The position numbers were made by a program, and so were the translations under genes. Below the pieces are notes generated by a model. It was given only the letters and a program-made list of their open reading frames with translations, made no database searches and was not told where the DNA came from. DNA of 64,000 nt from Anaerolineales bacterium (GTDB taxonomy: Bacteria; Chloroflexota; Anaerolineae; Anaerolineales; JABWBV01): NCBI GenBank assembly GCA_020634875.1, contig JACKAX010000009.1, positions 44,143 through 108,142 on the forward strand, written 5' to 3'. Of this stretch, positions 1-64,000 are shown piece after piece. How positions within the stretch are numbered: the stretch's first letter is position 1; each line of letters begins with the position of its first letter.

Positions 1-249
1 ATCCGCCCCGAATACGTCCAGTTCATGGTCAACGTCCCCCCCGCGACCTCCCCTGGCTATTTAATGCGGATTATTACGAAAGTGACTTCCCAGCGCGTCT
101 TCTCCAGTTTCCCCCGCTTTCAAGACGAAAACCCCTCCGGCGAATTCTGGGCACCAGGCTATCTCATCCTCAGCAGCACCCAACTCCCGCCCCACCGTAT
201 GGTGAAGGATTTCATCACGCAGACGAGGAAGCGGCAGGGATTCAAGTAA
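1..249 (+). CDS. IS200-like (Y1/HUH) transposase, C-terminal part, degenerate
   Basis: The frame is open from the first base of the window, so the gene is cut at its 5' end and about 82 codons remain. The order of conserved blocks (PEYVQFMV, then SPGYLMRI, then FWAPGYLI, then a C-terminal helix) follows the core of IS200/IS605 and REP-associated Y1 transposases, where the first block is normally DHVHLL and the helix carries the catalytic Tyr. Here the HUH histidines are replaced (YVQ) and the expected Tyr position in the last helix reads DFITQ, so nicking activity looks lost. It could be a dead copy or a domesticated relative. A rho-independent terminator follows closely. Family assignment is by motif order only. 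Confidence 0.6.
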   Translation: MRPEYVQFMVNVPPATSPGYLMRIITKVTSQRVFSSFPRFQDENPSGEFWAPGYLILSSTQLPPHRMVKDFITQTRKRQGFK

Positions 250-285
250 TTTGTTATTGGTTGTTTGTCATTTGTGATTTGGTAT

Positions 286-319
286 TTGCCCGTTGCGAGA
301 TGTGACGGGCAATTTTTTT
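286..319 (+). terminator. Rho-independent terminator after the IS200-like gene
   Basis: The arms TTGCCCGT (286-293) and ACGGGCAA (305-312) pair perfectly over 8 bp and are followed directly by seven T residues (313-319). It lies about 36 bases after the stop codon of the transposase-like gene on the plus strand. Confidence 0.8.
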
Positions 320-347
320 GTTTTTCCCAAAAGTTGCACTTGTCAAA

Positions 348-409
348 AATCGAAGTAGTTTGATAACCGCATCGAACTACTTCGACGTGTTCATTGAACT
401 ACTTCGATT
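348..409. repeat. Inverted repeat with duplicated arm
   Basis: A 13-bp arm at 348-360 (AATCGAAGTAGTT) is perfectly complementary to 397-409. A second copy of the right arm core (AACTACTTCGA) lies at 375-385, so the left arm can pair with either one. No reading frame is apparent. Function unknown; it looks like an intergenic palindromic repeat. Confidence 0.6.
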
Positions 410-473
410 CAGTCATTAAGCTGGCTCAACGCGCGCATTAAGCTGCTCTACACGCCGAACGAGCTCGATTCAA

Positions 474-515
474 AAATCTAGCTGGCTTAATGAATGGATT
501 AAGCCAGCTAGATTT
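474..515. repeat. Perfect 18-bp inverted repeat
   Basis: The arm AAATCTAGCTGGCTTAAT (474-491) pairs perfectly with 498-515 around a 6-base loop. Related words (TTAAGCTGGCT, TTAAGCTGCT) occur at about 416-447 and 521-530, so this is one unit of a repetitive hairpin cluster filling 348-535. It lacks a T-run and lies just beyond the end of the DUF2442 gene on the minus strand, where it might still act as an RNA 3' end. Confidence 0.65.
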
Positions 516-543
516 GGTTGTTAAGCTGCTCGAAGACCTGACT

Positions 544-846
544 TTACGCCTTGGTACGATTGTCCAACCATTGCTGTAATGACTGCTGGCTCTCCCCGGA
601 AGGAATACCAGCGATTAAATCTTCTACATTGATATCTTCATCTAATTCAGGCCAATGAATGCCCTCTCCCTTGCCAATCAAACGCCAATTGCCTTGTTCT
701 TCCGGCGTTCCATATTGCAACCGCGGATACCATCCCAACGGGACAGAAACCGAACGTCCATCTTCAAGGTCAACGGTTAAAGTATCTCTAGTTACCGAAA
801 CATCTGATGCTTTTGCATTTCGGATTTCAACGAGCAAAGTATTCAT
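544..846 (-). CDS. DUF2442-family protein
   Basis: A protein of 100 residues from ATG 846, which has a GGAG ribosome site about 10 bases upstream; a longer start at 882 would lie well inside the upstream gene. The core (V..V...ADGRSVSVPLGWYPRL, with related residues here, then W.LIG.G.GIHWPELDEDI) matches DUF2442, whose hallmark is the PRL and IHWP.LDEDI segment. DUF2442 genes usually sit next to DUF4160 genes, and the upstream gene here is DUF4160, overlapping by 20 bases. The pair is often listed as toxin-antitoxin-like, but no activity is established. Family assignment is strong, function is not known. Confidence 0.85.
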   Translation of the reverse strand: MNTLLVEIRNAKASDVSVTRDTLTVDLEDGRSVSVPLGWYPRLQYGTPEEQGNWRLIGKGEGIHWPELDEDINVEDLIAGIPSGESQQSLQQWLDNRTKA

Positions 847-1063
847 TCCATTTCTCCAAAAACTCAACTTGATTCTCTTCAATTATTTCCTGAATTCGCC
901 GAATTTCATAGCGCGAAAATCCGCCACTGTTTTGAAGGCGCACAGGCTGTAACCAAAACTTTGCTTTATCATCTTCGCGTTCCACATGTACATGAGGTGG
1001 TTCTCCACGATCACCGGAATAAAAGAAAAAACGGTAAGGACCGATGAATTTGATAGTAGGCAT
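827..1063 (-). CDS. DUF4160-family protein
   Basis: A protein of 78 residues taken from the internal ATG at 1063, which gives the usual DUF4160 N-terminus (MPTIKFIGPYRFFFYS). The diagnostic segment GEPPHVHVERED, containing the HVHV signature, is near residue 25, and the C-terminus has the typical helix ending in WNEYF. It is the first gene of a two-gene minus-strand unit; its last 20 bases overlap the start of the DUF2442 gene, implying coupled translation. Small basic DUF4160/DUF2442 pairs are proposed toxin-antitoxin-like units. That role is inference from context only. Confidence 0.85.
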   Translation of the reverse strand: MPTIKFIGPYRFFFYSGDRGEPPHVHVEREDDKAKFWLQPVRLQNSGGFSRYEIRRIQEIIEENQVEFLEKWNEYFAR

Positions 1064-1194
1064 GGTTGGATTATAACATTCAAGAACATCCCCCAAACTG
1101 GTTTATAATAGAACAAATCAGCGAAAAACCCCTCGTCTCGTCTCCCCCCATTAACCATTAATAATTGACCATTCACAATTCATAATTAACCCTC

Positions 1195-4050
1195 ATGCCC
1201 CAAACCCTCTACCTCATAGACGGCCACGCCCTCGCCTACCGCACCTACTTCGCCCTCACGAGCGGCTCCCAGTCCACCTCCCGCTGGACCACTACCAACG
1301 GCGAACCCACCGCCGGAACCTACGGCTTCATCAGCGTCCTCCTCCGCTACCTCGAACAAGACCGCCCCGACTACATGATGGTCGCCTTCGACATCGGACG
1401 CACCTTCCGCGACGACCTCTACCCCGAATACAAAGGCACCCGCGAAAAAATGCCCGAAGACCTCGCCGTCCAAATCGAACGCATCCGCCAACTCGTAGAC
1501 GCCTTCAACATCCCCCGCCTCGAAATGGAAGGCTACGAAGCCGACGACGTCCTTGGTAGCGTCGCCCGCAAAGCCGCCGCACAAGGCATCGGCGTCAAAA
1601 TCATCACCGGCGACCGTGACCTCCTCCAACTCGTAGACGACCGCATCTTCGTCAGCCTCCCCGACGGCAAATCTCTCGGTGACGCCAAAGACTACGCTGC
1701 CAAAGATGTCTTTGAAAAACTCGGCGTCCGTCCTGATCAAGTCGTGGACTACAAAGCCCTCGTCGGCGACCCTTCCGACAACATCCCCGGCGTCAAAGGC
1801 GTCGGCCAAAAAACCGCCGAACGCCTCCTCGCCGACTACAACACCCTCGACAACATCTACGCCCACCTCAACGACATCGGCGGTAGCATCGCCAAAAAAC
1901 TCACCGAAAGCAAAGCAAACGCCTACCTCAGCCAGGAACTCGCCCGCATCATCACCGACCTCGACATCCCCCTCGACCTCGAAAAAGCCGATGTCAAAAA
2001 CTTCGATCCCGCCGCTGTGGAAGACCTCGCCCGCGAACTCGAATTCCGTTCGCTGATGAAACGCCTCACCGCCCTCGCGGAATCCTTCGGAAAATCCTCC
2101 GCGGTCACCACGCCCCCTCCAGGAAAGACCTCCGCACAACCCACCCCGCCCGGACAACTCTCCCTCTTCGCCCTCCCTCCCACTTCCCCCACTCCCCCAC
2201 CCCCCTCCGCCCCTACCCCCCTCCCCGAATCCCCCCCCGCGCATCTCGTAGACACCCCCGCCACCCTCGCCGAACTTGTCGCCGAACTCCAAACCGCCTC
2301 CGTCATCGCCTTCGACACTGAAACCACCTCCACCGACCAAATGCAAGCCGACCTCGTGGGCATCTCCCTCGCCACCCGTCCCAATGAAGGCTGGTACATC
2401 CCCGTCGGCCACCGCGAAGGCCAGCAACTGCCCCTCGCCACCGTCCTCGACGCCCTCCGCGGCCCGCTCACCAACCCCCACATTCCCAAAACCGGACACA
2501 ACATCAAATACGATTACATGATGCTCGCCCGCTATGGCCTGCGCGTCACCCCCCTCGCCTTTGACACCATGATCGCCGAATGGCTGCGCGACCCCAACTC
2601 CCGCAACCTCGGCCTCAAACGCCTCGCCTGGGTACGCCTGAACGCCCAAATGACCGAAATCGAAGAACTGATCGGCAAAGGCAAAAAGCAGATCACGATG
2701 GACCTTGTCCCCATCGCCCAGGCCGCCGCCTACGCGGGCGACGATGCCGAAGTCATCATCCGCCTCCAGCCCCTCCTCGAAGCGGACATGGACGCGGTCG
2801 CTGCCAAACCCCTGTTTTACGACATGGAAATGCCCCTCGTCCCCATCCTCGCGGACATGGAAATGGCCGGGATCACGGTGGACGCCAGTTTCTTGCAAAC
2901 CATGTCCGGGGAACTGCAAACCCAACTCCAAATCCTCGAAGACAAAATCTACCAGACCGTCGGCGAACCCTTCAATATTAACTCTACCCAACAGCTTTCC
3001 GACGCCCTTTTCAAAACGCTCAAAATCGTTCCCCCGCAAGGCACGAAGAAAAACGCCAGCGGTCACTACTCCACCGCCGCCGACGTGCTCGAATCCATCC
3101 GCGAAGACAACGAAATCGTCGAATGGATTCTCGAACACCGCGAAATCTCCAAACTCAAATCCACCTACGTAGACGCCCTCCCCTCTCAGGTCAACCCCCA
3201 TACCGGACGGGTCCACACCTCCTACAACCAAACCGGCTCCGTCACCGGGCGCATTGCCTCCAGTGATCCGAACCTGCAAAACATCCCCATCCGCACGGAA
3301 TTGGGGCGCCGCGTCCGAAAAGCCTTCATGGCCCAACCGGGGCAAACGCTCCTCGCGGTGGACTACTCTCAGGTCGAACTTCGTATCGTCGCGCACATGG
3401 CAAACGATGAAGCGATGATCGCCGCCTTCCGTGCGGGGCAGGACATCCACGCGACCACCGCCGCGGCCGTCGCGGGGATACCGCTCGAACAGGTTACAAA
3501 GTCCCAACGTCGGCATGCGAAAGCGATCAACTTCGGCCTCATTTACGGGATGAGTGCGTTCGGCCTCACCCGCACCACCGACCTCACCCTGGCCGAATCT
3601 GAAAATTTTGTAAAGGCGTATTTCCAAAAATTCCCCGGTGTGAAAAGTTACCTCGATGGCATTCGCAAACTGGCGGCACAACAGGGCTACGTCGAAACCC
3701 TGCTCGGGCGTCGCCGCTATTTCCCTGGCTTACAAACGATGTCCAACCCCAATGTGCGGGCGCGGGAAGAGCGTGAAGCCATCAATGCCCCTGTCCAGGG
3801 CACGGCTGCAGATATTATGAAACTAGCCATGCTTCGCATCCCCGCTGAGCTACAAAAAGCGGGACTATCGGCCCGTATGCTTTTACAAGTACACGACGAA
3901 TTGGTCTTCGAATGTCCTGAAAATGAGGTGCGGGGAACCGCACGTGTGGTGCAAGAAACGATGGAAGCGGCATATCCTTTGCAGGTTCCGCTCCTGACCG
4001 AGGCGCGTAGTGGACAAAACTGGTATGATTTGAAGCCATTGAATACATAG
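1195..4050 (+). CDS. polA: DNA polymerase I (5' nuclease, proofreading exonuclease and polymerase)
   Basis: A 951-residue protein of full family length. Residues 1-290 are the 5' flap nuclease (acidic residues in YEADDVLGS and ITGDRDLLQL, and the helix-hairpin-helix GVGQKTAERLL). A Pro-rich linker (about 303-348) leads to a DEDD exonuclease that looks active: D374 and E376 in FDTETT, D440 in NIKYD, and Y513/D517 in YAGDD. The polymerase has motif A DYSQVELR (723-730), motif B with R773, K776, F780 and Y784, and motif C HDE (900-902). F780 at the ddNTP-discriminating site is like the E. coli enzyme. It acts in Okazaki-fragment processing and excision repair. ATG 1195 has no clear ribosome site and CATAAT at 1181-1186 lies just upstream, so the mRNA may be nearly leaderless. 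The first two thirds use strikingly C-ending codons, which opens a long antisense frame. Confidence 0.97.
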   Translation: MPQTLYLIDGHALAYRTYFALTSGSQSTSRWTTTNGEPTAGTYGFISVLLRYLEQDRPDYMMVAFDIGRTFRDDLYPEYKGTREKMPEDLAVQIERIRQLVDAFNIPRLEMEGYEADDVLGSVARKAAAQGIGVKIITGDRDLLQLVDDRIFVSLPDGKSLGDAKDYAAKDVFEKLGVRPDQVVDYKALVGDPSDNIPGVKGVGQKTAERLLADYNTLDNIYAHLNDIGGSIAKKLTESKANAYLSQELARIITDLDIPLDLEKADVKNFDPAAVEDLARELEFRSLMKRLTALAESFGKSSAVTTPPPGKTSAQPTPPGQLSLFALPPTSPTPPPPSAPTPLPESPPAHLVDTPATLAELVAELQTASVIAFDTETTSTDQMQADLVGISLATRPNEGWYIPVGHREGQQLPLATVLDALRGPLTNPHIPKTGHNIKYDYMMLARYGLRVTPLAFDTMIAEWLRDPNSRNLGLKRLAWVRLNAQMTEIEELIGKGKKQITMDLVPIAQAAAYAGDDAEVIIRLQPLLEADMDAVAAKPLFYDMEMPLVPILADMEMAGITVDASFLQTMSGELQTQLQILEDKIYQTVGEPFNINSTQQLSDALFKTLKIVPPQGTKKNASGHYSTAADVLESIREDNEIVEWILEHREISKLKSTYVDALPSQVNPHTGRVHTSYNQTGSVTGRIASSDPNLQNIPIRTELGRRVRKAFMAQPGQTLLAVDYSQVELRIVAHMANDEAMIAAFRAGQDIHATTAAAVAGIPLEQVTKSQRRHAKAINFGLIYGMSAFGLTRTTDLTLAESENFVKAYFQKFPGVKSYLDGIRKLAAQQGYVETLLGRRRYFPGLQTMSNPNVRAREEREAINAPVQGTAADIMKLAMLRIPAELQKAGLSARMLLQVHDELVFECPENEVRGTARVVQETMEAAYPLQVPLLTEARSGQNWYDLKPLNT

Positions 4051-4112
4051 GACGAATTGCTACCCAGTACACATAATTTACGAAATCGCCTCCCCTGGAT
4101 TTGGTATATAAT

Positions 4113-4157
4113 CTACCCTGTCTACCCTATTTACCTTATTTACTCTATTTACCCTCT
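4113..4157 (+). repeat. Five tandem 9-bp repeats upstream of the TPR gene
   Basis: Units CTACCCTGT, CTACCCTAT, TTACCTTAT, TTACTCTAT and TTACCCTCT run without gaps. A -10-like TATAAT is at 4107-4112, immediately before the array, so the repeats would lie in the 5' leader of the next gene, ending 11 bases before its ATG. Copy number could vary by slippage. Confidence 0.6.
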
Positions 4158-4168
4158 GAGAAAACCAC

Positions 4169-6493
4169 ATGGCTGGCAACCGCGCACATTTTAACGACCT
4201 GATGAATAAAGGCCATTCCGCCGCATGGGATTTGGAATGGGAAAAAGCTGCCGCGTATTATCGGCAGGCTTTGGATGAATTTTCTGATGATACGACTGCG
4301 CTTTCGTACTTGGCCTCTGCTTTATTTGAACTAGGCCGTTACGATGAGGCTCTCCAGTATTATCAAAAAGTCGCTCTGACAAACCCTGAAGATCCCTTGC
4401 CTATTGAAAAAGTCGCGCAAATTCTCGAAAATCAGGGAAGTTACGAGGCCGCGGCAGAAACAGCACTCCGTGCGGCGGAACTGCATTATGCTCACAAAGA
4501 TGTGGAAAAGGCTGTAGAAAACTGGACGCGAAGCATCACACTCCACCCCGAAAATATCCGTTCTCGCACCCGGCTCGCTCTCACATATGAACGCACCAAT
4601 CGTAAACCCCAGGCCGTTACCCAATATCTCGCCATTGCCAGCTTGATGCAACACGCTGGGAACAAGGATCGTGCCGTTGAACTGGTGAACCATGCCCTCA
4701 AACTGGTTCCCGACAGCAATGAAGCTAAACAAGCTCTAGGACTGCTTCGGGCGAACCAACTCCTTCCCAAGCCCACGGCGCGTGCGCCCCGTCCAAGTGG
4801 TGCTTCACCCCGCCTCAAATCACAGGAAACCCCGCAGTTAGAACCACCCCGGCAAGAAGTGGGCGAAAAGGATATTGACCCCGTTTCTGCTGCCGGGAAA
4901 AAAGCCCTTGCCACATTGGCAGAGTTGATGTTTGAGCAACCCGAAGAGGAAGAAACCAACGGACGGCGCAGTCTTTCGGCGATTGCGATGGGCACTGGCC
5001 CGCTTAGTGCGGCTCGTGTGGAACGTCGTCAAATTGTCTTACACCTTTCTCAAGCGGTGGATTATCAAGCACGCAACAAAATTCCTGACGCCGCCGAACA
5101 GCTAGAAAATGCGGTCAAAGCCGGCTTGAACCACCCCGCTGCATATTTCGACTTGGGTTTGTTGCGGTTTCAGTTGAACAAATATGAGGACGCGGCCCGT
5201 CAGCTTCAACACGCGTCTGGGCATCCCGATTATTCGCTTGCCGCACGTTTGTTGTTAGGGCAATCATTTCGTAAAATTGGCCGGTCCAAAGAAGCAGCTA
5301 CTCATCTGTTAGAGGCCCTCAAGCTAGCTGATTCGGCGGTCATAGAAAAAGAATACGCCCCCAGTCTGCGCCAGGCCTATGAACCCATCATTGAAGCCTT
5401 CACGCATGATACTGCGAATCAAACCCACGAAAAATTGAACGCCGCGATTGAGAATTTGCTTGTACGTCCCGATTGGCGTGAGCAAATGCTCCGTGCCCGC
5501 CGCCAACTGCCTACCCCACAACCGGGTATTCCCCCAGCCCCGCTTGCTGAATTGCTTACCCAAGCTCAAAGCAGTCAAGTGCTCGAAATGATGACAAATA
5601 TTCAACAGATGGCACGCAATGGCATGTACCGTCTCGCGATGGAAGAAGCCTACCGCGCATTGCACTTTGCACCTACTTTCTTGCCGCTTCATACCTTCAT
5701 GGGGGATATCTTGCTTCAACAAGATCATCTCCCTGAGGCAATTACCAAACTGAGTGTGGTTGCCCGTGCCTACAGCGTCCGTGGGGAATCGCACCGGGCG
5801 ATTGATATTCTACGGAAAGTTACCCGCCTGGCTCCGCTTGACCTGACCACGCGCCGCAGGTTAATTGAGCAGTTGACTGCCGCTGGACAAATTGAAGCAA
5901 CCATCCAGGAATACCTCGATCTGGGGGACGTATATTATCGCCTCGCCGAATTAGACAAGGCCCGCGATACTTACGAAAAGGCTCTAAAAGTTGCTCAGCA
6001 ATCTAATTTGAATAACTGGACGGCTGAAATTCTCCATCACACTGCCGATATTGATCTTCAACGGCTCGACTGGCGGCGTGCGCTCCGGCAATACAAACAA
6101 ATCCAGTCTATTAACCCTGAAGATTTGAAGGCCGCCATTCAGATTGTGGATTTGAACTATCGTTTGGGGCAAGAAACCGACGCGCTTGCCGCCCTGGGCA
6201 ATTTTGTAGACTTTATGAACCGCCGTCGGAAACAACAAGATGTTGTCAAGATGTTAGAAGAACTGATGCAAATTGATCCGGCTCGGATGGCTATTCAACG
6301 AACGTTGGCTGGGCAATATCAGCAAGTGGGGCGTAATGATGATGCAATCGCGCAGTGGGATGATCTGGGCAACCGTCTTTTGGAAGTGGGGGATAATGAT
6401 GGTGCTCTACAAGCTATTCGGGCGATTATTCAGCTCAACCCTCCCAATATCTCAGATTATCAACAATTGTTGAGAGAATTAGAGAGCCGGTAG
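4169..6493 (+). CDS. Large TPR-repeat protein
   Basis: A soluble protein of 774 residues with no signal peptide or membrane segment. Helical repeats of the TPR type are recognisable near residues 10-200 (AAAYYRQALDEFSDDTTALSYLA, shortened as the pattern YYRQALDE then ALSYLASAL), 285-390 and 470-760 (for example the A.DTYEKALKVA helix). A Pro-rich linker at about 195-240 separates the first two groups. Such proteins are usually scaffolds for complexes, but nothing shows the partner. It follows polA on the same strand after 118 bases with its own likely -10. The ribosome site is weak (GAGAA). The Shine-Dalgarno-poor start and the repeat array in the leader are the unusual points. Confidence 0.85.
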   Translation: MAGNRAHFNDLMNKGHSAAWDLEWEKAAAYYRQALDEFSDDTTALSYLASALFELGRYDEALQYYQKVALTNPEDPLPIEKVAQILENQGSYEAAAETALRAAELHYAHKDVEKAVENWTRSITLHPENIRSRTRLALTYERTNRKPQAVTQYLAIASLMQHAGNKDRAVELVNHALKLVPDSNEAKQALGLLRANQLLPKPTARAPRPSGASPRLKSQETPQLEPPRQEVGEKDIDPVSAAGKKALATLAELMFEQPEEEETNGRRSLSAIAMGTGPLSAARVERRQIVLHLSQAVDYQARNKIPDAAEQLENAVKAGLNHPAAYFDLGLLRFQLNKYEDAARQLQHASGHPDYSLAARLLLGQSFRKIGRSKEAATHLLEALKLADSAVIEKEYAPSLRQAYEPIIEAFTHDTANQTHEKLNAAIENLLVRPDWREQMLRARRQLPTPQPGIPPAPLAELLTQAQSSQVLEMMTNIQQMARNGMYRLAMEEAYRALHFAPTFLPLHTFMGDILLQQDHLPEAITKLSVVARAYSVRGESHRAIDILRKVTRLAPLDLTTRRRLIEQLTAAGQIEATIQEYLDLGDVYYRLAELDKARDTYEKALKVAQQSNLNNWTAEILHHTADIDLQRLDWRRALRQYKQIQSINPEDLKAAIQIVDLNYRLGQETDALAALGNFVDFMNRRRKQQDVVKMLEELMQIDPARMAIQRTLAGQYQQVGRNDDAIAQWDDLGNRLLEVGDNDGALQAIRAIIQLNPPNISDYQQLLRELESR

Positions 6494-6516
6494 CAATGAC
6501 AGCAATAGCAGGATAC

Positions 6517-6555
6517 AAAAAACGAGCATCGGAATATTTCCGATGCTCGTTTTTT
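6517..6555. terminator. Bidirectional terminator between convergent genes
   Basis: Arms of 18 bp (6517-6534 and 6538-6555) pair perfectly around the loop TAT. An A-run opens the left arm and a T-run closes the right arm, so it can stop transcription from the TPR gene (plus) and from the secreted-protein gene (minus). Confidence 0.9.
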
Positions 6556-6571
6556 GTGTGTATTAAGCAGG

Positions 6572-7564
6572 TCAGGGCGTAATCCGAAACGAGGTGCGGG
6601 TTTTCGCTTCAAATGCGGCATTGATGGCTGTAACCTCAATTTCAACGATGCCTACGCCGTTTTGTGTGGGGTCAAAGGGGAGGGTGTCACTGGTGTAGCC
6701 AAATTCGTTTGTAGGGGGGAGGGTAAAGGCGGCTATGGTTTTATTGGGATAAGTGATGTTTAGGGTGACATTCATCGCCGCGAGGGGGTTAAGATTCTGA
6801 TCCTGTACGATTACGTACAACGCCTGGGGCTTTCCCCCAGAGACCACCGCTTGCACAGGAAAGGCATGAACTTGTACAGAGACAATATCCGGGCCAAAGT
6901 CCCCCTCCACGGGCCAAAGTAAGGCTGGATCCTCCCCTAGTTGATCAAAATATTGCCGTCCGAGGTAGGTCACCTGCACTTCCTGGTTCAATCCGGCCTC
7001 GACACTATCAGGATGCCATTCCAAACGGGCATATTCGAAGTATTGCACCAACCGTCCGTCTCGTTCTTCAACGGGCGAAATAGGTTGTCCAAATTGTGAG
7101 GAACCTCCTTCTTCAGAGAAGAATTCAAGGAAGGAGTAACACACCTCAAATCCTGTAGAGAACGTCTGGCAGATGGCTGGATTTTTGGTGAGCGCAAAAG
7201 GCTCCCCTGGGTGGTACATTTTTTGTCCCAGTGGAGTTAATTGTACGCGCTGGCCCTCGGGTCTTTCAGGATGGAGTTCAAACCGGGCTTTTTGGAAATA
7301 TTGCACCACCAAGCCATCCTTGCCGGTGATACGTTCGGTGACGGGATAGCCATACACCAGTTCGGGGTTAGGTACTTGCTCGTAAAAGGCCAGGAATTCA
7401 TCGGTAAGGGTGTGCCCTGTTTGTGGAAAGTTGCCGGGGACAGGGCCTTGCATTACGGCGATTCGGTAAGTGAAGGCACCGAGCAGTAGGATGAGACCGG
7501 CGAAAATCCCAAATTTGAGGAAAGAACGAAGCTTTTTCATGTTTCGATGCATGGATATGGACAT
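6572..7564 (-). CDS. Membrane-anchored extracellular protein with two YGYPVTE-type repeats
   Basis: A protein of 330 residues. Residues about 17-37 form one hydrophobic segment after a basic start (KKLRSFLKF), a signal anchor. Two related modules follow, at about 50-125 and 132-215: each has F..F[YF]...., then [FY]G[YQ]P[VI], then a DG..VQYF.[KY]AR.E.HP block and an LG close. Such modules are common in secreted Chloroflexota proteins of unknown function. The last 100 residues look like an Ig-type beta domain (PQALYVIVQDQNLNPL). The start may be any of three ATGs (7564, 7552, 7540); GGAAA precedes the first by suitable spacing. It is convergent with the TPR gene and shares a terminator with it. 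Confidence 0.75.
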   Translation of the reverse strand: MSISMHRNMKKLRSFLKFGIFAGLILLLGAFTYRIAVMQGPVPGNFPQTGHTLTDEFLAFYEQVPNPELVYGYPVTERITGKDGLVVQYFQKARFELHPERPEGQRVQLTPLGQKMYHPGEPFALTKNPAICQTFSTGFEVCYSFLEFFSEEGGSSQFGQPISPVEERDGRLVQYFEYARLEWHPDSVEAGLNQEVQVTYLGRQYFDQLGEDPALLWPVEGDFGPDIVSVQVHAFPVQAVVSGGKPQALYVIVQDQNLNPLAAMNVTLNITYPNKTIAAFTLPPTNEFGYTSDTLPFDPTQNGVGIVEIEVTAINAAFEAKTRTSFRITP

Positions 7565-7660
7565 TTCATTTCCATAAATATGTGATCATTATAACAAAGT
7601 TGCTCTTCCTCCGAAACAGGGGAGTGTTGCAGCATCATCACAGGGCTTCCCTCGCAACAT

Positions 7661-8422
7661 CTATCGGAAACGTGCAAACCCACCACGCCCACGGGCGCGC
7701 CCAAAAATCGCTCCCAACCCACCTCCGACTAAGAAGATCGGTGCACAAATCATCATCGCAATCCCGGCGATCAACATTCCTTTCGCAGCGTCTTTTTCGC
7801 TTTGCTCGAAGGTGACCCGGTCACCCGCATATAGTTTTTCAGGAATCACCCCACCCGACGAAGCCCTCTGCCCCAAAACGGTCATCAGATCGCCTTCATA
7901 AAATCCTTGATACCGTTGGGACCCTTCAGGGAGCCATTCGCCGTTATATTTCGCCTCTTCCGAGCCGTTGCCGCGCACCACTTCCTCATGTAACGCGCCA
8001 CCGAATGTTGCATTGGTGGAAGAAAGGACCTGTAACGTCTGTCCGTTGATGTCTAGTATTAAATCCGGGTTGACGCGTTTCACCGTGTTCCAATCTCCGC
8101 TGGGGTCGGTATCGCCGTCATCGGAGGAACTCCCCGGCGTGACATCCCACTCGTCGAGTGTGTAAGCTATATAGGAAGAGTCACTAAACAAGGTGGGGTT
8201 CCCAGACAATCGTCCAGTTACGAGCACATCTGTTCCTGCAGCGGCGGAATTGACATAGCCCGCGTCCATTTGGGGCAGATTGCTAATTCGGTTCGCTTCC
8301 AGGGCTTGTTGGGGGGCAAAATAGAAGGTGAAAGCAACCCCACAAATACAGATGATGATCGAGAAAAAAACGACGCCGATTACAGCGGCGATACGGTCGC
8401 GAATGAGTTGAAAAATGTTCAT
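7661..8422 (-). CDS. Bitopic membrane protein, possibly GIDE-like
   Basis: A protein of 253 residues with two hydrophobic segments, at about 12-34 and 212-236, and an Arg/Gly-rich tail (GRARGRGGFARFR). The region between carries the pattern GTDVLVTGRLS, then SSYIAYTLDEW, then YEGDLMTVLGQ, which recalls the beta-barrel GIDE domain found between two membrane helices in bacterial and organellar proteins. I base this on pattern alone, so treat it as tentative. AAGG lies about 11 bases upstream of the ATG. Its 3' end is about 100 bases upstream of the next minus-strand gene, so the two may be co-transcribed. The upstream region is the long AT-rich gap. Confidence 0.65.
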   Translation of the reverse strand: MNIFQLIRDRIAAVIGVVFFSIIICICGVAFTFYFAPQQALEANRISNLPQMDAGYVNSAAAGTDVLVTGRLSGNPTLFSDSSYIAYTLDEWDVTPGSSSDDGDTDPSGDWNTVKRVNPDLILDINGQTLQVLSSTNATFGGALHEEVVRGNGSEEAKYNGEWLPEGSQRYQGFYEGDLMTVLGQRASSGGVIPEKLYAGDRVTFEQSEKDAAKGMLIAGIAMMICAPIFLVGGGLGAIFGRARGRGGFARFR

Positions 8423-9154
8423 ATGGTATAACCTTTTTATGAATTTTGCTTAATCAGAAAAGGAGGCTGAGTTTTTACAATACTTGAAAAAACAAGCTTT
8501 TTCTCTGAAACCATAAGATTCCTGCCTTCAAACAACATTAAAAAGCAGGTTATGCTGTCTGAAATGCAAAAGCCCGGTTTTTAATCTTTAGGGGACAATC
8601 TGAAGTAAAGTATAAAATAACCCCAACGCCATGTAAATGTCAGGCTTTTTTGCACGCGAGATATAGCCGTTTTCGCAAAAGTCAATACTTTAGGTCGCCA
8701 CTTAATACCTAATTTGTATAAAACTCAAATGAGAAAAATATGCTATGATCACTCCCGTCGCATATATCTAAACAAATTGTTGCCCCCAACTGTGTTTGAA
8801 ACTAGAAAAAACTTGATTTGTATTACAAATCCTTGCGTTTCTCATCCAACTGGAAAGTTGCAACTTTTTGACTCTTGTGTGTTTGTTCCGGGATGATGTT
8901 GCGATTGGTACTCATTACAGTGTAATGTAAGGTTTTCCACGTTTGCGCACAACAAACTTCAAAAGACTTTGTTTACATTGTACCCATCTGGTTTCGCAAA
9001 TTTTCCACAAATTATTATTATTCCTTTATATGATTCTTGGTAGCGCTTTTAGGCACTATCATTAGTTATGGGAATAATCTGGAGGTAGCTGCGCAACAAA
9101 AGTTTGTATTTAATCCCCCCACCCCTTCATTCTAAAATTTACTAGGAGATTGTG
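8423..9154. other. AT-rich intergenic region of 732 bp
   Basis: No convincing gene is present; the one 60-codon frame here (8714-8896) has no coding character. The stretch is clearly richer in A+T than its flanks. Promoter-like words occur, for example TTGTAT near 8715 followed by TATGCTATGAT near 8739. AGGAG at 9144-9148 is the ribosome site of the gene starting at 9155. The divergent arrangement means that both flanking genes must be driven from here. Confidence 0.5.
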
Positions 9155-12100
9155 ATGAAAATTTCATGGAAAAAATTAGCCGCCTTTCTGGGTGTGCTAA
9201 TTGCTGTACTGGTCTTGTTAGATGCGCACGTCAATGCAACAGCCTCGAGCAATAACCAGGATAAAATAACCTTTTTTGCAAGTGAACCCGTCGTTCCGGT
9301 TCTTAGCCCTTCTGTGCTTGAACTGCAAGATCAAACGGCCCCTGCCCAACTCAATCGTGAAATCAACCCCCTCAAATGGATGGGCGACGGAGTAGGTGTG
9401 AGTAGCACGGATGGTGGTTTGGACCCCCTGGCCGCAAACAGCGTAAACAGTGGCGATACGCCCTCCCCTCTGTTTACCTTTGAAGCGCAAGGCAATTTCA
9501 ATCAATACAGCCCGCCTGATACCGACGGGGATGTTGGTCCTAATCACTATATCCAGATGGTGAATGTTTCCTTCACTATCTATGACAAATCGGGCAACCT
9601 CTTGGCTGGCCCTACGCCCTATAACGCTTTGTTTGCTGGCGCGGGTGGCAACTGTCAAGCTGATAACAGTGGCGATCCGGTTGTGTTATATGATGAATTG
9701 GCTGATCGTTGGATTCTTACCCAGTTTGCAGTCAGCTCCGGGCAGGACATGTGTTTTGCCGTTTCTAAAACCCCCGATCCCCTTGGGCAATACTGGCTGT
9801 ATGAATTCGGCCCTCTCCCGGATTTTCCTGACTACCCCAAAATTGGGGTCTGGCCAGATGGCTATTACATGGGCACCAACTCCGGTTTCCCCAATGCATA
9901 CTATGCCTATGCTTTTGACCGTGTGAAAATGCTTGCCGGTCAGCCTGCCACCTACCAAACTTTTGGCGGATACCCTAACTTCATGATGCCTGCTGACGTG
10001 GATGGCACGAACCCACCGCCAGTCGGAACCCCTGGGAAGTTTTATACCATGCTGGATGGCGGTTATGCCAACCACCCCCCGGGAGTGGACCGCATTACCT
10101 TCTACAATTTCGATGTAGATTGGACCACCCCGGCAAACTCTACCTTCGGCATCGCTCAGGAATATCCTATTGCAGCTTATAACTATACCGTCTGCGGTTT
10201 CTTCGTTCAGAACTGTATTCCACAGCCCGGTACATCTCAAACGATTGACTCCCTGTCATATTGGCCTATGTTCCGTCTTGCCTACCGCAATCTGGGTTCT
10301 TACCAGGCGATGGTTGGCAACTTCACCGTAGACCTGGACAACACCAACAAAGCGGCTATTCGCTGGTTTGAAATGCGCGATGAAGGAAGTGGTTGGAATC
10401 TTTACCAGGAAGGCACCTATGCCCCCGATAGTGATCACCGTTGGATGGGCAGTATCGCCATGGATGGTTCCGGCAACATTGCAATGGGTTATAGCGTTAG
10501 CAGTTCAACCACGAAACCATCTATCCGGTACGCAACTCGCTTGCGGACAGATGCATTAGGAACTCTCCAGGCTGAAGCCTCCGGCTGGGAAGGTACAGGC
10601 GTTCAGACGGGCATTGTCCGCTGGGGTGATTACAGCGCTATGAGCGTAGACCCCGCAGACAGTTGTACGTTTTGGTACACCACTGAATACCATGAAACGA
10701 ATGATACTGGGTTCAGTTGGAATACCCGTGTGATCGTCTTCAAGCTCCCCGAATGCACGGGTGCTTTAGGGCCTGACTTTACCTTGACTGCCACCCCCGA
10801 CACTCAAGCGATTTGTACGCCTGATGATGCGGTCTTTAACGTAGATATTGGTCAGGTTCAGGGTTACACCGACTCTGTTACCCTCTCCGCGCTCGGTACT
10901 CCTGCTGGAACAACCATCGATTTCTCCTTAAACCCAGTCACCCCGCCCGGAACCAGTACACTGACCATTGGTAACACTGGCGCTGCCGCGGAGGGTTCCT
11001 ACAGCATTAATGTGGTGGGTATCGCCGCGACGAGCACCCATACATCAACCGTTGCGTTAGATGTGTATTCTGCGGTTCCAAGTCTGGTTACTCTCACCAC
11101 CCCGGCGAATGGCGCTTCGGACGTTGAACTGCAACCCACCTTCCAGTGGTCTGCGGTCACTGGAGCAGCCTCCTACTATATCGAAATCTCCACGAATTCT
11201 AGCTTCACGAATATCGTGGACAGCGCCACGGTAGATACCAACAGCTATACTCCTGCCGCCAGCTTGGCAAGTGGCACGCTCTACTTCTGGCGCGTGACTG
11301 CGAGCAATGCCTGTGGTGACGGCACTGTGTCTGCCACCTTCCACTTTACGACAGTGACATTGCTTTGCCGAGCTCCAGCCCTGGTTATCTCTGACAATTC
11401 AACTGCTACCGACACCTTTGTTGTTGGTAATACAGGCACCCTGCAAGATCTCAACGTCTCGATCAATGCTACTCACACCTATGTAGGTGATTTGATCTTC
11501 AGCTTGACCCACCAGGATACTGGTACCAGTGTAACCATGATTGACCGCCCCGGTTATACCGGTTCCGGTTTTGGGTGCAGTGGCAACAATGTGGATGTCG
11601 AATTGGATGACGAAGGCACTGACGGCCCGGTTGAGAACCAATGTGGCACCGACCCTGCCCTCTTTGGCAACCCCACCCCGAACAACCTGCTCAGCGCTTT
11701 CGATGGGGAAGACCTGTCAGGCACCTGGGTTATGACGGTTTCTGATAATGCAGGTGGTGACACTGGCGTGCTCAACGAATGGTGTCTCGTTCCCACGGCT
11801 GACACCCCGCCTGCCCCCATCATTGATGTCTTCCCTGGGAGCCTGAGTAGTGCTCAATTTGCTGACAGCGTAGTGACTGACACGCTCACGATCAACAACT
11901 ACGGTACTGCTGATCTAACCTGGGAAGTGACTGAAGATGCCAACACTGCCTGTGCAGCCCCGACTGACCTGCCATGGGCCAGCGTGGATCCAATTACAGG
12001 TACGGTAGGGATGGGCAGCGCAACGGATAGTGTTGTAACCTTCGACAGTACCGGGTTGGGCCTGGGTGTTTATACAGGCACGTTGTGTGTCTCCAGCAAC

Positions 12101-12517
12101 GATACGAATAACCCGCTTATCGCCATCCCGCTTGAATTGACAGTTATGCCTGGCTACGGGGTTGCACTGTCCGGCGATGAGGCAGCCTCTGGCTATCCTG
12201 CAACGGTCGTAACCTACACACTCACTGTTACAAACACCGGCGATATTACCGACACCTTCGATCTGAGTGCCTCCGGTGTGTGGACGACAACGCTTTCTAA
12301 TGCCACCGTCACCCTTGGTTCAGGCGCGAGTGCCACGTTCACAGTGTGGGTCACCGTACCCGGCGACGCGATGGATGGCGATAGTGATGTCGCTACTGTA
12401 ACTGCAACCTCGCAAAACGATGGTACAGCTACCGATAGCGCGGCGATCACGACAACCGCGATGGTGATGCCACCCATGGAAGGGTACGAACTTTACATCC
12501 CGATTATTTACAGATAA
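9155..12517 (+). CDS. Secreted multidomain protein with P-domain and YIPIIYR C-terminus
   Basis: ATG 9155 is chosen over the GTG one codon earlier because AGGAG at 9144-9148 is 6 bases away; this gives 1120 residues. A signal peptide (KKLAAFLGVLIAVLVLL) ends near residue 30. Residues about 100-530 form a beta-rich domain with D.DGDVG and repeated D/N-rich turns, of unclear fold. Fn3-like repeats follow (about 640-735), then a proprotein-convertase P-domain (about 738-878, with TYVGDL and LSGTWVMTVSDNAGGD.G), a BACON/MSP-like beta domain and a NEW3-like domain. The protein stops at YELYIPIIYR, the short C-terminal motif shared by other secreted proteins here. No protease domain is visible, so the P-domain probably serves adhesion or assembly. 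Confidence 0.85.
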   Translation: MKISWKKLAAFLGVLIAVLVLLDAHVNATASSNNQDKITFFASEPVVPVLSPSVLELQDQTAPAQLNREINPLKWMGDGVGVSSTDGGLDPLAANSVNSGDTPSPLFTFEAQGNFNQYSPPDTDGDVGPNHYIQMVNVSFTIYDKSGNLLAGPTPYNALFAGAGGNCQADNSGDPVVLYDELADRWILTQFAVSSGQDMCFAVSKTPDPLGQYWLYEFGPLPDFPDYPKIGVWPDGYYMGTNSGFPNAYYAYAFDRVKMLAGQPATYQTFGGYPNFMMPADVDGTNPPPVGTPGKFYTMLDGGYANHPPGVDRITFYNFDVDWTTPANSTFGIAQEYPIAAYNYTVCGFFVQNCIPQPGTSQTIDSLSYWPMFRLAYRNLGSYQAMVGNFTVDLDNTNKAAIRWFEMRDEGSGWNLYQEGTYAPDSDHRWMGSIAMDGSGNIAMGYSVSSSTTKPSIRYATRLRTDALGTLQAEASGWEGTGVQTGIVRWGDYSAMSVDPADSCTFWYTTEYHETNDTGFSWNTRVIVFKLPECTGALGPDFTLTATPDTQAICTPDDAVFNVDIGQVQGYTDSVTLSALGTPAGTTIDFSLNPVTPPGTSTLTIGNTGAAAEGSYSINVVGIAATSTHTSTVALDVYSAVPSLVTLTTPANGASDVELQPTFQWSAVTGAASYYIEISTNSSFTNIVDSATVDTNSYTPAASLASGTLYFWRVTASNACGDGTVSATFHFTTVTLLCRAPALVISDNSTATDTFVVGNTGTLQDLNVSINATHTYVGDLIFSLTHQDTGTSVTMIDRPGYTGSGFGCSGNNVDVELDDEGTDGPVENQCGTDPALFGNPTPNNLLSAFDGEDLSGTWVMTVSDNAGGDTGVLNEWCLVPTADTPPAPIIDVFPGSLSSAQFADSVVTDTLTINNYGTADLTWEVTEDANTACAAPTDLPWASVDPITGTVGMGSATDSVVTFDSTGLGLGVYTGTLCVSSNDTNNPLIAIPLELTVMPGYGVALSGDEAASGYPATVVTYTLTVTNTGDITDTFDLSASGVWTTTLSNATVTLGSGASATFTVWVTVPGDAMDGDSDVATVTATSQNDGTATDSAAITTTAMVMPPMEGYELYIPIIYR

Positions 12518-12533
12518 ACGGGCACATCTCATT

Positions 12534-12574
12534 CCAAAAAAATGGCGAGCCATTCGGCTCGCCATTTTTTTTGG
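12534..12574. terminator. Bidirectional terminator between two secreted-protein genes
   Basis: The GC stem ATGGCGAGCC/GGCTCGCCAT around loop ATTC is flanked by an A-run (12536-12542) and a T-run (about 12565-12572). It serves the plus-strand gene ending at 12517 and the minus-strand gene ending at 12587. Confidence 0.9.
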
Positions 12575-12586
12575 AAAATTTTGGTA

Positions 12587-15500
12587 TTACCTATACACTA
12601 ACGGTAGATACAGGAATGTAGATGATTCTACTCCTTCCACCGCCAGGGTTGCCGTATCGCTATCCTGGACATTCGTCCCAGTTGCCGTAACTGTGAAGTG
12701 GAAGGTGCCGTTGCCGGGAGCCGTGACTCCGATCAGCATCGTTGCCGTGCCAAAGGCTGGGAGCGGGAGCGAAGTCACGGGGAACTGGATGGTCACGCCC
12801 GCGGGGACGCTCGCCGAGAGCGTGAATGTGGTTTCGGTGTTGCCAGTGTTGGTGATTACAAGCGTGAAGGAGGCTTGCGTTGTCCCGTTGACCGTTTGTA
12901 CGTCCGGTTGTAGGGCTACTGACACGCCCTCGACGGCAAGTAGAGACACAATCAACGTATCCTGATCTTGCACGTAGCTTTCGGTCTGTGATTGGGCGTG
13001 AACGCCGAGCAGATAATCCGTTGCCAGCCAACTGATCCCGCTCACGGTCAACTGCACAGTTTGGGAAGCGCCAGGGGCAAGGGAAACGCTTGCGACGCTG
13101 AACTGTGCGTATGGGGCGAATGGCCCGAAAGCGGTCAGATCATAGGTGTCGCCCGTTGCACCGTTGTTGGTCACTGTCACATCCCATGTCCCGCTGCCGG
13201 ACATCTGTGCGGGGCCGGAGAGAGCGACGGACACCCCCAGGTTGCCGACCTGCGCGACGCCCGCGCCGGTGGCGGACACCAACGATTGTGCGGTGACACT
13301 GAAATCGTAATCGCCGGGGGTGGTGTCATCTACGGGGGTGAGGAAGAGTTGGAGGGTGAGGGCGTTCCCTGTGCCGGGGGCAACATCCACAGTGCTGATC
13401 GGGGTGCCGAACAAGGTCAGGGCAGTTTCCCACCCCGCGGGGGCGGAGACGGTCAGATTGTAGGTGTCTACAATGGTGCCCAGGTTGGTGATGCGGACAT
13501 CGAACGGGGTCAATACGCCCGGCCCGGACGGGGCAGACGATGGGATTACCGTCACTTCGACTTGTTGGAACCCTTCGCCGATGACCGAGGCAGTGTCTTG
13601 TCCTGCGGCGAATCCGGTTGCTTCCACCGCCAGCACGGAGAACGGGTTCGCGCCTTCGCTCACGGCCTGGGCGGAGAGGGAAACGTAAGCTGTACTGTTT
13701 CCATTCACTGTAACCTGCGCGGGAAGAGTGACGGAGGCCAGGCCTTCGCTTGAAAGGTTATAGGTGCGGGCGAGGGAATCCAGGTTGGTTATTGCGAGGG
13801 TGTAAGTGGCGACTTCGCCCGTGGTGATAGTTTGCACTTCGGGGGTGATGTCCAGTTGGACGAGCGGCCCCGCCACATTCAGCCAGCCCCCCACCTGATC
13901 CGCCGCGCCTTGATCCGTGCTGACCGAGACGAGGAAGGGGAGGGTCGCGGCGTCCGCGTCGAGGGGAACATCCACAGTGAGCGAGACAGTTAAGGTATCA
14001 CCCGCCGAAACAGGCACCGCGCTCGCGAGTATTGCCCACCCCGCCGGGAGGCCGTTCACATCCAGCGTGTACAGGGCGTTGACACTGCCGGGGTTGGTCA
14101 ACGCGACGTTGAAGGTCGTAGTGCCGCCCGACCCTACCGTTTGCGAGGCGGGCAGAAGGTCTACGATGTGTGCGACACTGACGAAGAGGGGCGGGAGTTC
14201 GAGGTGGTTCGTGCCACCGGGGGCTACGTAATCGGCGGTGGTGCCCTGGGCTACCATGCGGGATTCGCCGGGTTGGAGGTTGGTCAGTAGGCTTACAAAG
14301 GTTTGGGTAACGATGGTGTTTTCCCAGGTCACGGCATAATCCCAGTTGTAGGCGGGATCGTTGCTTGCCGTGGGTGGGATGTTGAACGTGTCGGTCAGTA
14401 CCGTGACGCTGTCCAGACCGATGGTGTGGGTGAGGGCGATGGCGTAGGAGGGCATCGGGTTGACGAGTACGGTCTGGGTACGGAAGGTGTTGTGGACTTC
14501 CCAACTGTTCGGTTCGCTGATCGGGATCGAGAAGTCGTCGTTGACGTTGGTGATGTGGTAGGTCAACTCATTCCACAGCGGGCGGGACGGTCCCCAAACC
14601 TCATCCCAACCGAACACACGCAGCCCACCTTGCGCGGGTACGACCAGTTCGCCGTAGCCGTCGTTGTCCACGTCGGCAAAGATCGGGAAGTCGGAGCCAG
14701 TTTGGGAGCGGACGCCCAGGTTGGGTTCGTTGAAGAGGGTTGCCCCGTCCGGGCCGTTGTAAATGGTCAGGCCCTGGCTCGCCCCGTTGAAGGTGATTTC
14801 GTACACGCCATCGCCGTTGAGGTCGAACAACGAGGGGTTGACCGGGGAGTTATCGAGGGCGGGGACGTCCCACAGGATCGAGCCATCTGCGTTGACGGCG
14901 TAGACCATCCCGCCGTTGTAATTAATGCCTGCGATCATTTCCACTTCGCCATCGCCATCCACGTCTGCAATCGAGACGCTGCTGGAGTCGCCGGGGTCGA
15001 GCGGGGTTGTCCAGACGAAACTGCCGTCTTCCCCGTTGAGGACGCTGAGATTGCCGTTGGTGGACACTGCGACTTCGGGGCCAGGATCGCCGCCGGGCTG
15101 CTGTCCGTCAATGTTGGCGACTGCGGGGGTGCCGTATACGGACAGGGCCGAGGGTAGCGTTTGGTTCCAGAGGAGGACGGGGCTGCCGTAGTTGTAGTTG
15201 TAGGCGAAGAGAGTGGTTTGCCCGGAGGCGTAAACGAGGATGTCAAGCAGGCCATCGCCGTTCAAATCCGCGAGAACGGGTGAACTGACGGTGGTCGGAA
15301 AGAGTTGTTCCCAGGCTACCGTGCCATCTGGCTCGAACACGACAAGTTTGTTGCTCAGGTTGATGACGATTTCTGGTTCAGGGTCGAGATCAAGGTTGCC
15401 TACCGCGGGGGAGGAGAAAAACGCGAAGGATACATAGCTGGGGTTTGACCAGTAGAGGCTCCCGTCGCTGTGATAGACATACATCCCGTTCGCTGTCGCG

Positions 15501-18500
15501 TGGATGATTTCCGCACCCGGTTGCCCGTCGAGTTCGGCGATGGCGGGCGCACCCACGTCTTCAAAGCCGTTGAAGATGTTGTACGGGTGGCTCCACAGGA
15601 TCGGGGTGCCACCGCCCGCGTCGCTCCCGTCGCCGTTGAGAACGAACAACTCGCCGTTGCTGTCTATGTTGCTGGATGCGATGACGATTTCGGGCTTGCC
15701 ATCGCCGTTGATGTCGCCCACCGTGGGGGGAACGTGCAAGCCGCCCCAAATCGAGGCCCCTGCGGTGCGGTCACTTTCGTACCATTCCACGACTGGGCTG
15801 TAAGAAGCGGTTGACGCGGGGTTGGAGGCAAACCCGTCCAGGCGCATGGTTGAGCCGTTGTCAATGCGGACGGTATGCGGCCCTTCGCCAAAACCGGCGT
15901 AATGATAGACAAACGGCTGTTCGCTGTAGGGATAGAAGAAGTCGGCGGTAGTGAGGAATGCTCCGTCCACATAGACTTTGACGTTGGTCGTATTGTTGCG
16001 TGTCAGGCCATACAGAGAGAAGGCATCGCCCGTAAAGTGATACCACACCCCGGCCAGACTGTTCGACAGACCCGAAGAGAAGTAATCGCCGTTAATCGCA
16101 CTCGCGTGCGTAGCGTCCTGCCCGGATTTGTTGTAGGAAACGCGCCCCGGCCCATCGCCTTTATGCACGTTCACGAAGTCATCGGACATCGGCGTACCAT
16201 CCCAAACATCGAAATAGTCGAACCGCACGTTGGAACCGGTGCTGGGGGGATTGAACTGGTTCAACACCGTGATGCTGATCGTGTGCGTGCCTGTGATCAG
16301 ATCGCTGTACTGCACCTCCATCGGCGAACCCCCGCCCGACGCATACGTGTCCACCACTCCCTGACTGACCCCATCAATGAACACTTCTGCCAGCCCATTA
16401 TTGCTCCGGGCAATGAACCCTACATTCACCCACCGTCCATCAAAGGTGAACTCAATCGTATTGTTCAAGGCAGTTGTCCCGACAAGCCCCACATCGCTGG
16501 TGGTAGGTTGGGTCGCCGTATCGCGATACCAGGAACTTGGACGCAGTTCAAAGGGATACCCGTTGTACAGAATTTCCGGGGAATCTTCTTCATAGCGCAC
16601 GATGCCCGTGTAGGTCGGCGGCACATATCCCGGTTCGAGGGCCGGAGTTACAAACGCATCCACGTTCGGCTCCCCGTAGTAATCGGTGATCCGCATGACG
16701 TGCGGCCCCGCGCCCAGCCCGTCAAAGGAGAGCGTGCGGGTGATGGATGTGCCATTGTACAGCCAGAAATTTCCTTGCCATGCGCCGTCAATGTATACCC
16801 CCGTTCGGAATCCGTTTCCGTTGGCGAGTGCCATAAACGTGATCGAATCGCCCGTAAAGGGGAACCACGCAGACCCGGCGTTGTTGCCGTCGTCGGTCAT
16901 AAACGTGCCCCCGCTCGCGTTCGCATCCGCGACCGTGTTCCAGTTATTGTTGTGCCACACGCGCGGGCTGTCCTGCTCCACCAGGCCATCGCCGTAGAGC
17001 GTGCCATCCCAGGTGTCCACATAGTCCAGTTGCACGCGGTTGTTCGAGGCATTCGGATGGTGCGTACCGAGCACGAAAATCTGGAGCGTATGTGCGGCAT
17101 TGGTAAACCCGTCATACACGTAGCTGACCACGTTCGGATCGTGCGAATACAGGTCCACCACTCCCTGGCTGACGCCGTCCACGAAGATTTCGGCCTGCCC
17201 GGAACCGGAATCGGTCACAAACCCGAGGTGTAGCCACATCCCGTTAAAACTCAACGTTGCCGTTTCCCCATTCGCGTCCGCCCAGGTGTAATCGTTATGG
17301 CTGGCCCGGACGTTCAACCCGCCAATCGTCACGACCGTCCATACTCCCGCATAAACGAAGGCCGGGTCGGTGTCTTCCGTGCGGGTGATGGGGGAGGAGG
17401 AAGGAAGAAGGAAGGGGGAAGAAGGAAGGGGGAATTGGGAAGGGGAAATTCCTTTTTCCTGATTCCCATTTCCATTTTCCTGATTCCCATCCCCCACCGT
17501 CGGCGTAATGATCCCCGGCGTGAGAATCTCCGTCGTGATCACCGTTGTGACCGTAACTGCACCTGGCGCGACGATGACCGGTTCCACGGTGTGGCTGATC
17601 CCGACCGATTGCCCAACCCCAAGATAACCGTACCCCGCCCCATCGGGGATCAGCGCCCCGGACGGATTACGTAATTCGACCGTGATCGTGTACACGCCCG
17701 AATCCCACCCCGACGTGTCCACCGACCCCAACGCATACGCCCGCGGGGACCCGATCAGGATCGTGACCGGATATTCATCCGCAAACTGCACCGCGCCCGA
17801 GGGGTGCAAAATTTCCAGGTGCGCGGTGGCGGGTTGGAGGATGTTGGCGTTGTTTGCGACGCTGATCGAGATGTCCGTCGAACTTACGCCCGTTTCCACG
17901 AACGGCGGGTTGGGGATGACGGCGGTCAGTTGGACGAATTTGTCCACGGTGTTGAGGACGGCGTCCGCACTGTCGGAGATGGTGGGGTGATCGGCAACGG
18001 TGGCTGTCGCGGAGAGGCCGAGGAGGCCAATGGTGGGGGAACTGACGGGGAACTCGTAGGAACTCGTGTCGCCAGGATTGATGGTAGGGTTGAAGGTTTG
18101 CGTGCCGGAGGGCAGGGTGACGGTGAGATTGTAGGTGGTGGTCAGCGTGCCTTCGTTTGTCAGGCCGAGGGTGTACGTGGCGGGTTGGCTGACGAGGGCA
18201 GCGTTGTAGTACGGTGTCCAGGTCAGGTCAGGTTTGGATTCGCTCCACGCGCAGACCTCGCTATCGAGGGCAACCACGGCATCACTCAGATTTTGCAGGT
18301 CCGCCATGATGTCGGCACTATCCGTGTGGGAAGCGAGATCGTCGGCAGCGGCGATGATTGCGGCGTCCTGTGTGATGCCGGTGGAAATCCCGCCCGCGTA
18401 CAAGGCTGCGGTATACGCCGCGTTCACTGTCTGATCTCGCAGGGACAGGTCACAAGTGCCGTCGGTGCAGGAAGCTTCGAGATGCACCATCGCCAGGGCG

Positions 18501-21500
18501 AGGGAATCGAGCGCGGCGGACAAACCGGGTTCTCCGAGCGTGCAAGCATTGGCGGCGTTGTCGGAAGCGATGAACACCGGCTCGCTGATCGGGCTGACGA
18601 TTTGCGCCGTGAGTACAGCGTATTGTGTATAAGAACCAGGTGCGGGGCTTCCGAGGATGATCGGGAATTTGGAACCGAGGGGGATGTTGGACGTGTTGAG
18701 GGTGGCGTTGAGGGTTTGGGTTTCGTCCACTGCGAGGGAGACGGAGGCGGGCAGCCCGGTGACGGTGGCAGTGAGCGGGGTGGAAACGATGGAAAGTGGG
18801 AAATTCCCCGCCGTGTTGCCGACGTTCGTCATTTGTATGGAAAAGTCGGTGCTGCTGTCCGAGCCGAGATAAAGCGTGGTCGGTTGGGCCGTGATGTAGT
18901 TGAACGCCTGCCCCGGCACAGTAAACGTCCCCGAATCGCTGTCCGACAGACTGCCGGACATGGCGGTGACGTTGACAGGGAAGGATGTGCCCGGCGCGGG
19001 AACGTTACCCGACGGGTCTTGCAGGTACAACCCTACGTGTGCGGTTTCCCCGGCAGATAGGGACACGGTTGCGCTCGTAGTTTGAGCGCCGTTCAGCCAC
19101 ACCCACCCGGCGGGCGGGCCGCTGACCGTGACATTGTACGTGTGCGCGGTTTGGCCGGGGTTGGCAACGTGGATGGTGTACGCCGCCCCGCCGATTTCCG
19201 CTTCCCCGTCATTGGTTTGGTTGCTGACCGCGTCCGTTTGCGCGATCCCCATCGGGACAGTCAGGTCCGGTTCGGAGTCTAGCGAAACCGAAACCGTGTC
19301 GAGGCTGGACACTGTGACCGTGTGTTGTGCGGTGTGAACCAGTTCGCGGTGATCTTCCGCTTGGGCGACGAGTTGGATGGTGTAGGTGCCGGAGGCCGCG
19401 CCCGGGGCGGGGAGGGCGGTCACATCGCCGTTGGGGGCGAGGGTGACATTCCATCCGGCGGGGGCGTAAATGGCGGTGTTGAAATCCCCACTGAAATTAC
19501 TGGTGATCGAAACCTGGAAGTTTACGAGTTGGTTGGGCGCGGCGTTCGAGGTGGCGGGGTCAGCAACCACGCTGAAGGCTGGCGAACCTCCGCCGGAGCC
19601 GGTCACCGCGAGAGGGGCAAACGCAACCGGGTGAGGCGTTCCCGCACCGGGGTAGGCAAAGGTCATTTCGGGGAGAGGAATGGGGGCAAGCGAGGCAGAA
19701 TCGGAGAAGAATTGTTCTACGCCACAGTTTTCGACCGGACACAGGTACGCGGGGAAGTAGCGCCAGGCGTTCACCGTCTCAGGAGCGAGGCCACCCGGGC
19801 CACCTCCGGCAGCGGCGGCGACGGCGGCAGCAATCTCTTCAAACCGTTTTTTGAGCGCTTCGCCAATCGCGGTGAACCAGGTGATCACATCATTTGGACT
19901 GGGCACTCCGACATCCTCACTGAGTGCGAGCAAAATTTCTTCGAGAATCACAAATTCAAGGGCAGAGTGCAGTCCGTTGTCCCCGACGCTGATCGTTTCC
20001 CCGGTCGTGGGGTCAAATTCCCACCAGGCGAAGGTGGGCACGCCGTCCACGTCCACGGGTTCGGAGGGGATGAGGACGTTTTTGCCCGCAATGAGGGCTT
20101 GCGTGACGTAGGCTTTGACATCGGGGGTGAAGGGGTACACGTCGATCAGGTAGGCTTGCGCGGGGGTGATGTAGACGGGGGTGATGCCCTGCGCTTCCAT
20201 TTCGTTGAAGACGAGGGCAGTGGTGACCGCGGGCGTGCCGTAAACCCGTTCGAGCGCTTGCCCTTCCAATTCTGCTTCGGCCAGACCTTTGGCCCACTGC
20301 GCGGAGAGTGCGGCAGATTGCGCCTGACCGGGGTAGACCAGGGTTTCGACGGAGGTGCGGCGCAGGTCAACGGTGGTGGTGAGAACGTCCGAGGGGTTGC
20401 CAACGGAGGCCACGGTGAACACGCGGGGGGTGGTGTAATAGAGTTTGGTTTGCAGACCGTGTTCGATTTGGGCTAACGTCTGGTCGGAGTCCCACGCATA
20501 ATCCAGCCCAATGCCGGTGAGCAAATCCCGTGTGGAGAAGTTCACTTGCGTGCGGGCGGCTTGGACCTGTTCCTGTTGTTCGGGGGTGAGTTCGGCGTCG
20601 GGGCCTACTTCGGCAATCAGGTCGAGGAGGCCCTGGCTGTGGGTGGCGAAGTTGATCACCTGGGCCAGTCCGCCGCCCGCGGCATGTTGATACGCCCACG
20701 GGCCGACCCGGTTGGGGATCACCCAGTTTACGTATAAATCATCTTGCGTGGCGAAGGGTGGCGAACTTTCGTCAATGCCCAGGTTCAGCCCGCCCCCCAG
20801 CACACGCGCCGCCGGGCCGATCAGGTCTTTGACGGTGCGGGTGAACGATTCGGTGTTGCCGTCCGGGTCTTCGAGATCGTATTCCAGCCATTCGCCGGTG
20901 GTGAAGTTGGAGGCGAGCGGAAAATTGGTGAGCAAATCCTGGAAGGAGTCGCCCAGCCACGCGGCGTTGTTTTCTTGCGTGCCCAAATAGGGGGTGAACG
21001 TGTGGATGACGTTGGTGATGATGCCCCCTTGAAGCTCGGTGTTCACAAAGTGCCCTAAAATCAACCGTTTGCTGGCGAGTTCGGCGGTGGCGAGGGTTTC
21101 GTTGAGGGGGTAGATGTCGGACAGGTAGACGCCCGCGTTCGGGAAGGAGTTGTACCGTTCCACGCGCAGACGGATAGTGATGTGATGGCGGATCGCGTCG
21201 GGGACTTCGGCGAGGCGGTCGTTTGCACCGGGCGTGGCGAACACATCCCCCGGTTGGGCACTGGTAAACGAGGGGTCGAGGTCCGTCCAACCGGAGCCGG
21301 GGAGGTATGCTTCCACCCACCAATGATCGGAGACAAGCGCGAGCAGGTCGGGGTCGTTCACCGGGTCGCTGACGGGCGTTCCCGCGGGGAGTGTGCCTGC
21401 GAGGCCGGGGGCGGCGGGGAACATGCTGGCGATCAGCATTTGGGCGTCGGCAGTGTTGAGCGTCCCGTGCCGGTAGCGGGCGGGGATACCTGCCGCGCGG

Positions 21501-22351
21501 AGCATGGCGATCAGGGCGCTGGATTGATCTACGGAATTCCCCGCTTCCCCCCACAACGTGCCGCGCGTCCCGCGGAGCGAACCTTTGTACGCGTCGAAGG
21601 CGAACCCGCGCACGTACTCGAACATAGCAAGCGCATCCTGCCCGAATTCGGTGGATTTCCAGAGCATGTCGGTATCGTGGGAGTCGGCATCTACGGTGGG
21701 TTGGGTGTAGGCGGCGTCGAGGCCGGTGGGGATTAAGACGGCGGGGGCGGCGGTGGTAGAGACAGCGTTGCCCCATTGTGCCGCGTTAGCCTGCGCGCCG
21801 GTGTCGAGGTTGACGAAGCCGGACGTTTGCGCGGGCGTTTGCAGGGTCATGGAAATTGTGGCTGTGCTTTGCGGGGGAAGATCGGGCAGGGTCCATGTCA
21901 GGGTGTTGCCGGAGACCGCGGGGGTGCCGGAGGCATCGAGCAGGGTCACGCCACCCGCGAGGGTGTCCACTACGGTCAGGGCATGGAGGGTGTTGGCGTC
22001 ATCGGTCAGAGAAAAATCGGCGAGGAGGCCAATGGTGTCAGTGACGGGGGTGGACGTGGGGATGTCCGGCAGGCGGGTGGTGGGGAGGTTGTTGGTGAGG
22101 GTGAATTCCACGACCGTCTGCCCGGCGAGGTAGGAAGTTTGGACGCGGGAGAGCGCAATCGGCGATTGGGCGGTTGGAAGATTGGGGGATTGCTCAATCG
22201 AAGAGGCGGGTTGGGATGGCGCGCTCGCGGCGTAAGCCGTGGTAAACGCGGGGGACAGTGCGCCAATGAATTGAGAAAGGATGAAGAGAAACGTAATGAC
22301 GTAATATGCGGTGTGACGCACAATACGATAAGGAATTTGAGAAAATCTCAT
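12587..22351 (-). CDS. Giant secreted protein (3254 aa): transglutaminase-like, lectin-like, FG-GAP and NEW3-like modules
   Basis: One open frame of 9.8 kb. A signal peptide ends near residue 41 (TAYAAS). Residues about 225-365 resemble the transglutaminase-like fold, with AGIPARYRHG, H343 in DHWWVEAY and acidic residues in GWTDLDP, but the position of the nucleophilic Cys reads NSVDQ, so transferase or protease chemistry is doubtful. CARDB/NEW3-like beta domains follow, then a low-complexity segment (about 1620-1655), at least three related lectin-like modules (about 1663-2190, marker EIFVDGVSQGVVD), FG-GAP/VCBS repeats (about 2205-2580, marker D.NGDG..EI) and NEW3-like domains to the end, FLYLPLVYR. 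The size suggests a cell-surface fibre or adhesin. A promoter with paired TGATCG hexamers lies 65-96 bp upstream. Confidence 0.85.
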   Translation of the reverse strand: MRFSQIPYRIVRHTAYYVITFLFILSQFIGALSPAFTTAYAASAPSQPASSIEQSPNLPTAQSPIALSRVQTSYLAGQTVVEFTLTNNLPTTRLPDIPTSTPVTDTIGLLADFSLTDDANTLHALTVVDTLAGGVTLLDASGTPAVSGNTLTWTLPDLPPQSTATISMTLQTPAQTSGFVNLDTGAQANAAQWGNAVSTTAAPAVLIPTGLDAAYTQPTVDADSHDTDMLWKSTEFGQDALAMFEYVRGFAFDAYKGSLRGTRGTLWGEAGNSVDQSSALIAMLRAAGIPARYRHGTLNTADAQMLIASMFPAAPGLAGTLPAGTPVSDPVNDPDLLALVSDHWWVEAYLPGSGWTDLDPSFTSAQPGDVFATPGANDRLAEVPDAIRHHITIRLRVERYNSFPNAGVYLSDIYPLNETLATAELASKRLILGHFVNTELQGGIITNVIHTFTPYLGTQENNAAWLGDSFQDLLTNFPLASNFTTGEWLEYDLEDPDGNTESFTRTVKDLIGPAARVLGGGLNLGIDESSPPFATQDDLYVNWVIPNRVGPWAYQHAAGGGLAQVINFATHSQGLLDLIAEVGPDAELTPEQQEQVQAARTQVNFSTRDLLTGIGLDYAWDSDQTLAQIEHGLQTKLYYTTPRVFTVASVGNPSDVLTTTVDLRRTSVETLVYPGQAQSAALSAQWAKGLAEAELEGQALERVYGTPAVTTALVFNEMEAQGITPVYITPAQAYLIDVYPFTPDVKAYVTQALIAGKNVLIPSEPVDVDGVPTFAWWEFDPTTGETISVGDNGLHSALEFVILEEILLALSEDVGVPSPNDVITWFTAIGEALKKRFEEIAAAVAAAAGGGPGGLAPETVNAWRYFPAYLCPVENCGVEQFFSDSASLAPIPLPEMTFAYPGAGTPHPVAFAPLAVTGSGGGSPAFSVVADPATSNAAPNQLVNFQVSITSNFSGDFNTAIYAPAGWNVTLAPNGDVTALPAPGAASGTYTIQLVAQAEDHRELVHTAQHTVTVSSLDTVSVSLDSEPDLTVPMGIAQTDAVSNQTNDGEAEIGGAAYTIHVANPGQTAHTYNVTVSGPPAGWVWLNGAQTTSATVSLSAGETAHVGLYLQDPSGNVPAPGTSFPVNVTAMSGSLSDSDSGTFTVPGQAFNYITAQPTTLYLGSDSSTDFSIQMTNVGNTAGNFPLSIVSTPLTATVTGLPASVSLAVDETQTLNATLNTSNIPLGSKFPIILGSPAPGSYTQYAVLTAQIVSPISEPVFIASDNAANACTLGEPGLSAALDSLALAMVHLEASCTDGTCDLSLRDQTVNAAYTAALYAGGISTGITQDAAIIAAADDLASHTDSADIMADLQNLSDAVVALDSEVCAWSESKPDLTWTPYYNAALVSQPATYTLGLTNEGTLTTTYNLTVTLPSGTQTFNPTINPGDTSSYEFPVSSPTIGLLGLSATATVADHPTISDSADAVLNTVDKFVQLTAVIPNPPFVETGVSSTDISISVANNANILQPATAHLEILHPSGAVQFADEYPVTILIGSPRAYALGSVDTSGWDSGVYTITVELRNPSGALIPDGAGYGYLGVGQSVGISHTVEPVIVAPGAVTVTTVITTEILTPGIITPTVGDGNQENGNGNQEKGISPSQFPLPSSPFLLPSSSPITRTEDTDPAFVYAGVWTVVTIGGLNVRASHNDYTWADANGETATLSFNGMWLHLGFVTDSGSGQAEIFVDGVSQGVVDLYSHDPNVVSYVYDGFTNAAHTLQIFVLGTHHPNASNNRVQLDYVDTWDGTLYGDGLVEQDSPRVWHNNNWNTVADANASGGTFMTDDGNNAGSAWFPFTGDSITFMALANGNGFRTGVYIDGAWQGNFWLYNGTSITRTLSFDGLGAGPHVMRITDYYGEPNVDAFVTPALEPGYVPPTYTGIVRYEEDSPEILYNGYPFELRPSSWYRDTATQPTTSDVGLVGTTALNNTIEFTFDGRWVNVGFIARSNNGLAEVFIDGVSQGVVDTYASGGGSPMEVQYSDLITGTHTISITVLNQFNPPSTGSNVRFDYFDVWDGTPMSDDFVNVHKGDGPGRVSYNKSGQDATHASAINGDYFSSGLSNSLAGVWYHFTGDAFSLYGLTRNNTTNVKVYVDGAFLTTADFFYPYSEQPFVYHYAGFGEGPHTVRIDNGSTMRLDGFASNPASTASYSPVVEWYESDRTAGASIWGGLHVPPTVGDINGDGKPEIVIASSNIDSNGELFVLNGDGSDAGGGTPILWSHPYNIFNGFEDVGAPAIAELDGQPGAEIIHATANGMYVYHSDGSLYWSNPSYVSFAFFSSPAVGNLDLDPEPEIVINLSNKLVVFEPDGTVAWEQLFPTTVSSPVLADLNGDGLLDILVYASGQTTLFAYNYNYGSPVLLWNQTLPSALSVYGTPAVANIDGQQPGGDPGPEVAVSTNGNLSVLNGEDGSFVWTTPLDPGDSSSVSIADVDGDGEVEMIAGINYNGGMVYAVNADGSILWDVPALDNSPVNPSLFDLNGDGVYEITFNGASQGLTIYNGPDGATLFNEPNLGVRSQTGSDFPIFADVDNDGYGELVVPAQGGLRVFGWDEVWGPSRPLWNELTYHITNVNDDFSIPISEPNSWEVHNTFRTQTVLVNPMPSYAIALTHTIGLDSVTVLTDTFNIPPTASNDPAYNWDYAVTWENTIVTQTFVSLLTNLQPGESRMVAQGTTADYVAPGGTNHLELPPLFVSVAHIVDLLPASQTVGSGGTTTFNVALTNPGSVNALYTLDVNGLPAGWAILASAVPVSAGDTLTVSLTVDVPLDADAATLPFLVSVSTDQGAADQVGGWLNVAGPLVQLDITPEVQTITTGEVATYTLAITNLDSLARTYNLSSEGLASVTLPAQVTVNGNSTAYVSLSAQAVSEGANPFSVLAVEATGFAAGQDTASVIGEGFQQVEVTVIPSSAPSGPGVLTPFDVRITNLGTIVDTYNLTVSAPAGWETALTLFGTPISTVDVAPGTGNALTLQLFLTPVDDTTPGDYDFSVTAQSLVSATGAGVAQVGNLGVSVALSGPAQMSGSGTWDVTVTNNGATGDTYDLTAFGPFAPYAQFSVASVSLAPGASQTVQLTVSGISWLATDYLLGVHAQSQTESYVQDQDTLIVSLLAVEGVSVALQPDVQTVNGTTQASFTLVITNTGNTETTFTLSASVPAGVTIQFPVTSLPLPAFGTATMLIGVTAPGNGTFHFTVTATGTNVQDSDTATLAVEGVESSTFLYLPLVYR
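17391..17500 (+). repeat. Polypurine/polypyrimidine low-complexity tract inside the giant gene
   Basis: On the plus strand this is an almost unbroken run of G and A (GGAAGG, GGGGGAAG units) to about 17454, then direct repeats of CCTGATTCCCATTTCC type. It encodes the spacer between the CARDB-like and lectin-like parts of the 3254-residue protein without breaking the frame. It is a likely replication-slippage site. Confidence 0.6.
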
Positions 22352-22415
22352 AGCTCACCTCGGGATGGGAATTTAAGCGAACTCGTTGCTGGGGGAGTTC
22401 GTCGTTTGAATAAGG

Positions 22416-22447
22416 AGTATATGGAAAGATCGATCAGAAAACGATCA
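22416..22447 (-). promoter_or_regulatory. Promoter with two TGATCG direct repeats, 11-bp period (copy 1)
   Basis: On the minus strand TGATCG (22447-22442), TTTTC, TGATCG (22436-22431), 9 bases, then TATACT (22421-22416) as -10. The start codon of the giant protein is about 64 bases downstream of the -10. The same layout occurs at 27397-27428 and 35958-35989. Direct repeats one helical turn apart, next to -10, are typical of SARP/BTAD activator sites. Confidence 0.65.
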
Positions 22448-22450
22448 TTA

Positions 22451-22491
22451 AGCCGCCAGGGAGGCTTGATAGGAAAGCTTCCCCGGCGGCT
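22451..22491. other. GC-rich hairpin upstream of the giant gene's promoter
   Basis: AGCCGCC (22451-22457) pairs with GGCGGCT (22485-22491), and the inner bases can extend the stem imperfectly around a GATAGG loop. It lies about 95 bases beyond the stop codon of the preceding minus-strand gene and abuts the direct-repeat promoter. There is no T-run, so it is a possible mRNA 3' end rather than a clear terminator. Confidence 0.45.
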
Positions 22492-22584
22492 CTGGGCAAC
22501 TGTGTAACGATCACGCGCTTGGGCAGAGTCCTCCCGAAGTTTGTGGCGAAGGGGGGCGGTTCAAAGCCTATGATAGAAGAACAC

Positions 22585-24354
22585 TCATGGAACGACGATG
22601 ATCGTCCCGGTCATATTCGGGTATGAGGTGTCGTGATAGGGATAGCTGCCAGCCGTAGTAAACTGGAATTGAAATGTTCCCCCAGGCGCAATTATCCCGC
22701 TGTCCCAAGCGCCGGTATCGCTGGTGGCTGTGTGATCTACCGGGTCAAAATTTTCCCATACTACACTTGCATTAACATGGATGGTGACAACTTTGGGGAT
22801 GTAGCTAAAGTCAATGATGGCGACATAGCCATAGCCTTCTACCGCCGTAGGAGTGGGCGAAGGGGGCGTACCTTCCGCGGGCATGGTCGCGGTGGCCATA
22901 GGGGTTTGTGTAGCGGTAGGGACTGGTGGCGTATTGGTCGGTGTGCTGGTTGGGGTCGGTGTGTTTGTGCCTGCATTAAGGATCAAGGGCAAAAAAACGG
23001 ACGGAGGCAAGATTGATGAGGTGGGTGTTGGTGTGGAAGTAACCACAGGGGTTGTGCTTGTTGGGGTTTGTGTGGCGGTGGCGCTGGCGGTCGGCGAAAC
23101 GGTAGGAGTGGCCAGGCCCGCCGAATCGTATTCGTAAGCGCCCATGTCACATACACCATTGCGTACATAACCGCGTTGATCCGTCAGCAACGCTTCGTTG
23201 TTTTCATCGGTGCAGCCTGACGGATTACCGGCATCAATGGCCGGGCTGCCGGTCAGCAGGGGCTGAGTCTGTGTGCCGCCCCCATTGAGGCCCAGAACAT
23301 CCAGGTTGGGGTCGCTGCCGGTCAGATTGCCGGTGATATCGCCGTTGATCGTGCAGCCGGAGGTGACCTCGATCAGGTTGTACCCCCCGCTGGTCAATTC
23401 CCCTGAACAGTCCTTAGATCCATCAACCAGGTTTACATTATCAGCTAAGATGCTGTTTTGCATGGTGGTCATATCGCCTGGGAATGTGTAAAGCCCACCA
23501 CCATATCCGGAGGTTCCACTGGTTCCGGCAGTGTTGTTGGCGATGGTAACGTTATACAGGTCAAGTGTGCCGCCGCTGAATATGCCTCCCCCGTGGAAGG
23601 CGGCAGTGTTGCCGCTGATCGTGCTGTTGACAATGGTCAACGATCCGCTTGAATTGATGCCACCGCCACCGCTATCGGTCGTGTTATTCACGATTGCGCT
23701 GTTATAGATATAGGCTGTGGCCCCAGCCTGGATGTTAATTCCACCACTCAGACTGTTGACGACCCGGCTGGATGTGATTTCCAGGGTGGAGCCGTTGATC
23801 ACATAAATGGAAGTAGATGAACCGGCAACGGTGTAGCCGACGCGAGCGCGCAACAGCGATAGAGAGGATGATTCGGCTATGCGGATATTACCGCCAGCCG
23901 CTGTGCTATTGCCGCCGTGAAAGGAGAGATCAGTGATGCTAACCAAAGAGCCACTCCATAGCTCGAATACCCGGTCGAGGCCATTAGCGTCAATGATGGT
24001 GTCTACCAGCCCAGCTCCTTGAATGGTCAGATCGTCTTTGATATCGAGATCACCGGTCGCGGCATCGTTCTCGCTGGTACCGGCCAGGCTGAATGTGAAA
24101 GTACCCGATGGTAGGATGATCGTGTCGGCACCGCTGCCAGCCGGACAGGCATCTACCGCGGCATCTGTATTGGCGGCGATAATTGCCTCACGCAGGGAGC
24201 AGTTGCCGTCATTGTTCAATTCGTCGGCTGTCGTATTCACGGTGATTGTTCCGGCCAGCGCGTATTGCATGGGAATAGCGACCCAGAGCAGGCCGCCCAG
24301 GAAAACGGTCAAGATAATCGCGGTGAGGGGTTTAGGGAAATGAGGGGGGTTCAT
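22585..24354 (-). CDS. CSLREA-domain beta-helix surface protein with C-terminal cupredoxin-like domain
   Basis: ATG 24354 is preceded by AGGAG with a 7-base gap, giving 589 residues; a longer frame to 24414 lacks such a site. A signal peptide (about 8-34) is followed by the CSLREA box at C52. Residues about 70-330 are right-handed beta-helix repeats with SG.ISGNTA turns. A choice-of-anchor-Q-type region follows (GSPAIDAGNPSGC, DQRGYVR, GAYEYD). A Thr/Pro/Ser stalk contains the motif PPSVFLPLILN, which is terminal in sister proteins. About 100 further residues form a cupredoxin-like domain: WENFDPVDHTAT keeps one His, but the usual Cys and second His are missing (PYHDTSYPNMTG). Copper binding is therefore doubtful. 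It lies downstream of the 840-residue gene with a 60-base gap. Confidence 0.85.
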   Translation of the reverse strand: MNPPHFPKPLTAIILTVFLGGLLWVAIPMQYALAGTITVNTTADELNNDGNCSLREAIIAANTDAAVDACPAGSGADTIILPSGTFTFSLAGTSENDAATGDLDIKDDLTIQGAGLVDTIIDANGLDRVFELWSGSLVSITDLSFHGGNSTAAGGNIRIAESSSLSLLRARVGYTVAGSSTSIYVINGSTLEITSSRVVNSLSGGINIQAGATAYIYNSAIVNNTTDSGGGGINSSGSLTIVNSTISGNTAAFHGGGIFSGGTLDLYNVTIANNTAGTSGTSGYGGGLYTFPGDMTTMQNSILADNVNLVDGSKDCSGELTSGGYNLIEVTSGCTINGDITGNLTGSDPNLDVLGLNGGGTQTQPLLTGSPAIDAGNPSGCTDENNEALLTDQRGYVRNGVCDMGAYEYDSAGLATPTVSPTASATATQTPTSTTPVVTSTPTPTSSILPPSVFLPLILNAGTNTPTPTSTPTNTPPVPTATQTPMATATMPAEGTPPSPTPTAVEGYGYVAIIDFSYIPKVVTIHVNASVVWENFDPVDHTATSDTGAWDSGIIAPGGTFQFQFTTAGSYPYHDTSYPNMTGTIIVVP

Positions 24355-24414
24355 TTTAATACTCCTATGAAAATAGCAGGTTGGATTTTTGCAGAAAACG
24401 CAAAAGCGCTGCAT

Positions 24415-26937
24415 CTATCGAATGACCAGGGGCAGGTAAATATTGGTCTCCGGGGATACCTCGCTGACCACCTGAACTTGAACCGTTTCAGAAACACTGC
24501 TGAGCGGATTTGCCGCAGTGACGGTCACGGTATAGGTATCTGAGAGGGAGTAGGTATGTGCGAGGGGGTTGCCATTGGCTAGCGGAGACCCGTCGCCAAA
24601 ATCCCATGTGTACGAGACTCCGCTCCCGCCCGTGACAATAGCAGTGAAGGTGACCGGAGTCCCGACCGTGACAGTGGGGCTGGGCGTAAAGGCGATGCTC
24701 AATCCGGTGATGGTGCTGACCTCATCGTAGCCGATGTCGAACCCTGCACCCTGTGGACGGGCGTCCCCCTCAAAGTCCACCAGAATCCCCGCGTTTGTCC
24801 CCACATCCACTGCCGCTGAGCCGAGACTGAGATGGTAATCATTGAGGGTCGGGTCCAGGAAATGCGGATCGCCCGCGACATTATGTGTGCCTCCCGTGAA
24901 AGAGCCGGTGATGTCCGTAGCATTAGCGAAGAACAGGTTGTAATCCTGAAGCAGTGTCCCGTTGGAATTTTCGATCCCGGTTGTGTGGTGGGTGAAGATC
25001 GCGTTGGAGAGTACGAGGTTGGCCTGGGCTATGAAAATGCCGGTTTGGGGAACATCTTCCCGACCAACGACGGTGAGATGAGTCATTGCGACGGTTTGCG
25101 GGGAAATCAGATAAAGCGCCGTGCCTTGGTTCGCGATGTTGCGGGCAAAGAGGGAGTTTGCCATCCATCCGGTGTACGCGTCGTGGTACAACCCACCACC
25201 CTCGTCTGCCTGATTTTCGAGAAAGGTGCTGGACAAGATCACCCACGGGCCGGACATGAACAATCCGCCTCCGCGTTCGCCAGCAGTGTTGTTTAGGAAA
25301 GTGGTTTCTGTCGCGGTCAAGGTTCCGTTGACCGCCATGCCCCCACCGTATGCTCCACTTACATTGTTTTCTAGCCTGACTTTTGTGATCGAAATGGTCT
25401 CATAGGCAAAGATGCCGCCTCCATCCATACTGGCAGTGTTGCTGATAAGGCTGGTATCCAAGATATTGACGGGATAATTGGCATATACTCCGCCGCCATA
25501 ATCGGCCTGGTTGTTTTGGAACACACTTTGTCGGAGATGGACATTTCCTAAATAGTTATTCAAGGCGCCCCCGTATTCGCCTGTGTTGTCTTCAAATTGC
25601 GCTTCGTTTACCCAGACTTCACCGAATTCGAGGAATAACCCGCCGCCTTCCGTGGCAGAGTTACGGACGAAGGTTGTGCCAGTCAACTGGAGGCCGCTCA
25701 CGATGTACGCACCGCCCCCGCCATCCATGCCTTGATTGCCTTCAAACTGTCCACCGAAAATTGTGGCCTCCCCGTCAATGTAAATTCCGCCTCCGTAGTA
25801 TGCGGTTGTGTTACTAATAAAAACGGTATTCGTCATCGTCAGTGTATTGAAGTTGCTGTACCCGCCACCACTGTCTCCACTATCATTTTGAAGAAAACTA
25901 CTATCTTTGATCCAACCTGGCCCTTCGCTGTACGCCCCACCACCTCGATACCCGGCATGATTTTGGATAAATGTGGAGGCGTACAAAATCAAATCCTGGT
26001 AGGTATAAACACCGCCACCAGAATCAGAACTATCATTCCCTTCAAACCATCCCTGGTTGATTCCTGCGTTTTCGTAGGTGTAAATACCGCCGCCATTATC
26101 GTCCGCAGTATTGCGAATGAATTGAGTGCCGGTTAATACAAGGTTGTGGACATTCAGTCCTCCGCCTCGATAAAAGCTATAGTTTTGCTCAAAACTTCCG
26201 CCCGTTAGCCACGCATCGGTGTCGGCAAAAGCTCCGCCCCCTTTATTTGCTGTGTTACTCACAATAACGGTGTTTTCCATGATCAACCACGCATCTGAAT
26301 AAAGACCACCTCCATCTGTGCCCGAAGTGTTGTGCTCGAAATATCCATCCTCTACGACGAGGCCGTTCCCTGCATACACCCCGCCCCCTTGATCACCTGC
26401 GTTGTTATTCAATACCGCGACCCGGACGAGGTACAAGGCCCCGGAGTTCTCTATGCCCGCGCCTGTTCCCGCGGTTGTGCCGTTTTGCACGGTCAGATCA
26501 GCGATTTTGACCGGAACACCCTCCGCACGCAGGCCGCGATGACTGGCATTGCCGTCAATGATCAAACTCGTCATCCCTGTGCCAGAGATGGTCAGTGTGT
26601 CCGTGATCAGAGGGAGGGGATTCGGCGGGGCGATGACACACGGCGTGGCGGGGGTACAGCCGGGGATATCGAACGTGATCGCATCCGCACCGGGATTGGC
26701 GTTCGCTTGATTGATCATAAATCGGAGTGATCCTGGTCCCTGGCTGTTTGTGTTTGTCACAACGTAGGTGATCCCGACCGGAAAATCTGGAATATCTGGG
26801 AGGCGCAGGCTGTCCGACGCGTGAGCCTGAACGAAGCGGGGGTGTCCAAGCCCTATCCAAAAGCCTGCGCTTAAAAGAATGCCCATGCATAAAGTCAGCG
26901 CTAAATGCTTCAAGCGAAAAGTTTTGTTGTTCATCAT
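24415..26937 (-). CDS. Secreted beta-helix protein with PKD domain and IYLPLVIR C-terminus
   Basis: A protein of 840 residues. A hydrophobic signal segment (LALTLCMGILLSAGFW) is near residues 12-30. Residues about 60-640 are dozens of short beta-helix rungs with recurring SGGGVY/GGGLY and N.A...GGG patterns, typical of polymorphic outer-membrane-protein-like and parallel beta-helix adhesins. A pre-terminal segment (DPHFLDPTLNDYHLSLGSAAVDVG) resembles the end of choice-of-anchor-Q proteins. A PKD domain (about 750-825, YTWDFGDGSPL) comes before the final NIYLPLVIR. Two adjacent ATGs (26937 and 26934) are possible; GAGGA lies just upstream. A strong terminator stands only about 30 bases upstream, so expression probably depends on read-through from the SMR-like gene. 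Confidence 0.85.
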   Translation of the reverse strand: MMNNKTFRLKHLALTLCMGILLSAGFWIGLGHPRFVQAHASDSLRLPDIPDFPVGITYVVTNTNSQGPGSLRFMINQANANPGADAITFDIPGCTPATPCVIAPPNPLPLITDTLTISGTGMTSLIIDGNASHRGLRAEGVPVKIADLTVQNGTTAGTGAGIENSGALYLVRVAVLNNNAGDQGGGVYAGNGLVVEDGYFEHNTSGTDGGGLYSDAWLIMENTVIVSNTANKGGGAFADTDAWLTGGSFEQNYSFYRGGGLNVHNLVLTGTQFIRNTADDNGGGIYTYENAGINQGWFEGNDSSDSGGGVYTYQDLILYASTFIQNHAGYRGGGAYSEGPGWIKDSSFLQNDSGDSGGGYSNFNTLTMTNTVFISNTTAYYGGGIYIDGEATIFGGQFEGNQGMDGGGGAYIVSGLQLTGTTFVRNSATEGGGLFLEFGEVWVNEAQFEDNTGEYGGALNNYLGNVHLRQSVFQNNQADYGGGVYANYPVNILDTSLISNTASMDGGGIFAYETISITKVRLENNVSGAYGGGMAVNGTLTATETTFLNNTAGERGGGLFMSGPWVILSSTFLENQADEGGGLYHDAYTGWMANSLFARNIANQGTALYLISPQTVAMTHLTVVGREDVPQTGIFIAQANLVLSNAIFTHHTTGIENSNGTLLQDYNLFFANATDITGSFTGGTHNVAGDPHFLDPTLNDYHLSLGSAAVDVGTNAGILVDFEGDARPQGAGFDIGYDEVSTITGLSIAFTPSPTVTVGTPVTFTAIVTGGSGVSYTWDFGDGSPLANGNPLAHTYSLSDTYTVTVTAANPLSSVSETVQVQVVSEVSPETNIYLPLVIR

Positions 26938-26965
26938 TTACTTCCTCATAAAAAGAATGCAACCC

Positions 26966-27015
26966 AAAATAAGAGACAGGCGGAGATTACACATTCTCCG
27001 CCTGTCTCTTATTTT
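26966..27015 (-). terminator. Strong terminator or attenuator between SMR-like and beta-helix genes
   Basis: Arms of 21 bp (26966-26986 and 26995-27015) pair perfectly around an 8-base loop, with A/T-rich outer ends. It lies 15 bases past the stop of the SMR-like gene and about 30 bases before the start codon of the 840-residue gene on the same strand, leaving hardly any room for a separate promoter. Confidence 0.85.
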
Positions 27016-27029
27016 GAAATTTTTACGTG

Positions 27030-27338
27030 TCAAATTCGGAGCAAAAGAATGCCCAGGACCACTACCAAGGCCCCCAAAATTCGCGTCATTGTCAGCCCCT
27101 CATTTAGGAATAATGCCCCAATGGTCATCGCCGTAATTGCCTCAAAGCCAAGCACCATAATGTAGGTGAGCGTCATTTCGGTATTTCGCATGGCGTACAT
27201 TTGCAGACCTGCCCCTAAACAAAATAGCCCCATCACCAAGGCCGTTGGACCGCCTTTGGTAAGCCCGTGGGATAATTTCATAAAATACCCTCCGACGCTA
27301 TAACTCATGGCGGCTCCTAAAAGAAACATGATTTGCAT
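27030..27338 (-). CDS. Small four-helix membrane protein of SMR/EamA type
   Basis: 102 residues from ATG 27338, which has GAGG about 6 bases upstream. Four hydrophobic helices fill the sequence (about 3-19, 31-48, 56-77 and 83-100), the length and layout of small multidrug resistance proteins. The membrane Glu that drives proton-coupled drug export in EmrE-type members (near residue 14) is absent: helix 1 reads LLGAAMSYSVGGY. A role in ordinary drug efflux is therefore unlikely; related small EamA-type proteins move lipid-linked sugars or polyamines, which is possible but not shown. The TGATCG direct-repeat promoter is 59-90 bp upstream, placing this gene at the head of a unit with the two beta-helix genes. 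Confidence 0.75.
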   Translation of the reverse strand: MQIMFLLGAAMSYSVGGYFMKLSHGLTKGGPTALVMGLFCLGAGLQMYAMRNTEMTLTYIMVLGFEAITAMTIGALFLNEGLTMTRILGALVVVLGILLLRI

Positions 27339-27396
27339 AGTTACCTCTTTTTTGTTGTGTGGATAGTTCTTCATCGCTCTTTCACCGTTAGAAACG

Positions 27397-27428
27397 ATTT
27401 TAGTGAATGAACGATCAGAAACCGATCA
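27397..27428 (-). promoter_or_regulatory. Promoter with two TGATCG direct repeats, 11-bp period (copy 2)
   Basis: On the minus strand TGATCG (27428-27423), GTTTC, TGATCG (27417-27412), 9 bases, then TAAAAT (27402-27397). Spacing is identical to copies 1 and 3. The start of the SMR-like gene is about 58 bases downstream of the -10. Confidence 0.65.
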
Positions 27429-27453
27429 CAAAACAACCCAATCGGAGGCTTTT

Positions 27454-27621
27454 TTATCTGTCCTGACCATCAGGTAATGTGCCGCTCGTGAGTGTAAATG
27501 TTTCGCCCAACACATTCGTTATGTCACTCAGCCTGCAATACTTACCGATCAAGCTAAGCCCTTTGCAAACGACAAAAAGCGCTCCAACTAAAATCGCGAA
27601 ACCAAAAATTGCCTGTGCCAT
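27454..27621 (-). CDS. Single-span membrane peptide (55 aa), unknown function
   Basis: The frame opens further upstream, but ATG 27621 has a near-perfect AAGGAGAG about 5 bases before it, so the product is 55 residues. Residues about 4-24 (AIFGFAILVGALFVVCKGL) form one membrane helix; the rest is a polar tail with no known motif. It follows the 68-residue gene by 16 bases on the same strand and lies before the copy-2 promoter. No family is recognised. Confidence 0.6.
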   Translation of the reverse strand: MAQAIFGFAILVGALFVVCKGLSLIGKYCRLSDITNVLGETFTLTSGTLPDGQDR

Positions 27622-27637
27622 TGTTCTCTCCTTGTGA

Positions 27638-27844
27638 TCAAGTCGTTTTATCCTCCGATACCTCGGAAACTGGAAAAACCTGTGCAACTACATCCCGAAA
27701 GACCGCCAAAAATTTTTTAAACGAATCAAAGTGATGGATATCCGCCTGCCCTACTTGTTGGAGCGAGCCGTGAAGGTGGGACGAAGTATCGCTATCCGAA
27801 TCAAGTCTCATTCGCAAAATAAAGGTGACGTATTGGGACTTCAT
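27638..27844 (-). CDS. Small protein of the Y.F.LR...HFDS..KFL family (68 aa)
   Basis: The N-terminal strand QYVTFILRMRLD, the middle GSLQQVG and the C-terminal HHFDSFKKFLAVF match a pattern seen in two other small proteins of this window (33285-33479 and 52670-52890). Proteins of this kind are frequent in Chloroflexota next to regulators and surface proteins, with no assigned function. The ATG lacks a clear ribosome site. It precedes the 55-residue membrane peptide by 16 bases and follows the BTAD regulator gene, separated from it by a terminator. Confidence 0.6.
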   Translation of the reverse strand: MKSQYVTFILRMRLDSDSDTSSHLHGSLQQVGQADIHHFDSFKKFLAVFRDVVAQVFPVSEVSEDKTT

Positions 27845-27998
27845 TTGTAATCATTGTAGAAGTTGTCTATCGTGAAGATGTCGGCCTCGCGCGAGTTTTC
27901 CCCGCTGTTGTGACAAAAACAAGGATGAAAAATGGTAATTTTGGGAAGGGAAAACCACCGCAGAAAAACTATTGTGACAAAATCCCCCCAAAAACCCT

Positions 27999-28040
27999 AA
28001 AAAGAGAGCCTGCTGATGGATTTCAGCAGGCTCTCTTTTT
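27999..28040 (-). terminator. Terminator after the BTAD regulator gene
   Basis: Arms of 18 bp (27999-28016 and 28023-28040) pair perfectly around a 6-base loop, with five A at one end and five T at the other. It starts 8 bases past the stop codon of the minus-strand regulator. Confidence 0.9.
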
Positions 28041-28047
28041 CGCACAT

Positions 28048-31000
28048 TTACTTTCGCTTTCTGGTCGGTAGCTCGGAAAGTTCCTCAGACAAGGTTTGCA
28101 TATCTCGCAAAATCGTTCTGCGGCTGACTCCCAACGCGTCCGCGAGATCATCATCGGTGGGAGTGGCCCCACAGGCTCTGGCTTCATCTAAAAGCCGCTT
28201 CAACCGGTAGTGGCGTTGAGCCGTCTTGTCGGGGAAGGCTTCATCTTCGGGCGCGTTGACTGTCCAGTTGATGGAAACATACTCATCGGAACGGAGCAAA
28301 CGGCCCAGTGGGGCTTCACTCCGAGCCAGAGATACGTTCACTTGCCGGATGGTTTGAGATAGCTGGTCATAGGCGGACACAATGGCCCGATTCACGGGCA
28401 CACGCGTGAAAAAGCCCCGCCGTAGTTCGGGGTCGTGAATGGCGCATGCCTGACGTTGGAGTTCCGCATACGCTGCGCGGATTACCGTCTGCATATCCGT
28501 TTCTCGGCCCAGTTTTTGCAAAAGCAGGCCGAAATACCATAGCCAGTTTTGCGCTTTTTCCCCGACCGGGAACCCAGCCTGAAAGGCAACAAACACTTGT
28601 TCGGCCAGCGCTTCAGCCTGGTCACGCTCCCCCAGTGTTAAATGTACCAATGCCAGATATGTCTCTGCCTTGAGTAGACCCAAGTGATCTTCTTGCTTAA
28701 TCCAGGCCTCACGCGCGGCTTCCAGGTAGGGAAGGGCCTCGTGAGGTTGTTCGAGACGCCATAGGAGGGTTCCTAAATCTTGCTGGATGATCGGAATATC
28801 GCGTTCATCTTCCTCTGGGTCTACCTCAGATAATGCTTCCCGGTAAAGCTTGAGCGCGACGTCATCCTGCCCTTCGTCCTCAGCGACCAATCCCAATCCC
28901 CCTAAGATCAAAATGGACCGGGCTTCCGCCGCCTGGAAATCCTTCAACGCACCCTGAAAATGCTCCCGCGCGGGGCCATAATCCCCTAAGTTGAAGGACG
29001 CCAGAGCCTGTAACTGCCGCAAATAACCAGCGTTATACCGGTATCCCAATACCTCCACCTTTGGCAACAAGTCTTTCACGGTTGCCAGCAGTTGGTCCCA
29101 CGCACCGAGGTCATAGCAGGCCGTCACAATGTTCGAGTGGGTAGTCACTTCGCCCAATCGGTCGCCCGCCTGGCGGTGAATCTCCAACGCTTGTTCCAGC
29201 CATTGGATGGAGGTTTTGGGGTCGCCCATGTCGCGGGCCGCGATGCCCAAGCCGCGTAAAGCGCGCGCTTCCAGCGAAAGACTGGAAATCTTCCGGGCCA
29301 GTTTGAGCGCGCGGGTGTAATAATCAATGCCTTGTTTACTGCGGCGATTATCGGTTTCATTCATCCCCAGGAGCAGATACGCCTCCGCTTGTCGGGAATA
29401 GTCCTTCAGTTTTTGGGCCAGCGTCAACGCTTCTTGTAAGCATTGGCCCCCATCGGCAAACTGATAGGCCTGAATCAATGCCCGCCCTTTCGCCAACAAA
29501 GTGCGGAGTTCCAGCGCCTTTGCGCGGAGTTGCCGCGCCCCGGACAAGGCACCTGCCAAAATTTCAATTTGCCGGGTTCGCTCGCCCAATACATCAGATG
29601 CCCAGGCTAACCCTAACATGATCTCTACCCGTTCGGTTGTCACGGTAGGAGGCAAAAGCGCCAGCGCGCGGTCGAACGCGGCGCGGGCCTCGCGGTAGGC
29701 AAACCGAGCCAGGTCTTGATCCCCCGCGCGGTGGTAAGCCTCGGCGGCTGTGGACGTTTGCCCCGCCCGGTCGAGGTGGAATGCGCGGGAACGGGCGTTT
29801 TCGGGTTCCAGGGTCTGGTAAACGTGGGCCGCGCGGGTGTGGAGGGCGCAGCGGCGGTCTTCTGGGAGTTGGTCATAAATCGCAGTGCGGATCAAATCGT
29901 GGACAAAAGTAAATCCCATAGGGGACGAATTCAGCCAGGGGGCGGCAACCAGTTCATCGGCAGCGGCGGCGAGGGATAGCGGGGGCATCTCCACCATTTG
30001 GGCCAGAAGGGGGTAGGAAAGCGTTTCCCCTAAAACGGATGCGCATTCCAACACTTGCCGCGCTTCAGGCGAGGTCGCTGCCAGACGTTGGGCTACGGTG
30101 AACGCGCCGGTGGGGGCGCGATGTTCAGGCGCGGCGAGCCACTCGGTCAGGCGGAAGGGGTTGCCTCCAGTCAGGGCGTGGAGGATGATGGGGTCTACGT
30201 GCGGTTGGTCTTCCACCCATCGTGCGACCTCGTTCACGGTGAGCGAGGTCAAGGAGATTATGGTAAGCAGGCCATCGCGATCCCAACTTTGTAACTTTTC
30301 CCAGCCAATGGTTGGCTCGACTTCGGCACGGCGATAAGCCAGGATGAGAAGCGCGCCATGTTGGGTGAGGCTGTGGGCGAAGTGAGGAAGGCTTTCCCAC
30401 AGGGCGGGGGAGGCCCAGTGCATGTCATCGAGAATCAGCACCAACGGGGTGAGTTTAGCCAGGGTTTGTCCGAAAGTGCGGAGGGCGTGGGTGAACGCGC
30501 GTGGGGTGGTTTCGGTAGTGGCGTGGATGTGCCACGCGAGGTAGAGGGGGGCGAGGGCAGCGAGGATTTCTGGGGGAAGCAGGGATTCGATTTGTGCCTG
30601 GCGCGGTTCAATCAACGGGGTGAGGGCGTTTGACAGTGGGGCGAAGGGTGAGGCCTCGGGAGTTTCGCTGGCGATCCCTTGCAGGACAGTGGCTCCCCGC
30701 CAACGTGCGCCTGCGGTCATTTCCCGCAGGAGACGGCTTTTGCCCAACCCTGCATCTCCCTCCAGCGCAAGGATGCCACCTTTGCCTTGTAAAGTGCGTT
30801 CGACCGCGTCGAGCAGGGCCGCACGTTCGGTCGCGCGCCCGATAAAGGGCATCCGCTCTTGAGGGGCGGGGCGTGCAGCCAGGGCGCGTTCTTGTTCGAG
30901 GGCATGGAAAATAGCCTGCGTTTCGGCCAGGGGTGTGGTTTCGAGTTCTTCCTGGAGCGTCTGGCACAGATATTCGTAATGGGCGAGGGCTTCGGCGTAG

Positions 31001-31602
31001 CGCTGTAAACGGCCTAACAGGCGGAGGTAGGTCCGGTGGGCGGGTTCGTGGAGGGGTTCGGCGAGGATGAGACGCCGGGTAGTGAGAAGGGCTTGCTGGA
31101 GTTGCCCGGTCGATTCTTGGTGCGAGGCAAGATTTTCGAGGGCAATGAGGAATTGGTTCCGGCGCAGTTCGCGTTCGGGCAGAATCCAGTCGTCGTAACA
31201 GGTGGGGAGCAGATCTCCCGTATACAGGGTGATAGCTTTTTGCAGGTCGCCGGGATTAGGACTGGCCGCGAGACGGTCAAATTCCCATACATCCACCCAA
31301 AGCGGTTTGTCTTTGCAGAGGGCAACCGTTTCGCTCTCGGTAAGGAGCCAGTCATTTCCCAACGTTTTCTGCACGCGGTAAAGCGTGTCCGAAAAGTTGC
31401 GGCGGACACGGTCAAACGGCGCATCGGGGAAGAGCAGGTCGGCTAACTGCTCACGCCCTTGTGGGACAGGGTGCAGGAGCAAATATGCCAACAAGCTCTG
31501 GGCTTTTTCGCCAGAGAGGGGGATATTTTCTTGTGCTTCTTGAATTTGCAACGCGCCAAAAAGGAAAATTTGTCGCGAAATGGGAAATGCCATATACTCC
31601 AT
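28048..31602 (-). CDS. BTAD (SARP-like) regulator with AAA ATPase, TPRs and a second, C-terminal HTH
   Basis: 1184 residues. Residues about 10-100 match the OmpR-like winged helix that precedes BTAD in SARP proteins, and about 100-245 are the BTAD helical repeats (ITLYTGDLLP, YLCQTLQEELETTPL). An AAA/STAND ATPase follows with Walker A GDAGLGKS (282-289) and Walker B LVLILDDMHW (about 390). TPR repeats fill about 590-1080. The end (about 1145-1172, DDDLADALGVSRRTILRDMQ) is another helix-turn-helix, an unusual addition. Such proteins are cytoplasmic ATP-dependent transcription activators. Start could be ATG 31602 or 31593; neither has an ideal ribosome site. It lies downstream of the 794-residue surface-protein operon on the same strand and is a candidate controller of the TGATCG promoters. 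Confidence 0.9.
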   Translation of the reverse strand: MEYMAFPISRQIFLFGALQIQEAQENIPLSGEKAQSLLAYLLLHPVPQGREQLADLLFPDAPFDRVRRNFSDTLYRVQKTLGNDWLLTESETVALCKDKPLWVDVWEFDRLAASPNPGDLQKAITLYTGDLLPTCYDDWILPERELRRNQFLIALENLASHQESTGQLQQALLTTRRLILAEPLHEPAHRTYLRLLGRLQRYAEALAHYEYLCQTLQEELETTPLAETQAIFHALEQERALAARPAPQERMPFIGRATERAALLDAVERTLQGKGGILALEGDAGLGKSRLLREMTAGARWRGATVLQGIASETPEASPFAPLSNALTPLIEPRQAQIESLLPPEILAALAPLYLAWHIHATTETTPRAFTHALRTFGQTLAKLTPLVLILDDMHWASPALWESLPHFAHSLTQHGALLILAYRRAEVEPTIGWEKLQSWDRDGLLTIISLTSLTVNEVARWVEDQPHVDPIILHALTGGNPFRLTEWLAAPEHRAPTGAFTVAQRLAATSPEARQVLECASVLGETLSYPLLAQMVEMPPLSLAAAADELVAAPWLNSSPMGFTFVHDLIRTAIYDQLPEDRRCALHTRAAHVYQTLEPENARSRAFHLDRAGQTSTAAEAYHRAGDQDLARFAYREARAAFDRALALLPPTVTTERVEIMLGLAWASDVLGERTRQIEILAGALSGARQLRAKALELRTLLAKGRALIQAYQFADGGQCLQEALTLAQKLKDYSRQAEAYLLLGMNETDNRRSKQGIDYYTRALKLARKISSLSLEARALRGLGIAARDMGDPKTSIQWLEQALEIHRQAGDRLGEVTTHSNIVTACYDLGAWDQLLATVKDLLPKVEVLGYRYNAGYLRQLQALASFNLGDYGPAREHFQGALKDFQAAEARSILILGGLGLVAEDEGQDDVALKLYREALSEVDPEEDERDIPIIQQDLGTLLWRLEQPHEALPYLEAAREAWIKQEDHLGLLKAETYLALVHLTLGERDQAEALAEQVFVAFQAGFPVGEKAQNWLWYFGLLLQKLGRETDMQTVIRAAYAELQRQACAIHDPELRRGFFTRVPVNRAIVSAYDQLSQTIRQVNVSLARSEAPLGRLLRSDEYVSINWTVNAPEDEAFPDKTAQRHYRLKRLLDEARACGATPTDDDLADALGVSRRTILRDMQTLSEELSELPTRKRK

Positions 31603-31678
31603 CTTTTGATTGTAGCGAGGGAAAAAGAGGAGACAAGTCGGGTAAAGGTCTTATTAGACTTTATCGGTAATCGCCGAC

Positions 31679-31739
31679 CAGGTGCGTGGTACGTGACTCT
31701 AGGGCAGAACCAGATACGTTCAAACATACCGCGCACCTG
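31679..31739 (-). other. Inverted repeat between the 280-residue membrane gene and the BTAD gene
   Basis: CAGGTGCGTGGTA (31679-31691) pairs with TACCGCGCACCTG (31727-31739) with one mismatch, over a 35-base loop. It begins 18 bases past the stop codon of the upstream gene. There is no T-run, so its role in ending or processing the operon mRNA is uncertain. Confidence 0.4.
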
Positions 31740-31756
31740 ATGGACGATAACGTCTA

Positions 31757-32599
31757 TTATGTGTCCAGCAAGGTGTACACCATCGAACACACGCAGATCA
31801 GGGCTGGCAATCCCAAAACGACTAGGCCAGTGATTACCCAGGGGAGGTGTCGGGCGGGACCGGGGGTAGGGGGTACGGGGGCTGGCAGGTGCGGTGAGAG
31901 GGTTTCGGTTTCGATAGATTGGGCAACGGCGAGTAGGTCATCTAGCAGGGTTTGAAACTGTTTGGGAGACTGAGCAGCGTCGGGGTGTTCGAAAAGCAGG
32001 AGCATGGACGCGTCAGGAAGCATTTCGGGCGGCAGATCAGGAATTTCAGCGCGCGAACCGTAGGTCAAGTTACGGAGGCCGGGTGTGAAACGAAGCGTGA
32101 GATCTTTTTTGAACCCGGTGGGGTAGCCTTTGTAGGCAAAGGTTAACATTGCTTGCCGCGCTGCGGTGGATAAAAACATGCCTGGCGATACGTCAAATGC
32201 CTCCGTGAAGGATTGGGGAATCCCTTTCGTCCCGCGATGGTGTGTGACAAGGCCAGGCGTGGCGGGCGTTTGGACGGGCATTGCAATCCGCAGATAGAAG
32301 TGGACCCCTATCCGGTTTCTGTCACCAGAATAGTAACGGTATATCTGTCCTCGGACATTGATGGCGATGGGCCGTCCCTCGTAAGTGCCGCTGTACCAGG
32401 TTTTCAGGATATGTCCTTCATTTACACGAGTGTAGCCTAATTTCTCGGCGAGTTTTTTGTGGGCAAGCCGATTTTGGGTGAGGTTGATGGCGGTAGTGTA
32501 AACGATCAGGCTGATCACCAGCGTGGGAAAACAACATAGAAAGCCCACAAAAAATAAGGTCTGAGCAATTTCGCGCAAAGCAGGAAGGATTTCGGTCAT
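31757..32599 (-). CDS. Membrane protein with two terminal helices, unknown function (280 aa)
   Basis: Hydrophobic segments lie at about 14-38 (FFVGFLCCFPTLVISLIVY) and 254-277 (WVITGLVVLGLPALICVC); about 200 residues between them would face one side of the membrane and contain a beta-rich domain (TWYSGTYEGRPIAINV). A Pro-rich spacer (PHLPAPVPPTPGP) precedes the second helix. No family is recognised. Its ATG overlaps the stop codon of the lipoprotein gene by one base (TAATG), so translation is coupled. It is the last gene of the four-gene unit that starts with the 794-residue surface protein. Confidence 0.75.
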   Translation of the reverse strand: MTEILPALREIAQTLFFVGFLCCFPTLVISLIVYTTAINLTQNRLAHKKLAEKLGYTRVNEGHILKTWYSGTYEGRPIAINVRGQIYRYYSGDRNRIGVHFYLRIAMPVQTPATPGLVTHHRGTKGIPQSFTEAFDVSPGMFLSTAARQAMLTFAYKGYPTGFKKDLTLRFTPGLRNLTYGSRAEIPDLPPEMLPDASMLLLFEHPDAAQSPKQFQTLLDDLLAVAQSIETETLSPHLPAPVPPTPGPARHLPWVITGLVVLGLPALICVCSMVYTLLDT

Positions 32600-33288
32600 T
32601 ATTTATTGATGTTAAAAAAGGTGACGGTTTCACGCATGGCGTTGTAAAGCGGGGCTACATCATCGTTCCACCGTTCGGTGGGGGAAAACGATGCCATGAT
32701 GAAACTTTGGTGATCGTTGGGAAGTGCGACGATCACGAAGATAGTGAGGTCGCTATCTTCGGGTTCGGCAAATGGGCCAGTGAATTCGATGCTTAACCCC
32801 GGAACCCCGCCGATGGTGAGTTCGGTGGGTTCGCCCATGGTGTATTCATTGCCTTCCGGGAAACCGCCATCGAAGGCTTGTGCGATGATATCGTTGAGAT
32901 AGTCTTCGAGTGTGGTTGGCGCATCGAGTAGCATTCCTATGAGGCTAAAGCGCGGACCGGTGGCGGAACGCTCGTCCGGGGCGGCGAAGAGGATTTGTCC
33001 GGGGTCTTCGATTAACTTCCACGTTGCAGGAAGCTGGACAGAAAACCCACCTTCGGGGCTGTGATAGATTTCGTCCAGGAGCAGGGGTTCAGGTGTTGTG
33101 GTTGGGGTTTCGGTGGGGGGCTGGGTCGGTTCGGGCGTGGGCGTGTTCGTCGGGAGGGGGATGGCGGATGGTTGGAGGGTTTCTGTTGGCGGCGCGGGGA
33201 CCGTGGGAGGCGGGGTTGGGCTTGCAATTTGACAGGCCATCACAAGGAGGAACGCGACAAAATATATAAGCCAACGGTTTTGTTTCAT
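32599..33288 (-). CDS. Lipoprotein with Thr/Pro linker and PsbP-like domain
   Basis: 229 residues. The signal peptide ends in the lipobox LVMAC with Cys at about residue 19, so the mature protein should be lipid-anchored. A Pro/Thr-rich spacer (about 24-68) leads to a globular domain of about 160 residues (YHSPEGGFSVQLPATWKL..., then FSLIGMLLDAP) that resembles the PsbP/Mog1 fold seen in many Chloroflexota lipoproteins. Ligand unknown. It overlaps the upstream 64-residue gene by four bases (ATGA) and the downstream membrane-protein gene by one base. Co-production with a surface protein suggests an envelope role. Confidence 0.8.
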   Translation of the reverse strand: MKQNRWLIYFVAFLLVMACQIASPTPPPTVPAPPTETLQPSAIPLPTNTPTPEPTQPPTETPTTTPEPLLLDEIYHSPEGGFSVQLPATWKLIEDPGQILFAAPDERSATGPRFSLIGMLLDAPTTLEDYLNDIIAQAFDGGFPEGNEYTMGEPTELTIGGVPGLSIEFTGPFAEPEDSDLTIFVIVALPNDHQSFIMASFSPTERWNDDVAPLYNAMRETVTFFNINK

Positions 33289-33479
33289 GATTGGGTTCCT
33301 TCAGGGGAATCAGATGTCTCCAGACGTTCATCCAGATAAGCAACCATTTGTTCAATGGAGGTAAAGCCGCGTCGTTCGCCCGTGTGAGGGTCTTCGAGTT
33401 GGATGCGCCAGGGGACGGTTTCATCATCCCGCCAAAAGCGCAGGAGAAAGGCGTGGTAGTGGAGATTGGTGGAGGTCAT
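33285..33479 (-). CDS. Small protein of the Y.F.LR.W.D family (64 aa), coupled to a surface-protein gene
   Basis: The sequence HYHAFLLRFWRDDE, then WRIQLEDP, then RRGFTSIEQMVAYL fits the same pattern as the small proteins at 27638-27844 and 52670-52890: an N-terminal strand with LR.W, a middle W.[IV].L strand and a C-terminal helix after F.S[IL]E. Its ATG overlaps the stop of the 794-residue gene (ATGA), and its stop overlaps the lipoprotein start in the same way. This tight coupling supports a real gene. Function unknown. Confidence 0.75.
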   Translation of the reverse strand: MTSTNLHYHAFLLRFWRDDETVPWRIQLEDPHTGERRGFTSIEQMVAYLDERLETSDSPEGTQS

Positions 33480-35863
33480 CAGCGCACAATGAGGGGGAGA
33501 TAGATTTGAGGATTGCCATCATCATCTTCAATGAGACCTGTGGCGGCGCTGGCGTAAATCGAGACAGGGTCGGCGTTGATCAGCCGCACAGAAAAGTTTT
33601 CATCGGATTCTTCTTCGAGGTCGCTGTACACCGTTACTGTGAAGGTTTGAGTGGTTTGTCCGGCGGCGAAGGTGAGGGTGCCGGAAGTCTCTTCATAATC
33701 TACGCCCGGTGTGGCGAATGTGCCGCCCACCCCGCTTTGGGTGTAGTAATCCACCGTGACGGGGAAGGAAGTGGGTAAGGAGAGTGTGACCGTGAAGGTC
33801 ATCATTTGACTTCCCGCATTGCCTTCGACGATGGGCGGGGTATAGGATAGGGAGAGGGTCGCAATATCATCGTCGAGGATAGTGGTTTGTGCGGTATCGT
33901 CCACGAGGGTGGCATTGCTGGCGTTGGTGAGCAGTACCGAGAACACTTCTGAGATGCCTTCATCTACGATATCCCCCAGGATAGGTACGCTGATCGTTTG
34001 CGTGACCACCCCGGGTGCGAAGGTGAGCGTGCCATTGATGGCGGTGTAATCACTTCCGGCGGAGGCGGTGCCGTTGGCTGTGGCGAAGTCTACGGTCACG
34101 GTTTGTGCATCTGCTGGGGATAGCGTTACGGTGAAGAGGGCGTTGGTGCTTCCGATATTGCCTTCGTTCACGGCCATATCGTTGATCGTCAGGGAAGGCA
34201 GGCCGTCATTGTCTACAATCGTCCCGGTTCCTACGCCATCCAGAATGTCGGCGTTGGCGTTGGACAGGTAGACGAAGAAAGTTTCGTTGGGTTCATCATC
34301 GGTGTCGCCGTTCACGAGCACGTTGATAACCTGGGTGGATTCGCCGGGGTCGAAGGTTAAGGTACCGTTGGTAGCCTGGTAATCGCTCCCTGCGGTGGCA
34401 GTTTCATCAACGGTGGCGTAATTGACCGTGACGGACTGGGTGCTGGTCGGGGTGAGGGTGACGGTAAACACAGCCGTGATAGTTCCGGTGTCGCCTTCAA
34501 GGAGGGTTGTATCGGCGATGGCGAGTTGGTTTTGAGCCTCAAACGCGCCTTTGTCGCAGGTGGCGGTGCCATCATTGTCGCCGTCGAATGGACGAGTAAC
34601 GCCGCGTTGGTCGGTTGTGGGGCAGCCGGTGTTCGTGCCTGTGTCAATGGCAGGACTGCCGGGGAGGAGGGCGTAGGTGAATGTTGGGCCGCTGTAATCC
34701 GCGAAGGGGGCGAGCATGGGGTCGGTGTTTTGGGTGTCGCCGGGTTGGGTGAAAGCGCAATACGTGTCACTAGATAGATTGTATCCCTCCGAAGTCCAGG
34801 TTCCATTGGCGAGGCATTGACGCCCCGCGTTGTTGGCAACGATGGTGTTTTTGAAGGTGACGGCCCCGCCCAGGCTTCCGATGCCGCCGTATTTGATGCT
34901 TGTGTTAGGGACGAGATTATCTGCAATCGTTGTATTCAATACAGTCATCTGTGCGATGGGATTAACAACCGCTGCGCCTGCATAATCGCTCCCGCTGTTG
35001 CCGCTGATGGTGACGTTGGTCAGATACATCGTGCCAAGTTCAACCAACACGCCGCCTCCGATGCCATCCGACTGATTTTGGAATATGGCAACCCCGGCCA
35101 GGGTTGTGACCCCATTGCCGGTATTATCCACTCCGCCGCCGGAAATTCCCGCATGGTTGTTTCGGAAGGTGGAGTCTGCGGCAGTGAATTGGCCCGTATT
35201 GTAAACACCCCCGCCTATTGCAGCATCATTCCAGCCAAATAGCGTGTTCATCGCATTCACTGTGCCGTTGAACCAAAGATAAATCCCTCCGCCTCCGCCA
35301 TCCGTCGTGTTGCTGACGATTTCGCTATTTTGGAGGGTGATCGGCCCACTTGTGAAGATGCCACCCCCACCCTCCTCCGATGAATTACCCCTGACACGAA
35401 CCTGGTCCAGCATCAACCCGCCGTAGTTGAGAATTCCACCCCCGGCGTTGATCGTGCCCGACCCGGTCATCAGTCCGTTTTGTACGGTCAGGTTGGTGAG
35501 TGTGATATGGGAACTGGCCGCGATAAACGTTCGCCCGGTTTGTCCACCATCCAGAAAGGTCGCGTCCATCCCCGCGCCATGGAAGGAAAGATCGAGGTTA
35601 ATGTCCAGATGTTCGACATATGTGCCCGCGGCAATTTCCAGGGTATCGCCACTGCTCGCTTTGTTTACAGTGCCCCCCACGGTTTCGCAGGCGGTCACGG
35701 GGGTGAGACAATCATTGTTGTCATCCCCTGAGTCTCCGTTGACATACCAGGTCACAGTGAAGGGCCTCTCCGCGGCGCGGGCAAACTTTGCGTTTCCTGC
35801 CAGGAAAACGGCAAGCATGAAAAATGACAAAAAGCAGGCAAAAAGAAGATATTTGGTTCTCAT
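33479..35863 (-). CDS. Secreted beta-helix protein with three Calx-beta domains and IYLPLIVR C-terminus
   Basis: 794 residues; GGGAG lies 7 bases before the ATG. A signal peptide (LLFACFLSFFMLAVFLAG) ends near residue 31. Residues about 40-340 are parallel beta-helix rungs (GGGGIFTSG, GGGVYNTG patterns), followed by a choice-of-anchor-Q-type block (GSPAIDTGTNTGCPTTDQRG). Three Calx-beta domains follow from about residue 455 to 785, each with [NE]EG..G and an acidic close such as DDDG, predicted to bind Ca2+. The C-terminus is PQIYLPLIVR. It heads a coupled operon with a small protein, a lipoprotein and a membrane protein, driven by the copy-3 TGATCG promoter. Likely a surface adhesin. Confidence 0.87.
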   Translation of the reverse strand: MRTKYLLFACFLSFFMLAVFLAGNAKFARAAERPFTVTWYVNGDSGDDNNDCLTPVTACETVGGTVNKASSGDTLEIAAGTYVEHLDINLDLSFHGAGMDATFLDGGQTGRTFIAASSHITLTNLTVQNGLMTGSGTINAGGGILNYGGLMLDQVRVRGNSSEEGGGGIFTSGPITLQNSEIVSNTTDGGGGGIYLWFNGTVNAMNTLFGWNDAAIGGGVYNTGQFTAADSTFRNNHAGISGGGVDNTGNGVTTLAGVAIFQNQSDGIGGGVLVELGTMYLTNVTISGNSGSDYAGAAVVNPIAQMTVLNTTIADNLVPNTSIKYGGIGSLGGAVTFKNTIVANNAGRQCLANGTWTSEGYNLSSDTYCAFTQPGDTQNTDPMLAPFADYSGPTFTYALLPGSPAIDTGTNTGCPTTDQRGVTRPFDGDNDGTATCDKGAFEAQNQLAIADTTLLEGDTGTITAVFTVTLTPTSTQSVTVNYATVDETATAGSDYQATNGTLTFDPGESTQVINVLVNGDTDDEPNETFFVYLSNANADILDGVGTGTIVDNDGLPSLTINDMAVNEGNIGSTNALFTVTLSPADAQTVTVDFATANGTASAGSDYTAINGTLTFAPGVVTQTISVPILGDIVDEGISEVFSVLLTNASNATLVDDTAQTTILDDDIATLSLSYTPPIVEGNAGSQMMTFTVTLSLPTSFPVTVDYYTQSGVGGTFATPGVDYEETSGTLTFAAGQTTQTFTVTVYSDLEEESDENFSVRLINADPVSIYASAATGLIEDDDGNPQIYLPLIVR

Positions 35864-35957
35864 AACTGGCTCCCGAAAGTAGAATTAAGCGCAAATGCTA
35901 TAATCCTTCCCGAATCGTTCGTTTATATGGAGAAGGATTAACGACATTTGTATTGCT

Positions 35958-35989
35958 ACTATAATAAGGAAACGATCAGAAAACGATCA
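35958..35989 (-). promoter_or_regulatory. Promoter with two TGATCG direct repeats, 11-bp period (copy 3)
   Basis: On the minus strand TGATCG (35989-35984), TTTTC, TGATCG (35978-35973), 9 bases, then TATAGT (35963-35958). It lies 95-126 bp upstream of the 794-residue surface-protein gene and about 85 bp upstream of the divergent BTAD gene, so it could serve both directions. Confidence 0.65.
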
Positions 35990-36073
35990 GACCCCGATAA
36001 TGAACTGTTTACCCAAGGTGGAGTGGACTTGTTGACGTCATCCCTATAAATCCCTTCAAGCCCACCCTACTTT

Positions 36074-39000
36074 TTGGATAGCCTTTTGAAGACCTCGCCT
36101 CCATCTTCCTCCCTGGAACTGCACCTTCTCGGTGCGCCTGTCATCTTAAATAGTGGGCAACCACTCGACGTCCCCTCCCGCACGGCAGAGGCGCTCTTGA
36201 TCTACGTCGCACTCCAGCCGCGTCCCGTCGCGCGCGAGTACCTCGCTGAACTGTTGTGGAGCGAGCGTACGCAAGATCAAGCCCAGGCAAATCTTCGCTC
36301 AATCTTGTCCAGTTTGCGAAAAGCGGTGGGAGATTGCCTCATCATCACGCGTCAACATGTCGCGTTTGACCCTGCACACGCCGCGCCCCTCGACGTACTC
36401 CAATTTGAGCTGGCAATGCAAACGCTTTATCCCCTCCTTCAGGGCGCGCTTACCCCCGAAACCTCTACTCAGTTGCAGGAAACCCTGGCTCTCTATCGCG
36501 GGGATTTTCTCGAAGGATTTTATCTACGGGATGGACGTGGGTTTGAAGAGTGGGCCACCTTACTCCGCGAACGTCTCCGCCGCACTGCCCATGCGGGATT
36601 CCGCACAATGGCGCGCCATGCCCTCGAACATGGCCAGTTTTCTGTTGGCTTACAATACGCCGAAAAGCTGGTGACCCTGGACCCTTACGACGAAGAAGCC
36701 CGGCGATTGCTCATGGAATTGCTTGTCCGCGGGGGCCAGCGCAACGCCGCCCTCCGGCAATACGAAACCCTGCGCCAACTGCTCGCTGCGGAATTGGGCG
36801 TTGAACCTGCCCCTGCCACCCGCACCCTCTCCGAACGGCTCCGGGGGTTGACCTTTCCCCCGCCTGTGCGCCTGCCCCCCAACCCCACGCCCTTCATTGG
36901 TCGTGAAGCGGAACTCGAAACCCTTTGGCAGGTGCTAGCCTCCCCCGCTCATCGCCTGATCACCTTATTTGGGCCAGGCGGGATCGGCAAAACCCGGTTG
37001 AGTATCGAAGCCGCCCGGCGATTTGCCGTTCACCGTCCGGGGCAATTCCTTGATGGCATCTTCTTTATTTCCCTCACAACCACCCCAGCCGCACAGGAAT
37101 TACCCACTACCCTTGCTGAAGAGATTGGCTTTCATTTTCGTGGCACGGATATCCCACTGGTTCAACTGCTTACCCACCTGCGCGACAAAGAAATGCTCCT
37201 GATCTTGGATAATTTTGAGCAGTTTTTTAGCGAGGGGGATGCAGGTACACACTTTCTTGTTGAAATTCTTGGTAAAGCTCCCCATGTCAAACTGCTCCTC
37301 ACCTCGCGTGAGCGGGTCAATCTGTATGAAGAAGTAGTCTTTGACTTGCCAGGGTTGGCCCTCCCCGAACCTACCTCGCAAAACCCCGAAGCCTTTAGCG
37401 CGGTGGCCCTGTTTGCCCAAACCGCACGCCGCGTCAAAACTGGTTTTGCTGTGACAGGCGAAGATGCAACCCAACTTGTGCAAATCTGCCGCCTGTTGGA
37501 TGGCACGCCCCTGGCATTGGAACTCGCCGCGAGTTGGGTGCGACAGTTTTCCCTCGCCCAAATCTACCGTAACCTGAAAGAAAGCCTGGACTTTTTGCAG
37601 GCCAACTACCGCAACCTGCCCGCGCGCCACCGGAGCCTCCGCGCGGTATTTGATTATTCCTGGGAATTGCTCACCCCGCCTGAGCAGGCTATTTTCAGTC
37701 AGTTGGCAATTTTTGAGGGGAGCTTTTGCCCTGCAGCGGCAGAGGCGGTCGTTAGTTTTCAGGCATCCGTCTTCAACCAGGAAAAACCCTCGCACGGGAC
37801 ACTCAATGCAGACACCTGGCTGGCCTCCCTCGCGGACAAATCCCTGCTCCAGCCTCAACCGGAAGGGCGATACGTACTTCACCCCCTGCTTCGCCAATTT
37901 GCCGCCGAAAAGCAAGCAGAATACACCGGCGTGTTGGACACTGCTCCCCAACGCTACACCGATTACTATCTGAATTTTGTCACCGAACTTGGCAGTGGCG
38001 AGGAGGCTGAACATCGCGCGGCCATCCGCGCAGATTTACCGAACATCCGTGCCGCGTGGCAGTTCGCCGCGCAAAAACGTGCTCTCGCCTACCTGGAGGC
38101 AGCCGCACCAGTATTACATAGCTTCTTCAGTATGCAGAGTTGGTTTTTGGAGGGGATCGAATGGTTTTCTTTTGCCCTGGCCCAATTTCCCGTTGAAGAC
38201 CCGCCCCCGCCTGCGTATGCTTCGACCCTTTGCGAATTACTTGGGCGCAAAGCCCGAATGCACATTCACATTGGGCAAATGGATGCCGCCCGCCCGGATT
38301 TGGAACGCGCGGCTTCGCTGATGCGCTACCTGGATGATCCTGACCGGCGTTCAGCCGTGTTGGGCTATCTGGCGATTGCTAACTACTACGCGGGAGATTA
38401 CACCACTGCCATTACGCTGGCCCAGGATAGTTTGGCACTTTCGGAAGAAACACAAAACGCGGAGGGATTGGCCTTTGCCCGCAATTTTTTGGGGAGTTGC
38501 TACAAAGCGCAGGGGGATTACTCCAGCGCACGCACCTCTTTTGAGCAAGCGGTGGCTGCATACAAAACCAACACGGATGGGGTTGGAGCGGCCATGGTGT
38601 TGAACAATTTGGGGAATCTCGCTCAGGCAATGGGGGATTTCGAAGGCGCGCAGGCCTACTACCAGGAATGTGCCGCCCTCTTCAAAACCCACGATCACAC
38701 CCACGGTGCGGCGACTACGCTCGCCAATGCGGGCAAACTCGCCCTTCGCCAGGGACAATTCGAGACCGCCCGCGCCATGCTCGAAGAAAGTCTCACCCTG
38801 AAACAAAGCCTCAACGACCAGCGCGGGATGGCCGTCGCCCTCGTCAGCCTGGGCGATCTCGCTGCCCGAACAGATGACCCTGCCCAGGCTCGTCAACATT
38901 ATTCCCAAAGCCTATCCCTCGCCCATAGCTCCGAGGATGTACGGCTGGCGGTGGATATTCTGGCAGCGGTTGTAGAGTTTTTGGTTACTTTAGGGGAAAC

Positions 39001-39160
39001 CAAACGCGCGGCTTCGTTGTGGGCGTTTGTGCGGGCGCACCCTGCGCTGTCGCAGGAGGCGCGGGAGCGTGCAGAAAAGGTGGCGGAAGGGTTGGAGGAG
39101 GTGGTGAGGGGGGATATTTCGTTGGAGGGGGTGGTGGAGGAGGTGTTGGAGGGGGTGTAG
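36074..39160 (+). CDS. BTAD (SARP-like) regulator with NB-ARC-type ATPase and TPRs
   Basis: 1028 residues if the TTG at 36074 is the start; an in-frame stop at 36047 limits extension, and TTG 36086, with GGAT upstream, is an alternative. No ATG precedes the conserved domain. Residues about 13-100 form the winged helix and about 103-255 the BTAD domain (YRGDFLEGFYL, YETLRQLLAAELGVEP). A STAND/NB-ARC ATPase follows: Walker A GPGGIGKT (300-307), Walker B LLILDNFEQF, sensor LLTSRERV and the GTPLALELAA motif. TPR repeats cover about 690-980. AfsR-like proteins of this layout activate nearby operons. It is divergent from the 794-residue surface-protein operon across the copy-3 promoter. The 3' end is strongly G-rich. 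Confidence 0.9.
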   Translation: MDSLLKTSPPSSSLELHLLGAPVILNSGQPLDVPSRTAEALLIYVALQPRPVAREYLAELLWSERTQDQAQANLRSILSSLRKAVGDCLIITRQHVAFDPAHAAPLDVLQFELAMQTLYPLLQGALTPETSTQLQETLALYRGDFLEGFYLRDGRGFEEWATLLRERLRRTAHAGFRTMARHALEHGQFSVGLQYAEKLVTLDPYDEEARRLLMELLVRGGQRNAALRQYETLRQLLAAELGVEPAPATRTLSERLRGLTFPPPVRLPPNPTPFIGREAELETLWQVLASPAHRLITLFGPGGIGKTRLSIEAARRFAVHRPGQFLDGIFFISLTTTPAAQELPTTLAEEIGFHFRGTDIPLVQLLTHLRDKEMLLILDNFEQFFSEGDAGTHFLVEILGKAPHVKLLLTSRERVNLYEEVVFDLPGLALPEPTSQNPEAFSAVALFAQTARRVKTGFAVTGEDATQLVQICRLLDGTPLALELAASWVRQFSLAQIYRNLKESLDFLQANYRNLPARHRSLRAVFDYSWELLTPPEQAIFSQLAIFEGSFCPAAAEAVVSFQASVFNQEKPSHGTLNADTWLASLADKSLLQPQPEGRYVLHPLLRQFAAEKQAEYTGVLDTAPQRYTDYYLNFVTELGSGEEAEHRAAIRADLPNIRAAWQFAAQKRALAYLEAAAPVLHSFFSMQSWFLEGIEWFSFALAQFPVEDPPPPAYASTLCELLGRKARMHIHIGQMDAARPDLERAASLMRYLDDPDRRSAVLGYLAIANYYAGDYTTAITLAQDSLALSEETQNAEGLAFARNFLGSCYKAQGDYSSARTSFEQAVAAYKTNTDGVGAAMVLNNLGNLAQAMGDFEGAQAYYQECAALFKTHDHTHGAATTLANAGKLALRQGQFETARAMLEESLTLKQSLNDQRGMAVALVSLGDLAARTDDPAQARQHYSQSLSLAHSSEDVRLAVDILAAVVEFLVTLGETKRAASLWAFVRAHPALSQEARERAEKVAEGLEEVVRGDISLEGVVEEVLEGV

Positions 39161-39209
39161 GGTTGGGATCGAAGATGAAATATTGTAGTTTGACGAATTA
39201 TCCGGCCCC

Positions 39210-39232
39210 GCCCGGCGATGAAGTCGCCGGGC
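39210..39232. repeat. REP-like hairpin beside the IS630 insertion
   Basis: GCCCGGCGA (39210-39218) pairs perfectly with TCGCCGGGC (39224-39232) around TGAAG. Together with GCCCGTT (39244-39250) and, past the IS element, AACGGGC (40547-40553), it forms what looks like one two-hairpin repeat that the IS has split. Confidence 0.6.
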
Positions 39233-39252
39233 TACTAAACGACGCCCGTTGA

Positions 39253-39295
39253 TGAACATTAACAAAATAATCCCGTAACTTTTGGATAGGGGTTT
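39253..39295 (+). repeat. IS630 terminal inverted repeat, left
   Basis: Starts TGAACATTAA, carries AATCCCGTAAC in the middle and ends GGGGTTT; each of these blocks is matched in the right repeat on the other strand. Confidence 0.8.
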
Positions 39296-40169
39296 AGGAA
39301 GAGAACAAAGCCCGATATAACTTTGCTGGGTCTTGCAAGCCGACATAGCGGAGCAAGGCGGTCGAGCCTTGGGCAAATTGGTCGAGGAAGGTGGTCACGG
39401 CTTGCTTCAAGGCCGCCCAATCATCCCCAAAGCGATGGAGGTGCAACACTTCTTGCTGGAGGAGCCGCCAGAGTTTCTCAATCGGGTTGGTCCAGGAAGC
39501 ATAGGTGGGTAAGCTCAAAAGCCGCAACGGCAGGTTCAGCCGTTTGGCGGCTGGGGTGGGGGCTGTGGGCCAATTGGCGGGGAGGTGGAAGGGCCACGCC
39601 CAGGCCTGGGGTTGCAGGGCGGCCCGGACATCGGGGTGAAAATGCACCGTCCAGTTATCCTGGGCCATCCGCACTTCTTGGCAGGTGGCATAGCGTTCCG
39701 TCACTTGTTGATAGAACGCTACCAGGTTGGGCAAGCTGAAATGTTTGCGACTAGCATAGGTGACTTGGCCAGTGTAGGCATTCAAGGCGGCAGCAATGCG
39801 CCAGGTGTAATTGCCTTTCCAGCCTAATTCGGCCAAGGGCTGCTCTTTGCCCGCCTTTTCGTAGGTGGAAGCTAACGTCGGCTGGCGATAAAAGGTGAAT
39901 TCATCCTCAAAGACAAAAACATAGCGCTCCAAATCCAGCGGATACAGGTTAACCCGCACCGATTGAAGTTTGGCGATGTAATCGGGGTCTGGGCTATGGA
40001 CATGTGCCCGCGCCCGTTTCCAATGCACCTCTAACCGCCGAAGTAGTTGCCCTAAGCCTGGCAAACTGGTGAGGCGGAGCCACGGACAAGCGGCCAGCAG
40101 GGTTTTTAACTGCCAGCGTGTGCCAGGTTGCTCAAACGTGGCCGGCGCCTGATGCAAGGTATGTAACAA
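39294..40169 (-). CDS. IS630-family transposase, DDE domain frame
   Basis: 291 residues from a TTG, although the true product is probably a fusion with the preceding frame. The DDE residues are visible: D in VFVFEDEFTF, D in MAQDNWTVHF and E in SWTNPIEKLW, with the family-typical spacing. The region before the first Asp (GLGQLLRRLEVHWKRARAHVHSPDPDY) is the winged-helix/linker part. In-frame codons continue upstream to the end of the HTH frame at about 40200, where a +1 shift would join the two. The enzyme cuts and joins the element ends. Confidence 0.88.
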   Translation of the reverse strand: MLHTLHQAPATFEQPGTRWQLKTLLAACPWLRLTSLPGLGQLLRRLEVHWKRARAHVHSPDPDYIAKLQSVRVNLYPLDLERYVFVFEDEFTFYRQPTLASTYEKAGKEQPLAELGWKGNYTWRIAAALNAYTGQVTYASRKHFSLPNLVAFYQQVTERYATCQEVRMAQDNWTVHFHPDVRAALQPQAWAWPFHLPANWPTAPTPAAKRLNLPLRLLSLPTYASWTNPIEKLWRLLQQEVLHLHRFGDDWAALKQAVTTFLDQFAQGSTALLRYVGLQDPAKLYRALFSS

Positions 40170-40200
40170 GGCCTCCTGGGCCTGGGTGGCGTCCGCATGC

Positions 40201-40476
40201 TCAGGGGGAAAAAGCGGGCTTGCGCCCGCGGCCTGCTTTGATCGCTAAGCCTTCCAGGCCTTCCGTTTGATAGCGGTGCACCCAGGTATAGATCGTATCT
40301 GGCCCATGCGCTTTCAGTAAGCGGTGCCGCGCGGTTTCGCGGCCTGAAGTGCCTGCGGCAATTTTCAATAACGCGGCCGCCCGTTCCCGCAGGTAGGGCT
40401 TGGGCGCATGGTCACGCAGGGTTTCAAGTTCCTGGCGTTGGTTTTCGGTCAAGTCAAGGGCTAAGGGTTTAGGCAT
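40201..40476 (-). CDS. IS630-family transposase, N-terminal HTH frame
   Basis: 91 residues with the paired helix-turn-helix that binds the inverted repeats (LRERAAALLKIAAG, then IYTWVHRYQTEGLEGL and the basic GRGRKPAFSP end). An A-rich GGAGG-type ribosome site (complement of CACCTCC) precedes the ATG. It ends at CCC TGA; shifting one base forward reads CCT GAG and enters the DDE frame. The stop after a C5 run preceded by T5 could be a programmed +1 frameshift signal or a disabling indel. Confidence 0.85.
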   Translation of the reverse strand: MPKPLALDLTENQRQELETLRDHAPKPYLRERAAALLKIAAGTSGRETARHRLLKAHGPDTIYTWVHRYQTEGLEGLAIKAGRGRKPAFSP

Positions 40477-40500
40477 AGGGACACCTCCTTATGTTAAAAC

Positions 40501-40544
40501 AAACCCCTGCCGGGCACGTTACGGGATTTAATTCTTAATGTTCA
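40501..40544 (-). repeat. IS630 terminal inverted repeat, right
   Basis: Read on the minus strand it starts TGAACATTAA, has AATCCCGTAAC at the same offset as the left repeat and ends AGGGGTTT. It differs from the left copy mainly at positions 11-16 and in the GTGCCCGGC segment. Confidence 0.8.
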
Positions 40545-40832
40545 TAAACGGGCTAAAAAGCCAGATTTATTCGGCATGGTTTTGTAGACGGGGCGCTTTA
40601 GGCCCCGGTGGGCATGTGGGATATTTATGCCGAGAGAGATAATGTCTGCCCTGTGAAGAAAATTTGCATTGTTTTTTGGAGAAAGCTAAAGTAGGATTTA
40701 TCGCAGGATCATATCGAGGCAATTGTCCGTATATGATCCTCACTAAGGTAGATATATGGAAAATCGTCCGTAGATCTACATGTTGGGTGCTTGTCTCTAA
40801 ATCAATAATACTGGTATTCAAAAGGTTGAGAA
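40545..40832. other. Intergenic stretch between IS630 and the HAD gene
   Basis: It begins with the severed right half of the hairpin repeat (AACGGGC at 40547-40553). A second GC hairpin, GGGGC...GCCCC, is near 40590-40606. The rest is AT-rich and carries no gene; a 90-codon minus-strand frame here has no ribosome site or recognisable domain. Confidence 0.4.
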
Positions 40833-41447
40833 ATGACAATTCGCGCAGTGATTTTTGACATTGGCAACGTACTTGAAATCAATTCGGAAACTGGATGGCA
40901 GGAAAAATGGGAAAAACGTCTTCAACTTGATTTAGGTGAAGTTTTTAAACGCCTTGTTTCAATGGAAAAAAATGGCTCTCTTGGCACTTGTACTGAAGAA
41001 GAATGGATTCAAGGTTTACGTGAAGTAACTGGCATGAGTCAGGCACAGACTGATGAATTTATGAATGATTTGTGGCATTGGTATCTTGGCACGCTAAACG
41101 AAGAATTAACACTTTTCTTTGCGGGTTTACGTTCTCATTATCAAACTGCAATCCTCAGCAACAGTTTTGTTGGCGCGCGCACCAAAGAACAAGAAAAATA
41201 TCACTTTCACGAAATCACCGACCAAATCATCTATTCCCATGAAGTTGGATTAGCCAAGCCAGATAAGCGTATTTACGAACTTACATGCGAAAGATTAAGT
41301 ATGCAACCAGAAGAAATTATTTTTGTTGATGACGCCGAACCCAATATAGTAGCCGCTCTTGAGTATGGCATTCATGGGATTCTTTTCAAAAGCAATGCTC
41401 AAGTTATTGCAGATATTCAAACCTGTATATCAGCAAATGCCTCGTAA
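40833..41447 (+). CDS. HAD-superfamily hydrolase (HAD-IA)
   Basis: 204 residues, AAGG ribosome site about 9 bases upstream. HAD motif I is FDIGNV (nucleophile D9; the second acid position is G, as in several haloacid-dehalogenase-like phosphatases), motif II is LSNS, motif III is the Lys in GLAKPDKRIY and motif IV is FVDDAEPN. A four-helix cap of type C1 fills about 15-95. Substrate cannot be told; related enzymes are sugar phosphatases or nucleotidases. Base composition is markedly more AT-rich than neighbours and an attC-like site starts 11 bases after the stop, both of which fit a captured gene cassette. Confidence 0.88.
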   Translation: MTIRAVIFDIGNVLEINSETGWQEKWEKRLQLDLGEVFKRLVSMEKNGSLGTCTEEEWIQGLREVTGMSQAQTDEFMNDLWHWYLGTLNEELTLFFAGLRSHYQTAILSNSFVGARTKEQEKYHFHEITDQIIYSHEVGLAKPDKRIYELTCERLSMQPEEIIFVDDAEPNIVAALEYGIHGILFKSNAQVIADIQTCISANAS

Positions 41448-41457
41448 TCCAAAACGC

Positions 41458-41643
41458 ACCCAACAAAGCGTTCTCAGAACACACGTGTTCTCCCGTCCAA
41501 AAATGAGCGGCTTTCGCTCATGCCTGGGTGCACTTGACGGGTGGGATTCTGCGCCATTTTCGGGCATTTTCCACACCCGAACAGAATCCTGCTCTCGACC
41601 CTCCCCTACCCCTCCCACCCGCAAGTAACGCAAACCGTTAGGT
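41458..41643 (+). repeat. attC-like recombination site A, with 58-bp insert
   Basis: The left end ACCCAACAAAGCG and right end AACGCAAACCGTTAGGT carry R''-type ACCCAAC and R'-type GTTAGGT boxes, and the inner GGGTGGGATTC/CCCACCC arms are partly complementary. Compared with site B at 44149-44277, bases 41471-41528 are extra; they hold the palindromes GAACACACGTGTTC (41477-41490) and ATGAGCG/CGCTCAT (41503-41521). Confidence 0.55.
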
Positions 41644-41715
41644 AACCCAAGAGCAAAAACAAAAACTCCTCTGAATCGCAATCTCAGCAATACGCATTAT
41701 TGAACACTTTGCCTG

Positions 41716-42678
41716 TTAAACCCTCCATGCCATAGTCGCTTCACTAAGCATCTCTACTTCTTTCGCGGTCAACGAGAATGTTAACGCCTCCGCGTTATCT
41801 ATTGCCTGCTTGCCATTCTTTGCGCCAGGGATTGGAAGCACCACAGGATTCTCAATCAACCACCGTAACGCCACCTGACTCGGCGTCTTTCCATATTTTC
41901 CACTGATAGATTTCAACAATTCAACAATGGGTTGGATTGCATCCAACGCCTTGCGATTATATTGAGGCAGAATGCGTCGGAAGAATCCACTCGGGCGATT
42001 CTGTGCAGAATACTTGCCTGTCAATATGCCGCCTGCTAGCGGCGAATACGCGATGAGCGTGATTCCCAATTCGCGGCACGCGTTCAAAACGCCATTCACT
42101 TCGGGCTTGCGATTAAGAAGGGAATACTCCACCTGATTGGAAGCCAGCGGGATTCCACGTTTGGCAAGCGCGGCGTGCGCCTCGCGCATCTGCTCGGCGG
42201 AATAATTGCTCACTCCTACCGCCTTGACCTTTCCCACCTCGACCGCATCGGCAACTTTATCCATTAACTTGGGAATCGAGAGACGCGAGTTGGGGAAATG
42301 ATGTTGATATAGGTCAATCGAATCGCGTCCCAATCGGGAGAGCGTCATCTCCAATTCCTTTGGAAAGTCATCTGCCTTGAACGAAAACCCGCCAGGGTAT
42401 TTCGTGGCAATGATGACATCCCGTCCGCGCGTCAGTTCCCCTAAACGGCTTTCCGCCGCGCCGTTGCTGTACATGGCGGCGGTGTCGAATAGATTCACAC
42501 CCGCATCAATGCTCACTTCCACCGCACGCCTTTCCTCCTCAATTCCATGTGCGCCTCCATAGGCGGTTTGGGCAGGATGAAAACGCGCTAGCCCCTTCGG
42601 ATCACCCCAAACCATCGCACCTACGCCCATGCGCGACACTTGGAGATTGCTCTTTCCTAAAAACGATTTGTGTTCCAT
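41716..42678 (-). CDS. Aldo/keto reductase
   Basis: 320 residues from ATG 42678, which has AGGAAA upstream and yields the usual AKR N-terminus; the frame is open further up but overlaps the preceding gene. Catalytic tetrad: Asp in AGVNLFDT, Tyr in AAMYSNG, Lys in IATKYPGG and His in YQHHFPN. The NADPH-binding end (IPGAKNGKQAIDNAEA) is intact. The enzyme reduces aldehydes or ketones; substrate unknown. It follows the NADP-dependent oxidoreductase gene by 11 bases, and both are divergent from a TetR gene with twin operators, so the pair is probably induced by a toxic carbonyl or similar signal. It lies between the two attC-like sites. Confidence 0.92.
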   Translation of the reverse strand: MEHKSFLGKSNLQVSRMGVGAMVWGDPKGLARFHPAQTAYGGAHGIEEERRAVEVSIDAGVNLFDTAAMYSNGAAESRLGELTRGRDVIIATKYPGGFSFKADDFPKELEMTLSRLGRDSIDLYQHHFPNSRLSIPKLMDKVADAVEVGKVKAVGVSNYSAEQMREAHAALAKRGIPLASNQVEYSLLNRKPEVNGVLNACRELGITLIAYSPLAGGILTGKYSAQNRPSGFFRRILPQYNRKALDAIQPIVELLKSISGKYGKTPSQVALRWLIENPVVLPIPGAKNGKQAIDNAEALTFSLTAKEVEMLSEATMAWRV

Positions 42679-42689
42679 CGCGGATTTTC

Positions 42690-43373
42690 CTACTTCATGA
42701 TCTTTACATTGAACATCCCTGTTCCCAACGCGCCCCAGAGTCGAAGCCAAATAGGTAAGTACATTTCTGTGCCCCGCGCGCTGGTGATATCGCCCAAATC
42801 TATTACATCCTTCCAACCGAACCAACCTTTGAGCCATTCAGTCACTTGGGCTTTGGCGGCGGCATCATTGCCACATACAAACAGCGTGTGGTCAGCGTTG
42901 GCAACCAAACTAGGGTTGACCATGAGGAAGGCGGTAACCGTATTGAGGGTTTTTACCACTTTTACATTTGGATAAGCACGTTGAATCTGCTCACCGAGCG
43001 AATCGGTATTAGACACAGAAAGCGATGGCGGGTTACCTTGCGAGAAATCCAGCGGATTGGCAATGTCTACCAACACCTTGCCGTTGAGGTTGGATTCACC
43101 AGCCAGTTTGAGTGCATCCAACGAACCTGTACCATTTGTGGCATTGAAAACAACTTCACCGTGTTTGGCGGCATCAGCAAAGGTTCCAAGTTTGACGCTC
43201 GCATGTTCTTTCTGCCAAACGCTAAATGCGGGAAAGCCGTAGGGATGTGGTTCAATATTCGCCTGTGTCTTAGCCACATCGCGCGTGCCGACCATGACAT
43301 CATGTCCGAGTTCCGCCAGTTTTCCACTGATGGCTTGACCGACCATGCTTGTTCCGAAGACTCCGATTTTCAT
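42690..43373 (-). CDS. NADP-binding F420-reductase-like oxidoreductase
   Basis: 227 residues from ATG 43373 with AAGGAG 8 bases upstream. The N-terminus MKIGVFGTSMVGQAISGKL is the Rossmann G.G..G-type loop (here GTSMVG) of the NADP oxidoreductase coenzyme F420-dependent family, followed by VMVGTRD that selects NADP. The C-terminal part (WGALGTGMFNVKI) is that of short members now often annotated NADPH-dependent F420 reductase-like or NAD(P)-binding proteins. No evidence that F420 is used here. First gene of a two-gene unit with the aldo/keto reductase, under the twin palindromic operators shared with TetR. Confidence 0.88.
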   Translation of the reverse strand: MKIGVFGTSMVGQAISGKLAELGHDVMVGTRDVAKTQANIEPHPYGFPAFSVWQKEHASVKLGTFADAAKHGEVVFNATNGTGSLDALKLAGESNLNGKVLVDIANPLDFSQGNPPSLSVSNTDSLGEQIQRAYPNVKVVKTLNTVTAFLMVNPSLVANADHTLFVCGNDAAAKAQVTEWLKGWFGWKDVIDLGDITSARGTEMYLPIWLRLWGALGTGMFNVKIMK

Positions 43374-43418
43374 TGTGTTACTCCTTTTTAGGTTGTGAAA
43401 AGTTATGAAATATGTTAC

Positions 43419-43466
43419 GATACAGTTCTGTATCGAACGGTCTAATAATACAATACAGACCTGTAT
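43419..43466. promoter_or_regulatory. Two TetR-type palindromic operators, 33 bp apart
   Basis: GATACAGTTCTGTATC (43419-43434) and ATACAGACCTGTAT (43453-43466) are both palindromes with consensus ATACAG-NN-CTGTAT. Their centres are 33 bp apart, three helical turns. They lie in the divergent region between the oxidoreductase gene (minus) and the TetR gene (plus), where a repressor would block both promoters. Confidence 0.85.
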
Positions 43467-43486
43467 CGTGTCAAGAGGCAAATTAT

Positions 43487-44053
43487 ATGAAAACCGAAGT
43501 CACCCCCAAAGATAAAGTGTTCCAAACCGCCGCGCGTTTGTTCTATCAACATGGTTATCGCGCCGTTGGCGTGGATACCATCGCCGCCGAATCAGGCATT
43601 GGCAAGATGACTTTATATCGTCACTACCCGTCCAAAGATGATTTAATTGTTGCTTATCTCAAAGACAGCAATAATGAGTTTTGGAACTATTTCGAGCAAT
43701 CTACAAAAGACGCTATCACCCCGCGCGAAAAATTACTGGCATTCTTTCAAGGCTTGCAGGATTATGTAACAACCCCCGCGTGTTACGGATGCCCCTTCCT
43801 CAACATAGCAACTGAATACCCAGAAACAGATTACCCAGGACACCAAGTCGCGCTTGAACATAAGCAGTCCGTTCGCGCCCGTTTTCGTCAACTGGCAAAA
43901 GAAGCGGGCGCAACCAATCCCGAAAGGCTTGCTGATCAACTCTTTCTTTTAATGGACGGCGCTTACATGGCGTCTCGCATGTTTGGCACAAAGAATCCCG
44001 CCGCGCATGTTGCCGAAGCCGCGCGGGTTTTGGTTGACGCGGCTCTCGAATGA
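43487..44053 (+). CDS. TetR-family transcriptional repressor
   Basis: 188 residues from ATG 43487, with AGAGG about 9 bases upstream; an earlier in-frame start would lie within the operators. The N-terminal HTH is clear (AARLFYQHGYRAVGVDTIAAESGIGKMTLYRHYPSK, given here only as its boundary blocks AARLFYQHG and GIGKMTLYRHYPSK). The ligand domain contains CYGCPF, typical of a TetR subgroup regulating short-chain oxidoreductases. The twin palindromes directly upstream are the likely binding sites, giving autoregulation and control of the divergent oxidoreductase/aldo-keto reductase pair. Confidence 0.92.
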   Translation: MKTEVTPKDKVFQTAARLFYQHGYRAVGVDTIAAESGIGKMTLYRHYPSKDDLIVAYLKDSNNEFWNYFEQSTKDAITPREKLLAFFQGLQDYVTTPACYGCPFLNIATEYPETDYPGHQVALEHKQSVRARFRQLAKEAGATNPERLADQLFLLMDGAYMASRMFGTKNPAAHVAEAARVLVDAALE

Positions 44054-44148
44054 TTTTGTATATCGTATGCAATTGAGTTGGGTGTAAAATTTAGCCAAGT
44101 TTGCGGTGGTGTCTTTTTTCAGCCATCGTTTTGGTAAGCGTAAAGGTT

Positions 44149-44277
44149 GCCTAACAAAGCGTGCAGTGGATGGTGGGGATTCTCCGGCTTCGAGAAGCAT
44201 TTTTCTGGCTTCGGGTTTTTCCTGCTCTCAGGCATTATCCCAGCCCGCCCCACCACCATTAACGCAAACCGTTAGCA
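44149..44277 (+). repeat. attC-like recombination site B
   Basis: Starts GCCTAACAAAGCG and ends AACGCAAACCGTTAGCA. CTAAC pairs with GTTAG, the AAA and AAACC stay unpaired, and GCGT pairs with ACGC, which is the R''-spacer-L'' / L'-spacer-R' layout of integron attC sites. Inner arms GGTGGGG/CCCCACC are complementary around a variable centre. It lies about 95 bases after the TetR gene. Confidence 0.6.
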
Positions 44278-44300
44278 CCTCCTCTCCCAACCTCCTCTCC

Positions 44301-44325
44301 AATGCCCCATCCCAAACGGGGCATT
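44301..44325. repeat. Short hairpin after attC-like site B
   Basis: AATGCCCC (44301-44308) pairs with GGGGCATT (44318-44325). No T-run follows, so termination is not assured. The remaining bases of 44278-44334 are C/T-rich with no gene. Confidence 0.4.
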
Positions 44326-44334
44326 TGCTTCCCC

Positions 44335-44574
44335 CTACCCCTCCAAAAACGCCAACCCCGCCCCTAACCCCTCAAACCCCACTCGCATATACACACGCCC
44401 CGCGCGTTCGTCCATTGCCGTCAGAAACGCCACCGCCACCCCCTGCCCCAACGCGACCTGCACCGCGTGCCCCGTGATCGCCGCGCCAATCCCGCACCTT
44501 CGGAATGCGAACAGCGTCGCTCCCCCCGCGATTTCCGCAATCCCATCATACGCAGGCATCAAACTCGCCGACAA
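44335..44574 (-). pseudogene. GNAT acetyltransferase remnant (C-terminal 79 codons)
   Basis: The translated fragment (SLMPAYDGIAEIAG, then RCGIGAAITGHAVQVALGQG, then AMDERAGRVYMRVGFEGLGAG) is about 85% identical to the C-terminal third of the intact GNAT gene at 56338-57105. It lacks the first two thirds, including a proper start codon. The break at about 44570 coincides with the start of the regulator remnant on the other strand. It is a truncated duplicate. Confidence 0.8.
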
Positions 44575-44707
44575 TATGCCCGAAGCCTATCCCCTCGCAC
44601 ACAGTTCCGAAGATGTCCTGCTTGTGGTGCTCGCGCTGGCTTCGCGAATAACCGAAAACCCCCTCGAACAGGTTGTCGAAGGGGTTTTGGCACATCTTGA
44701 AGGGTAG
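44570..44707 (+). pseudogene. Remnant of a BTAD/TPR regulator C-terminus
   Basis: The frame reading PLAHSSEDVLLVVLALASRI and ending NPLEQVVEGVLAHLEG resembles the tail of the regulator at 36074-39160 (SLAHSSEDVRLAVDILAAVV ... ISLEGVVEEVLEGV), with the part in between deleted. There is no start codon context. Joined back-to-back with the GNAT remnant. Confidence 0.65.
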
Positions 44708-44715
44708 TCGTGTTT

Positions 44716-46725
44716 CTACTTCGTGGGTGTGGGGGTAGGAAATTGTCCGAGTGAGGAGGAAGATGTGGGGGTGTTTGTTGGGAGCGGGGTTGCAGTATCC
44801 GCGGGAGGTTCGATCACTTCAGGGGTTTCGGTGGGGAGGGGGGTGAAGGTTGGGACAGGGGTGTTTGTTGCCGCGGGGGGTTCGATGGCACTCGGTGTTT
44901 CGGTGGGGAGCGGGGTCGGGGTGTCCGGGGGTTGAGTCTCTGTGGGGGTTGGGGTAGCAGTGGGGATCGGCGTCCAGTCGGTGGTGGTGTGGCATTTGGA
45001 GCATTGGCCGCGGGGGTGGTTATCGGGCCGGACGTGGCAGGATTTGCAGTTGGTGTACCCGGTGTGGTCGAAGGTTACGTCTGTCCAGTTGGCGGTGGTG
45101 TGGCAGTTGGAGCATTGGCCAGGCCAGTGCCCGGTGGGGGCAATGTGACACCCTGTGCAGTTATCCAGACCTGTGTGGCTGAAGTGGATGTCGAACCAGT
45201 CTTCGGTGGTGTGACAGTCGGCGCATTGGTTGGTATAGTGCGCGTCCGGGGGGAGGTGGCAAGACAGGCAATCGGATGAAACAAAAGTGTGATCAAAATT
45301 GACAATGAGCCAGGTGGTGGTGAAGTGACAGCGCTCACATAAGGTTTGGGCATAGTGGTCGGTGGGCGTGTCTTTGGTGTGGCAGGTTTCGCATTCTCCG
45401 GTGATGCCGGTGTGGTTGAAGACGGCGTCTGCCCAGGTATCGGTGTTGTGACAGACGGAACATTGACCGGCGTAGTGTCCGGCAGGGGTATCTTCAGCGT
45501 GGCAGCTATCGCAGGTGGGGTAATTAGTGTGATCGAAATCTACCTCCAGCCAGGTGGTGGTGGAGTGGCAGGCGGAGCATTGTCCGGTATAGTGATCCGC
45601 CGGGCGGGTGGTTCCGTGACAACTTATGCAGTCTGGGTGGCCGTTGTGATCGAAGTGGATGTCCGTCCAGGTGTTTTTGGTATGGCACAGGGTACATTCC
45701 AGCCCAAAGTGATGTGCGGGAACGTCTCCCTCATGGCAAGTCGCGCAAGCTGAATATCCTGTGTGATCAAAATCTATCGCTCCCCAGTTTTCGGTTGAGG
45801 TGTGGCAATTGCTGCACGTACCTGTGTAGTGTTGGAGAGGTGCGTCAAGGGCATGGCAGAGGCGGCATTCCGTGTATCCGGCGTGTTCGAAGTGGAGGAT
45901 CATCCAGGATTCAGCACTGGTGTGACAGCTTGCACACTGTCCGGTGTAGTGGCGGGTGGGGGTATCTGTGGTATGGCAGGTTTCACAGGCCGCGGCGTTT
46001 TGGTGATTGTAGACGGCGTCGGCCCAATCTTTGACGGAAGTGTGGCAATCTGTGCATGTGCCCGCGTAATGGCCTACGGGAACGTCAGGTTGGTGGCAGG
46101 ATTCACAGGCTTGATTATCCAGATGGTTGTAAGTGATGACCGACCAATCGGCAGTATCCTGGTGGCATTGCACGCATTCCCCTTGATAGTGAAGGGGCGG
46201 GGCATATTGGACATTGAGCGCGTTTAGAGGAAAGTAGGAGTACGGTGCATCGGGTAAGTCATCCGCATGGCATGAGCGGCATTCGATGACTCCAGCGTGG
46301 TCAAAGGTGTACGGTGTCCAGTTTTCTGTGGTGTGGCAATCTTCGCACGCGCCTGCAAAGTGGGTGGGATAAAACTGCTGTACAAAGGAAGAAGAGGCTC
46401 GTGAAAAGGCCAGAACTACATCGGCGATCTCCGTTTTGGCGATGGGATGGCAGGATGCACAGGTAGTGCGCGTGTTTTGGTAGGTGCCCCGCGCGTGACA
46501 CGCAGTGCAATTCAAATCTTGGTGACGACCTGTCAGCGTGAAGGTTTTGTGTTCATACAAACCCAGAAACGGAACGGTTACGGGGGCGATTCGCTGGTAA
46601 ACCATCGGAAATACTTCATCGCTGGTTTCTAACGGAACGGATAATAACTGGGCGTACAACTTTCCGATCACCGGGGTTTGGGCAGCATCCAGACTCATGA
46701 TCACGGTGACTGCTTGCACATACAT
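44716..46725 (-). CDS. Multihaem c-type cytochrome-like protein, 25 CxxCH motifs (main frame)
   Basis: 669 residues in this frame; the native N-terminus lies further upstream in other frames (next entry). I count 25 CxxCH motifs in about 500 residues, many in a repeated unit of about 27 residues: HY.G.C..CH, W....F.H.GY, C..CH. Alternate His residues in the units (FDHTGY) are likely distal haem ligands. A Thr/Pro-rich tail (about 590-669, TPTPTE repeats) would extend the protein through the envelope; there is no C-terminal membrane helix or IYLPL motif. Such proteins carry electrons across or along the cell surface. It follows the 12-haem gene by 19 bases (from the native ATG 47074), indicating one operon. 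Confidence 0.88.
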   Translation of the reverse strand: MYVQAVTVIMSLDAAQTPVIGKLYAQLLSVPLETSDEVFPMVYQRIAPVTVPFLGLYEHKTFTLTGRHQDLNCTACHARGTYQNTRTTCASCHPIAKTEIADVVLAFSRASSSFVQQFYPTHFAGACEDCHTTENWTPYTFDHAGVIECRSCHADDLPDAPYSYFPLNALNVQYAPPLHYQGECVQCHQDTADWSVITYNHLDNQACESCHQPDVPVGHYAGTCTDCHTSVKDWADAVYNHQNAAACETCHTTDTPTRHYTGQCASCHTSAESWMILHFEHAGYTECRLCHALDAPLQHYTGTCSNCHTSTENWGAIDFDHTGYSACATCHEGDVPAHHFGLECTLCHTKNTWTDIHFDHNGHPDCISCHGTTRPADHYTGQCSACHSTTTWLEVDFDHTNYPTCDSCHAEDTPAGHYAGQCSVCHNTDTWADAVFNHTGITGECETCHTKDTPTDHYAQTLCERCHFTTTWLIVNFDHTFVSSDCLSCHLPPDAHYTNQCADCHTTEDWFDIHFSHTGLDNCTGCHIAPTGHWPGQCSNCHTTANWTDVTFDHTGYTNCKSCHVRPDNHPRGQCSKCHTTTDWTPIPTATPTPTETQPPDTPTPLPTETPSAIEPPAATNTPVPTFTPLPTETPEVIEPPADTATPLPTNTPTSSSSLGQFPTPTPTK

Positions 46726-47074
46726 TTCGTTAAATTTTGCCAGCAGTTGGGGTTGGGCCTTCGCGGAGCAACGGCAAGCGTTTCGCTAGTGAGGGTCAGG
46801 GCTTCGTCAAACGCCTGGGCCGCGAGGGAAAGGTTTTCGTTGGAGGCCAAGGCCAGATCGGTGAGACGGAGTTCCGCATAAGTGAGGGCAAGGTCCGCCT
46901 GTCGGGCAGGGTCGCGGGTCAAGGAAAAGCGCCAGGTTTCGGCGACCGTTTGAAGGGGGTATAGGGACGCGCCGGGTTGCAGGGGTGTGTCCACGCGAGG
47001 TATCCCATCCCCGCCGCACTGCCTCCCAATCCCAATAGAACAGCAAAGATCGTAAAAAGCCAAAGTTTTTTCAT
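46726..47074 (-). pseudogene. Displaced N-terminus of the 25-haem cytochrome
   Basis: ATG 47074 has GAGG 6 bases upstream and encodes a signal anchor (KKLWLFTIFAVLLGLGG). The frame then shifts near 46993 (from ...GYLAW to VDTPLQPGASLYPL) and again near 46758 (to KAQPQLLAKFNEMYVQA), where the 669-residue frame takes over. The amino-acid sequence reads sensibly across both joints, with a helical region (ADLALTYAELRLTDLALASN) between. Single-base indels, the second at a C-run, explain both. Confidence 0.75.
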
Positions 47075-47093
47075 TTCAGCCTCAATCCTGGAA

Positions 47094-48113
47094 TTATTTG
47101 GCCTCCCCAGGTTCGCCGGTCGGGTGGCAGGCAATGCAGTTCTCCAGTTCTTCTGTGGAGATGTTCTCATGCACGGCTTGCATTTGCTCCGGTTGGTGAT
47201 CGTGACATGCGTAGCAGGTGTGGGCGGCGTAGGATTCCGTGTGGCAGGTGGAACAGGCAAGTTCGCCCTGCCCGCCGTGATTCAGCCGGAACGTGTGCTG
47301 GGTTAGTTGGGCAGGAAGCCAGGCCGCGGTTGTATGACAACGCTCGCACGCCTCGCCGAAAACACCTAGGTGAACATCCGGGTCTTCGTGGCAGCCCACA
47401 CAAGTGTTTGGCGTTCCAGCATATACCTGGTTGACGTGGCAGGTTTCACAGGCGAGGTCCACATGTGCGCCGTCGAGTACGTAAAACTCGTTATGGTCGA
47501 AATCAGAATAGCGGTCGTGCCCGTCATGGCAGGGCAGGCAGTCTTCCCCGTATTGTGCGAGGTGTCCGGCCATGTAGGCGGGGTTTTCGTCCAGGTGGCA
47601 GGTGATGCAGTCTAGCGTTTCATGAACGAAGGTATCTTGACTATGGCAACCCTCGCAGTTCAGGGCATTCCCTGCGTAATCCTGCTGATGGTGCGTCAGG
47701 CTGAACCCGGCCAGGGCGGTGTGATCCACGTTTTGGAAGGCAAAATCCGAAATCTCCGCGTCACGGCCTTTGTGCTCGGTGTGACAGGTCTGGCAACGAG
47801 TAATTGGCAGGCGACCGTGTAAGCCTTCTTGAGCAGCACGCTGTTGAGCCACTTCAAAATGACATTCCTGGCAGCGTGTCTCTTCCAAACAATGCACTGG
47901 CGCGTGGCAGTGGGCGCAATCTTTTTCAAATTCGGCGTGCGTCTGATAGGTTCCTAAAATCACCTGTTCATCATCCACACCGCTCAAAGGGCCAGGGCTG
48001 AGAAGCATTGAATTTTTTAAGTAAAACCCACTCGTGCCCATCGCTACCAGGCCAAGCAGAACCAGACTCCGCCGCAAAGGGGTAAACAACTTGTATATCC
48101 ATTTGAGTATCAT
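47094..48113 (-). CDS. Membrane-anchored 12-haem cytochrome-like protein
   Basis: 339 residues from the ATG at 48113, with GAGGTG upstream. An N-terminal membrane anchor (about 9-28, SLVLLGLVAMGTSGFYL) leaves the rest outside. Twelve CxxCH motifs are present (CAHCH, CQECH, CQTCH, CEGCH, CITCH, CLPCH, CETCH, CVGCH, CERCH, CSTCH, CYACH, CIACH), many followed by distant His residues for bis-His ligation. The composition recalls NrfH/NapC-independent periplasmic multihaem carriers, but no exact family is recognised. It stands immediately upstream of the 25-haem gene and downstream of the FG-GAP gene; together they suggest an extracellular electron-transfer module. This frame is intact. Confidence 0.9.
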   Translation of the reverse strand: MILKWIYKLFTPLRRSLVLLGLVAMGTSGFYLKNSMLLSPGPLSGVDDEQVILGTYQTHAEFEKDCAHCHAPVHCLEETRCQECHFEVAQQRAAQEGLHGRLPITRCQTCHTEHKGRDAEISDFAFQNVDHTALAGFSLTHHQQDYAGNALNCEGCHSQDTFVHETLDCITCHLDENPAYMAGHLAQYGEDCLPCHDGHDRYSDFDHNEFYVLDGAHVDLACETCHVNQVYAGTPNTCVGCHEDPDVHLGVFGEACERCHTTAAWLPAQLTQHTFRLNHGGQGELACSTCHTESYAAHTCYACHDHQPEQMQAVHENISTEELENCIACHPTGEPGEAK

Positions 48114-48121
48114 GTGACACC

Positions 48122-49552
48122 TCATTCCGGATCGGCCCAAACAGCCGGTAAAAAAATCGTATACGTCGTAGATAAATGCGTTTCGTACAGATAAGCCCGC
48201 CCGACCAAATCGTGACTGATGCGGTATTCCGGCGCGCCAACGATAATCTCTTCATACCCATCGCCATCTACATCCTTGGCTTTGCTTACCGCGTAGCCAA
48301 ACCAGGTTTCGGCCTTGTCGCCGACCGGACATCCCACCGCTTCCAATTGTCCGCTTCCCGTCCCCAAGTACACAAACACCGCGCCCTCTTCCGGTTGATC
48401 GTCCATGAACAGGTACGCCCCCACCAGTACGTCACTACGCCCATCGTGATTCAGATCGCCCGCCCCGCTAACCGTCGCCCCGTACCCGGAGCCGGTCTGC
48501 CCGCCTGTTCCCGTCCATGTGGGAACTGCACCTAACCCCGTAGCTGAACCCAGGTGGACGAACGCGCCCCTTCATCGGAGATTTCCCCATCCCACCCACG
48601 TGCCCCTACGATCACATCCTCAAACCCATCGCCGTTTACATCCCCCGCACCCCCAACCGCGCCGCCAAGCTGTTCCCCGGCTTGTGTGCCCATCCCGAAC
48701 CAATCTGCATCTGCACGCAAGCCAGTTGCCGAACCCTCATACACCCACACCGCTCCCACATCCTCCACATCCTCCGAAAGATCGAAGAAAGGTGCCCGAT
48801 AATGACTTCGTCAAATCCATCCGCATTGACATCCCCTGCAGATGCGACCGCAAACCCCAAGCTTGCCCTGCCTGGAGGTTCGCCGTGGCCCATGCGTGGC
48901 TCGTGCTCAGTCCATTCTCCGCTCCCAGATACACAAACGCCGCGCCCCCAAACGCATTCTGCCCCCGCGCACCAATGATCATGTCCCCAAAGCCATCCCC
49001 ATTGACATCCCCTGCGTCTGCCACCGCATAGCCAAATTGCCCATCAACAATTTCGCCTTCCGTGACCCAATTTGGCGTGTTGCCTGGCCCGTTTGCATTG
49101 CCGTAAAACCCAAACACTGCACCTTCCTCCGCCTGCCCGCCATTGAACCGGAATGCGCCCACAAACACATCATCGAACCCATCACCGTTTACATCTCCCG
49201 CAGCTACTGCCCCGCCAAACCGTGCCCCGGCTTGTGTTCCGGTCATCTGCCAATCTGGTGTACTCTTCAACCCGCCCGGCCCCCCGTAATACCCGAAGAC
49301 CGCCCCTGCTCGGGCGATGTCATCCCCATATTTTGGAATTCCCACCAGCACATCGCCGAACCCATCCCCGTTTACATCTCCCGCCGCTACTGCAAACCCG
49401 AACTCTGCCGAAGGCTGTTCCCCGTCCGCAACCCATGCGGTAATGATGGCATTTTCCATCTGCACCGTCCGCGCCGCACGCAGGAAAGAAGCCTGCTGGG
49501 GAATTCCCCCCAGCAAAACGAAACACATCAGCAGAGGCAAGAACCGGATCAT
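48122..49552 (-). pseudogene. FG-GAP (integrin-alpha-like) repeat protein, broken by three frameshifts
   Basis: ATG 49552 begins a signal peptide (FLPLLMCFVLLGG). FG-GAP repeats with D.NGDGF.D motifs run through the whole region: AAGDVNGDGFGDVLVG and relatives in the first frame, AGDVNADGFDEVIIG in a second, AGDVNGDGFEDVIVG in a third and AKDVDGDGYEEIIVG in the last. Frame changes fall near 48870, 48795 and 48560; the sequence is continuous in meaning across each. About 470 residues would make a seven-bladed Ca2+-binding propeller. The end, YTIFLPAVWADPE, is a variant of the C-terminal motif of other surface proteins. Either a recent pseudogene or a consensus error. Confidence 0.75.
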
Positions 49553-49591
49553 GGGGAAGCCTTCTTGAGAGGATTAGCTGACGATGTTTTG

Positions 49592-52500
49592 TTATGGCAT
49601 AATCACGAACGGCAATTGCGATCTCGTAGATCACTTCTGCGACCAACAGCGTAAAGGTCTTTGCAGGGGACCAGTTCCCTTCTGCATCCTGTACGCGGAA
49701 ACTGATCTGATGGACGCCCAGGCTCAGGGAGGAAGCGGGGATGTTCAGCATGGCGTTAGTTCCCAGCACCCCATCGGTATCAGATGCCCATTCAAATCCG
49801 ACAATGTCACCGCCAATATGATCGTTGTCTTTACCGGTCCCAATGAGCATTAGCGTGTCCCCTTCACTGGTGGCTAAGGCGGTATCACTGTGGTAGAGAA
49901 TGTTTGCGGTGGGGATGCCATCTACACTATCCAGGTACATGACCCGGCGGAAAATGATGTCACTGTCTTCGATCACATCCTCCTCGGGTTCCTGCCACTG
50001 GTTCCCGCGGCGTAGAAGAACGTGCCCGCAGGGTTGGAAGTCACAGCCAGCTTCACCGGAGAGATCATCTTTTTATTTTCCAGCCAATCCCAGCGCAGTT
50101 CCACTTCGCCCGTGTTTTGGTTATACCATTCCACATAATCGTAGTCGTCGCCGTAGGTATATGCCCGGCTATAGAACAGATCGAGGGTACAGCCTCACCT
50201 TCGGCAACGGTGGTGTTGTCGCCCGTTTCGTACACCACGAAGAAGACGGAGAGGATCGCGTTCATCATCGGGGTACAAGAAATTGCCGTCGGTCAGAATG
50301 CTTGGGGTAGTGGGTGTGTACCGGGATCAAGTACAGTTATCTTGGTGCCAACTAGTTGAGAGACGTTGCGGGCCTGTTCAAACTCGCCTGCCCCGTAAGT
50401 GGTGCAGACTGGTTCGGTATCGGTCAGGTAGTATTCGCAGGTTTTCTGTTCCTACGCCACCCAGGTCGGCAGGGGTTGTCGTCCAGGTCAGGCCACCGTC
50501 AAAGGAGCGGCGCACATACAGGTTGTATTTGTCGTTCCCGACGGAGTTAGCCTTCCAGTTGGGGGACCAGGCGTACAACATCATAATGAAGTCGCCGTCA
50601 ATAAACCCACGGTGCCCTTTGGCGACATCGTATGGGTTCTCCCAAGATTCATCATCGAAATTGTCAACATCCTGTGACCACTCGGTGACTTTCGGGAAGG
50701 GGGAGACGCCGCCATCCCACGGGAATTGATCGGCACAGGTTGTGCCGCTGGAGCCGTCATCGCACATTTCGATATTTGTCGCTGAAACGTTGATGCCGGG
50801 GTCGAGACACAGCCCTTCAACGTAACGCGGGTTAGAGCCATCGGTGTACTCCCATGTGTTGCAGGCCATATTGTGGTAATCATAGGGGTTGTCTACCAAG
50901 GGATCGAAGGTGTCGGGTAGGACAAGCCGCCGCAGGAAGATGTCTGCCGGACCGCCCTGATTGATGATGCCCTGTTTGTAGATCAAGATGCCGGCTGTCT
51001 CGAATCGCCCAGTTCTGCGAGGGATTGGGTCATCAGATTGAAGCGGCGGGCGATTTCTGTCTCGTAGAATGGATTGGCAAAATCATCTTCTAGCATTTCA
51101 AAGTAAACGCCTGTCTCCGGGTCAATCGCTGGAGGATTGAGTTGGCCGCCCTGAGCAACCATGTCCGGGTGGAACATATCAAAGCTGTGATACCAGACGT
51201 TTTTGCCAATATCAATGGGGTCGGTATCCGGGTCACTGCCACCTTCTCCGAGGGCCTTCAGTTCCTCATAAGCGACGATCACCCATGCACTATCCGTTTC
51301 ACCATCGCCATCTTGGTCATAGGGTTCCAGGGTCAGGCGGCGCGGGAGGCGCCAGTGCGGCCCCAAGGACGCGCCCGTCAGCGGTCTGGCACAGGTTGAG
51401 CGTGGTGCCACCAGGGTTTGTCCACGGAACAGACGCAACGCAGAAATCGGCGTCCGGGTTCGGCCCTTCATATTGAATGCCGTTGGTGTAGTCATAGTAG
51501 CAATAAGCATTGATCAAGTCGCCATTCGGGTCGGTTTGAGAATCGGATTTACACATGTTGTTATCAGATAACCGAACGGGCATGGCAGTTGGAATGCCAA
51601 TTTGCGGCATGGTTTCGTCCGTATATTCAGACAGGGGAATGATGTTCCCGGCATCGTCTTTGACAAGGTCGAAGTCTTCCCAATCAACGTAGCTGTACCA
51701 GATGTCGGTTTTTTGGTTGACGATGGCACCGCTCCACCCCTCTCCTGGGCCAAGACCTTGACCAGGGCGCAACCCCTCAGGATCTTCCTGCCAGAACATG
51801 ACGAACCCTGCCCCAGCCACGCCGCGATTTCCAGACGGTTGGCATCCCGCCTTCCTGAAGTCAGCCGTTCGGCTTTCCGCCAAACGATATCGTACAAGCC
51901 GGTTTCTTCGTCCAACTCCACTGTGCCGCGGGCTAGCCAAACACAACTGTATGGAATTTCTCCTACTTCAGGAAACCCCTGTAGAGTGTAATCTACGGAA
52001 CCTTGTGACCCGGCAATGCCAAATAGGTCTTCCAGATAGAGGTCCGATAGCCCATAGGTGGTTTGGAGCAGATCTTTTTCTTCATCGGTCAAGGTATAGG
52101 TGGGGGTGCCGCCCATACAGTATTTACTCAACCACCCGGCCAGCACCTGGTCACCTTCTTCTGCGATGGCAAATGTCATATAGTGTACATCACCCGGATA
52201 GGGCGAGCCATTTGCAAATTAAACGAAGAAAGGTGTGCACTGTCGGAGAGATTGCGTCGTTTCCAGGTTGCGCCATCGTCCAAAGATAACGCCCCAAAGG
52301 CGTCGCGAGTGCCAAAGCTCACCCCACCGTAAAAGTAGGGAATCTCATCTTCACTCAGATTACCGCCACCGCCCGATTCCTCCACCCCATCAATGTAGAT
52401 GGAGACGAGCGGTTTAGCGAACTCGCGGGTTTCGACTAAGGCACCCTCGGCATCATAATATTCAATTGTGGTTAGTTGTCCGTCTGCGGTCTGAGCGGGC

Positions 52501-52673
52501 ACATAAAAATCCAACATATGGATCGCGGCCTCTTCCGACTCTTCATCGGGTGTGTTGGATACGTTGCGTCGGAACATCTCGCCATCATCGGCGGATACAC
52601 TCCCCGCCATCAAAAAGATGACCAGGCCCACGCATACGAAAACGAAAAGACGTTTGTGGATTTTCATTTTCAT
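49592..52673 (-). pseudogene. Choice-of-anchor-O-like secreted protein, broken by about eight or nine frameshifts
   Basis: Start is ATG 52673 or 52667 (AAGGAG is 7 bases before the latter). A signal peptide (FVFVCVGLVIFLMAGSVSA) is followed by blocks I recall from choice-of-anchor-O proteins: FYGGVSFGTRD.., MTFAIA...VLAGWLSKYC, GSQGSVDYTLQGFPEVGEIP, WQEDPEGLRPGQGLGPGE, IYKQGIINQGGPADIFLRR, SWENPYDVAKGHRGFIDGDF and FFVVYETGDNTTVAEGEA. These lie in different frames with changes near 52178, 51850, 51360, 50985, 50420, 50280, 50210, 50020 and 49625, yet no block is missing. The end reads SQLPFVIMP, a loose form of the shared C-terminal motif. About 1020 residues if restored. Confidence 0.65.
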
Positions 52674-52890
52674 TCTCCTTCTTGAACGAATATTGGGTGA
52701 GATGGTTCTCCCAAAACGGTTGGATTGAGGGTTTGGGTTTGTTTGCATAGAAATAAAAAAAATTCCTCAAGCCTTATAAAAAAATTTGTTCCTGGCTGGA
52801 AACCTCTTGCAAGGATACGCGCCAAGAGCCGTCGTCTGTGTCACGCCACAAACGGAGCAGGTAGGAGTAGTAGTTTTTAGAGTTCGACAT
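52670..52890 (-). pseudogene. Small Y.YLLR.W.D family protein with one-base frameshift
   Basis: From ATG 52890 the frame reads YYSYLLRLWRDTDD, WRVSLQEV and then stops at 52774 after 38 codons. Adding one T to the T7 run at about 52779-52785 continues the protein as FFIRLEEFFLFLCKQTQ, matching the C-terminal half of the proteins at 27638 and 33285, and ends at TGA 52672-52670. That stop overlaps ATG 52673 of the choice-of-anchor-O-like gene as ATGA, the same coupling seen at 33479. Restored length is about 73 residues. Confidence 0.65.
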
Positions 52891-53112
52891 AATCTTGCAT
52901 GCTCGTGCTATGGTATTTGTGGGGTAAGTGCCCCCCCAAACTAGTGTGACACCTGTCGCTGGTCAACTTAGCGGGAATCTGCTTCACTATGAATCCGAAC
53001 AGACCAGGTTTTCAATTAGCTATAAAGACTTATTGGACTTTTTGCTAATCATGGTTTAATAATGACAAGTAAGTGTTATCCTGCCGTGAGGGACGCGTGA
53101 TAGGAGTGTGAA

Positions 53113-53795
53113 ATGCACGTGAAATTAGGCGATAACCAGGACGAAACCGAAAAATATCCACTGCGGGAAATTCTTTGACCCTTTATGTTTTGGGGAGCTT
53201 TGAAGCGCTAGTCAATGAAAAACACATCACCGACCAATTTCGAACGGACAAAGAACGCGCGCTACTGACCTACCTGATTTGGGAAGCTCACCGCCCTCAC
53301 CGGCGTGAAACGTTGGGCGAATTGTTTTGGCCGGATCGGGAAGAAGGGGTCGCACGCACCAATTTGCGTCAAGCGATTTTGGGGATGCGTCGGGCCATTG
53401 GAGATAGCTCCGCACCACATTCCTTTTTCAACATTACCAATGAGTTCGTGCAATTGGGCCCTCAACGTACGCCCTGGTTAGATGCAACCGCTTTTGCCAA
53501 TCACATCAAGTTCACTCAAAGCCACCCTCATTTGGCGGTGGAAGAATGCCCTACCTGCGTACACGAATTAGAAACAGCAGTAAGCCTCTATCGGGGGATT
53601 TTTGGACACGGTGTTTGTGGAAAGTCCTGCTTTTCAGGAATGGGTGGTTGTCAGACGTGAAACCCTCTTTCGAGATTTATTAACCGCCCTTCAAACCCTT
53701 ACCGAACATTACCAACGGCGCGCCGATTACGATACTGCGCGCAAATTTGCCCTCAAGCATGTTGCCCTTTACCCGCTTGAAGAACGCGCACCGGC
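53113..53795 (+). pseudogene. N-terminal part of a BTAD regulator, displaced by three frameshifts
   Basis: ATG 53113 has AGGAG 7 bases upstream. Twenty codons lead to a shift near 53172, then the winged-helix/BTAD start (LTLYVLGSFEALVNEK). A second shift near 53602 joins to FLDTVFVESPAFQEW, and a third near 53793 to NAHRQLMRLLVLSGQRSAALEQYQ in the long frame. Each joint needs a single-base change beside a short homopolymer (CTTT, GGGGATTTTT, GAAGAA). The 285-bp upstream region between this gene and the divergent small-protein gene holds no other gene. Confidence 0.75.
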
Positions 53796-56269
53796 AGTTG
53801 ATGCGCCTGCTTGTTTTAAGTGGGCAGCGGTCAGCGGCGTTGGAACAGTATCAAATGTGCAAGAGCCGCTTGCTCGATGAATTAGGTGTGGAACCGGGAG
53901 TCAAAACCCAGGCTTTGTACGAGCAAATCCGGCAAGGCACGCCGCTGGTTGCCCCCTCTTCAGCAACGTTTGTCGGTGACTCAGACAGTGTGCAAGCGCC
54001 TCCCTCGCACAATCTCCCTGAACCGCTGACCTCGTTTATTGGTCGTGAGGATGAAACTGGGCAACTCACCCGTTGCCTTAGTAACCCGATTTGCCGGTTA
54101 ATCACACTGATTGGTCCGCCTGGTGCAGGGAAAACCCGGTTGGCTGTCCATGTTGCCAAAGCGACCCTAGAAAGATTTACGGACGGGATATGGTTTATCC
54201 CGTCCGAGACTGTGCATCCGGCAGGGGGCCTCATGCCAGCTATTGCCAAAACGATAGGTTTTGGCGGGGACGGACAGACTGTGCGCTCCGCGTTGTTGCA
54301 GTACCTGCAATCGAAAAAGATGCTGATCTTACTGGATGGATTTGAGCAATTGAAGCAAGGGAGCGGCTCTTTGCTAGAAGTATTAGGTCGCGCCCCCGAT
54401 GTGAAAATTATGATCACATCCAGGGAAAGGTTGAACTATCAGGTCGCGTGTATTTTTGAGATTGGCGGCTTGGCGTATCCTAACGGGTTATTCCAGAAAC
54501 ATGCGGACGAATATCCTGCCATACGGTTGTTTTTGAACCGGGCATTACACCGACCCGGACAAATGGCGCTTCCAACCAAAGACCTGTATGAGGTCATCAA
54601 AATTTGCCAATTGCTCGAAGGGTTGCCTCTGGCGGTGGAACTTGCCGCGGCGAGCGCACACAAGTTTAGCTACGCCCAGATCGCTGAAGAAATCCAAAAT
54701 AACCTGGATATGCTTAAAACTTCCATGCTGGATGTGCCGGAACGGCATCAAAGTATGCACGCGGCAATCAACCAGTCGTGGCATTTGCTCACGGAGAAAG
54801 AAAAGACCTTCTTTGCCCGGCTGAGCATTTTCGAGGAAAGCTTCTCGTTTGAAGCGGCAGCGTTTATCACAAATATTGATGCGGGAACCCTTGCCAATCT
54901 GATGGACAAATCCCTTGTAACGATGAACGAGGCTCGCCGCTACAAACTCCAATTGATCCTGAGAAATTTTGCGGCGGAAAAACTTCAAGCCCAGCCCGAG
55001 GAAACCCAAAACCTCCAAACCCGGTTCAGTCAGTATTACATGGCGTTTCTTTACCAACGCAAGGCTGAACCCGACAAGCAATTACCACTCCATGCTTTCC
55101 GGGAAATTGTTCCTGAAATGGCAAATATTCAAACTGCCTGGGGCTGGGTAACCGCACGACAGGATTTTGAAGGCATTGCGAAGGGGCTAGAAACCTTGTG
55201 GGATTTTTTCAACTTTCACGATGCCCTCAAAGATGGCGAAGAAGCCTTCCGCACCTGTGTAACGGCATTGCAAGCCTCATCTCTGCCCGATGCTGGAAAG
55301 TGGTTGGGGAAGGCTTTATCAGGATTGGCGTGGTTTCTTGCCCGGCAGGGGGAATATGATGCGGCGAGCGCTTACTACCTGCAAAGCATTGGGTGTTTCG
55401 AAGCGTACCAATCTTATGCCGAGCTGGTTTTCCCCCATTTTGGGAATGGCTTTGTCGCTTACCAGTTGGGGGAATATGTAAAAGCTAGAGAGAGTTTTAA
55501 AGCCAGTGCTTCTGCAGGGGAAAAAGCAGGTGAAACAAACTGGTCGGCGATGGCCCGGGTTTATCTGGCCTTGCTGCGTGAATTAACCGGGGAGCCTCCC
55601 GACGCTGAAAAAGAATTACTTGAGATCTTGATGGTTTTTGAACGAATGAGTAACTTACATGGGCGTCTACGCACGCTCAAACATTTGGGAGATGTCGCCC
55701 ACGCTCGCGGCCACCTGACGCAAGCCACGGCATATTACTCGCGCACGGTGGAACTGGCAGAAGAAATTGGACAGGTAGGTATGCTGGCCCCCATTCAACT
55801 CAAATTGGGTACGATTGTCGGTGAACAGGGTGATTACAGCCGAGCCAAAGAAGTCCTGGAAAATTGCTTACGAGCATTTGAATATGTAGCAGACCAAAAA
55901 GATGTGGCCTTCACCTACCGCGAGTTAGGAAGTATCGCTGCCCTGCAAGATCGTTTTCAAGAGGCCCACCAGTATTTTCGCAGAGCGTTAGAACTTGCTG
56001 TCGCAACCGGTCAACGTCCCCTGATGTTGGATGTCTTGAGCGGGATTGCCTGTATGTTTGCCAAAACGCAGCGCCTGGAGACCGCATGGGAACTCCTCGG
56101 TCTGATCCAGACCCACCCGGCTACGCTTCCACTAACCCTACGCCGTATCTCCGCCCTTCTCCAAACCTGCCAGGATTCTCCCAATGTTCAAGGTCAGGAG
56201 GCTGCAAAAAAACGTGGAGGCGCGCTCAAGCTCGAAAGCGTGGTTGCAGAATTTCGGCTATTGTTGTAA
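53747..56269 (+). CDS. BTAD regulator with STAND ATPase and TPRs (main frame)
   Basis: Open frame of 840 codons whose meaningful part begins near codon 16 with the end of the BTAD domain (QMCKSRLLDELGVEPG). FIGREDE introduces the ATPase; Walker A is GPPGAGKT, Walker B MLILLDGFEQL, followed by IMITSRERL and the GLPLAVELAAAS motif, as in AfsR/NB-ARC proteins. TPR repeats fill about 520-790. With the displaced N-terminus restored the protein is about 1050 residues, close to the regulator at 36074-39160. It faces the choice-of-anchor-O-like gene across a divergent region and may control that locus. Convergent with a GNAT gene across a terminator. Confidence 0.85.
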   Translation: MPSSMLPFTRLKNAHRQLMRLLVLSGQRSAALEQYQMCKSRLLDELGVEPGVKTQALYEQIRQGTPLVAPSSATFVGDSDSVQAPPSHNLPEPLTSFIGREDETGQLTRCLSNPICRLITLIGPPGAGKTRLAVHVAKATLERFTDGIWFIPSETVHPAGGLMPAIAKTIGFGGDGQTVRSALLQYLQSKKMLILLDGFEQLKQGSGSLLEVLGRAPDVKIMITSRERLNYQVACIFEIGGLAYPNGLFQKHADEYPAIRLFLNRALHRPGQMALPTKDLYEVIKICQLLEGLPLAVELAAASAHKFSYAQIAEEIQNNLDMLKTSMLDVPERHQSMHAAINQSWHLLTEKEKTFFARLSIFEESFSFEAAAFITNIDAGTLANLMDKSLVTMNEARRYKLQLILRNFAAEKLQAQPEETQNLQTRFSQYYMAFLYQRKAEPDKQLPLHAFREIVPEMANIQTAWGWVTARQDFEGIAKGLETLWDFFNFHDALKDGEEAFRTCVTALQASSLPDAGKWLGKALSGLAWFLARQGEYDAASAYYLQSIGCFEAYQSYAELVFPHFGNGFVAYQLGEYVKARESFKASASAGEKAGETNWSAMARVYLALLRELTGEPPDAEKELLEILMVFERMSNLHGRLRTLKHLGDVAHARGHLTQATAYYSRTVELAEEIGQVGMLAPIQLKLGTIVGEQGDYSRAKEVLENCLRAFEYVADQKDVAFTYRELGSIAALQDRFQEAHQYFRRALELAVATGQRPLMLDVLSGIACMFAKTQRLETAWELLGLIQTHPATLPLTLRRISALLQTCQDSPNVQGQEAAKKRGGALKLESVVAEFRLLL

Positions 56270-56298
56270 AGGCTCGCAATCCATTTACCTAAAAAAGA

Positions 56299-56328
56299 AA
56301 AACGATCCCGCGCGGGATCGTTTTTTTT
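56299..56328. terminator. Bidirectional terminator between regulator and GNAT gene
   Basis: AAAACGATCCCG (56299-56310) and CGGGATCGTTTT (56313-56324) pair, followed by T to 56328 and preceded by an A-rich stretch. Confidence 0.9.
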
Positions 56329-56337
56329 GTTCGCGGA

Positions 56338-57105
56338 CTATTCCTCCACAAACGCCAACCCTGCCCCCAACGCATCAAAACCCACCCGCGTATACACCCG
56401 CCCGGCGCGCTCATCCATCGCCGTCAGAAACGCCACCTCCACCCCCTGGCCGAACGCCACCTGCACCGCGTGCCCCGTGATCGCCGCCCCAATCCCGCAC
56501 CGCCGGAACGCGGACAGCGTCGCCACCCCAGCAATTTCCGCAATGCCATCATACGCGGGCATCAGACTCGCCACGCTCACCGCTTGCTCATCTACCTTTG
56601 CCAGAAACAACTGCTGGCTGGCAAAACGCTTGAAGAACAGGCGCGCTTTTTCCTCGGACGCTTCCGGCGCGTCCTCGCTGCCGAAGGACCGGTCTTGCAC
56701 AGTGACGGCGGCGCGCTGGTCTGCGATGGGGGAGTCGCCGTTGACCGGGTGGATGTTCAGGCCAGGGACTACGGGCGCAGCGCGGAAACTGCACGGGGTG
56801 CAGACCATCAATAGGGTACGGATTTCCTGCCGGAACCCGTTGGCTTCAAGGGCCGCGGCCAGCGTGGGGGCGAAGTCTTCCAGGTATTCCAGCCGCGGGG
56901 TACGTTGATGGGCGTAGAAGGTGGCTTTGAGCGTGGCAATCGCCTCGGTCAGATCGCCTTCCCCGAACGCGTCGGGAATCGCATAATTTGAGTAAAGCGA
57001 GTCGGAATCAGCATTGTAAAAAAGCGTGAACGGCGGCACGGAGATGGCTTGCATCGCCTGCGCCGCGCCATAACGTAATTGGGCTTGAAGACGAGGAATG
57101 AGCAT
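56338..57105 (-). CDS. GNAT-family N-acetyltransferase
   Basis: 255 residues from ATG 57105, which has AAGGA 6-7 bases upstream. The C-terminal half carries the acetyl-CoA site: LSAFRRCGIGAAITGHAV gives the R..G.G/A loop (R.CGIGAAI), followed by VAFLTAMDERAGRVYTRVGF. The N-terminal 140 residues (FYNADSDSLYSNYAIPD) are a second GNAT-like fold seen in two-domain members. Acceptor substrate unknown. A truncated, about 85% identical copy lies at 44335-44574. It is convergent with the BTAD regulator at 53.1-56.3 kb; the debris at 44.3-44.7 kb joins remnants of the same two gene types. Confidence 0.88.
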   Translation of the reverse strand: MLIPRLQAQLRYGAAQAMQAISVPPFTLFYNADSDSLYSNYAIPDAFGEGDLTEAIATLKATFYAHQRTPRLEYLEDFAPTLAAALEANGFRQEIRTLLMVCTPCSFRAAPVVPGLNIHPVNGDSPIADQRAAVTVQDRSFGSEDAPEASEEKARLFFKRFASQQLFLAKVDEQAVSVASLMPAYDGIAEIAGVATLSAFRRCGIGAAITGHAVQVAFGQGVEVAFLTAMDERAGRVYTRVGFDALGAGLAFVEE

Positions 57106-57340
57106 GAGGAGTCCTTTTGGGTTGAAGATAGTTTTCCATTGTAGCGAAAACCCGCGTCCCACGCAATTTTCTCCTATTTTTTTGGTTCGCAACCCGTTTC
57201 AACTGGTTTTTGTTACCAGGCACCGAATTCCTATCCGGTGGAAAAGAAGACGCGGAAAAACTTCACGGTCTGTGGTGACGAAACGCCCTAAATCGTGTTA
57301 AAAAGGTCAGACAATTTACGGTTCCCCCAAAAAATTCTCT

Positions 57341-57346
57341 TATACT
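57341..57346 (+). promoter_or_regulatory. -10 element of a near-leaderless regulator gene
   Basis: TATACT ends 9 bases before the ATG at 57356, so transcription should start within about 3 bases of the start codon. No ribosome site is visible. A -35 element is not clear. The rest of 57106-57355 holds no gene that I can support. Confidence 0.45.
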
Positions 57347-57355
57347 TACCCCAGC

Positions 57356-60300
57356 ATGGAAATCCTGCGCGCCACGCTCTTCAAAACCCTCCACGTTCAA
57401 ACCGGAGACGGTCAACCCCTTGACTTTGGCGCGCCCACCACCCGCTCCCTCTTCGCCTACCTCCTCCTCCACCGCACCCAACCCGTAGACCGCCGCCGCC
57501 TCGCCTTCCAACTCTGGCCGCGCGGCTCCGAGACCGCCGCCCGCCGTAACCTGCGCCAATACATCCACCGCATCCGCCGCGTCCTCGAAGAAGTCGGCCT
57601 CGACCCCGACCTGCTCCTCGCCGACGGCTCCACCCTCCAAATCAACCCCAAAACCCCTCTCTGGCTGGACACCGAAGCCTTCCAACAAGACACCCGCCCC
57701 GGTGCCACCCTCGAAGAACTCCAAACCGCCATCGCCCTCTACACCGGCGACCTGCTCGAAGACCTCTACGAAGACTGGTGCGAAGAAGAACGCCAGTCCC
57801 TCCGCCAGCGCTATCTGCAAGCCCTCGAACGTCTCACCCAAACCGCCCGCACCGCAGGCCGCCTCGACGACGCCATCCTCTACACCCAAAAACGCCTGCA
57901 AAGCGACCCCTTCGACGAAGACACCCACCGCGACCTCATGCGCCTCTTCGCCCTCAACGGCGACCGCGCCCGCGCCATCCAGCACTACCAAACCCTCCGG
58001 CAGCTCCTTGAAGAAGAACTCGACGCCGAACCGCTCCCCGAAACCCAGGCCCTCCTTGCCGCGCTTCAAAAAGGCGGGCTGACCCAAACGCCCGAACCGC
58101 CCCCCGTCAGTCCTCGCCCCCCCGCCACCTCCCCGCCCCTTTTACCTCCTTCCGCGGCCACCGCCTCCCCGCCGAACGCCAGCCCAGCACCTCTCCCCCC
58201 TCCCCGCCCCTCGTCGGACGCACGGCTGAACTCACCGCCCTCCACACCGCCCGCGCAGACCGCCCGCGCCGGACAAGGCCAGTTCCTCCTGCTCTGCGGT
58301 GAATCGGGCATCGGCAAAACTCGGCTCATTCAAGACTACCTTGACGCCCACCCCAACCTGCCCGTCCTCCGCGGCGTGCCTGCCACGAACTCGAAGCCCG
58401 CACGCCCTACGCCCCCCCTCCGCGCCGCCCTCGAACGCTCGCTCCATCTGCTCCCCGCCCCCCATCAAGCCCTCCCCCCCTGGCTTGTCACCCTCGCCCC
58501 CTTGTCCCTGCCCCTCACCCAACGCTACCCCTACCTCCCCCCGCCCGAAAACACCAACAACGACCACACCCGCCTCGCCGACGCCTTTGCGGGCCTCATT
58601 GCCAGCCTGAGCGCATCCCATCCCGGCGAACCCTCCACCTCATCCTCGACAACCTCCACTGGGCCGACAGCCTCACCTGGGAACTCCTCGCCTTCCCTCT
58701 CTCGTCGCGCCGCCACCCTGCCGCTTCTCATCGTCGGCCTCTGCCGGATGGAAGACTTACAACCCGACCCCACCCACATCGTCCGCACCCTCCAACGCAA
58801 CCGCCTCCTCACCCAACATTCCCTCCGTCGCTTGACCGAACCCGAAACCGAAACCCTCACCCGCGGCCTGCTCGACGAACCGCCCGCCAAACCCTTCTTC
58901 CGCGATTTGTACCGGGACACGGAAGGCAACCCCTTCTTCATCATCGAGACGGTGCGCGCGTGGCGGGAAGGTGGTTGGAAGTTCAGCCTCGCGGGCGGAC
59001 GGCATCCGTCGGGGATGCCGCTGGGGATTCAGCAGGTGATCGAGGCACGGTTGGAACGGCTCACCCCCCAGGGTCGGGAGTTGTTGGGGACCGCGGCGGT
59101 GATCGGGCGGGAGTTTACGTTTGCGTTTTTGCAAGTCATCAGCCAACAGCCCGAAGAAGCGATCATCGAACTGTTAGAAGAGTGGGTACAGCGCGGGTTG
59201 GTGCGCGAGGAGCCGAACGGGTACGATTTCAGCCACGATAAAATCCGGCAGGTAGCCTACGCGGGGTTGAGCCGCGCCCGCCGCCAGTACAATCACCGGC
59301 GGATTGCCCAGGCGTTGGAAAACATGATCCCCGCCCCCGAAGCGGCGACCCTGGCCTATCATTTTCGCAACAGCGATCAGGCGATCCGTGCCCTGCCCTA
59401 CCTGACCGAAGCGGGCGAGCAAGCCCTCCGCGTGCGCTCCTACCAGGAAGCGCGGGAATTCGGCCAACAAGCGGTGAGCCTGCTCGGACAGCTTTCTGGC
59501 CCCAGTCAGCGCGGCGAACGCATTGACCTGAATCTGCAACTGGCCCAGGCGTATGCCTTCACCGGCGATTGGCAGCACGCCCTGGAGATTTTGAGTTCAA
59601 CGGAGACCCTGGCCCAATCGTTGGGGGATGAACAACGCTTGGGGAAACTGTTCCGCCGCTCGGCGCAGATCTTTTGGCTGCGTGGGCAACCGGAAGTGGC
59701 GGGGGATTGCGCTCGCCGCGCGTTGCGCGTCGCGGAAGAGTTGAGCGATGAACCGCTATTGCACGCCGCGTTGCGGATGTTGGGCCGGGTGGGGATCGCC
59801 CTTTCGACGTTCGATGATGCGATTGCGTATTTGCTGCGGTATGTGAATCTGGAGCAGTTGACGCGGCGTCCGCCCGCGTTGCCGAGTGTGTTGGGGTATT
59901 TGGGCGTGGCATATGGTCGCGTGGGTTCGTGGGAACGGGCGTTGGAGGCCGCGGAACGAGGGGTAATTCTCGCGGAGGCGGATGGGGCCGCGCAGACGGT
60001 GGCGTTCGCGCGGATGCAGTTGGCGTTCATCTTCGCGGAGCAGCGGGCGTGGGAAAAATGTCTGGAGGCATTGGCCCCGGTTTCGGAAGCGGCAGAGGAG
60101 GCGGAGAGTTTGACGCCGTTGGGGTTTATGTTGTTGAGTTTGAAGGGGCGGGCGTTGGTGCATATGGCGCGGGCGGAGGAAGGCGTGGCGTTGATCCGCA
60201 CGGCGTTGGCGTGGGGGGAGCGGATTGACCACCGGATTTTTTATTATTTGCCCCGGCAGTTTTTGGCGGAAGGGTTGTTCCAGTTAGGGGATTTGGATCA

Positions 60301-60703
60301 GGCGGTGGCGGCGGCGAATCTGGCGATTACGCAGGCGGCGGAGGCAGGAAATCGCTGGTCAGTGGCGGTGACACAAAGGTTGTTAGCCGAGATTTTGACA
60401 CAGCAGCCAACCCCCGATTGGCCGCAGATTGAGAATCACCTGATCGGGGCGCGTAACACGCTCCGCGAAACCCGTGCCCGCCCCGACCTGGCGCGAACGT
60501 ATCTTGCGCTGCGCCGTTTGTACGATCGGGCCGGGCAAATTGCCTGGGCGGTGGATTGTCATTTCCGCGCCACGACGATTTTCGAGGAGACGGGGATGGG
60601 GTCAGAACTCCGTCAGGCGCAAGGTCACGCCGCGGGCGAGCGGAAAGGCGCGGTGGTGATTCCGAATTTGAAGTTGAGGGGGCCGAATGTGGGGGAAGAG
60701 TGA
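57356..60703 (+). CDS. BTAD regulator with AAA ATPase and TPRs; frame displaced in three internal islands
   Basis: 1115 codons without a stop. Residues about 1-100 are the winged helix and 100-240 the BTAD domain (IALYTGDLLEDLY, LRQLLEEELDAEPLP). Walker A is GESGIGKT (about 315). However, three stretches read correctly only in another frame: about 58207-58265 (PLVGRTAELTALHTARAD), 58375-58410 (ACHELEARTPYAP) and 58625-58690 (RTLHLILDNLHWADSLTWEL, the Walker B region). Each is entered by an apparent base loss and left by a base gain, so the overall frame survives. The C-terminal two thirds hold the ATPase remainder (LIVGLCRMED) and TPRs. Base skew flips from C-rich to G-rich codons near 58930. 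No surface gene adjoins it; the tungstate operon is convergent downstream. Confidence 0.82.
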   Translation: MEILRATLFKTLHVQTGDGQPLDFGAPTTRSLFAYLLLHRTQPVDRRRLAFQLWPRGSETAARRNLRQYIHRIRRVLEEVGLDPDLLLADGSTLQINPKTPLWLDTEAFQQDTRPGATLEELQTAIALYTGDLLEDLYEDWCEEERQSLRQRYLQALERLTQTARTAGRLDDAILYTQKRLQSDPFDEDTHRDLMRLFALNGDRARAIQHYQTLRQLLEEELDAEPLPETQALLAALQKGGLTQTPEPPPVSPRPPATSPPLLPPSAATASPPNASPAPLPPPRPSSDARLNSPPSTPPAQTARAGQGQFLLLCGESGIGKTRLIQDYLDAHPNLPVLRGVPATNSKPARPTPPLRAALERSLHLLPAPHQALPPWLVTLAPLSLPLTQRYPYLPPPENTNNDHTRLADAFAGLIASLSASHPGEPSTSSSTTSTGPTASPGNSSPSLSRRAATLPLLIVGLCRMEDLQPDPTHIVRTLQRNRLLTQHSLRRLTEPETETLTRGLLDEPPAKPFFRDLYRDTEGNPFFIIETVRAWREGGWKFSLAGGRHPSGMPLGIQQVIEARLERLTPQGRELLGTAAVIGREFTFAFLQVISQQPEEAIIELLEEWVQRGLVREEPNGYDFSHDKIRQVAYAGLSRARRQYNHRRIAQALENMIPAPEAATLAYHFRNSDQAIRALPYLTEAGEQALRVRSYQEAREFGQQAVSLLGQLSGPSQRGERIDLNLQLAQAYAFTGDWQHALEILSSTETLAQSLGDEQRLGKLFRRSAQIFWLRGQPEVAGDCARRALRVAEELSDEPLLHAALRMLGRVGIALSTFDDAIAYLLRYVNLEQLTRRPPALPSVLGYLGVAYGRVGSWERALEAAERGVILAEADGAAQTVAFARMQLAFIFAEQRAWEKCLEALAPVSEAAEEAESLTPLGFMLLSLKGRALVHMARAEEGVALIRTALAWGERIDHRIFYYLPRQFLAEGLFQLGDLDQAVAAANLAITQAAEAGNRWSVAVTQRLLAEILTQQPTPDWPQIENHLIGARNTLRETRARPDLARTYLALRRLYDRAGQIAWAVDCHFRATTIFEETGMGSELRQAQGHAAGERKGAVVIPNLKLRGPNVGEE

Positions 60704-60730
60704 GTTTTTTGTCTTCTCGAAAAGGGGGAC

Positions 60731-60784
60731 TTCCGAAGTTTCGGTGAATCGAATTCTCAGTGAGACAGATTTAAAACTTCGGAA
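60731..60784. repeat. Inverted repeat between convergent regulator and ABC genes
   Basis: TTCCGAAGTTT (60731-60741) is perfectly complementary to AAACTTCGGAA (60774-60784), 32 bases apart. The right arm includes the end of the ABC ATPase gene. It may help end transcription from either side, but no T-run is present. Confidence 0.45.
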
Positions 60785-61520
60785 TTCTTGTGCCCGAAAA
60801 AGAAGCATGCTTCAAGAATCGTGCCACTTCCTCGTCGGCAGGCGCGGTGAACAGGGTTTCAGCCTGCCCCGTTTGACGCAGGCAATTGCCGATCACCACG
60901 GCCATACGGCTGGAGAGGCGCGCCGCTTCCTGTAAATCGTGGGTGACAAAAACAGTTGTGGTGGAAGTCTCCTTGAGCAGGGGTTCCAGGTCGTCGAGGA
61001 TGGCTGCCCGCGTGGGCGGATCGAGGGCCGAAAATGGTTCGTCCAGCAGGAGCAGTTCGGGTTCCAGCACAAGTGCCCGTGCCAGACTGACGCGCTGCGC
61101 TTCCCCGCCGGATAGCTGCCCGGCCCGCCGTTTCGACAGGTGCGCGATGCCCAGACGTTCCAACCAAACCGGAATTTTGCGTTTGATCTCCTCTCTAGGC
61201 ACCCCACGGAATATTAACCCAGCGGCCACGTTCTCGAAAACCGAGGTGTCAAACAGCAAAGGGTCTTGCATCACCAGTGCAATCCGTCGCCGGTAAGCCG
61301 TGTCCGATTCCGCCGCGCGTGGTTGCCCATTGAAGGAGATGTCGCCCTGTTTGGGTTTGAGCAGGCGGGCGAGGGTCAGCAGCAAGGTGCTTTTCCCCGC
61401 GCCGTTCGGTCCGACGACGGCCAGCACTTCACCGTCCAAAATGTCCAGATAATCCAATTGCAGGACGGGGCGTTGCCCGCGCAGCACCAACAGGTTGCGG
61501 ATTTCGACCAGGGTTTTCAT
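60771..61520 (-). CDS. tupC: Tungstate-type ABC transporter, ATP-binding protein
   Basis: 249 residues with Walker A GPNGAGKS (near residue 37), Q-loop MQDP, signature LSGGEAQRV, Walker B ELLLLDEP and H-loop VTHDLQEA. It powers import of the oxyanion through the adjacent permease. Its ATG lies inside the last codons of the permease gene (ATGA, four-base overlap), so it is translated with it. Assignment to tungstate rather than molybdate follows from the binding protein of the same operon. Confidence 0.9.
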   Translation of the reverse strand: MKTLVEIRNLLVLRGQRPVLQLDYLDILDGEVLAVVGPNGAGKSTLLLTLARLLKPKQGDISFNGQPRAAESDTAYRRRIALVMQDPLLFDTSVFENVAAGLIFRGVPREEIKRKIPVWLERLGIAHLSKRRAGQLSGGEAQRVSLARALVLEPELLLLDEPFSALDPPTRAAILDDLEPLLKETSTTTVFVTHDLQEAARLSSRMAVVIGNCLRQTGQAETLFTAPADEEVARFLKHASFSGTRIPKF

Positions 61521-62170
61521 TGCCGCGCACTCCGTTGCTGAATCCAGGTCAGCGCCCAGTTCACGAGGAAGGTGATGCTCAGGAGCAGCACACCGAGGGC
61601 AATGGCAATGTCGAAATTTCCTTTGCTGGTCTCCAGCACAATGGCAGTGGTGAGAACCCGCGTTTGATAGCGAATGTTCCCCCCCACCATCATCGAAGCC
61701 CCGACTTCCGAAATGACCGAGCCGAAACCTGCCATCAGTGCGGCTAAAAGGGGTAAACGGGCTTCTCTCCAGAGCATCCAGAGCATTTGCGTCCGCGAGG
61801 CCCCCAACCCGTAGAGTTGCAACTGGAAACGCGGGTCAAGGGCTTGCAACGCGGCCGCGGTCAGCCCCGTCACCACGGGAAATGAAATGATGACCTGAGC
61901 GATGATGATCGCGGTGGGGGTGTAAATCAATTTCCAATCCCCCAACGGACCGGAACGCCACAGCATCATGGCAACGAAAAGCCCTACAACGACCGGCGGC
62001 AGGCCCATGCCTGTGTTGACCATACTCAACAGAAAGGAGCGACCAGGGAATTTTCCTAGGGCTAACAGCGTGCCGAGAGGCAAGCCGATAAACAAACTCA
62101 ACCCCGTTGCCAGGGCTGAGATTTGTAAGGAAAGCAGGGTGATTTTGAAGACTTCGGGGTCAAAAACCAT
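61517..62170 (-). CDS. tupB: Tungstate-type ABC transporter, permease
   Basis: 217 residues with about five membrane helices and the EAA coupling loop (LGASRTQMLWMLWREARLPLLAALMAGFGSVISEVGAS, quoted here only by its ends LGASRTQ and SEVGASMMVGG). The segment SEVGASMMVGGNI is typical of TupB/WtpB-like permeases. It is the middle gene of the operon, separated from the binding-protein gene by 77 bases that hold a hairpin, and overlaps the ATPase gene by four bases. Confidence 0.9.
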   Translation of the reverse strand: MVFDPEVFKITLLSLQISALATGLSLFIGLPLGTLLALGKFPGRSFLLSMVNTGMGLPPVVVGLFVAMMLWRSGPLGDWKLIYTPTAIIIAQVIISFPVVTGLTAAALQALDPRFQLQLYGLGASRTQMLWMLWREARLPLLAALMAGFGSVISEVGASMMVGGNIRYQTRVLTTAIVLETSKGNFDIAIALGVLLLSITFLVNWALTWIQQRSARQ

Positions 62171-62178
62171 AGGGTCAA

Positions 62179-62230
62179 CGTATTGCGTATTCCGTATTGC
62201 GTAAGTTCAAGTTACACAATACGGAATACG
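62179..62230. repeat. Heptamer repeats and 14-bp inverted repeat between tupA and tupB
   Basis: CGTATTG, CGTATTC, CGTATTG and CGTA run in tandem at 62179-62203. The segment 62186-62199 (CGTATTCCGTATTG) is perfectly complementary to 62217-62230, giving a stable hairpin in the mRNA between the binding-protein and permease genes. Such a structure commonly protects the upstream message and lowers expression of the downstream genes. Confidence 0.7.
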
Positions 62231-62247
62231 AGAAAGATTCACGCTGG

Positions 62248-63162
62248 TTATTCTATCCCCAAATCGGCATCGGTTTTATCCGCATCGGGGAAGAACAGGG
62301 GTTGACCAAATTTGTCCACGCCGAACTCGCCGATCACCGCTTGCGTCGCTGGGTCAATCATAAAATTGGCAAAAGCAATTGCGCCATCGTAGTTGGCGTT
62401 GGGCCATTTTTCCGGGTTTACGGTAATGACGTGGTAGACGTTCAATAAAGCGGCATCCCCTTCCACCAGAATTTCCAGGTCGAGGTTTTCTTTGTTCGCC
62501 AGGAAAGTCGCCCGGTCGGTCAGGGTGTAGGCCTGTTTTTCAGAAGCAATGGTGAGAGTCGCGCCCATACCCTGGCCGGAGTCGATGTACCAGGCCTGCC
62601 CGGTCGGGTCGGAACTGGTTTTGCCCCAGAGGCTGATTTCCATTTTGTTGGTGCCTGAGTCATCGCCACGGGTGATGAAGTTCGCGCCCGCATCCGCGAC
62701 CATCTGGAAGGCTTCCACCGCGGTGGGCGTGCCTTTGATGCCTGCTGGGTCGTTTGCCGGGCCGACGATGACAAAGTCGTTGTGCATGATCAGGAAACGG
62801 TCCTTGCCCCAGCCAGCCTCCATCAAGGCTTTTTCAGAAGCGGGCGCGTGAACCAGCAGCACATCCGCGTTGCCTTCTTCGGCCATTTTCAGGGCCGCGC
62901 CGGTTCCCACCGCCACAGTCTGGACGGTGTATCCCGTTTGTGCCTCAAACATGGGGATGAGGACATCCAGCAGACCGGAATCCTGCGTGGAGGTGGTTGT
63001 AGCCAGGATCAGCGCCGGGTTCGCAGGCGGTTCCGGCGCGGTTGTGGCTGCTGGAGAAGCGGGTTTACTGGTGGCCGGTTCGGGCGTTGCTTGCGCGCAG
63101 GCTGTCAAGAGCAGGGTCAGCACCATGCCCAAAATGAGGATTAATTTGATTGTGCGTTTCAT
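62248..63162 (-). CDS. tupA: Tungstate-binding lipoprotein of an ABC transporter
   Basis: 304 residues. The signal peptide ends in LLLTAC, so Cys at about residue 22 is lipid-modified. The mature start LATTTSTQDSGLLDVLIP is the TupA hallmark (TTTST.DSGLL), whose Thr/Ser residues hold the oxyanion. Further conserved blocks are LVHAP, ITRGDDSGTNKME and the end GQPLFFPDA. AGGAG lies about 11 bases before the ATG. It delivers tungstate to the permease encoded downstream. Tungstate uptake implies tungsten- or molybdenum-pterin enzymes elsewhere in the genome. Confidence 0.93.
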   Translation of the reverse strand: MKRTIKLILILGMVLTLLLTACAQATPEPATSKPASPAATTAPEPPANPALILATTTSTQDSGLLDVLIPMFEAQTGYTVQTVAVGTGAALKMAEEGNADVLLVHAPASEKALMEAGWGKDRFLIMHNDFVIVGPANDPAGIKGTPTAVEAFQMVADAGANFITRGDDSGTNKMEISLWGKTSSDPTGQAWYIDSGQGMGATLTIASEKQAYTLTDRATFLANKENLDLEILVEGDAALLNVYHVITVNPEKWPNANYDGAIAFANFMIDPATQAVIGEFGVDKFGQPLFFPDADKTDADLGIE

Positions 63163-63239
63163 AATTTCGTTTCTCCTGTGAAAAATTTTTCGTCACGCGT
63201 ATGAACGCGACCTTTAACATAAATCAATCAGATATTGTT

Positions 63240-64000
63240 TTAAAGTAAAACTTGTTCCCCACTATGCGTGGTGGCGTACCCCGGCAGGGCAGAAACTGTC
63301 TGCTGAAATTGGGCGGTTTGGAGGTAATCCAGGAGCGGGGCCAGGACAGTTTCCTGTTCGCGCGGCAGGATCAGATCATAGCGTTCCTCGAAAAGGGGAA
63401 TGAAGCCAAGATTGTGCTGCACGGCGGAGGCTTGCAGCCCTAGCGCGGCGTCCGCCTGTCCGTTGACGATGGCGCGGGCACAGGCGGTGTGGGTGTTGAC
63501 GAAGGTTCCGTAGCCTTCAATGGATTCGGAGGGGAGATATAGCCGTTCGAGTTCCCGGTCCAGCCAGAGACGGGTGCCGGAGCCAGGATTCCGGTTGATG
63601 AAACGGAGACCGGTTTGGGCCAGGTCGGAAACGTTGCGGACGCCCTTCGGGTTGCCAGGGGCCACGAGCAAGCCCTGGGTACGGTAAGCGAAAGTGATGA
63701 TGTCCATCGCGCGGTCGGGGAACAAATGACGGACAAAGGGGGTGTTGTATTCCCCGTTTGTATCCAGTAGGTGTGCACCGGAGACCTGGCATAAGCCCTG
63801 GCGCAGGTTGGCTAACCCGTCCAGACTGCCAACGGGGAGGGTCAGGAGCGTGAAGTACTCGGCGAGGGCTTCACCAGCTTTTTCCAAGGCCAGATCGTGA
63901 CTGCCTGAGCATACAATGGTAGGTTTGTCGCTAATGGGCAGAATGAGTTCCTGTAATAACAATGCCTCAGCTTTGGCGCGGTAGTATTTTTCCGTCACTT
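63240..64000 (-). CDS. PBP-like domain protein linked to tungstate/molybdate uptake, partial
   Basis: The frame runs to the window edge (the first visible possible start is GTG 63998), so the N-terminus is missing. The visible 252 residues match the periplasmic-binding-protein-like domain (PF12727, COG1910): IVCSGSHDLALEKAGEAL, GLLVAPGNPKGV, LRFINRNPGSGTR, HTACARAIVNGQADAALG. Most members are cytoplasmic and carry a DNA-binding HTH ahead of this domain, and the segment before it (TEKYYRAKAEALLLQE) fits such a linker. It precedes tupA by 77 bases on the same strand and is a good candidate for the oxyanion-sensing regulator of the operon. Confidence 0.85.
   Translation of the reverse strand, partial: VTEKYYRAKAEALLLQELILPISDKPTIVCSGSHDLALEKAGEALAEYFTLLTLPVGSLDGLANLRQGLCQVSGAHLLDTNGEYNTPFVRHLFPDRAMDIITFAYRTQGLLVAPGNPKGVRNVSDLAQTGLRFINRNPGSGTRLWLDRELERLYLPSESIEGYGTFVNTHTACARAIVNGQADAALGLQASAVQHNLGFIPLFEERYDLILPREQETVLAPLLDYLQTAQFQQTVSALPGYATTHSGEQVLL

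Follow-up and report, generated by a model that had tools for sequence, protein, structure and literature searches.

The question raised by this locus is whether three copies of one direct repeat answer to a single regulator, and to which. The window, a stretch of 64,000 nucleotides from an Anaerolineales bacterium (contig JACKAX010000009.1), contains three copies of TGATCG-N5-TGATCG-N9-TANNNT, all on the minus strand (Table 1). In the preferred reading, which is given a probability of about 0.85, the repeats are predicted from sequence to be operators of the large SARP regulator encoded at 36074–39160, which would switch on three operons for secreted or membrane proteins. The preliminary description had placed the three sites on the minus strand at coordinates that match the window exactly. 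Its range of 52–95 bases from the putative −10 hexamer to the start codon agrees, within counting convention, with the distances found: 64 nt at site 1 (ATG 22351), 94 nt at site 3 (ATG 35863) and 58 nt at site 2 (ATG 27338), or 22 nt if the SMR-like gene starts at 27374.

Table 1. Positions of the sites, genes and regulators in the window
Feature	Position	Strand	Description
Site 1	22416..22447	−	TGATCG-N5-TGATCG-N9-TATACT; predicted to serve the 3254-aa gene as operator and promoter
Site 1 elements	hexamers 22447-22442, 22436-22431; TATACT 22421-22416	−	
Site 2	27397..27428	−	TGATCG-N5-TGATCG-N9-TAAAAT; predicted to serve the SMR/EamA-like gene as operator and promoter
Site 2 elements	hexamers 27428-27423, 27417-27412; TAAAAT 27402-27397	−	
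Site 3	35958..35989	−	TGATCG-N5-TGATCG-N9-TATAGT; between divergent genes; predicted to serve the 794-aa operon as operator and promoter
Site 3 elements	hexamers 35989-35984, 35978-35973; TATAGT 35963-35958	−	
Third repeat, TTATCG	35995..36000	−	Degenerate and weaker; one turn upstream of site 3
3254-aa protein	12587..22351	−	Signal-like N-terminus (by eye), transglutaminase-like core, FG-GAP repeats, Ig-like domains
609-aa protein	22585..24414	−	Signal-like N-terminus; cupredoxin-like stretch at the C-terminus, under the Pfam threshold; follows the 840-aa gene
840-aa protein	24415..26937	−	Signal-like N-terminus, Chlam_PMP repeats, PKD domain; downstream of the SMR-like gene
SMR/EamA-like small membrane protein	27030..27374	−	Start may be 27338
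Second BTAD-AAA-TPR regulator	28048..31602	−	Same strand as the site-3 operon, downstream; Asp at the Ser76 equivalent (NFSD)
280-aa probable membrane protein	31757..32599	−	Site-3 operon; judged by eye
229-aa lipoprotein-like protein	32599..33288	−	Site-3 operon; N-terminus judged by eye
64-aa small protein	33285..33479	−	Overlaps both neighbours, stop and start codons sharing bases; absent from the earlier gene listing
794-aa protein	33479..35863	−	Signal-like N-terminus, Calx-beta domains
Large SARP regulator	36074..39160	+	Divergent from site 3; DNA-binding domain at the N-terminus, then BTAD, NB-ARC/AAA and TPR

The bare repeat TGATCG-N5-TGATCG occurs three times in the window against 0.02 expected from 100 dinucleotide shuffles. 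With the spacer and the −10 hexamer included and up to three mismatches allowed, the same three sites are still the only ones (0 expected); with two mismatches and no −10 hexamer required, the count is near background (10 found, 5.26 expected). When the window is scanned for any hexamer (at least three different letters) repeated exactly at period 11 and followed by TANNNT after 9 bp, exactly these three are again returned. Other period and gap cells hold 0–3 each, so a count of three is no excess for the bare geometry, and the unusual point is the identical hexamer in all three. The spacers are likewise similar, with NTTTC in each. The repeats stand in the 11-bp register of SARP operators. 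Their distance of 9 bp from the hexamer to the TANNNT, equal to 8 bp from a heptamer, fits the spacing of about 8 bp, counted from the heptamer, given for the 3′ repeat in the available part of PMC10936776, if the TANNNT hexamers are −10 elements, as they appear to be.

The protein encoded at 36074–39160 has the architecture of a large SARP. BTAD (Pfam, E 5.9e-23, residues 107–257) directly follows the N-terminal DNA-binding domain and is itself followed by NB-ARC (E 1.2e-6) and TPR_12 (E 2.6e-29). Pfam Trans_reg_C gave no match in this protein at E ≤ 0.001; residues 11–256 align with AfsR and residues 14–256 with EmbR. The best PDB sequence match to its DNA-binding domain and BTAD is EmbR (PDB 2fez, E 4.8e-11), which differs in carrying a C-terminal FHA domain (PMC10936776, available part) where the protein studied here has NTPase and TPR parts.

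A match to its DNA-binding domain (E ≤ 1e-8) was found in 218 of 396 genomes of the class. The homologs found through this domain gave 127 stretches, 124 of them with a domain hit and 123 with at least 100 nt upstream; removal of six near-duplicates left 117 regulators. A grid of periods and gaps, in which hexamers with fewer than three different letters were not counted, peaks at gap 9. At this gap, period 11 stands out, with 38 exact repeats on the divergent strand and one on the other; the other periods from 8 to 14 give 0–1 each. When one mismatch is allowed, 57/117 loci carry an 11-bp repeat that stops 9 bp short of TANNNT on the divergent strand, and 5/117 carry one on the other strand. 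Six regulators with a short upstream region were left out of a separate count on the 117. Sixty homologs have no site under the strict rule; among 14 of them that were re-examined, a good repeat is present in L003 and L005, with another −10 hexamer. In the phylum-wide sample (28 loci, 26 with a hit, 21 after removal of five duplicates) the excess is small: 5/21 against 1/21 with one mismatch and 2 against 0 exact, one of the five not being of the CG type (the type whose proximal hexamer ends in CG).

Site 3 and the 57 homolog sites lie within the regulators' own upstream regions, as would be expected if the sites were operators used mainly for repression or autoregulation. Sites 1 and 2, however, are 13.6 and 8.6 kb from the regulator. 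Moreover, the spacing of the 57 sites to the divergent −10 hexamer is constant, whereas the aligned DNA-binding domain begins anywhere from 6 to 259 nt away. AfsR, whose box has the same geometry, is described as an activator in the available part of PMC10936776, and a mainly repressive or autoregulatory role is improbable.

The 64-aa gene of the site-3 operon leads to the same arrangement from another side. Its family has no model in Pfam or NCBIfam. A search for the small protein covered 298 genomes, from which 30 and then 60 further loci, the best by score among the matches listed, were taken, excluding rows that lay close to the edge of a contig or had been covered before; three of the 60 had less than 500 nt upstream and were dropped, leaving 57. 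A divergent SARP regulator is near the gene at 20/30 and 42/57 of these loci, and the repeat-N9-TANNNT arrangement is present at 20/30 and 34/57, with 1/57 on the control strand. In the 57-locus sample, the SARP domain hits next to the small gene number 54, all of them on the opposite strand. This evidence is not wholly independent, since the profile was built from genes beside such sites. Judged by this gene context, the 64-aa gene is part of the switch module. Its product may not be a surface protein but serve the regulator as a dedicated partner or in feedback, a tentative suggestion that is less likely than not to hold.

In the regulators, the letters of the repeat change along with the recognition helix, as judged by sequence covariation. 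The test used 197 regulators and 82 CG-type sites in 24 clusters, L016 being left out; an earlier letter comparison had used the 48 of the 57 homolog sites that end in CG. In leave-cluster-out prediction, residue 76 is the best column for base 4 (0.76; next column 0.62, majority 0.56) and for base 2 (0.68; next 0.57, majority 0.35), and the second best for base 3 (0.63, the best reaching 0.65). At CG-type sites, Ser76 goes with T at base 4 in 11/11 cases and Gln76 with A in 15/16, Thr76 with G in just 12/17; Asp76 homologs have A in six of eight, G in one and T in one. Arg80 accompanies G at base 1 in 14/15, and residue 80 is outside the six best columns for that base in the leave-cluster-out test. 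By alignment, residues 76 and 80 correspond to T88 and R92 of AfsR, which are described as contacting specific bases in the complex (PMC10936776, available part). The rule drawn from the first set (Ser–T, Thr–G, Val/Leu–A) fits 30/36 sites of that set and is right in 5/5 testable new sites, all with Val or Leu; the 57-locus small-gene sample offered no site able to test it (0 of 0). Part of the residue–letter rule was first spotted by eye in the same data, and the Gln–A link, noticed only in the 57-locus sample, is post hoc.

This covariation bears on another explanation, in which the repeats are a promoter class for an alternative sigma factor and have nothing to do with the neighbouring regulator. 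The constant distance to the −10 hexamer and the overlap with the usual −35 position would suit such a class, but a single sigma factor should produce only one sequence in each genome, whereas the hexamer differs among loci, even inside one genome: G004 has the TGATCG type at C16 and other hexamers elsewhere, and G389 has GGATCG and other types (L056, L080, L088). The hexamer varies with the residue in the recognition helix of the regulator next to it, and the opposite-strand placement of every SARP hit beside the small gene also speaks against a sigma factor, which is decidedly improbable.

The preliminary description had named both BTAD regulators of the block as candidate binders, and these two candidates can be separated. 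The recognition helix of the large SARP regulator, NLRSILSSLRK, has Ser at residue 76, the residue that goes with TGATCG. Since 11/11 regulators that combine Ser76 with a CG-type site have T at base 4, this protein, and not that encoded at 28048–31602, is likely, on sequence grounds, the activator of all three sites. The second regulator, with its BTAD and AAA domains and its place within the block, would be a candidate for binding all three; however, its helix has Asp at this position, Asp76 homologs mostly having A at base 4. It is not divergent to any of the sites, and 31600–32100 contains no CG-type repeat. Its binding to these sites is very improbable, and the site-3 operon probably includes its gene.

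A genome-wide search for the pattern, proposed earlier as a check, was run in relatives, where the pattern with its NTTTC spacer recurs. In the 396 class genomes, TGATCGNTTTCTGATCG has seven matches in five genomes, and the reversed-pattern control has 0. Among eight recurrences of the NTTTC-spacer pattern, including that in G007, TANNNT follows exactly 9 bp on in seven; the sole miss, L031, is a match inside an ORF. The looser TGATCG-N5-TGATCG has 14 matches in six of eight relative genomes, with TANNNT at 9 bp in four, all of them with the NTTTC spacer; the other ten, without this spacer, have none, and the looser repeat in relatives is mostly something else. The sites of L022, L032 and L033 are divergent from a regulator with a DNA-binding domain 52–61% identical to that of the large SARP regulator. 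The closest homolog, L013 (domain 75% identical), has no adjacent site, yet two are present elsewhere in its genome.

Some of the genes behind the sites are also conserved. In L027 and L034 the sites are directly followed by orthologs of the 3254-aa protein (65% over 450 aa and 43% over 442 aa, respectively), and in L043 a 122-aa stretch similar to it lies about 1.1 kb downstream of a variant site. In L046 a variant site precedes an ortholog of the 794-aa protein (46% over 423 aa), and orthologs of the 64-aa and 280-aa proteins are behind the L017 site. The SMR-like gene of site 2 and the 229-aa protein had no homolog among the 28 loci compared. Together with the divergent-side geometry and the covariation of letters and helix, these orthologs support the earlier proposal of a surface regulon under SARP/BTAD control, in which the regulator would bind the sites. 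Although the 794-, 840- and 609-aa proteins, similar to one another by sequence comparison, may have spread by duplication and the bare geometry is no commoner than others in the window, chance or functionless copying of one duplicated promoter has almost negligible probability against the threefold identical hexamer, the recurrence in other genomes with an empty reversed control and the class-wide excess on one strand.

According to the preferred reading, in which the large SARP regulator activates the three operons, it would bind each operator as a side-by-side pair and so turn the operon on. Each of two DNA-binding domains would occupy one repeat, covering the −35 region and touching sigma and RNA polymerase as in AfsR. 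The NB-ARC/AAA and TPR parts may gate activation in answer to some signal, and the 64-aa protein could act as the partner or feedback element suggested above.

By analogy, the switch likely works like Streptomyces SARP operators. In the available part of PMC10936776, AfsR of Streptomyces coelicolor is a large SARP with NOD and TPR domains that acts at the afs box in the afsS promoter. Like the regulator studied here, it has an N-terminal DNA-binding domain and BTAD followed by NTPase and TPR parts, and the afs box likewise consists of two 11-bp direct repeats over the −35 position, ending just before the −10 element; the base-contacting residues align as noted. In contrast to the AfsR system as described there, the present regulators belong to another phylum, the repeat letters are different and the target genes, rather than being afsS or antibiotic genes, code mostly for secreted or membrane proteins, along with a small protein. 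Many of these regulators are also divergent from the repeat promoter, often with a companion gene of about 64–80 aa. PimR/SARP-LAL, as far as the available part of PMC5930380 describes it, is similar in being a large ATP-binding SARP with heptameric direct repeats and 4-bp spacers, which gives the 11-bp register, and in having some operators between the regulator and a divergent gene. It differs in its main operator, three CGGCAAG heptamers without −35 overlap, and in its target, a PAS-LuxR regulator gene.

It is possible, though short of an even chance, that private switches of this kind are spread through the class Anaerolineae, each with a STAND-SARP divergent from its own target promoter and a 64–80-aa partner tuning the regulator, and that they control surface or secreted proteins through operators whose letters can be read from the helix, making regulons of uncultured members predictable. 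The link between helix residue and operator base, with the constant geometry, would let targets in uncultured bacteria be named from sequence, and such regulons are probably readable in this way. The link would also support the AfsR base contacts from another phylum, and an undescribed small-protein family is flagged as a likely partner of large BTAD/STAND regulators. Among the matches listed in the literature searched, neither this arrangement of a SARP switch nor described targets of Chloroflexota SARPs were met. One paper among these matches concerns an MmyB-like regulator.

The preliminary description had placed three elements of the form TGATCG-N5-TGATCG-N9-TANNNT, TANNNT being the proposed −10, on the minus strand of the window; a sequence check found all three there exactly (table). 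TGATCG-N5-TGATCG occurs three times in the window versus 0.02 expected from shuffled sequence; with the spacer and −10 included and up to three mismatches allowed, sites 1–3 are the sole matches. A search for all perfect hexamer repeats (hexamers of at least three different letters) with period 11 and TANNNT 9 bp downstream likewise yields these three alone. Other period/gap cells of this search hold 0–3 matches each, so the geometry by itself shows no excess here; the unusual feature in the window is one hexamer used three times. The best-scoring named relative of the regulator at 36074–39160, a large SARP, comes from an Anaerolineales MAG (61%).

Positions of the sites, regulators and neighbouring features in the window
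Feature	Position	Strand	Remarks
Site 1	22416–22447	−	upstream of 3254-aa protein gene
Site 2	27397–27428	−	upstream of SMR/EamA-like gene, then two proteins with signal-like starts
Second BTAD regulator	28048–31602	−	probably belongs to site-3 operon (same strand)
64-aa gene	33285–33479	−	absent from ORF list; overlaps both neighbours
Site 3	35958–35989	−	between 794-aa gene (−) and regulator (+)
Site-3 operon			one strand: 794-aa gene, 64-aa gene, 229-aa lipoprotein-like gene, 280-aa probable membrane protein
Regulator	36074–39160	+	BTAD, NB-ARC/AAA, TPR domains
DDE_3 transposase-type gene	39294–40169	−	adjoins regulator
Two multihaem cytochrome genes	44716–48140	−	Pfam matches cytochrome c3/c7, MtrC-like
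Shortened small-protein ORF	52777–52962	−	faces third BTAD regulator
Four hexamers, 11-bp register	53123 to 53085		TTCACG, TTCACA, ATCACG, CTCACG; between small ORF and third regulator
Third BTAD regulator	53166–56269	+	two ORFs, different frames: 53175–53660, 53747–56269
Fourth BTAD regulator	57356–60703	+	no CG-type repeat in 56900–57360

The DNA-binding domain of the regulator has a match at E ≤ 1e-8 in 218 of the 396 class genomes (Anaerolineae, Chloroflexota). Thirty loci from the domain search and 80 taken by rank from the match list, chosen blind to their upstream DNA, were combined with loci L001–L016 and the window into 117 non-duplicate upstream regions. On the divergent strand, which reads away from the regulator, 38 of these contain an exact hexamer repeat with period 11 and TANNNT at a gap of 9; on the other strand one does (57 versus 5 with one mismatch allowed). 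At the same gap, periods 8, 9, 10, 12, 13 and 14 gave 0–1 exact matches on the divergent strand. The period-11 signal is visible at gaps adjacent to 9 too, probably because the repeats extend beyond the hexamer. Some loci escape the strict rule; L003 and L005, for example, carry TAAGCG-N5-TAAGCG and no TANNNT at gap 9. The rule is strongest inside the class, since 21 further phylum-wide loci gave smaller counts (divergent versus control: 5 versus 1 with one mismatch, 2 versus 0 exact).

The hexamers themselves vary (TGATCG, GGATCG, TGAGCG, GAAGCG, TGAACG, TTGGCG, TCGACG, ATCACG and others), and 48 of 57 proximal hexamers end in CG. A link between the residue behind NLR in the recognition helix and base 4 of the repeat was first spotted by eye and tested afterwards on 82 CG-type sites and 24 clusters of DNA-binding domains, a whole cluster being left out per prediction. 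Residue 76 is the best single predictor column for base 4 (0.76; next 0.62; majority 0.56) and base 2 (0.68; next 0.57; majority 0.35); for base 3 it ranks second (0.63, with 0.65 for the leading column and 0.52 for the majority). At base 4, Ser goes with T (11/11), Gln with A (15/16), Val with A (9/10) and Thr with G (12/17). Of the 15 sites whose regulator has Arg at residue 80, 14 have G as base 1; in the leave-cluster-out test of the 82 sites, residue 80 nevertheless did not rank among the top six columns for that base. The window regulator has Ser76 and T at base 4 in its sites, matching other Ser regulators. The second BTAD regulator has Asp at the equivalent position (NFSD), a poor match for TGATCG.

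The covariation result predates comparison with the published contact residues of AfsR. In the alignment, residues 76 and 80 correspond to AfsR T88 and R92, which are said to touch bases (PMC10936776). The same source describes AfsR as a side-by-side dimer on two 11-bp repeats over the −35 region that engages sigma region 4, its action being modulated by the NOD and TPR parts. Since protein architecture, repeat period, repeat-to-−10 distance and contact residues agree, the most likely activator of the three operons is the 36074–39160 protein, working in the manner of AfsR; by analogy, it would bind side by side on the repeat pair over the −35 region and contact sigma region 4. The window system differs from AfsR in phylum, targets, the divergent position of the regulator relative to the promoter and the small companion gene.

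Eight genomes reached via regulator homologs contain 14 matches to TGATCG-N5-TGATCG and none to the reversed control. TANNNT follows 9 bp after all four whose spacer is NTTTC; the remaining ten, with other spacers and no TANNNT there, look like chance. The pattern TGATCGNTTTCTGATCG occurs seven times, in five genomes, among the 396 class genomes (reversed pattern, 0). With the match in related genome G007 added, TANNNT lies exactly 9 bp downstream in seven of eight; the exception, L031, sits within an ORF. At L022, L032 and L033 a regulator homolog lies divergent to the site. Regulon content is partly conserved, because orthologs or homologs of window targets follow sites at five loci: the 3254-aa protein in L027 (65% over 450 aa) and L034 (43% over 442 aa), the 64-aa and 280-aa proteins in L017 and, behind variant sites, the 794-aa protein in L046 and a 3254-aa-like stretch beginning about 1.1 kb downstream in L043.

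A profile of the 64-aa protein and its relatives was built from 11 genes, every one found beside sites or regulators, and finds small ORFs placed divergently beside many regulators. Of the 111 regulators with enough upstream DNA, 36 have such an ORF divergent to them at no more than 1.2 kb (same strand, 0); it is present for 28 of the 54 regulators that have a strict site and for 8 of the 57 that lack one. Conversely, a divergent SARP lies within 900 nt at 20 of the best 30 small-protein loci and within 1 kb at 42 of 57 further ones; the repeat and −10 are present at 34 of these 57 (control strand, 1/57). This evidence is not wholly independent, because of the origin of the profile. At L199, L214 and nine of the 57 further loci, the small-protein gene has the upstream repeat and −10 and no SARP in the fetched ~1.3–1.5 kb; such loci are perhaps controlled from afar, like window sites 1 and 2. 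The family has 358 relatives among the matches listed (E ≤ 0.001), and 145 of 298 class genomes carry it; any single Pfam or NCBIfam model matched at most one of the 11 members. The predicted structure combines one helix with a three-stranded sheet. As a signal-like start is absent, judged by eye, we tentatively read the protein as cytoplasmic and as a partner of the regulator or a feedback element acting on it. In the 233-aa protein P0221 the domain is seemingly fused to a CBS domain (PF00571), and in genome G148 it matches within long open frames (ORFs of 772 and 1150 aa); these cases may hint at a sensing role.

The window holds a second module (52777–56269), which looks decayed. It was noticed once the rule was known and serves as a consistency check only. 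TANNNT was not found 9 bp from its four hexamers; their base 4 is A, as expected from the NLRQ helix of the third regulator, a helix taken from the domain match in the window and from reading the sequence there.
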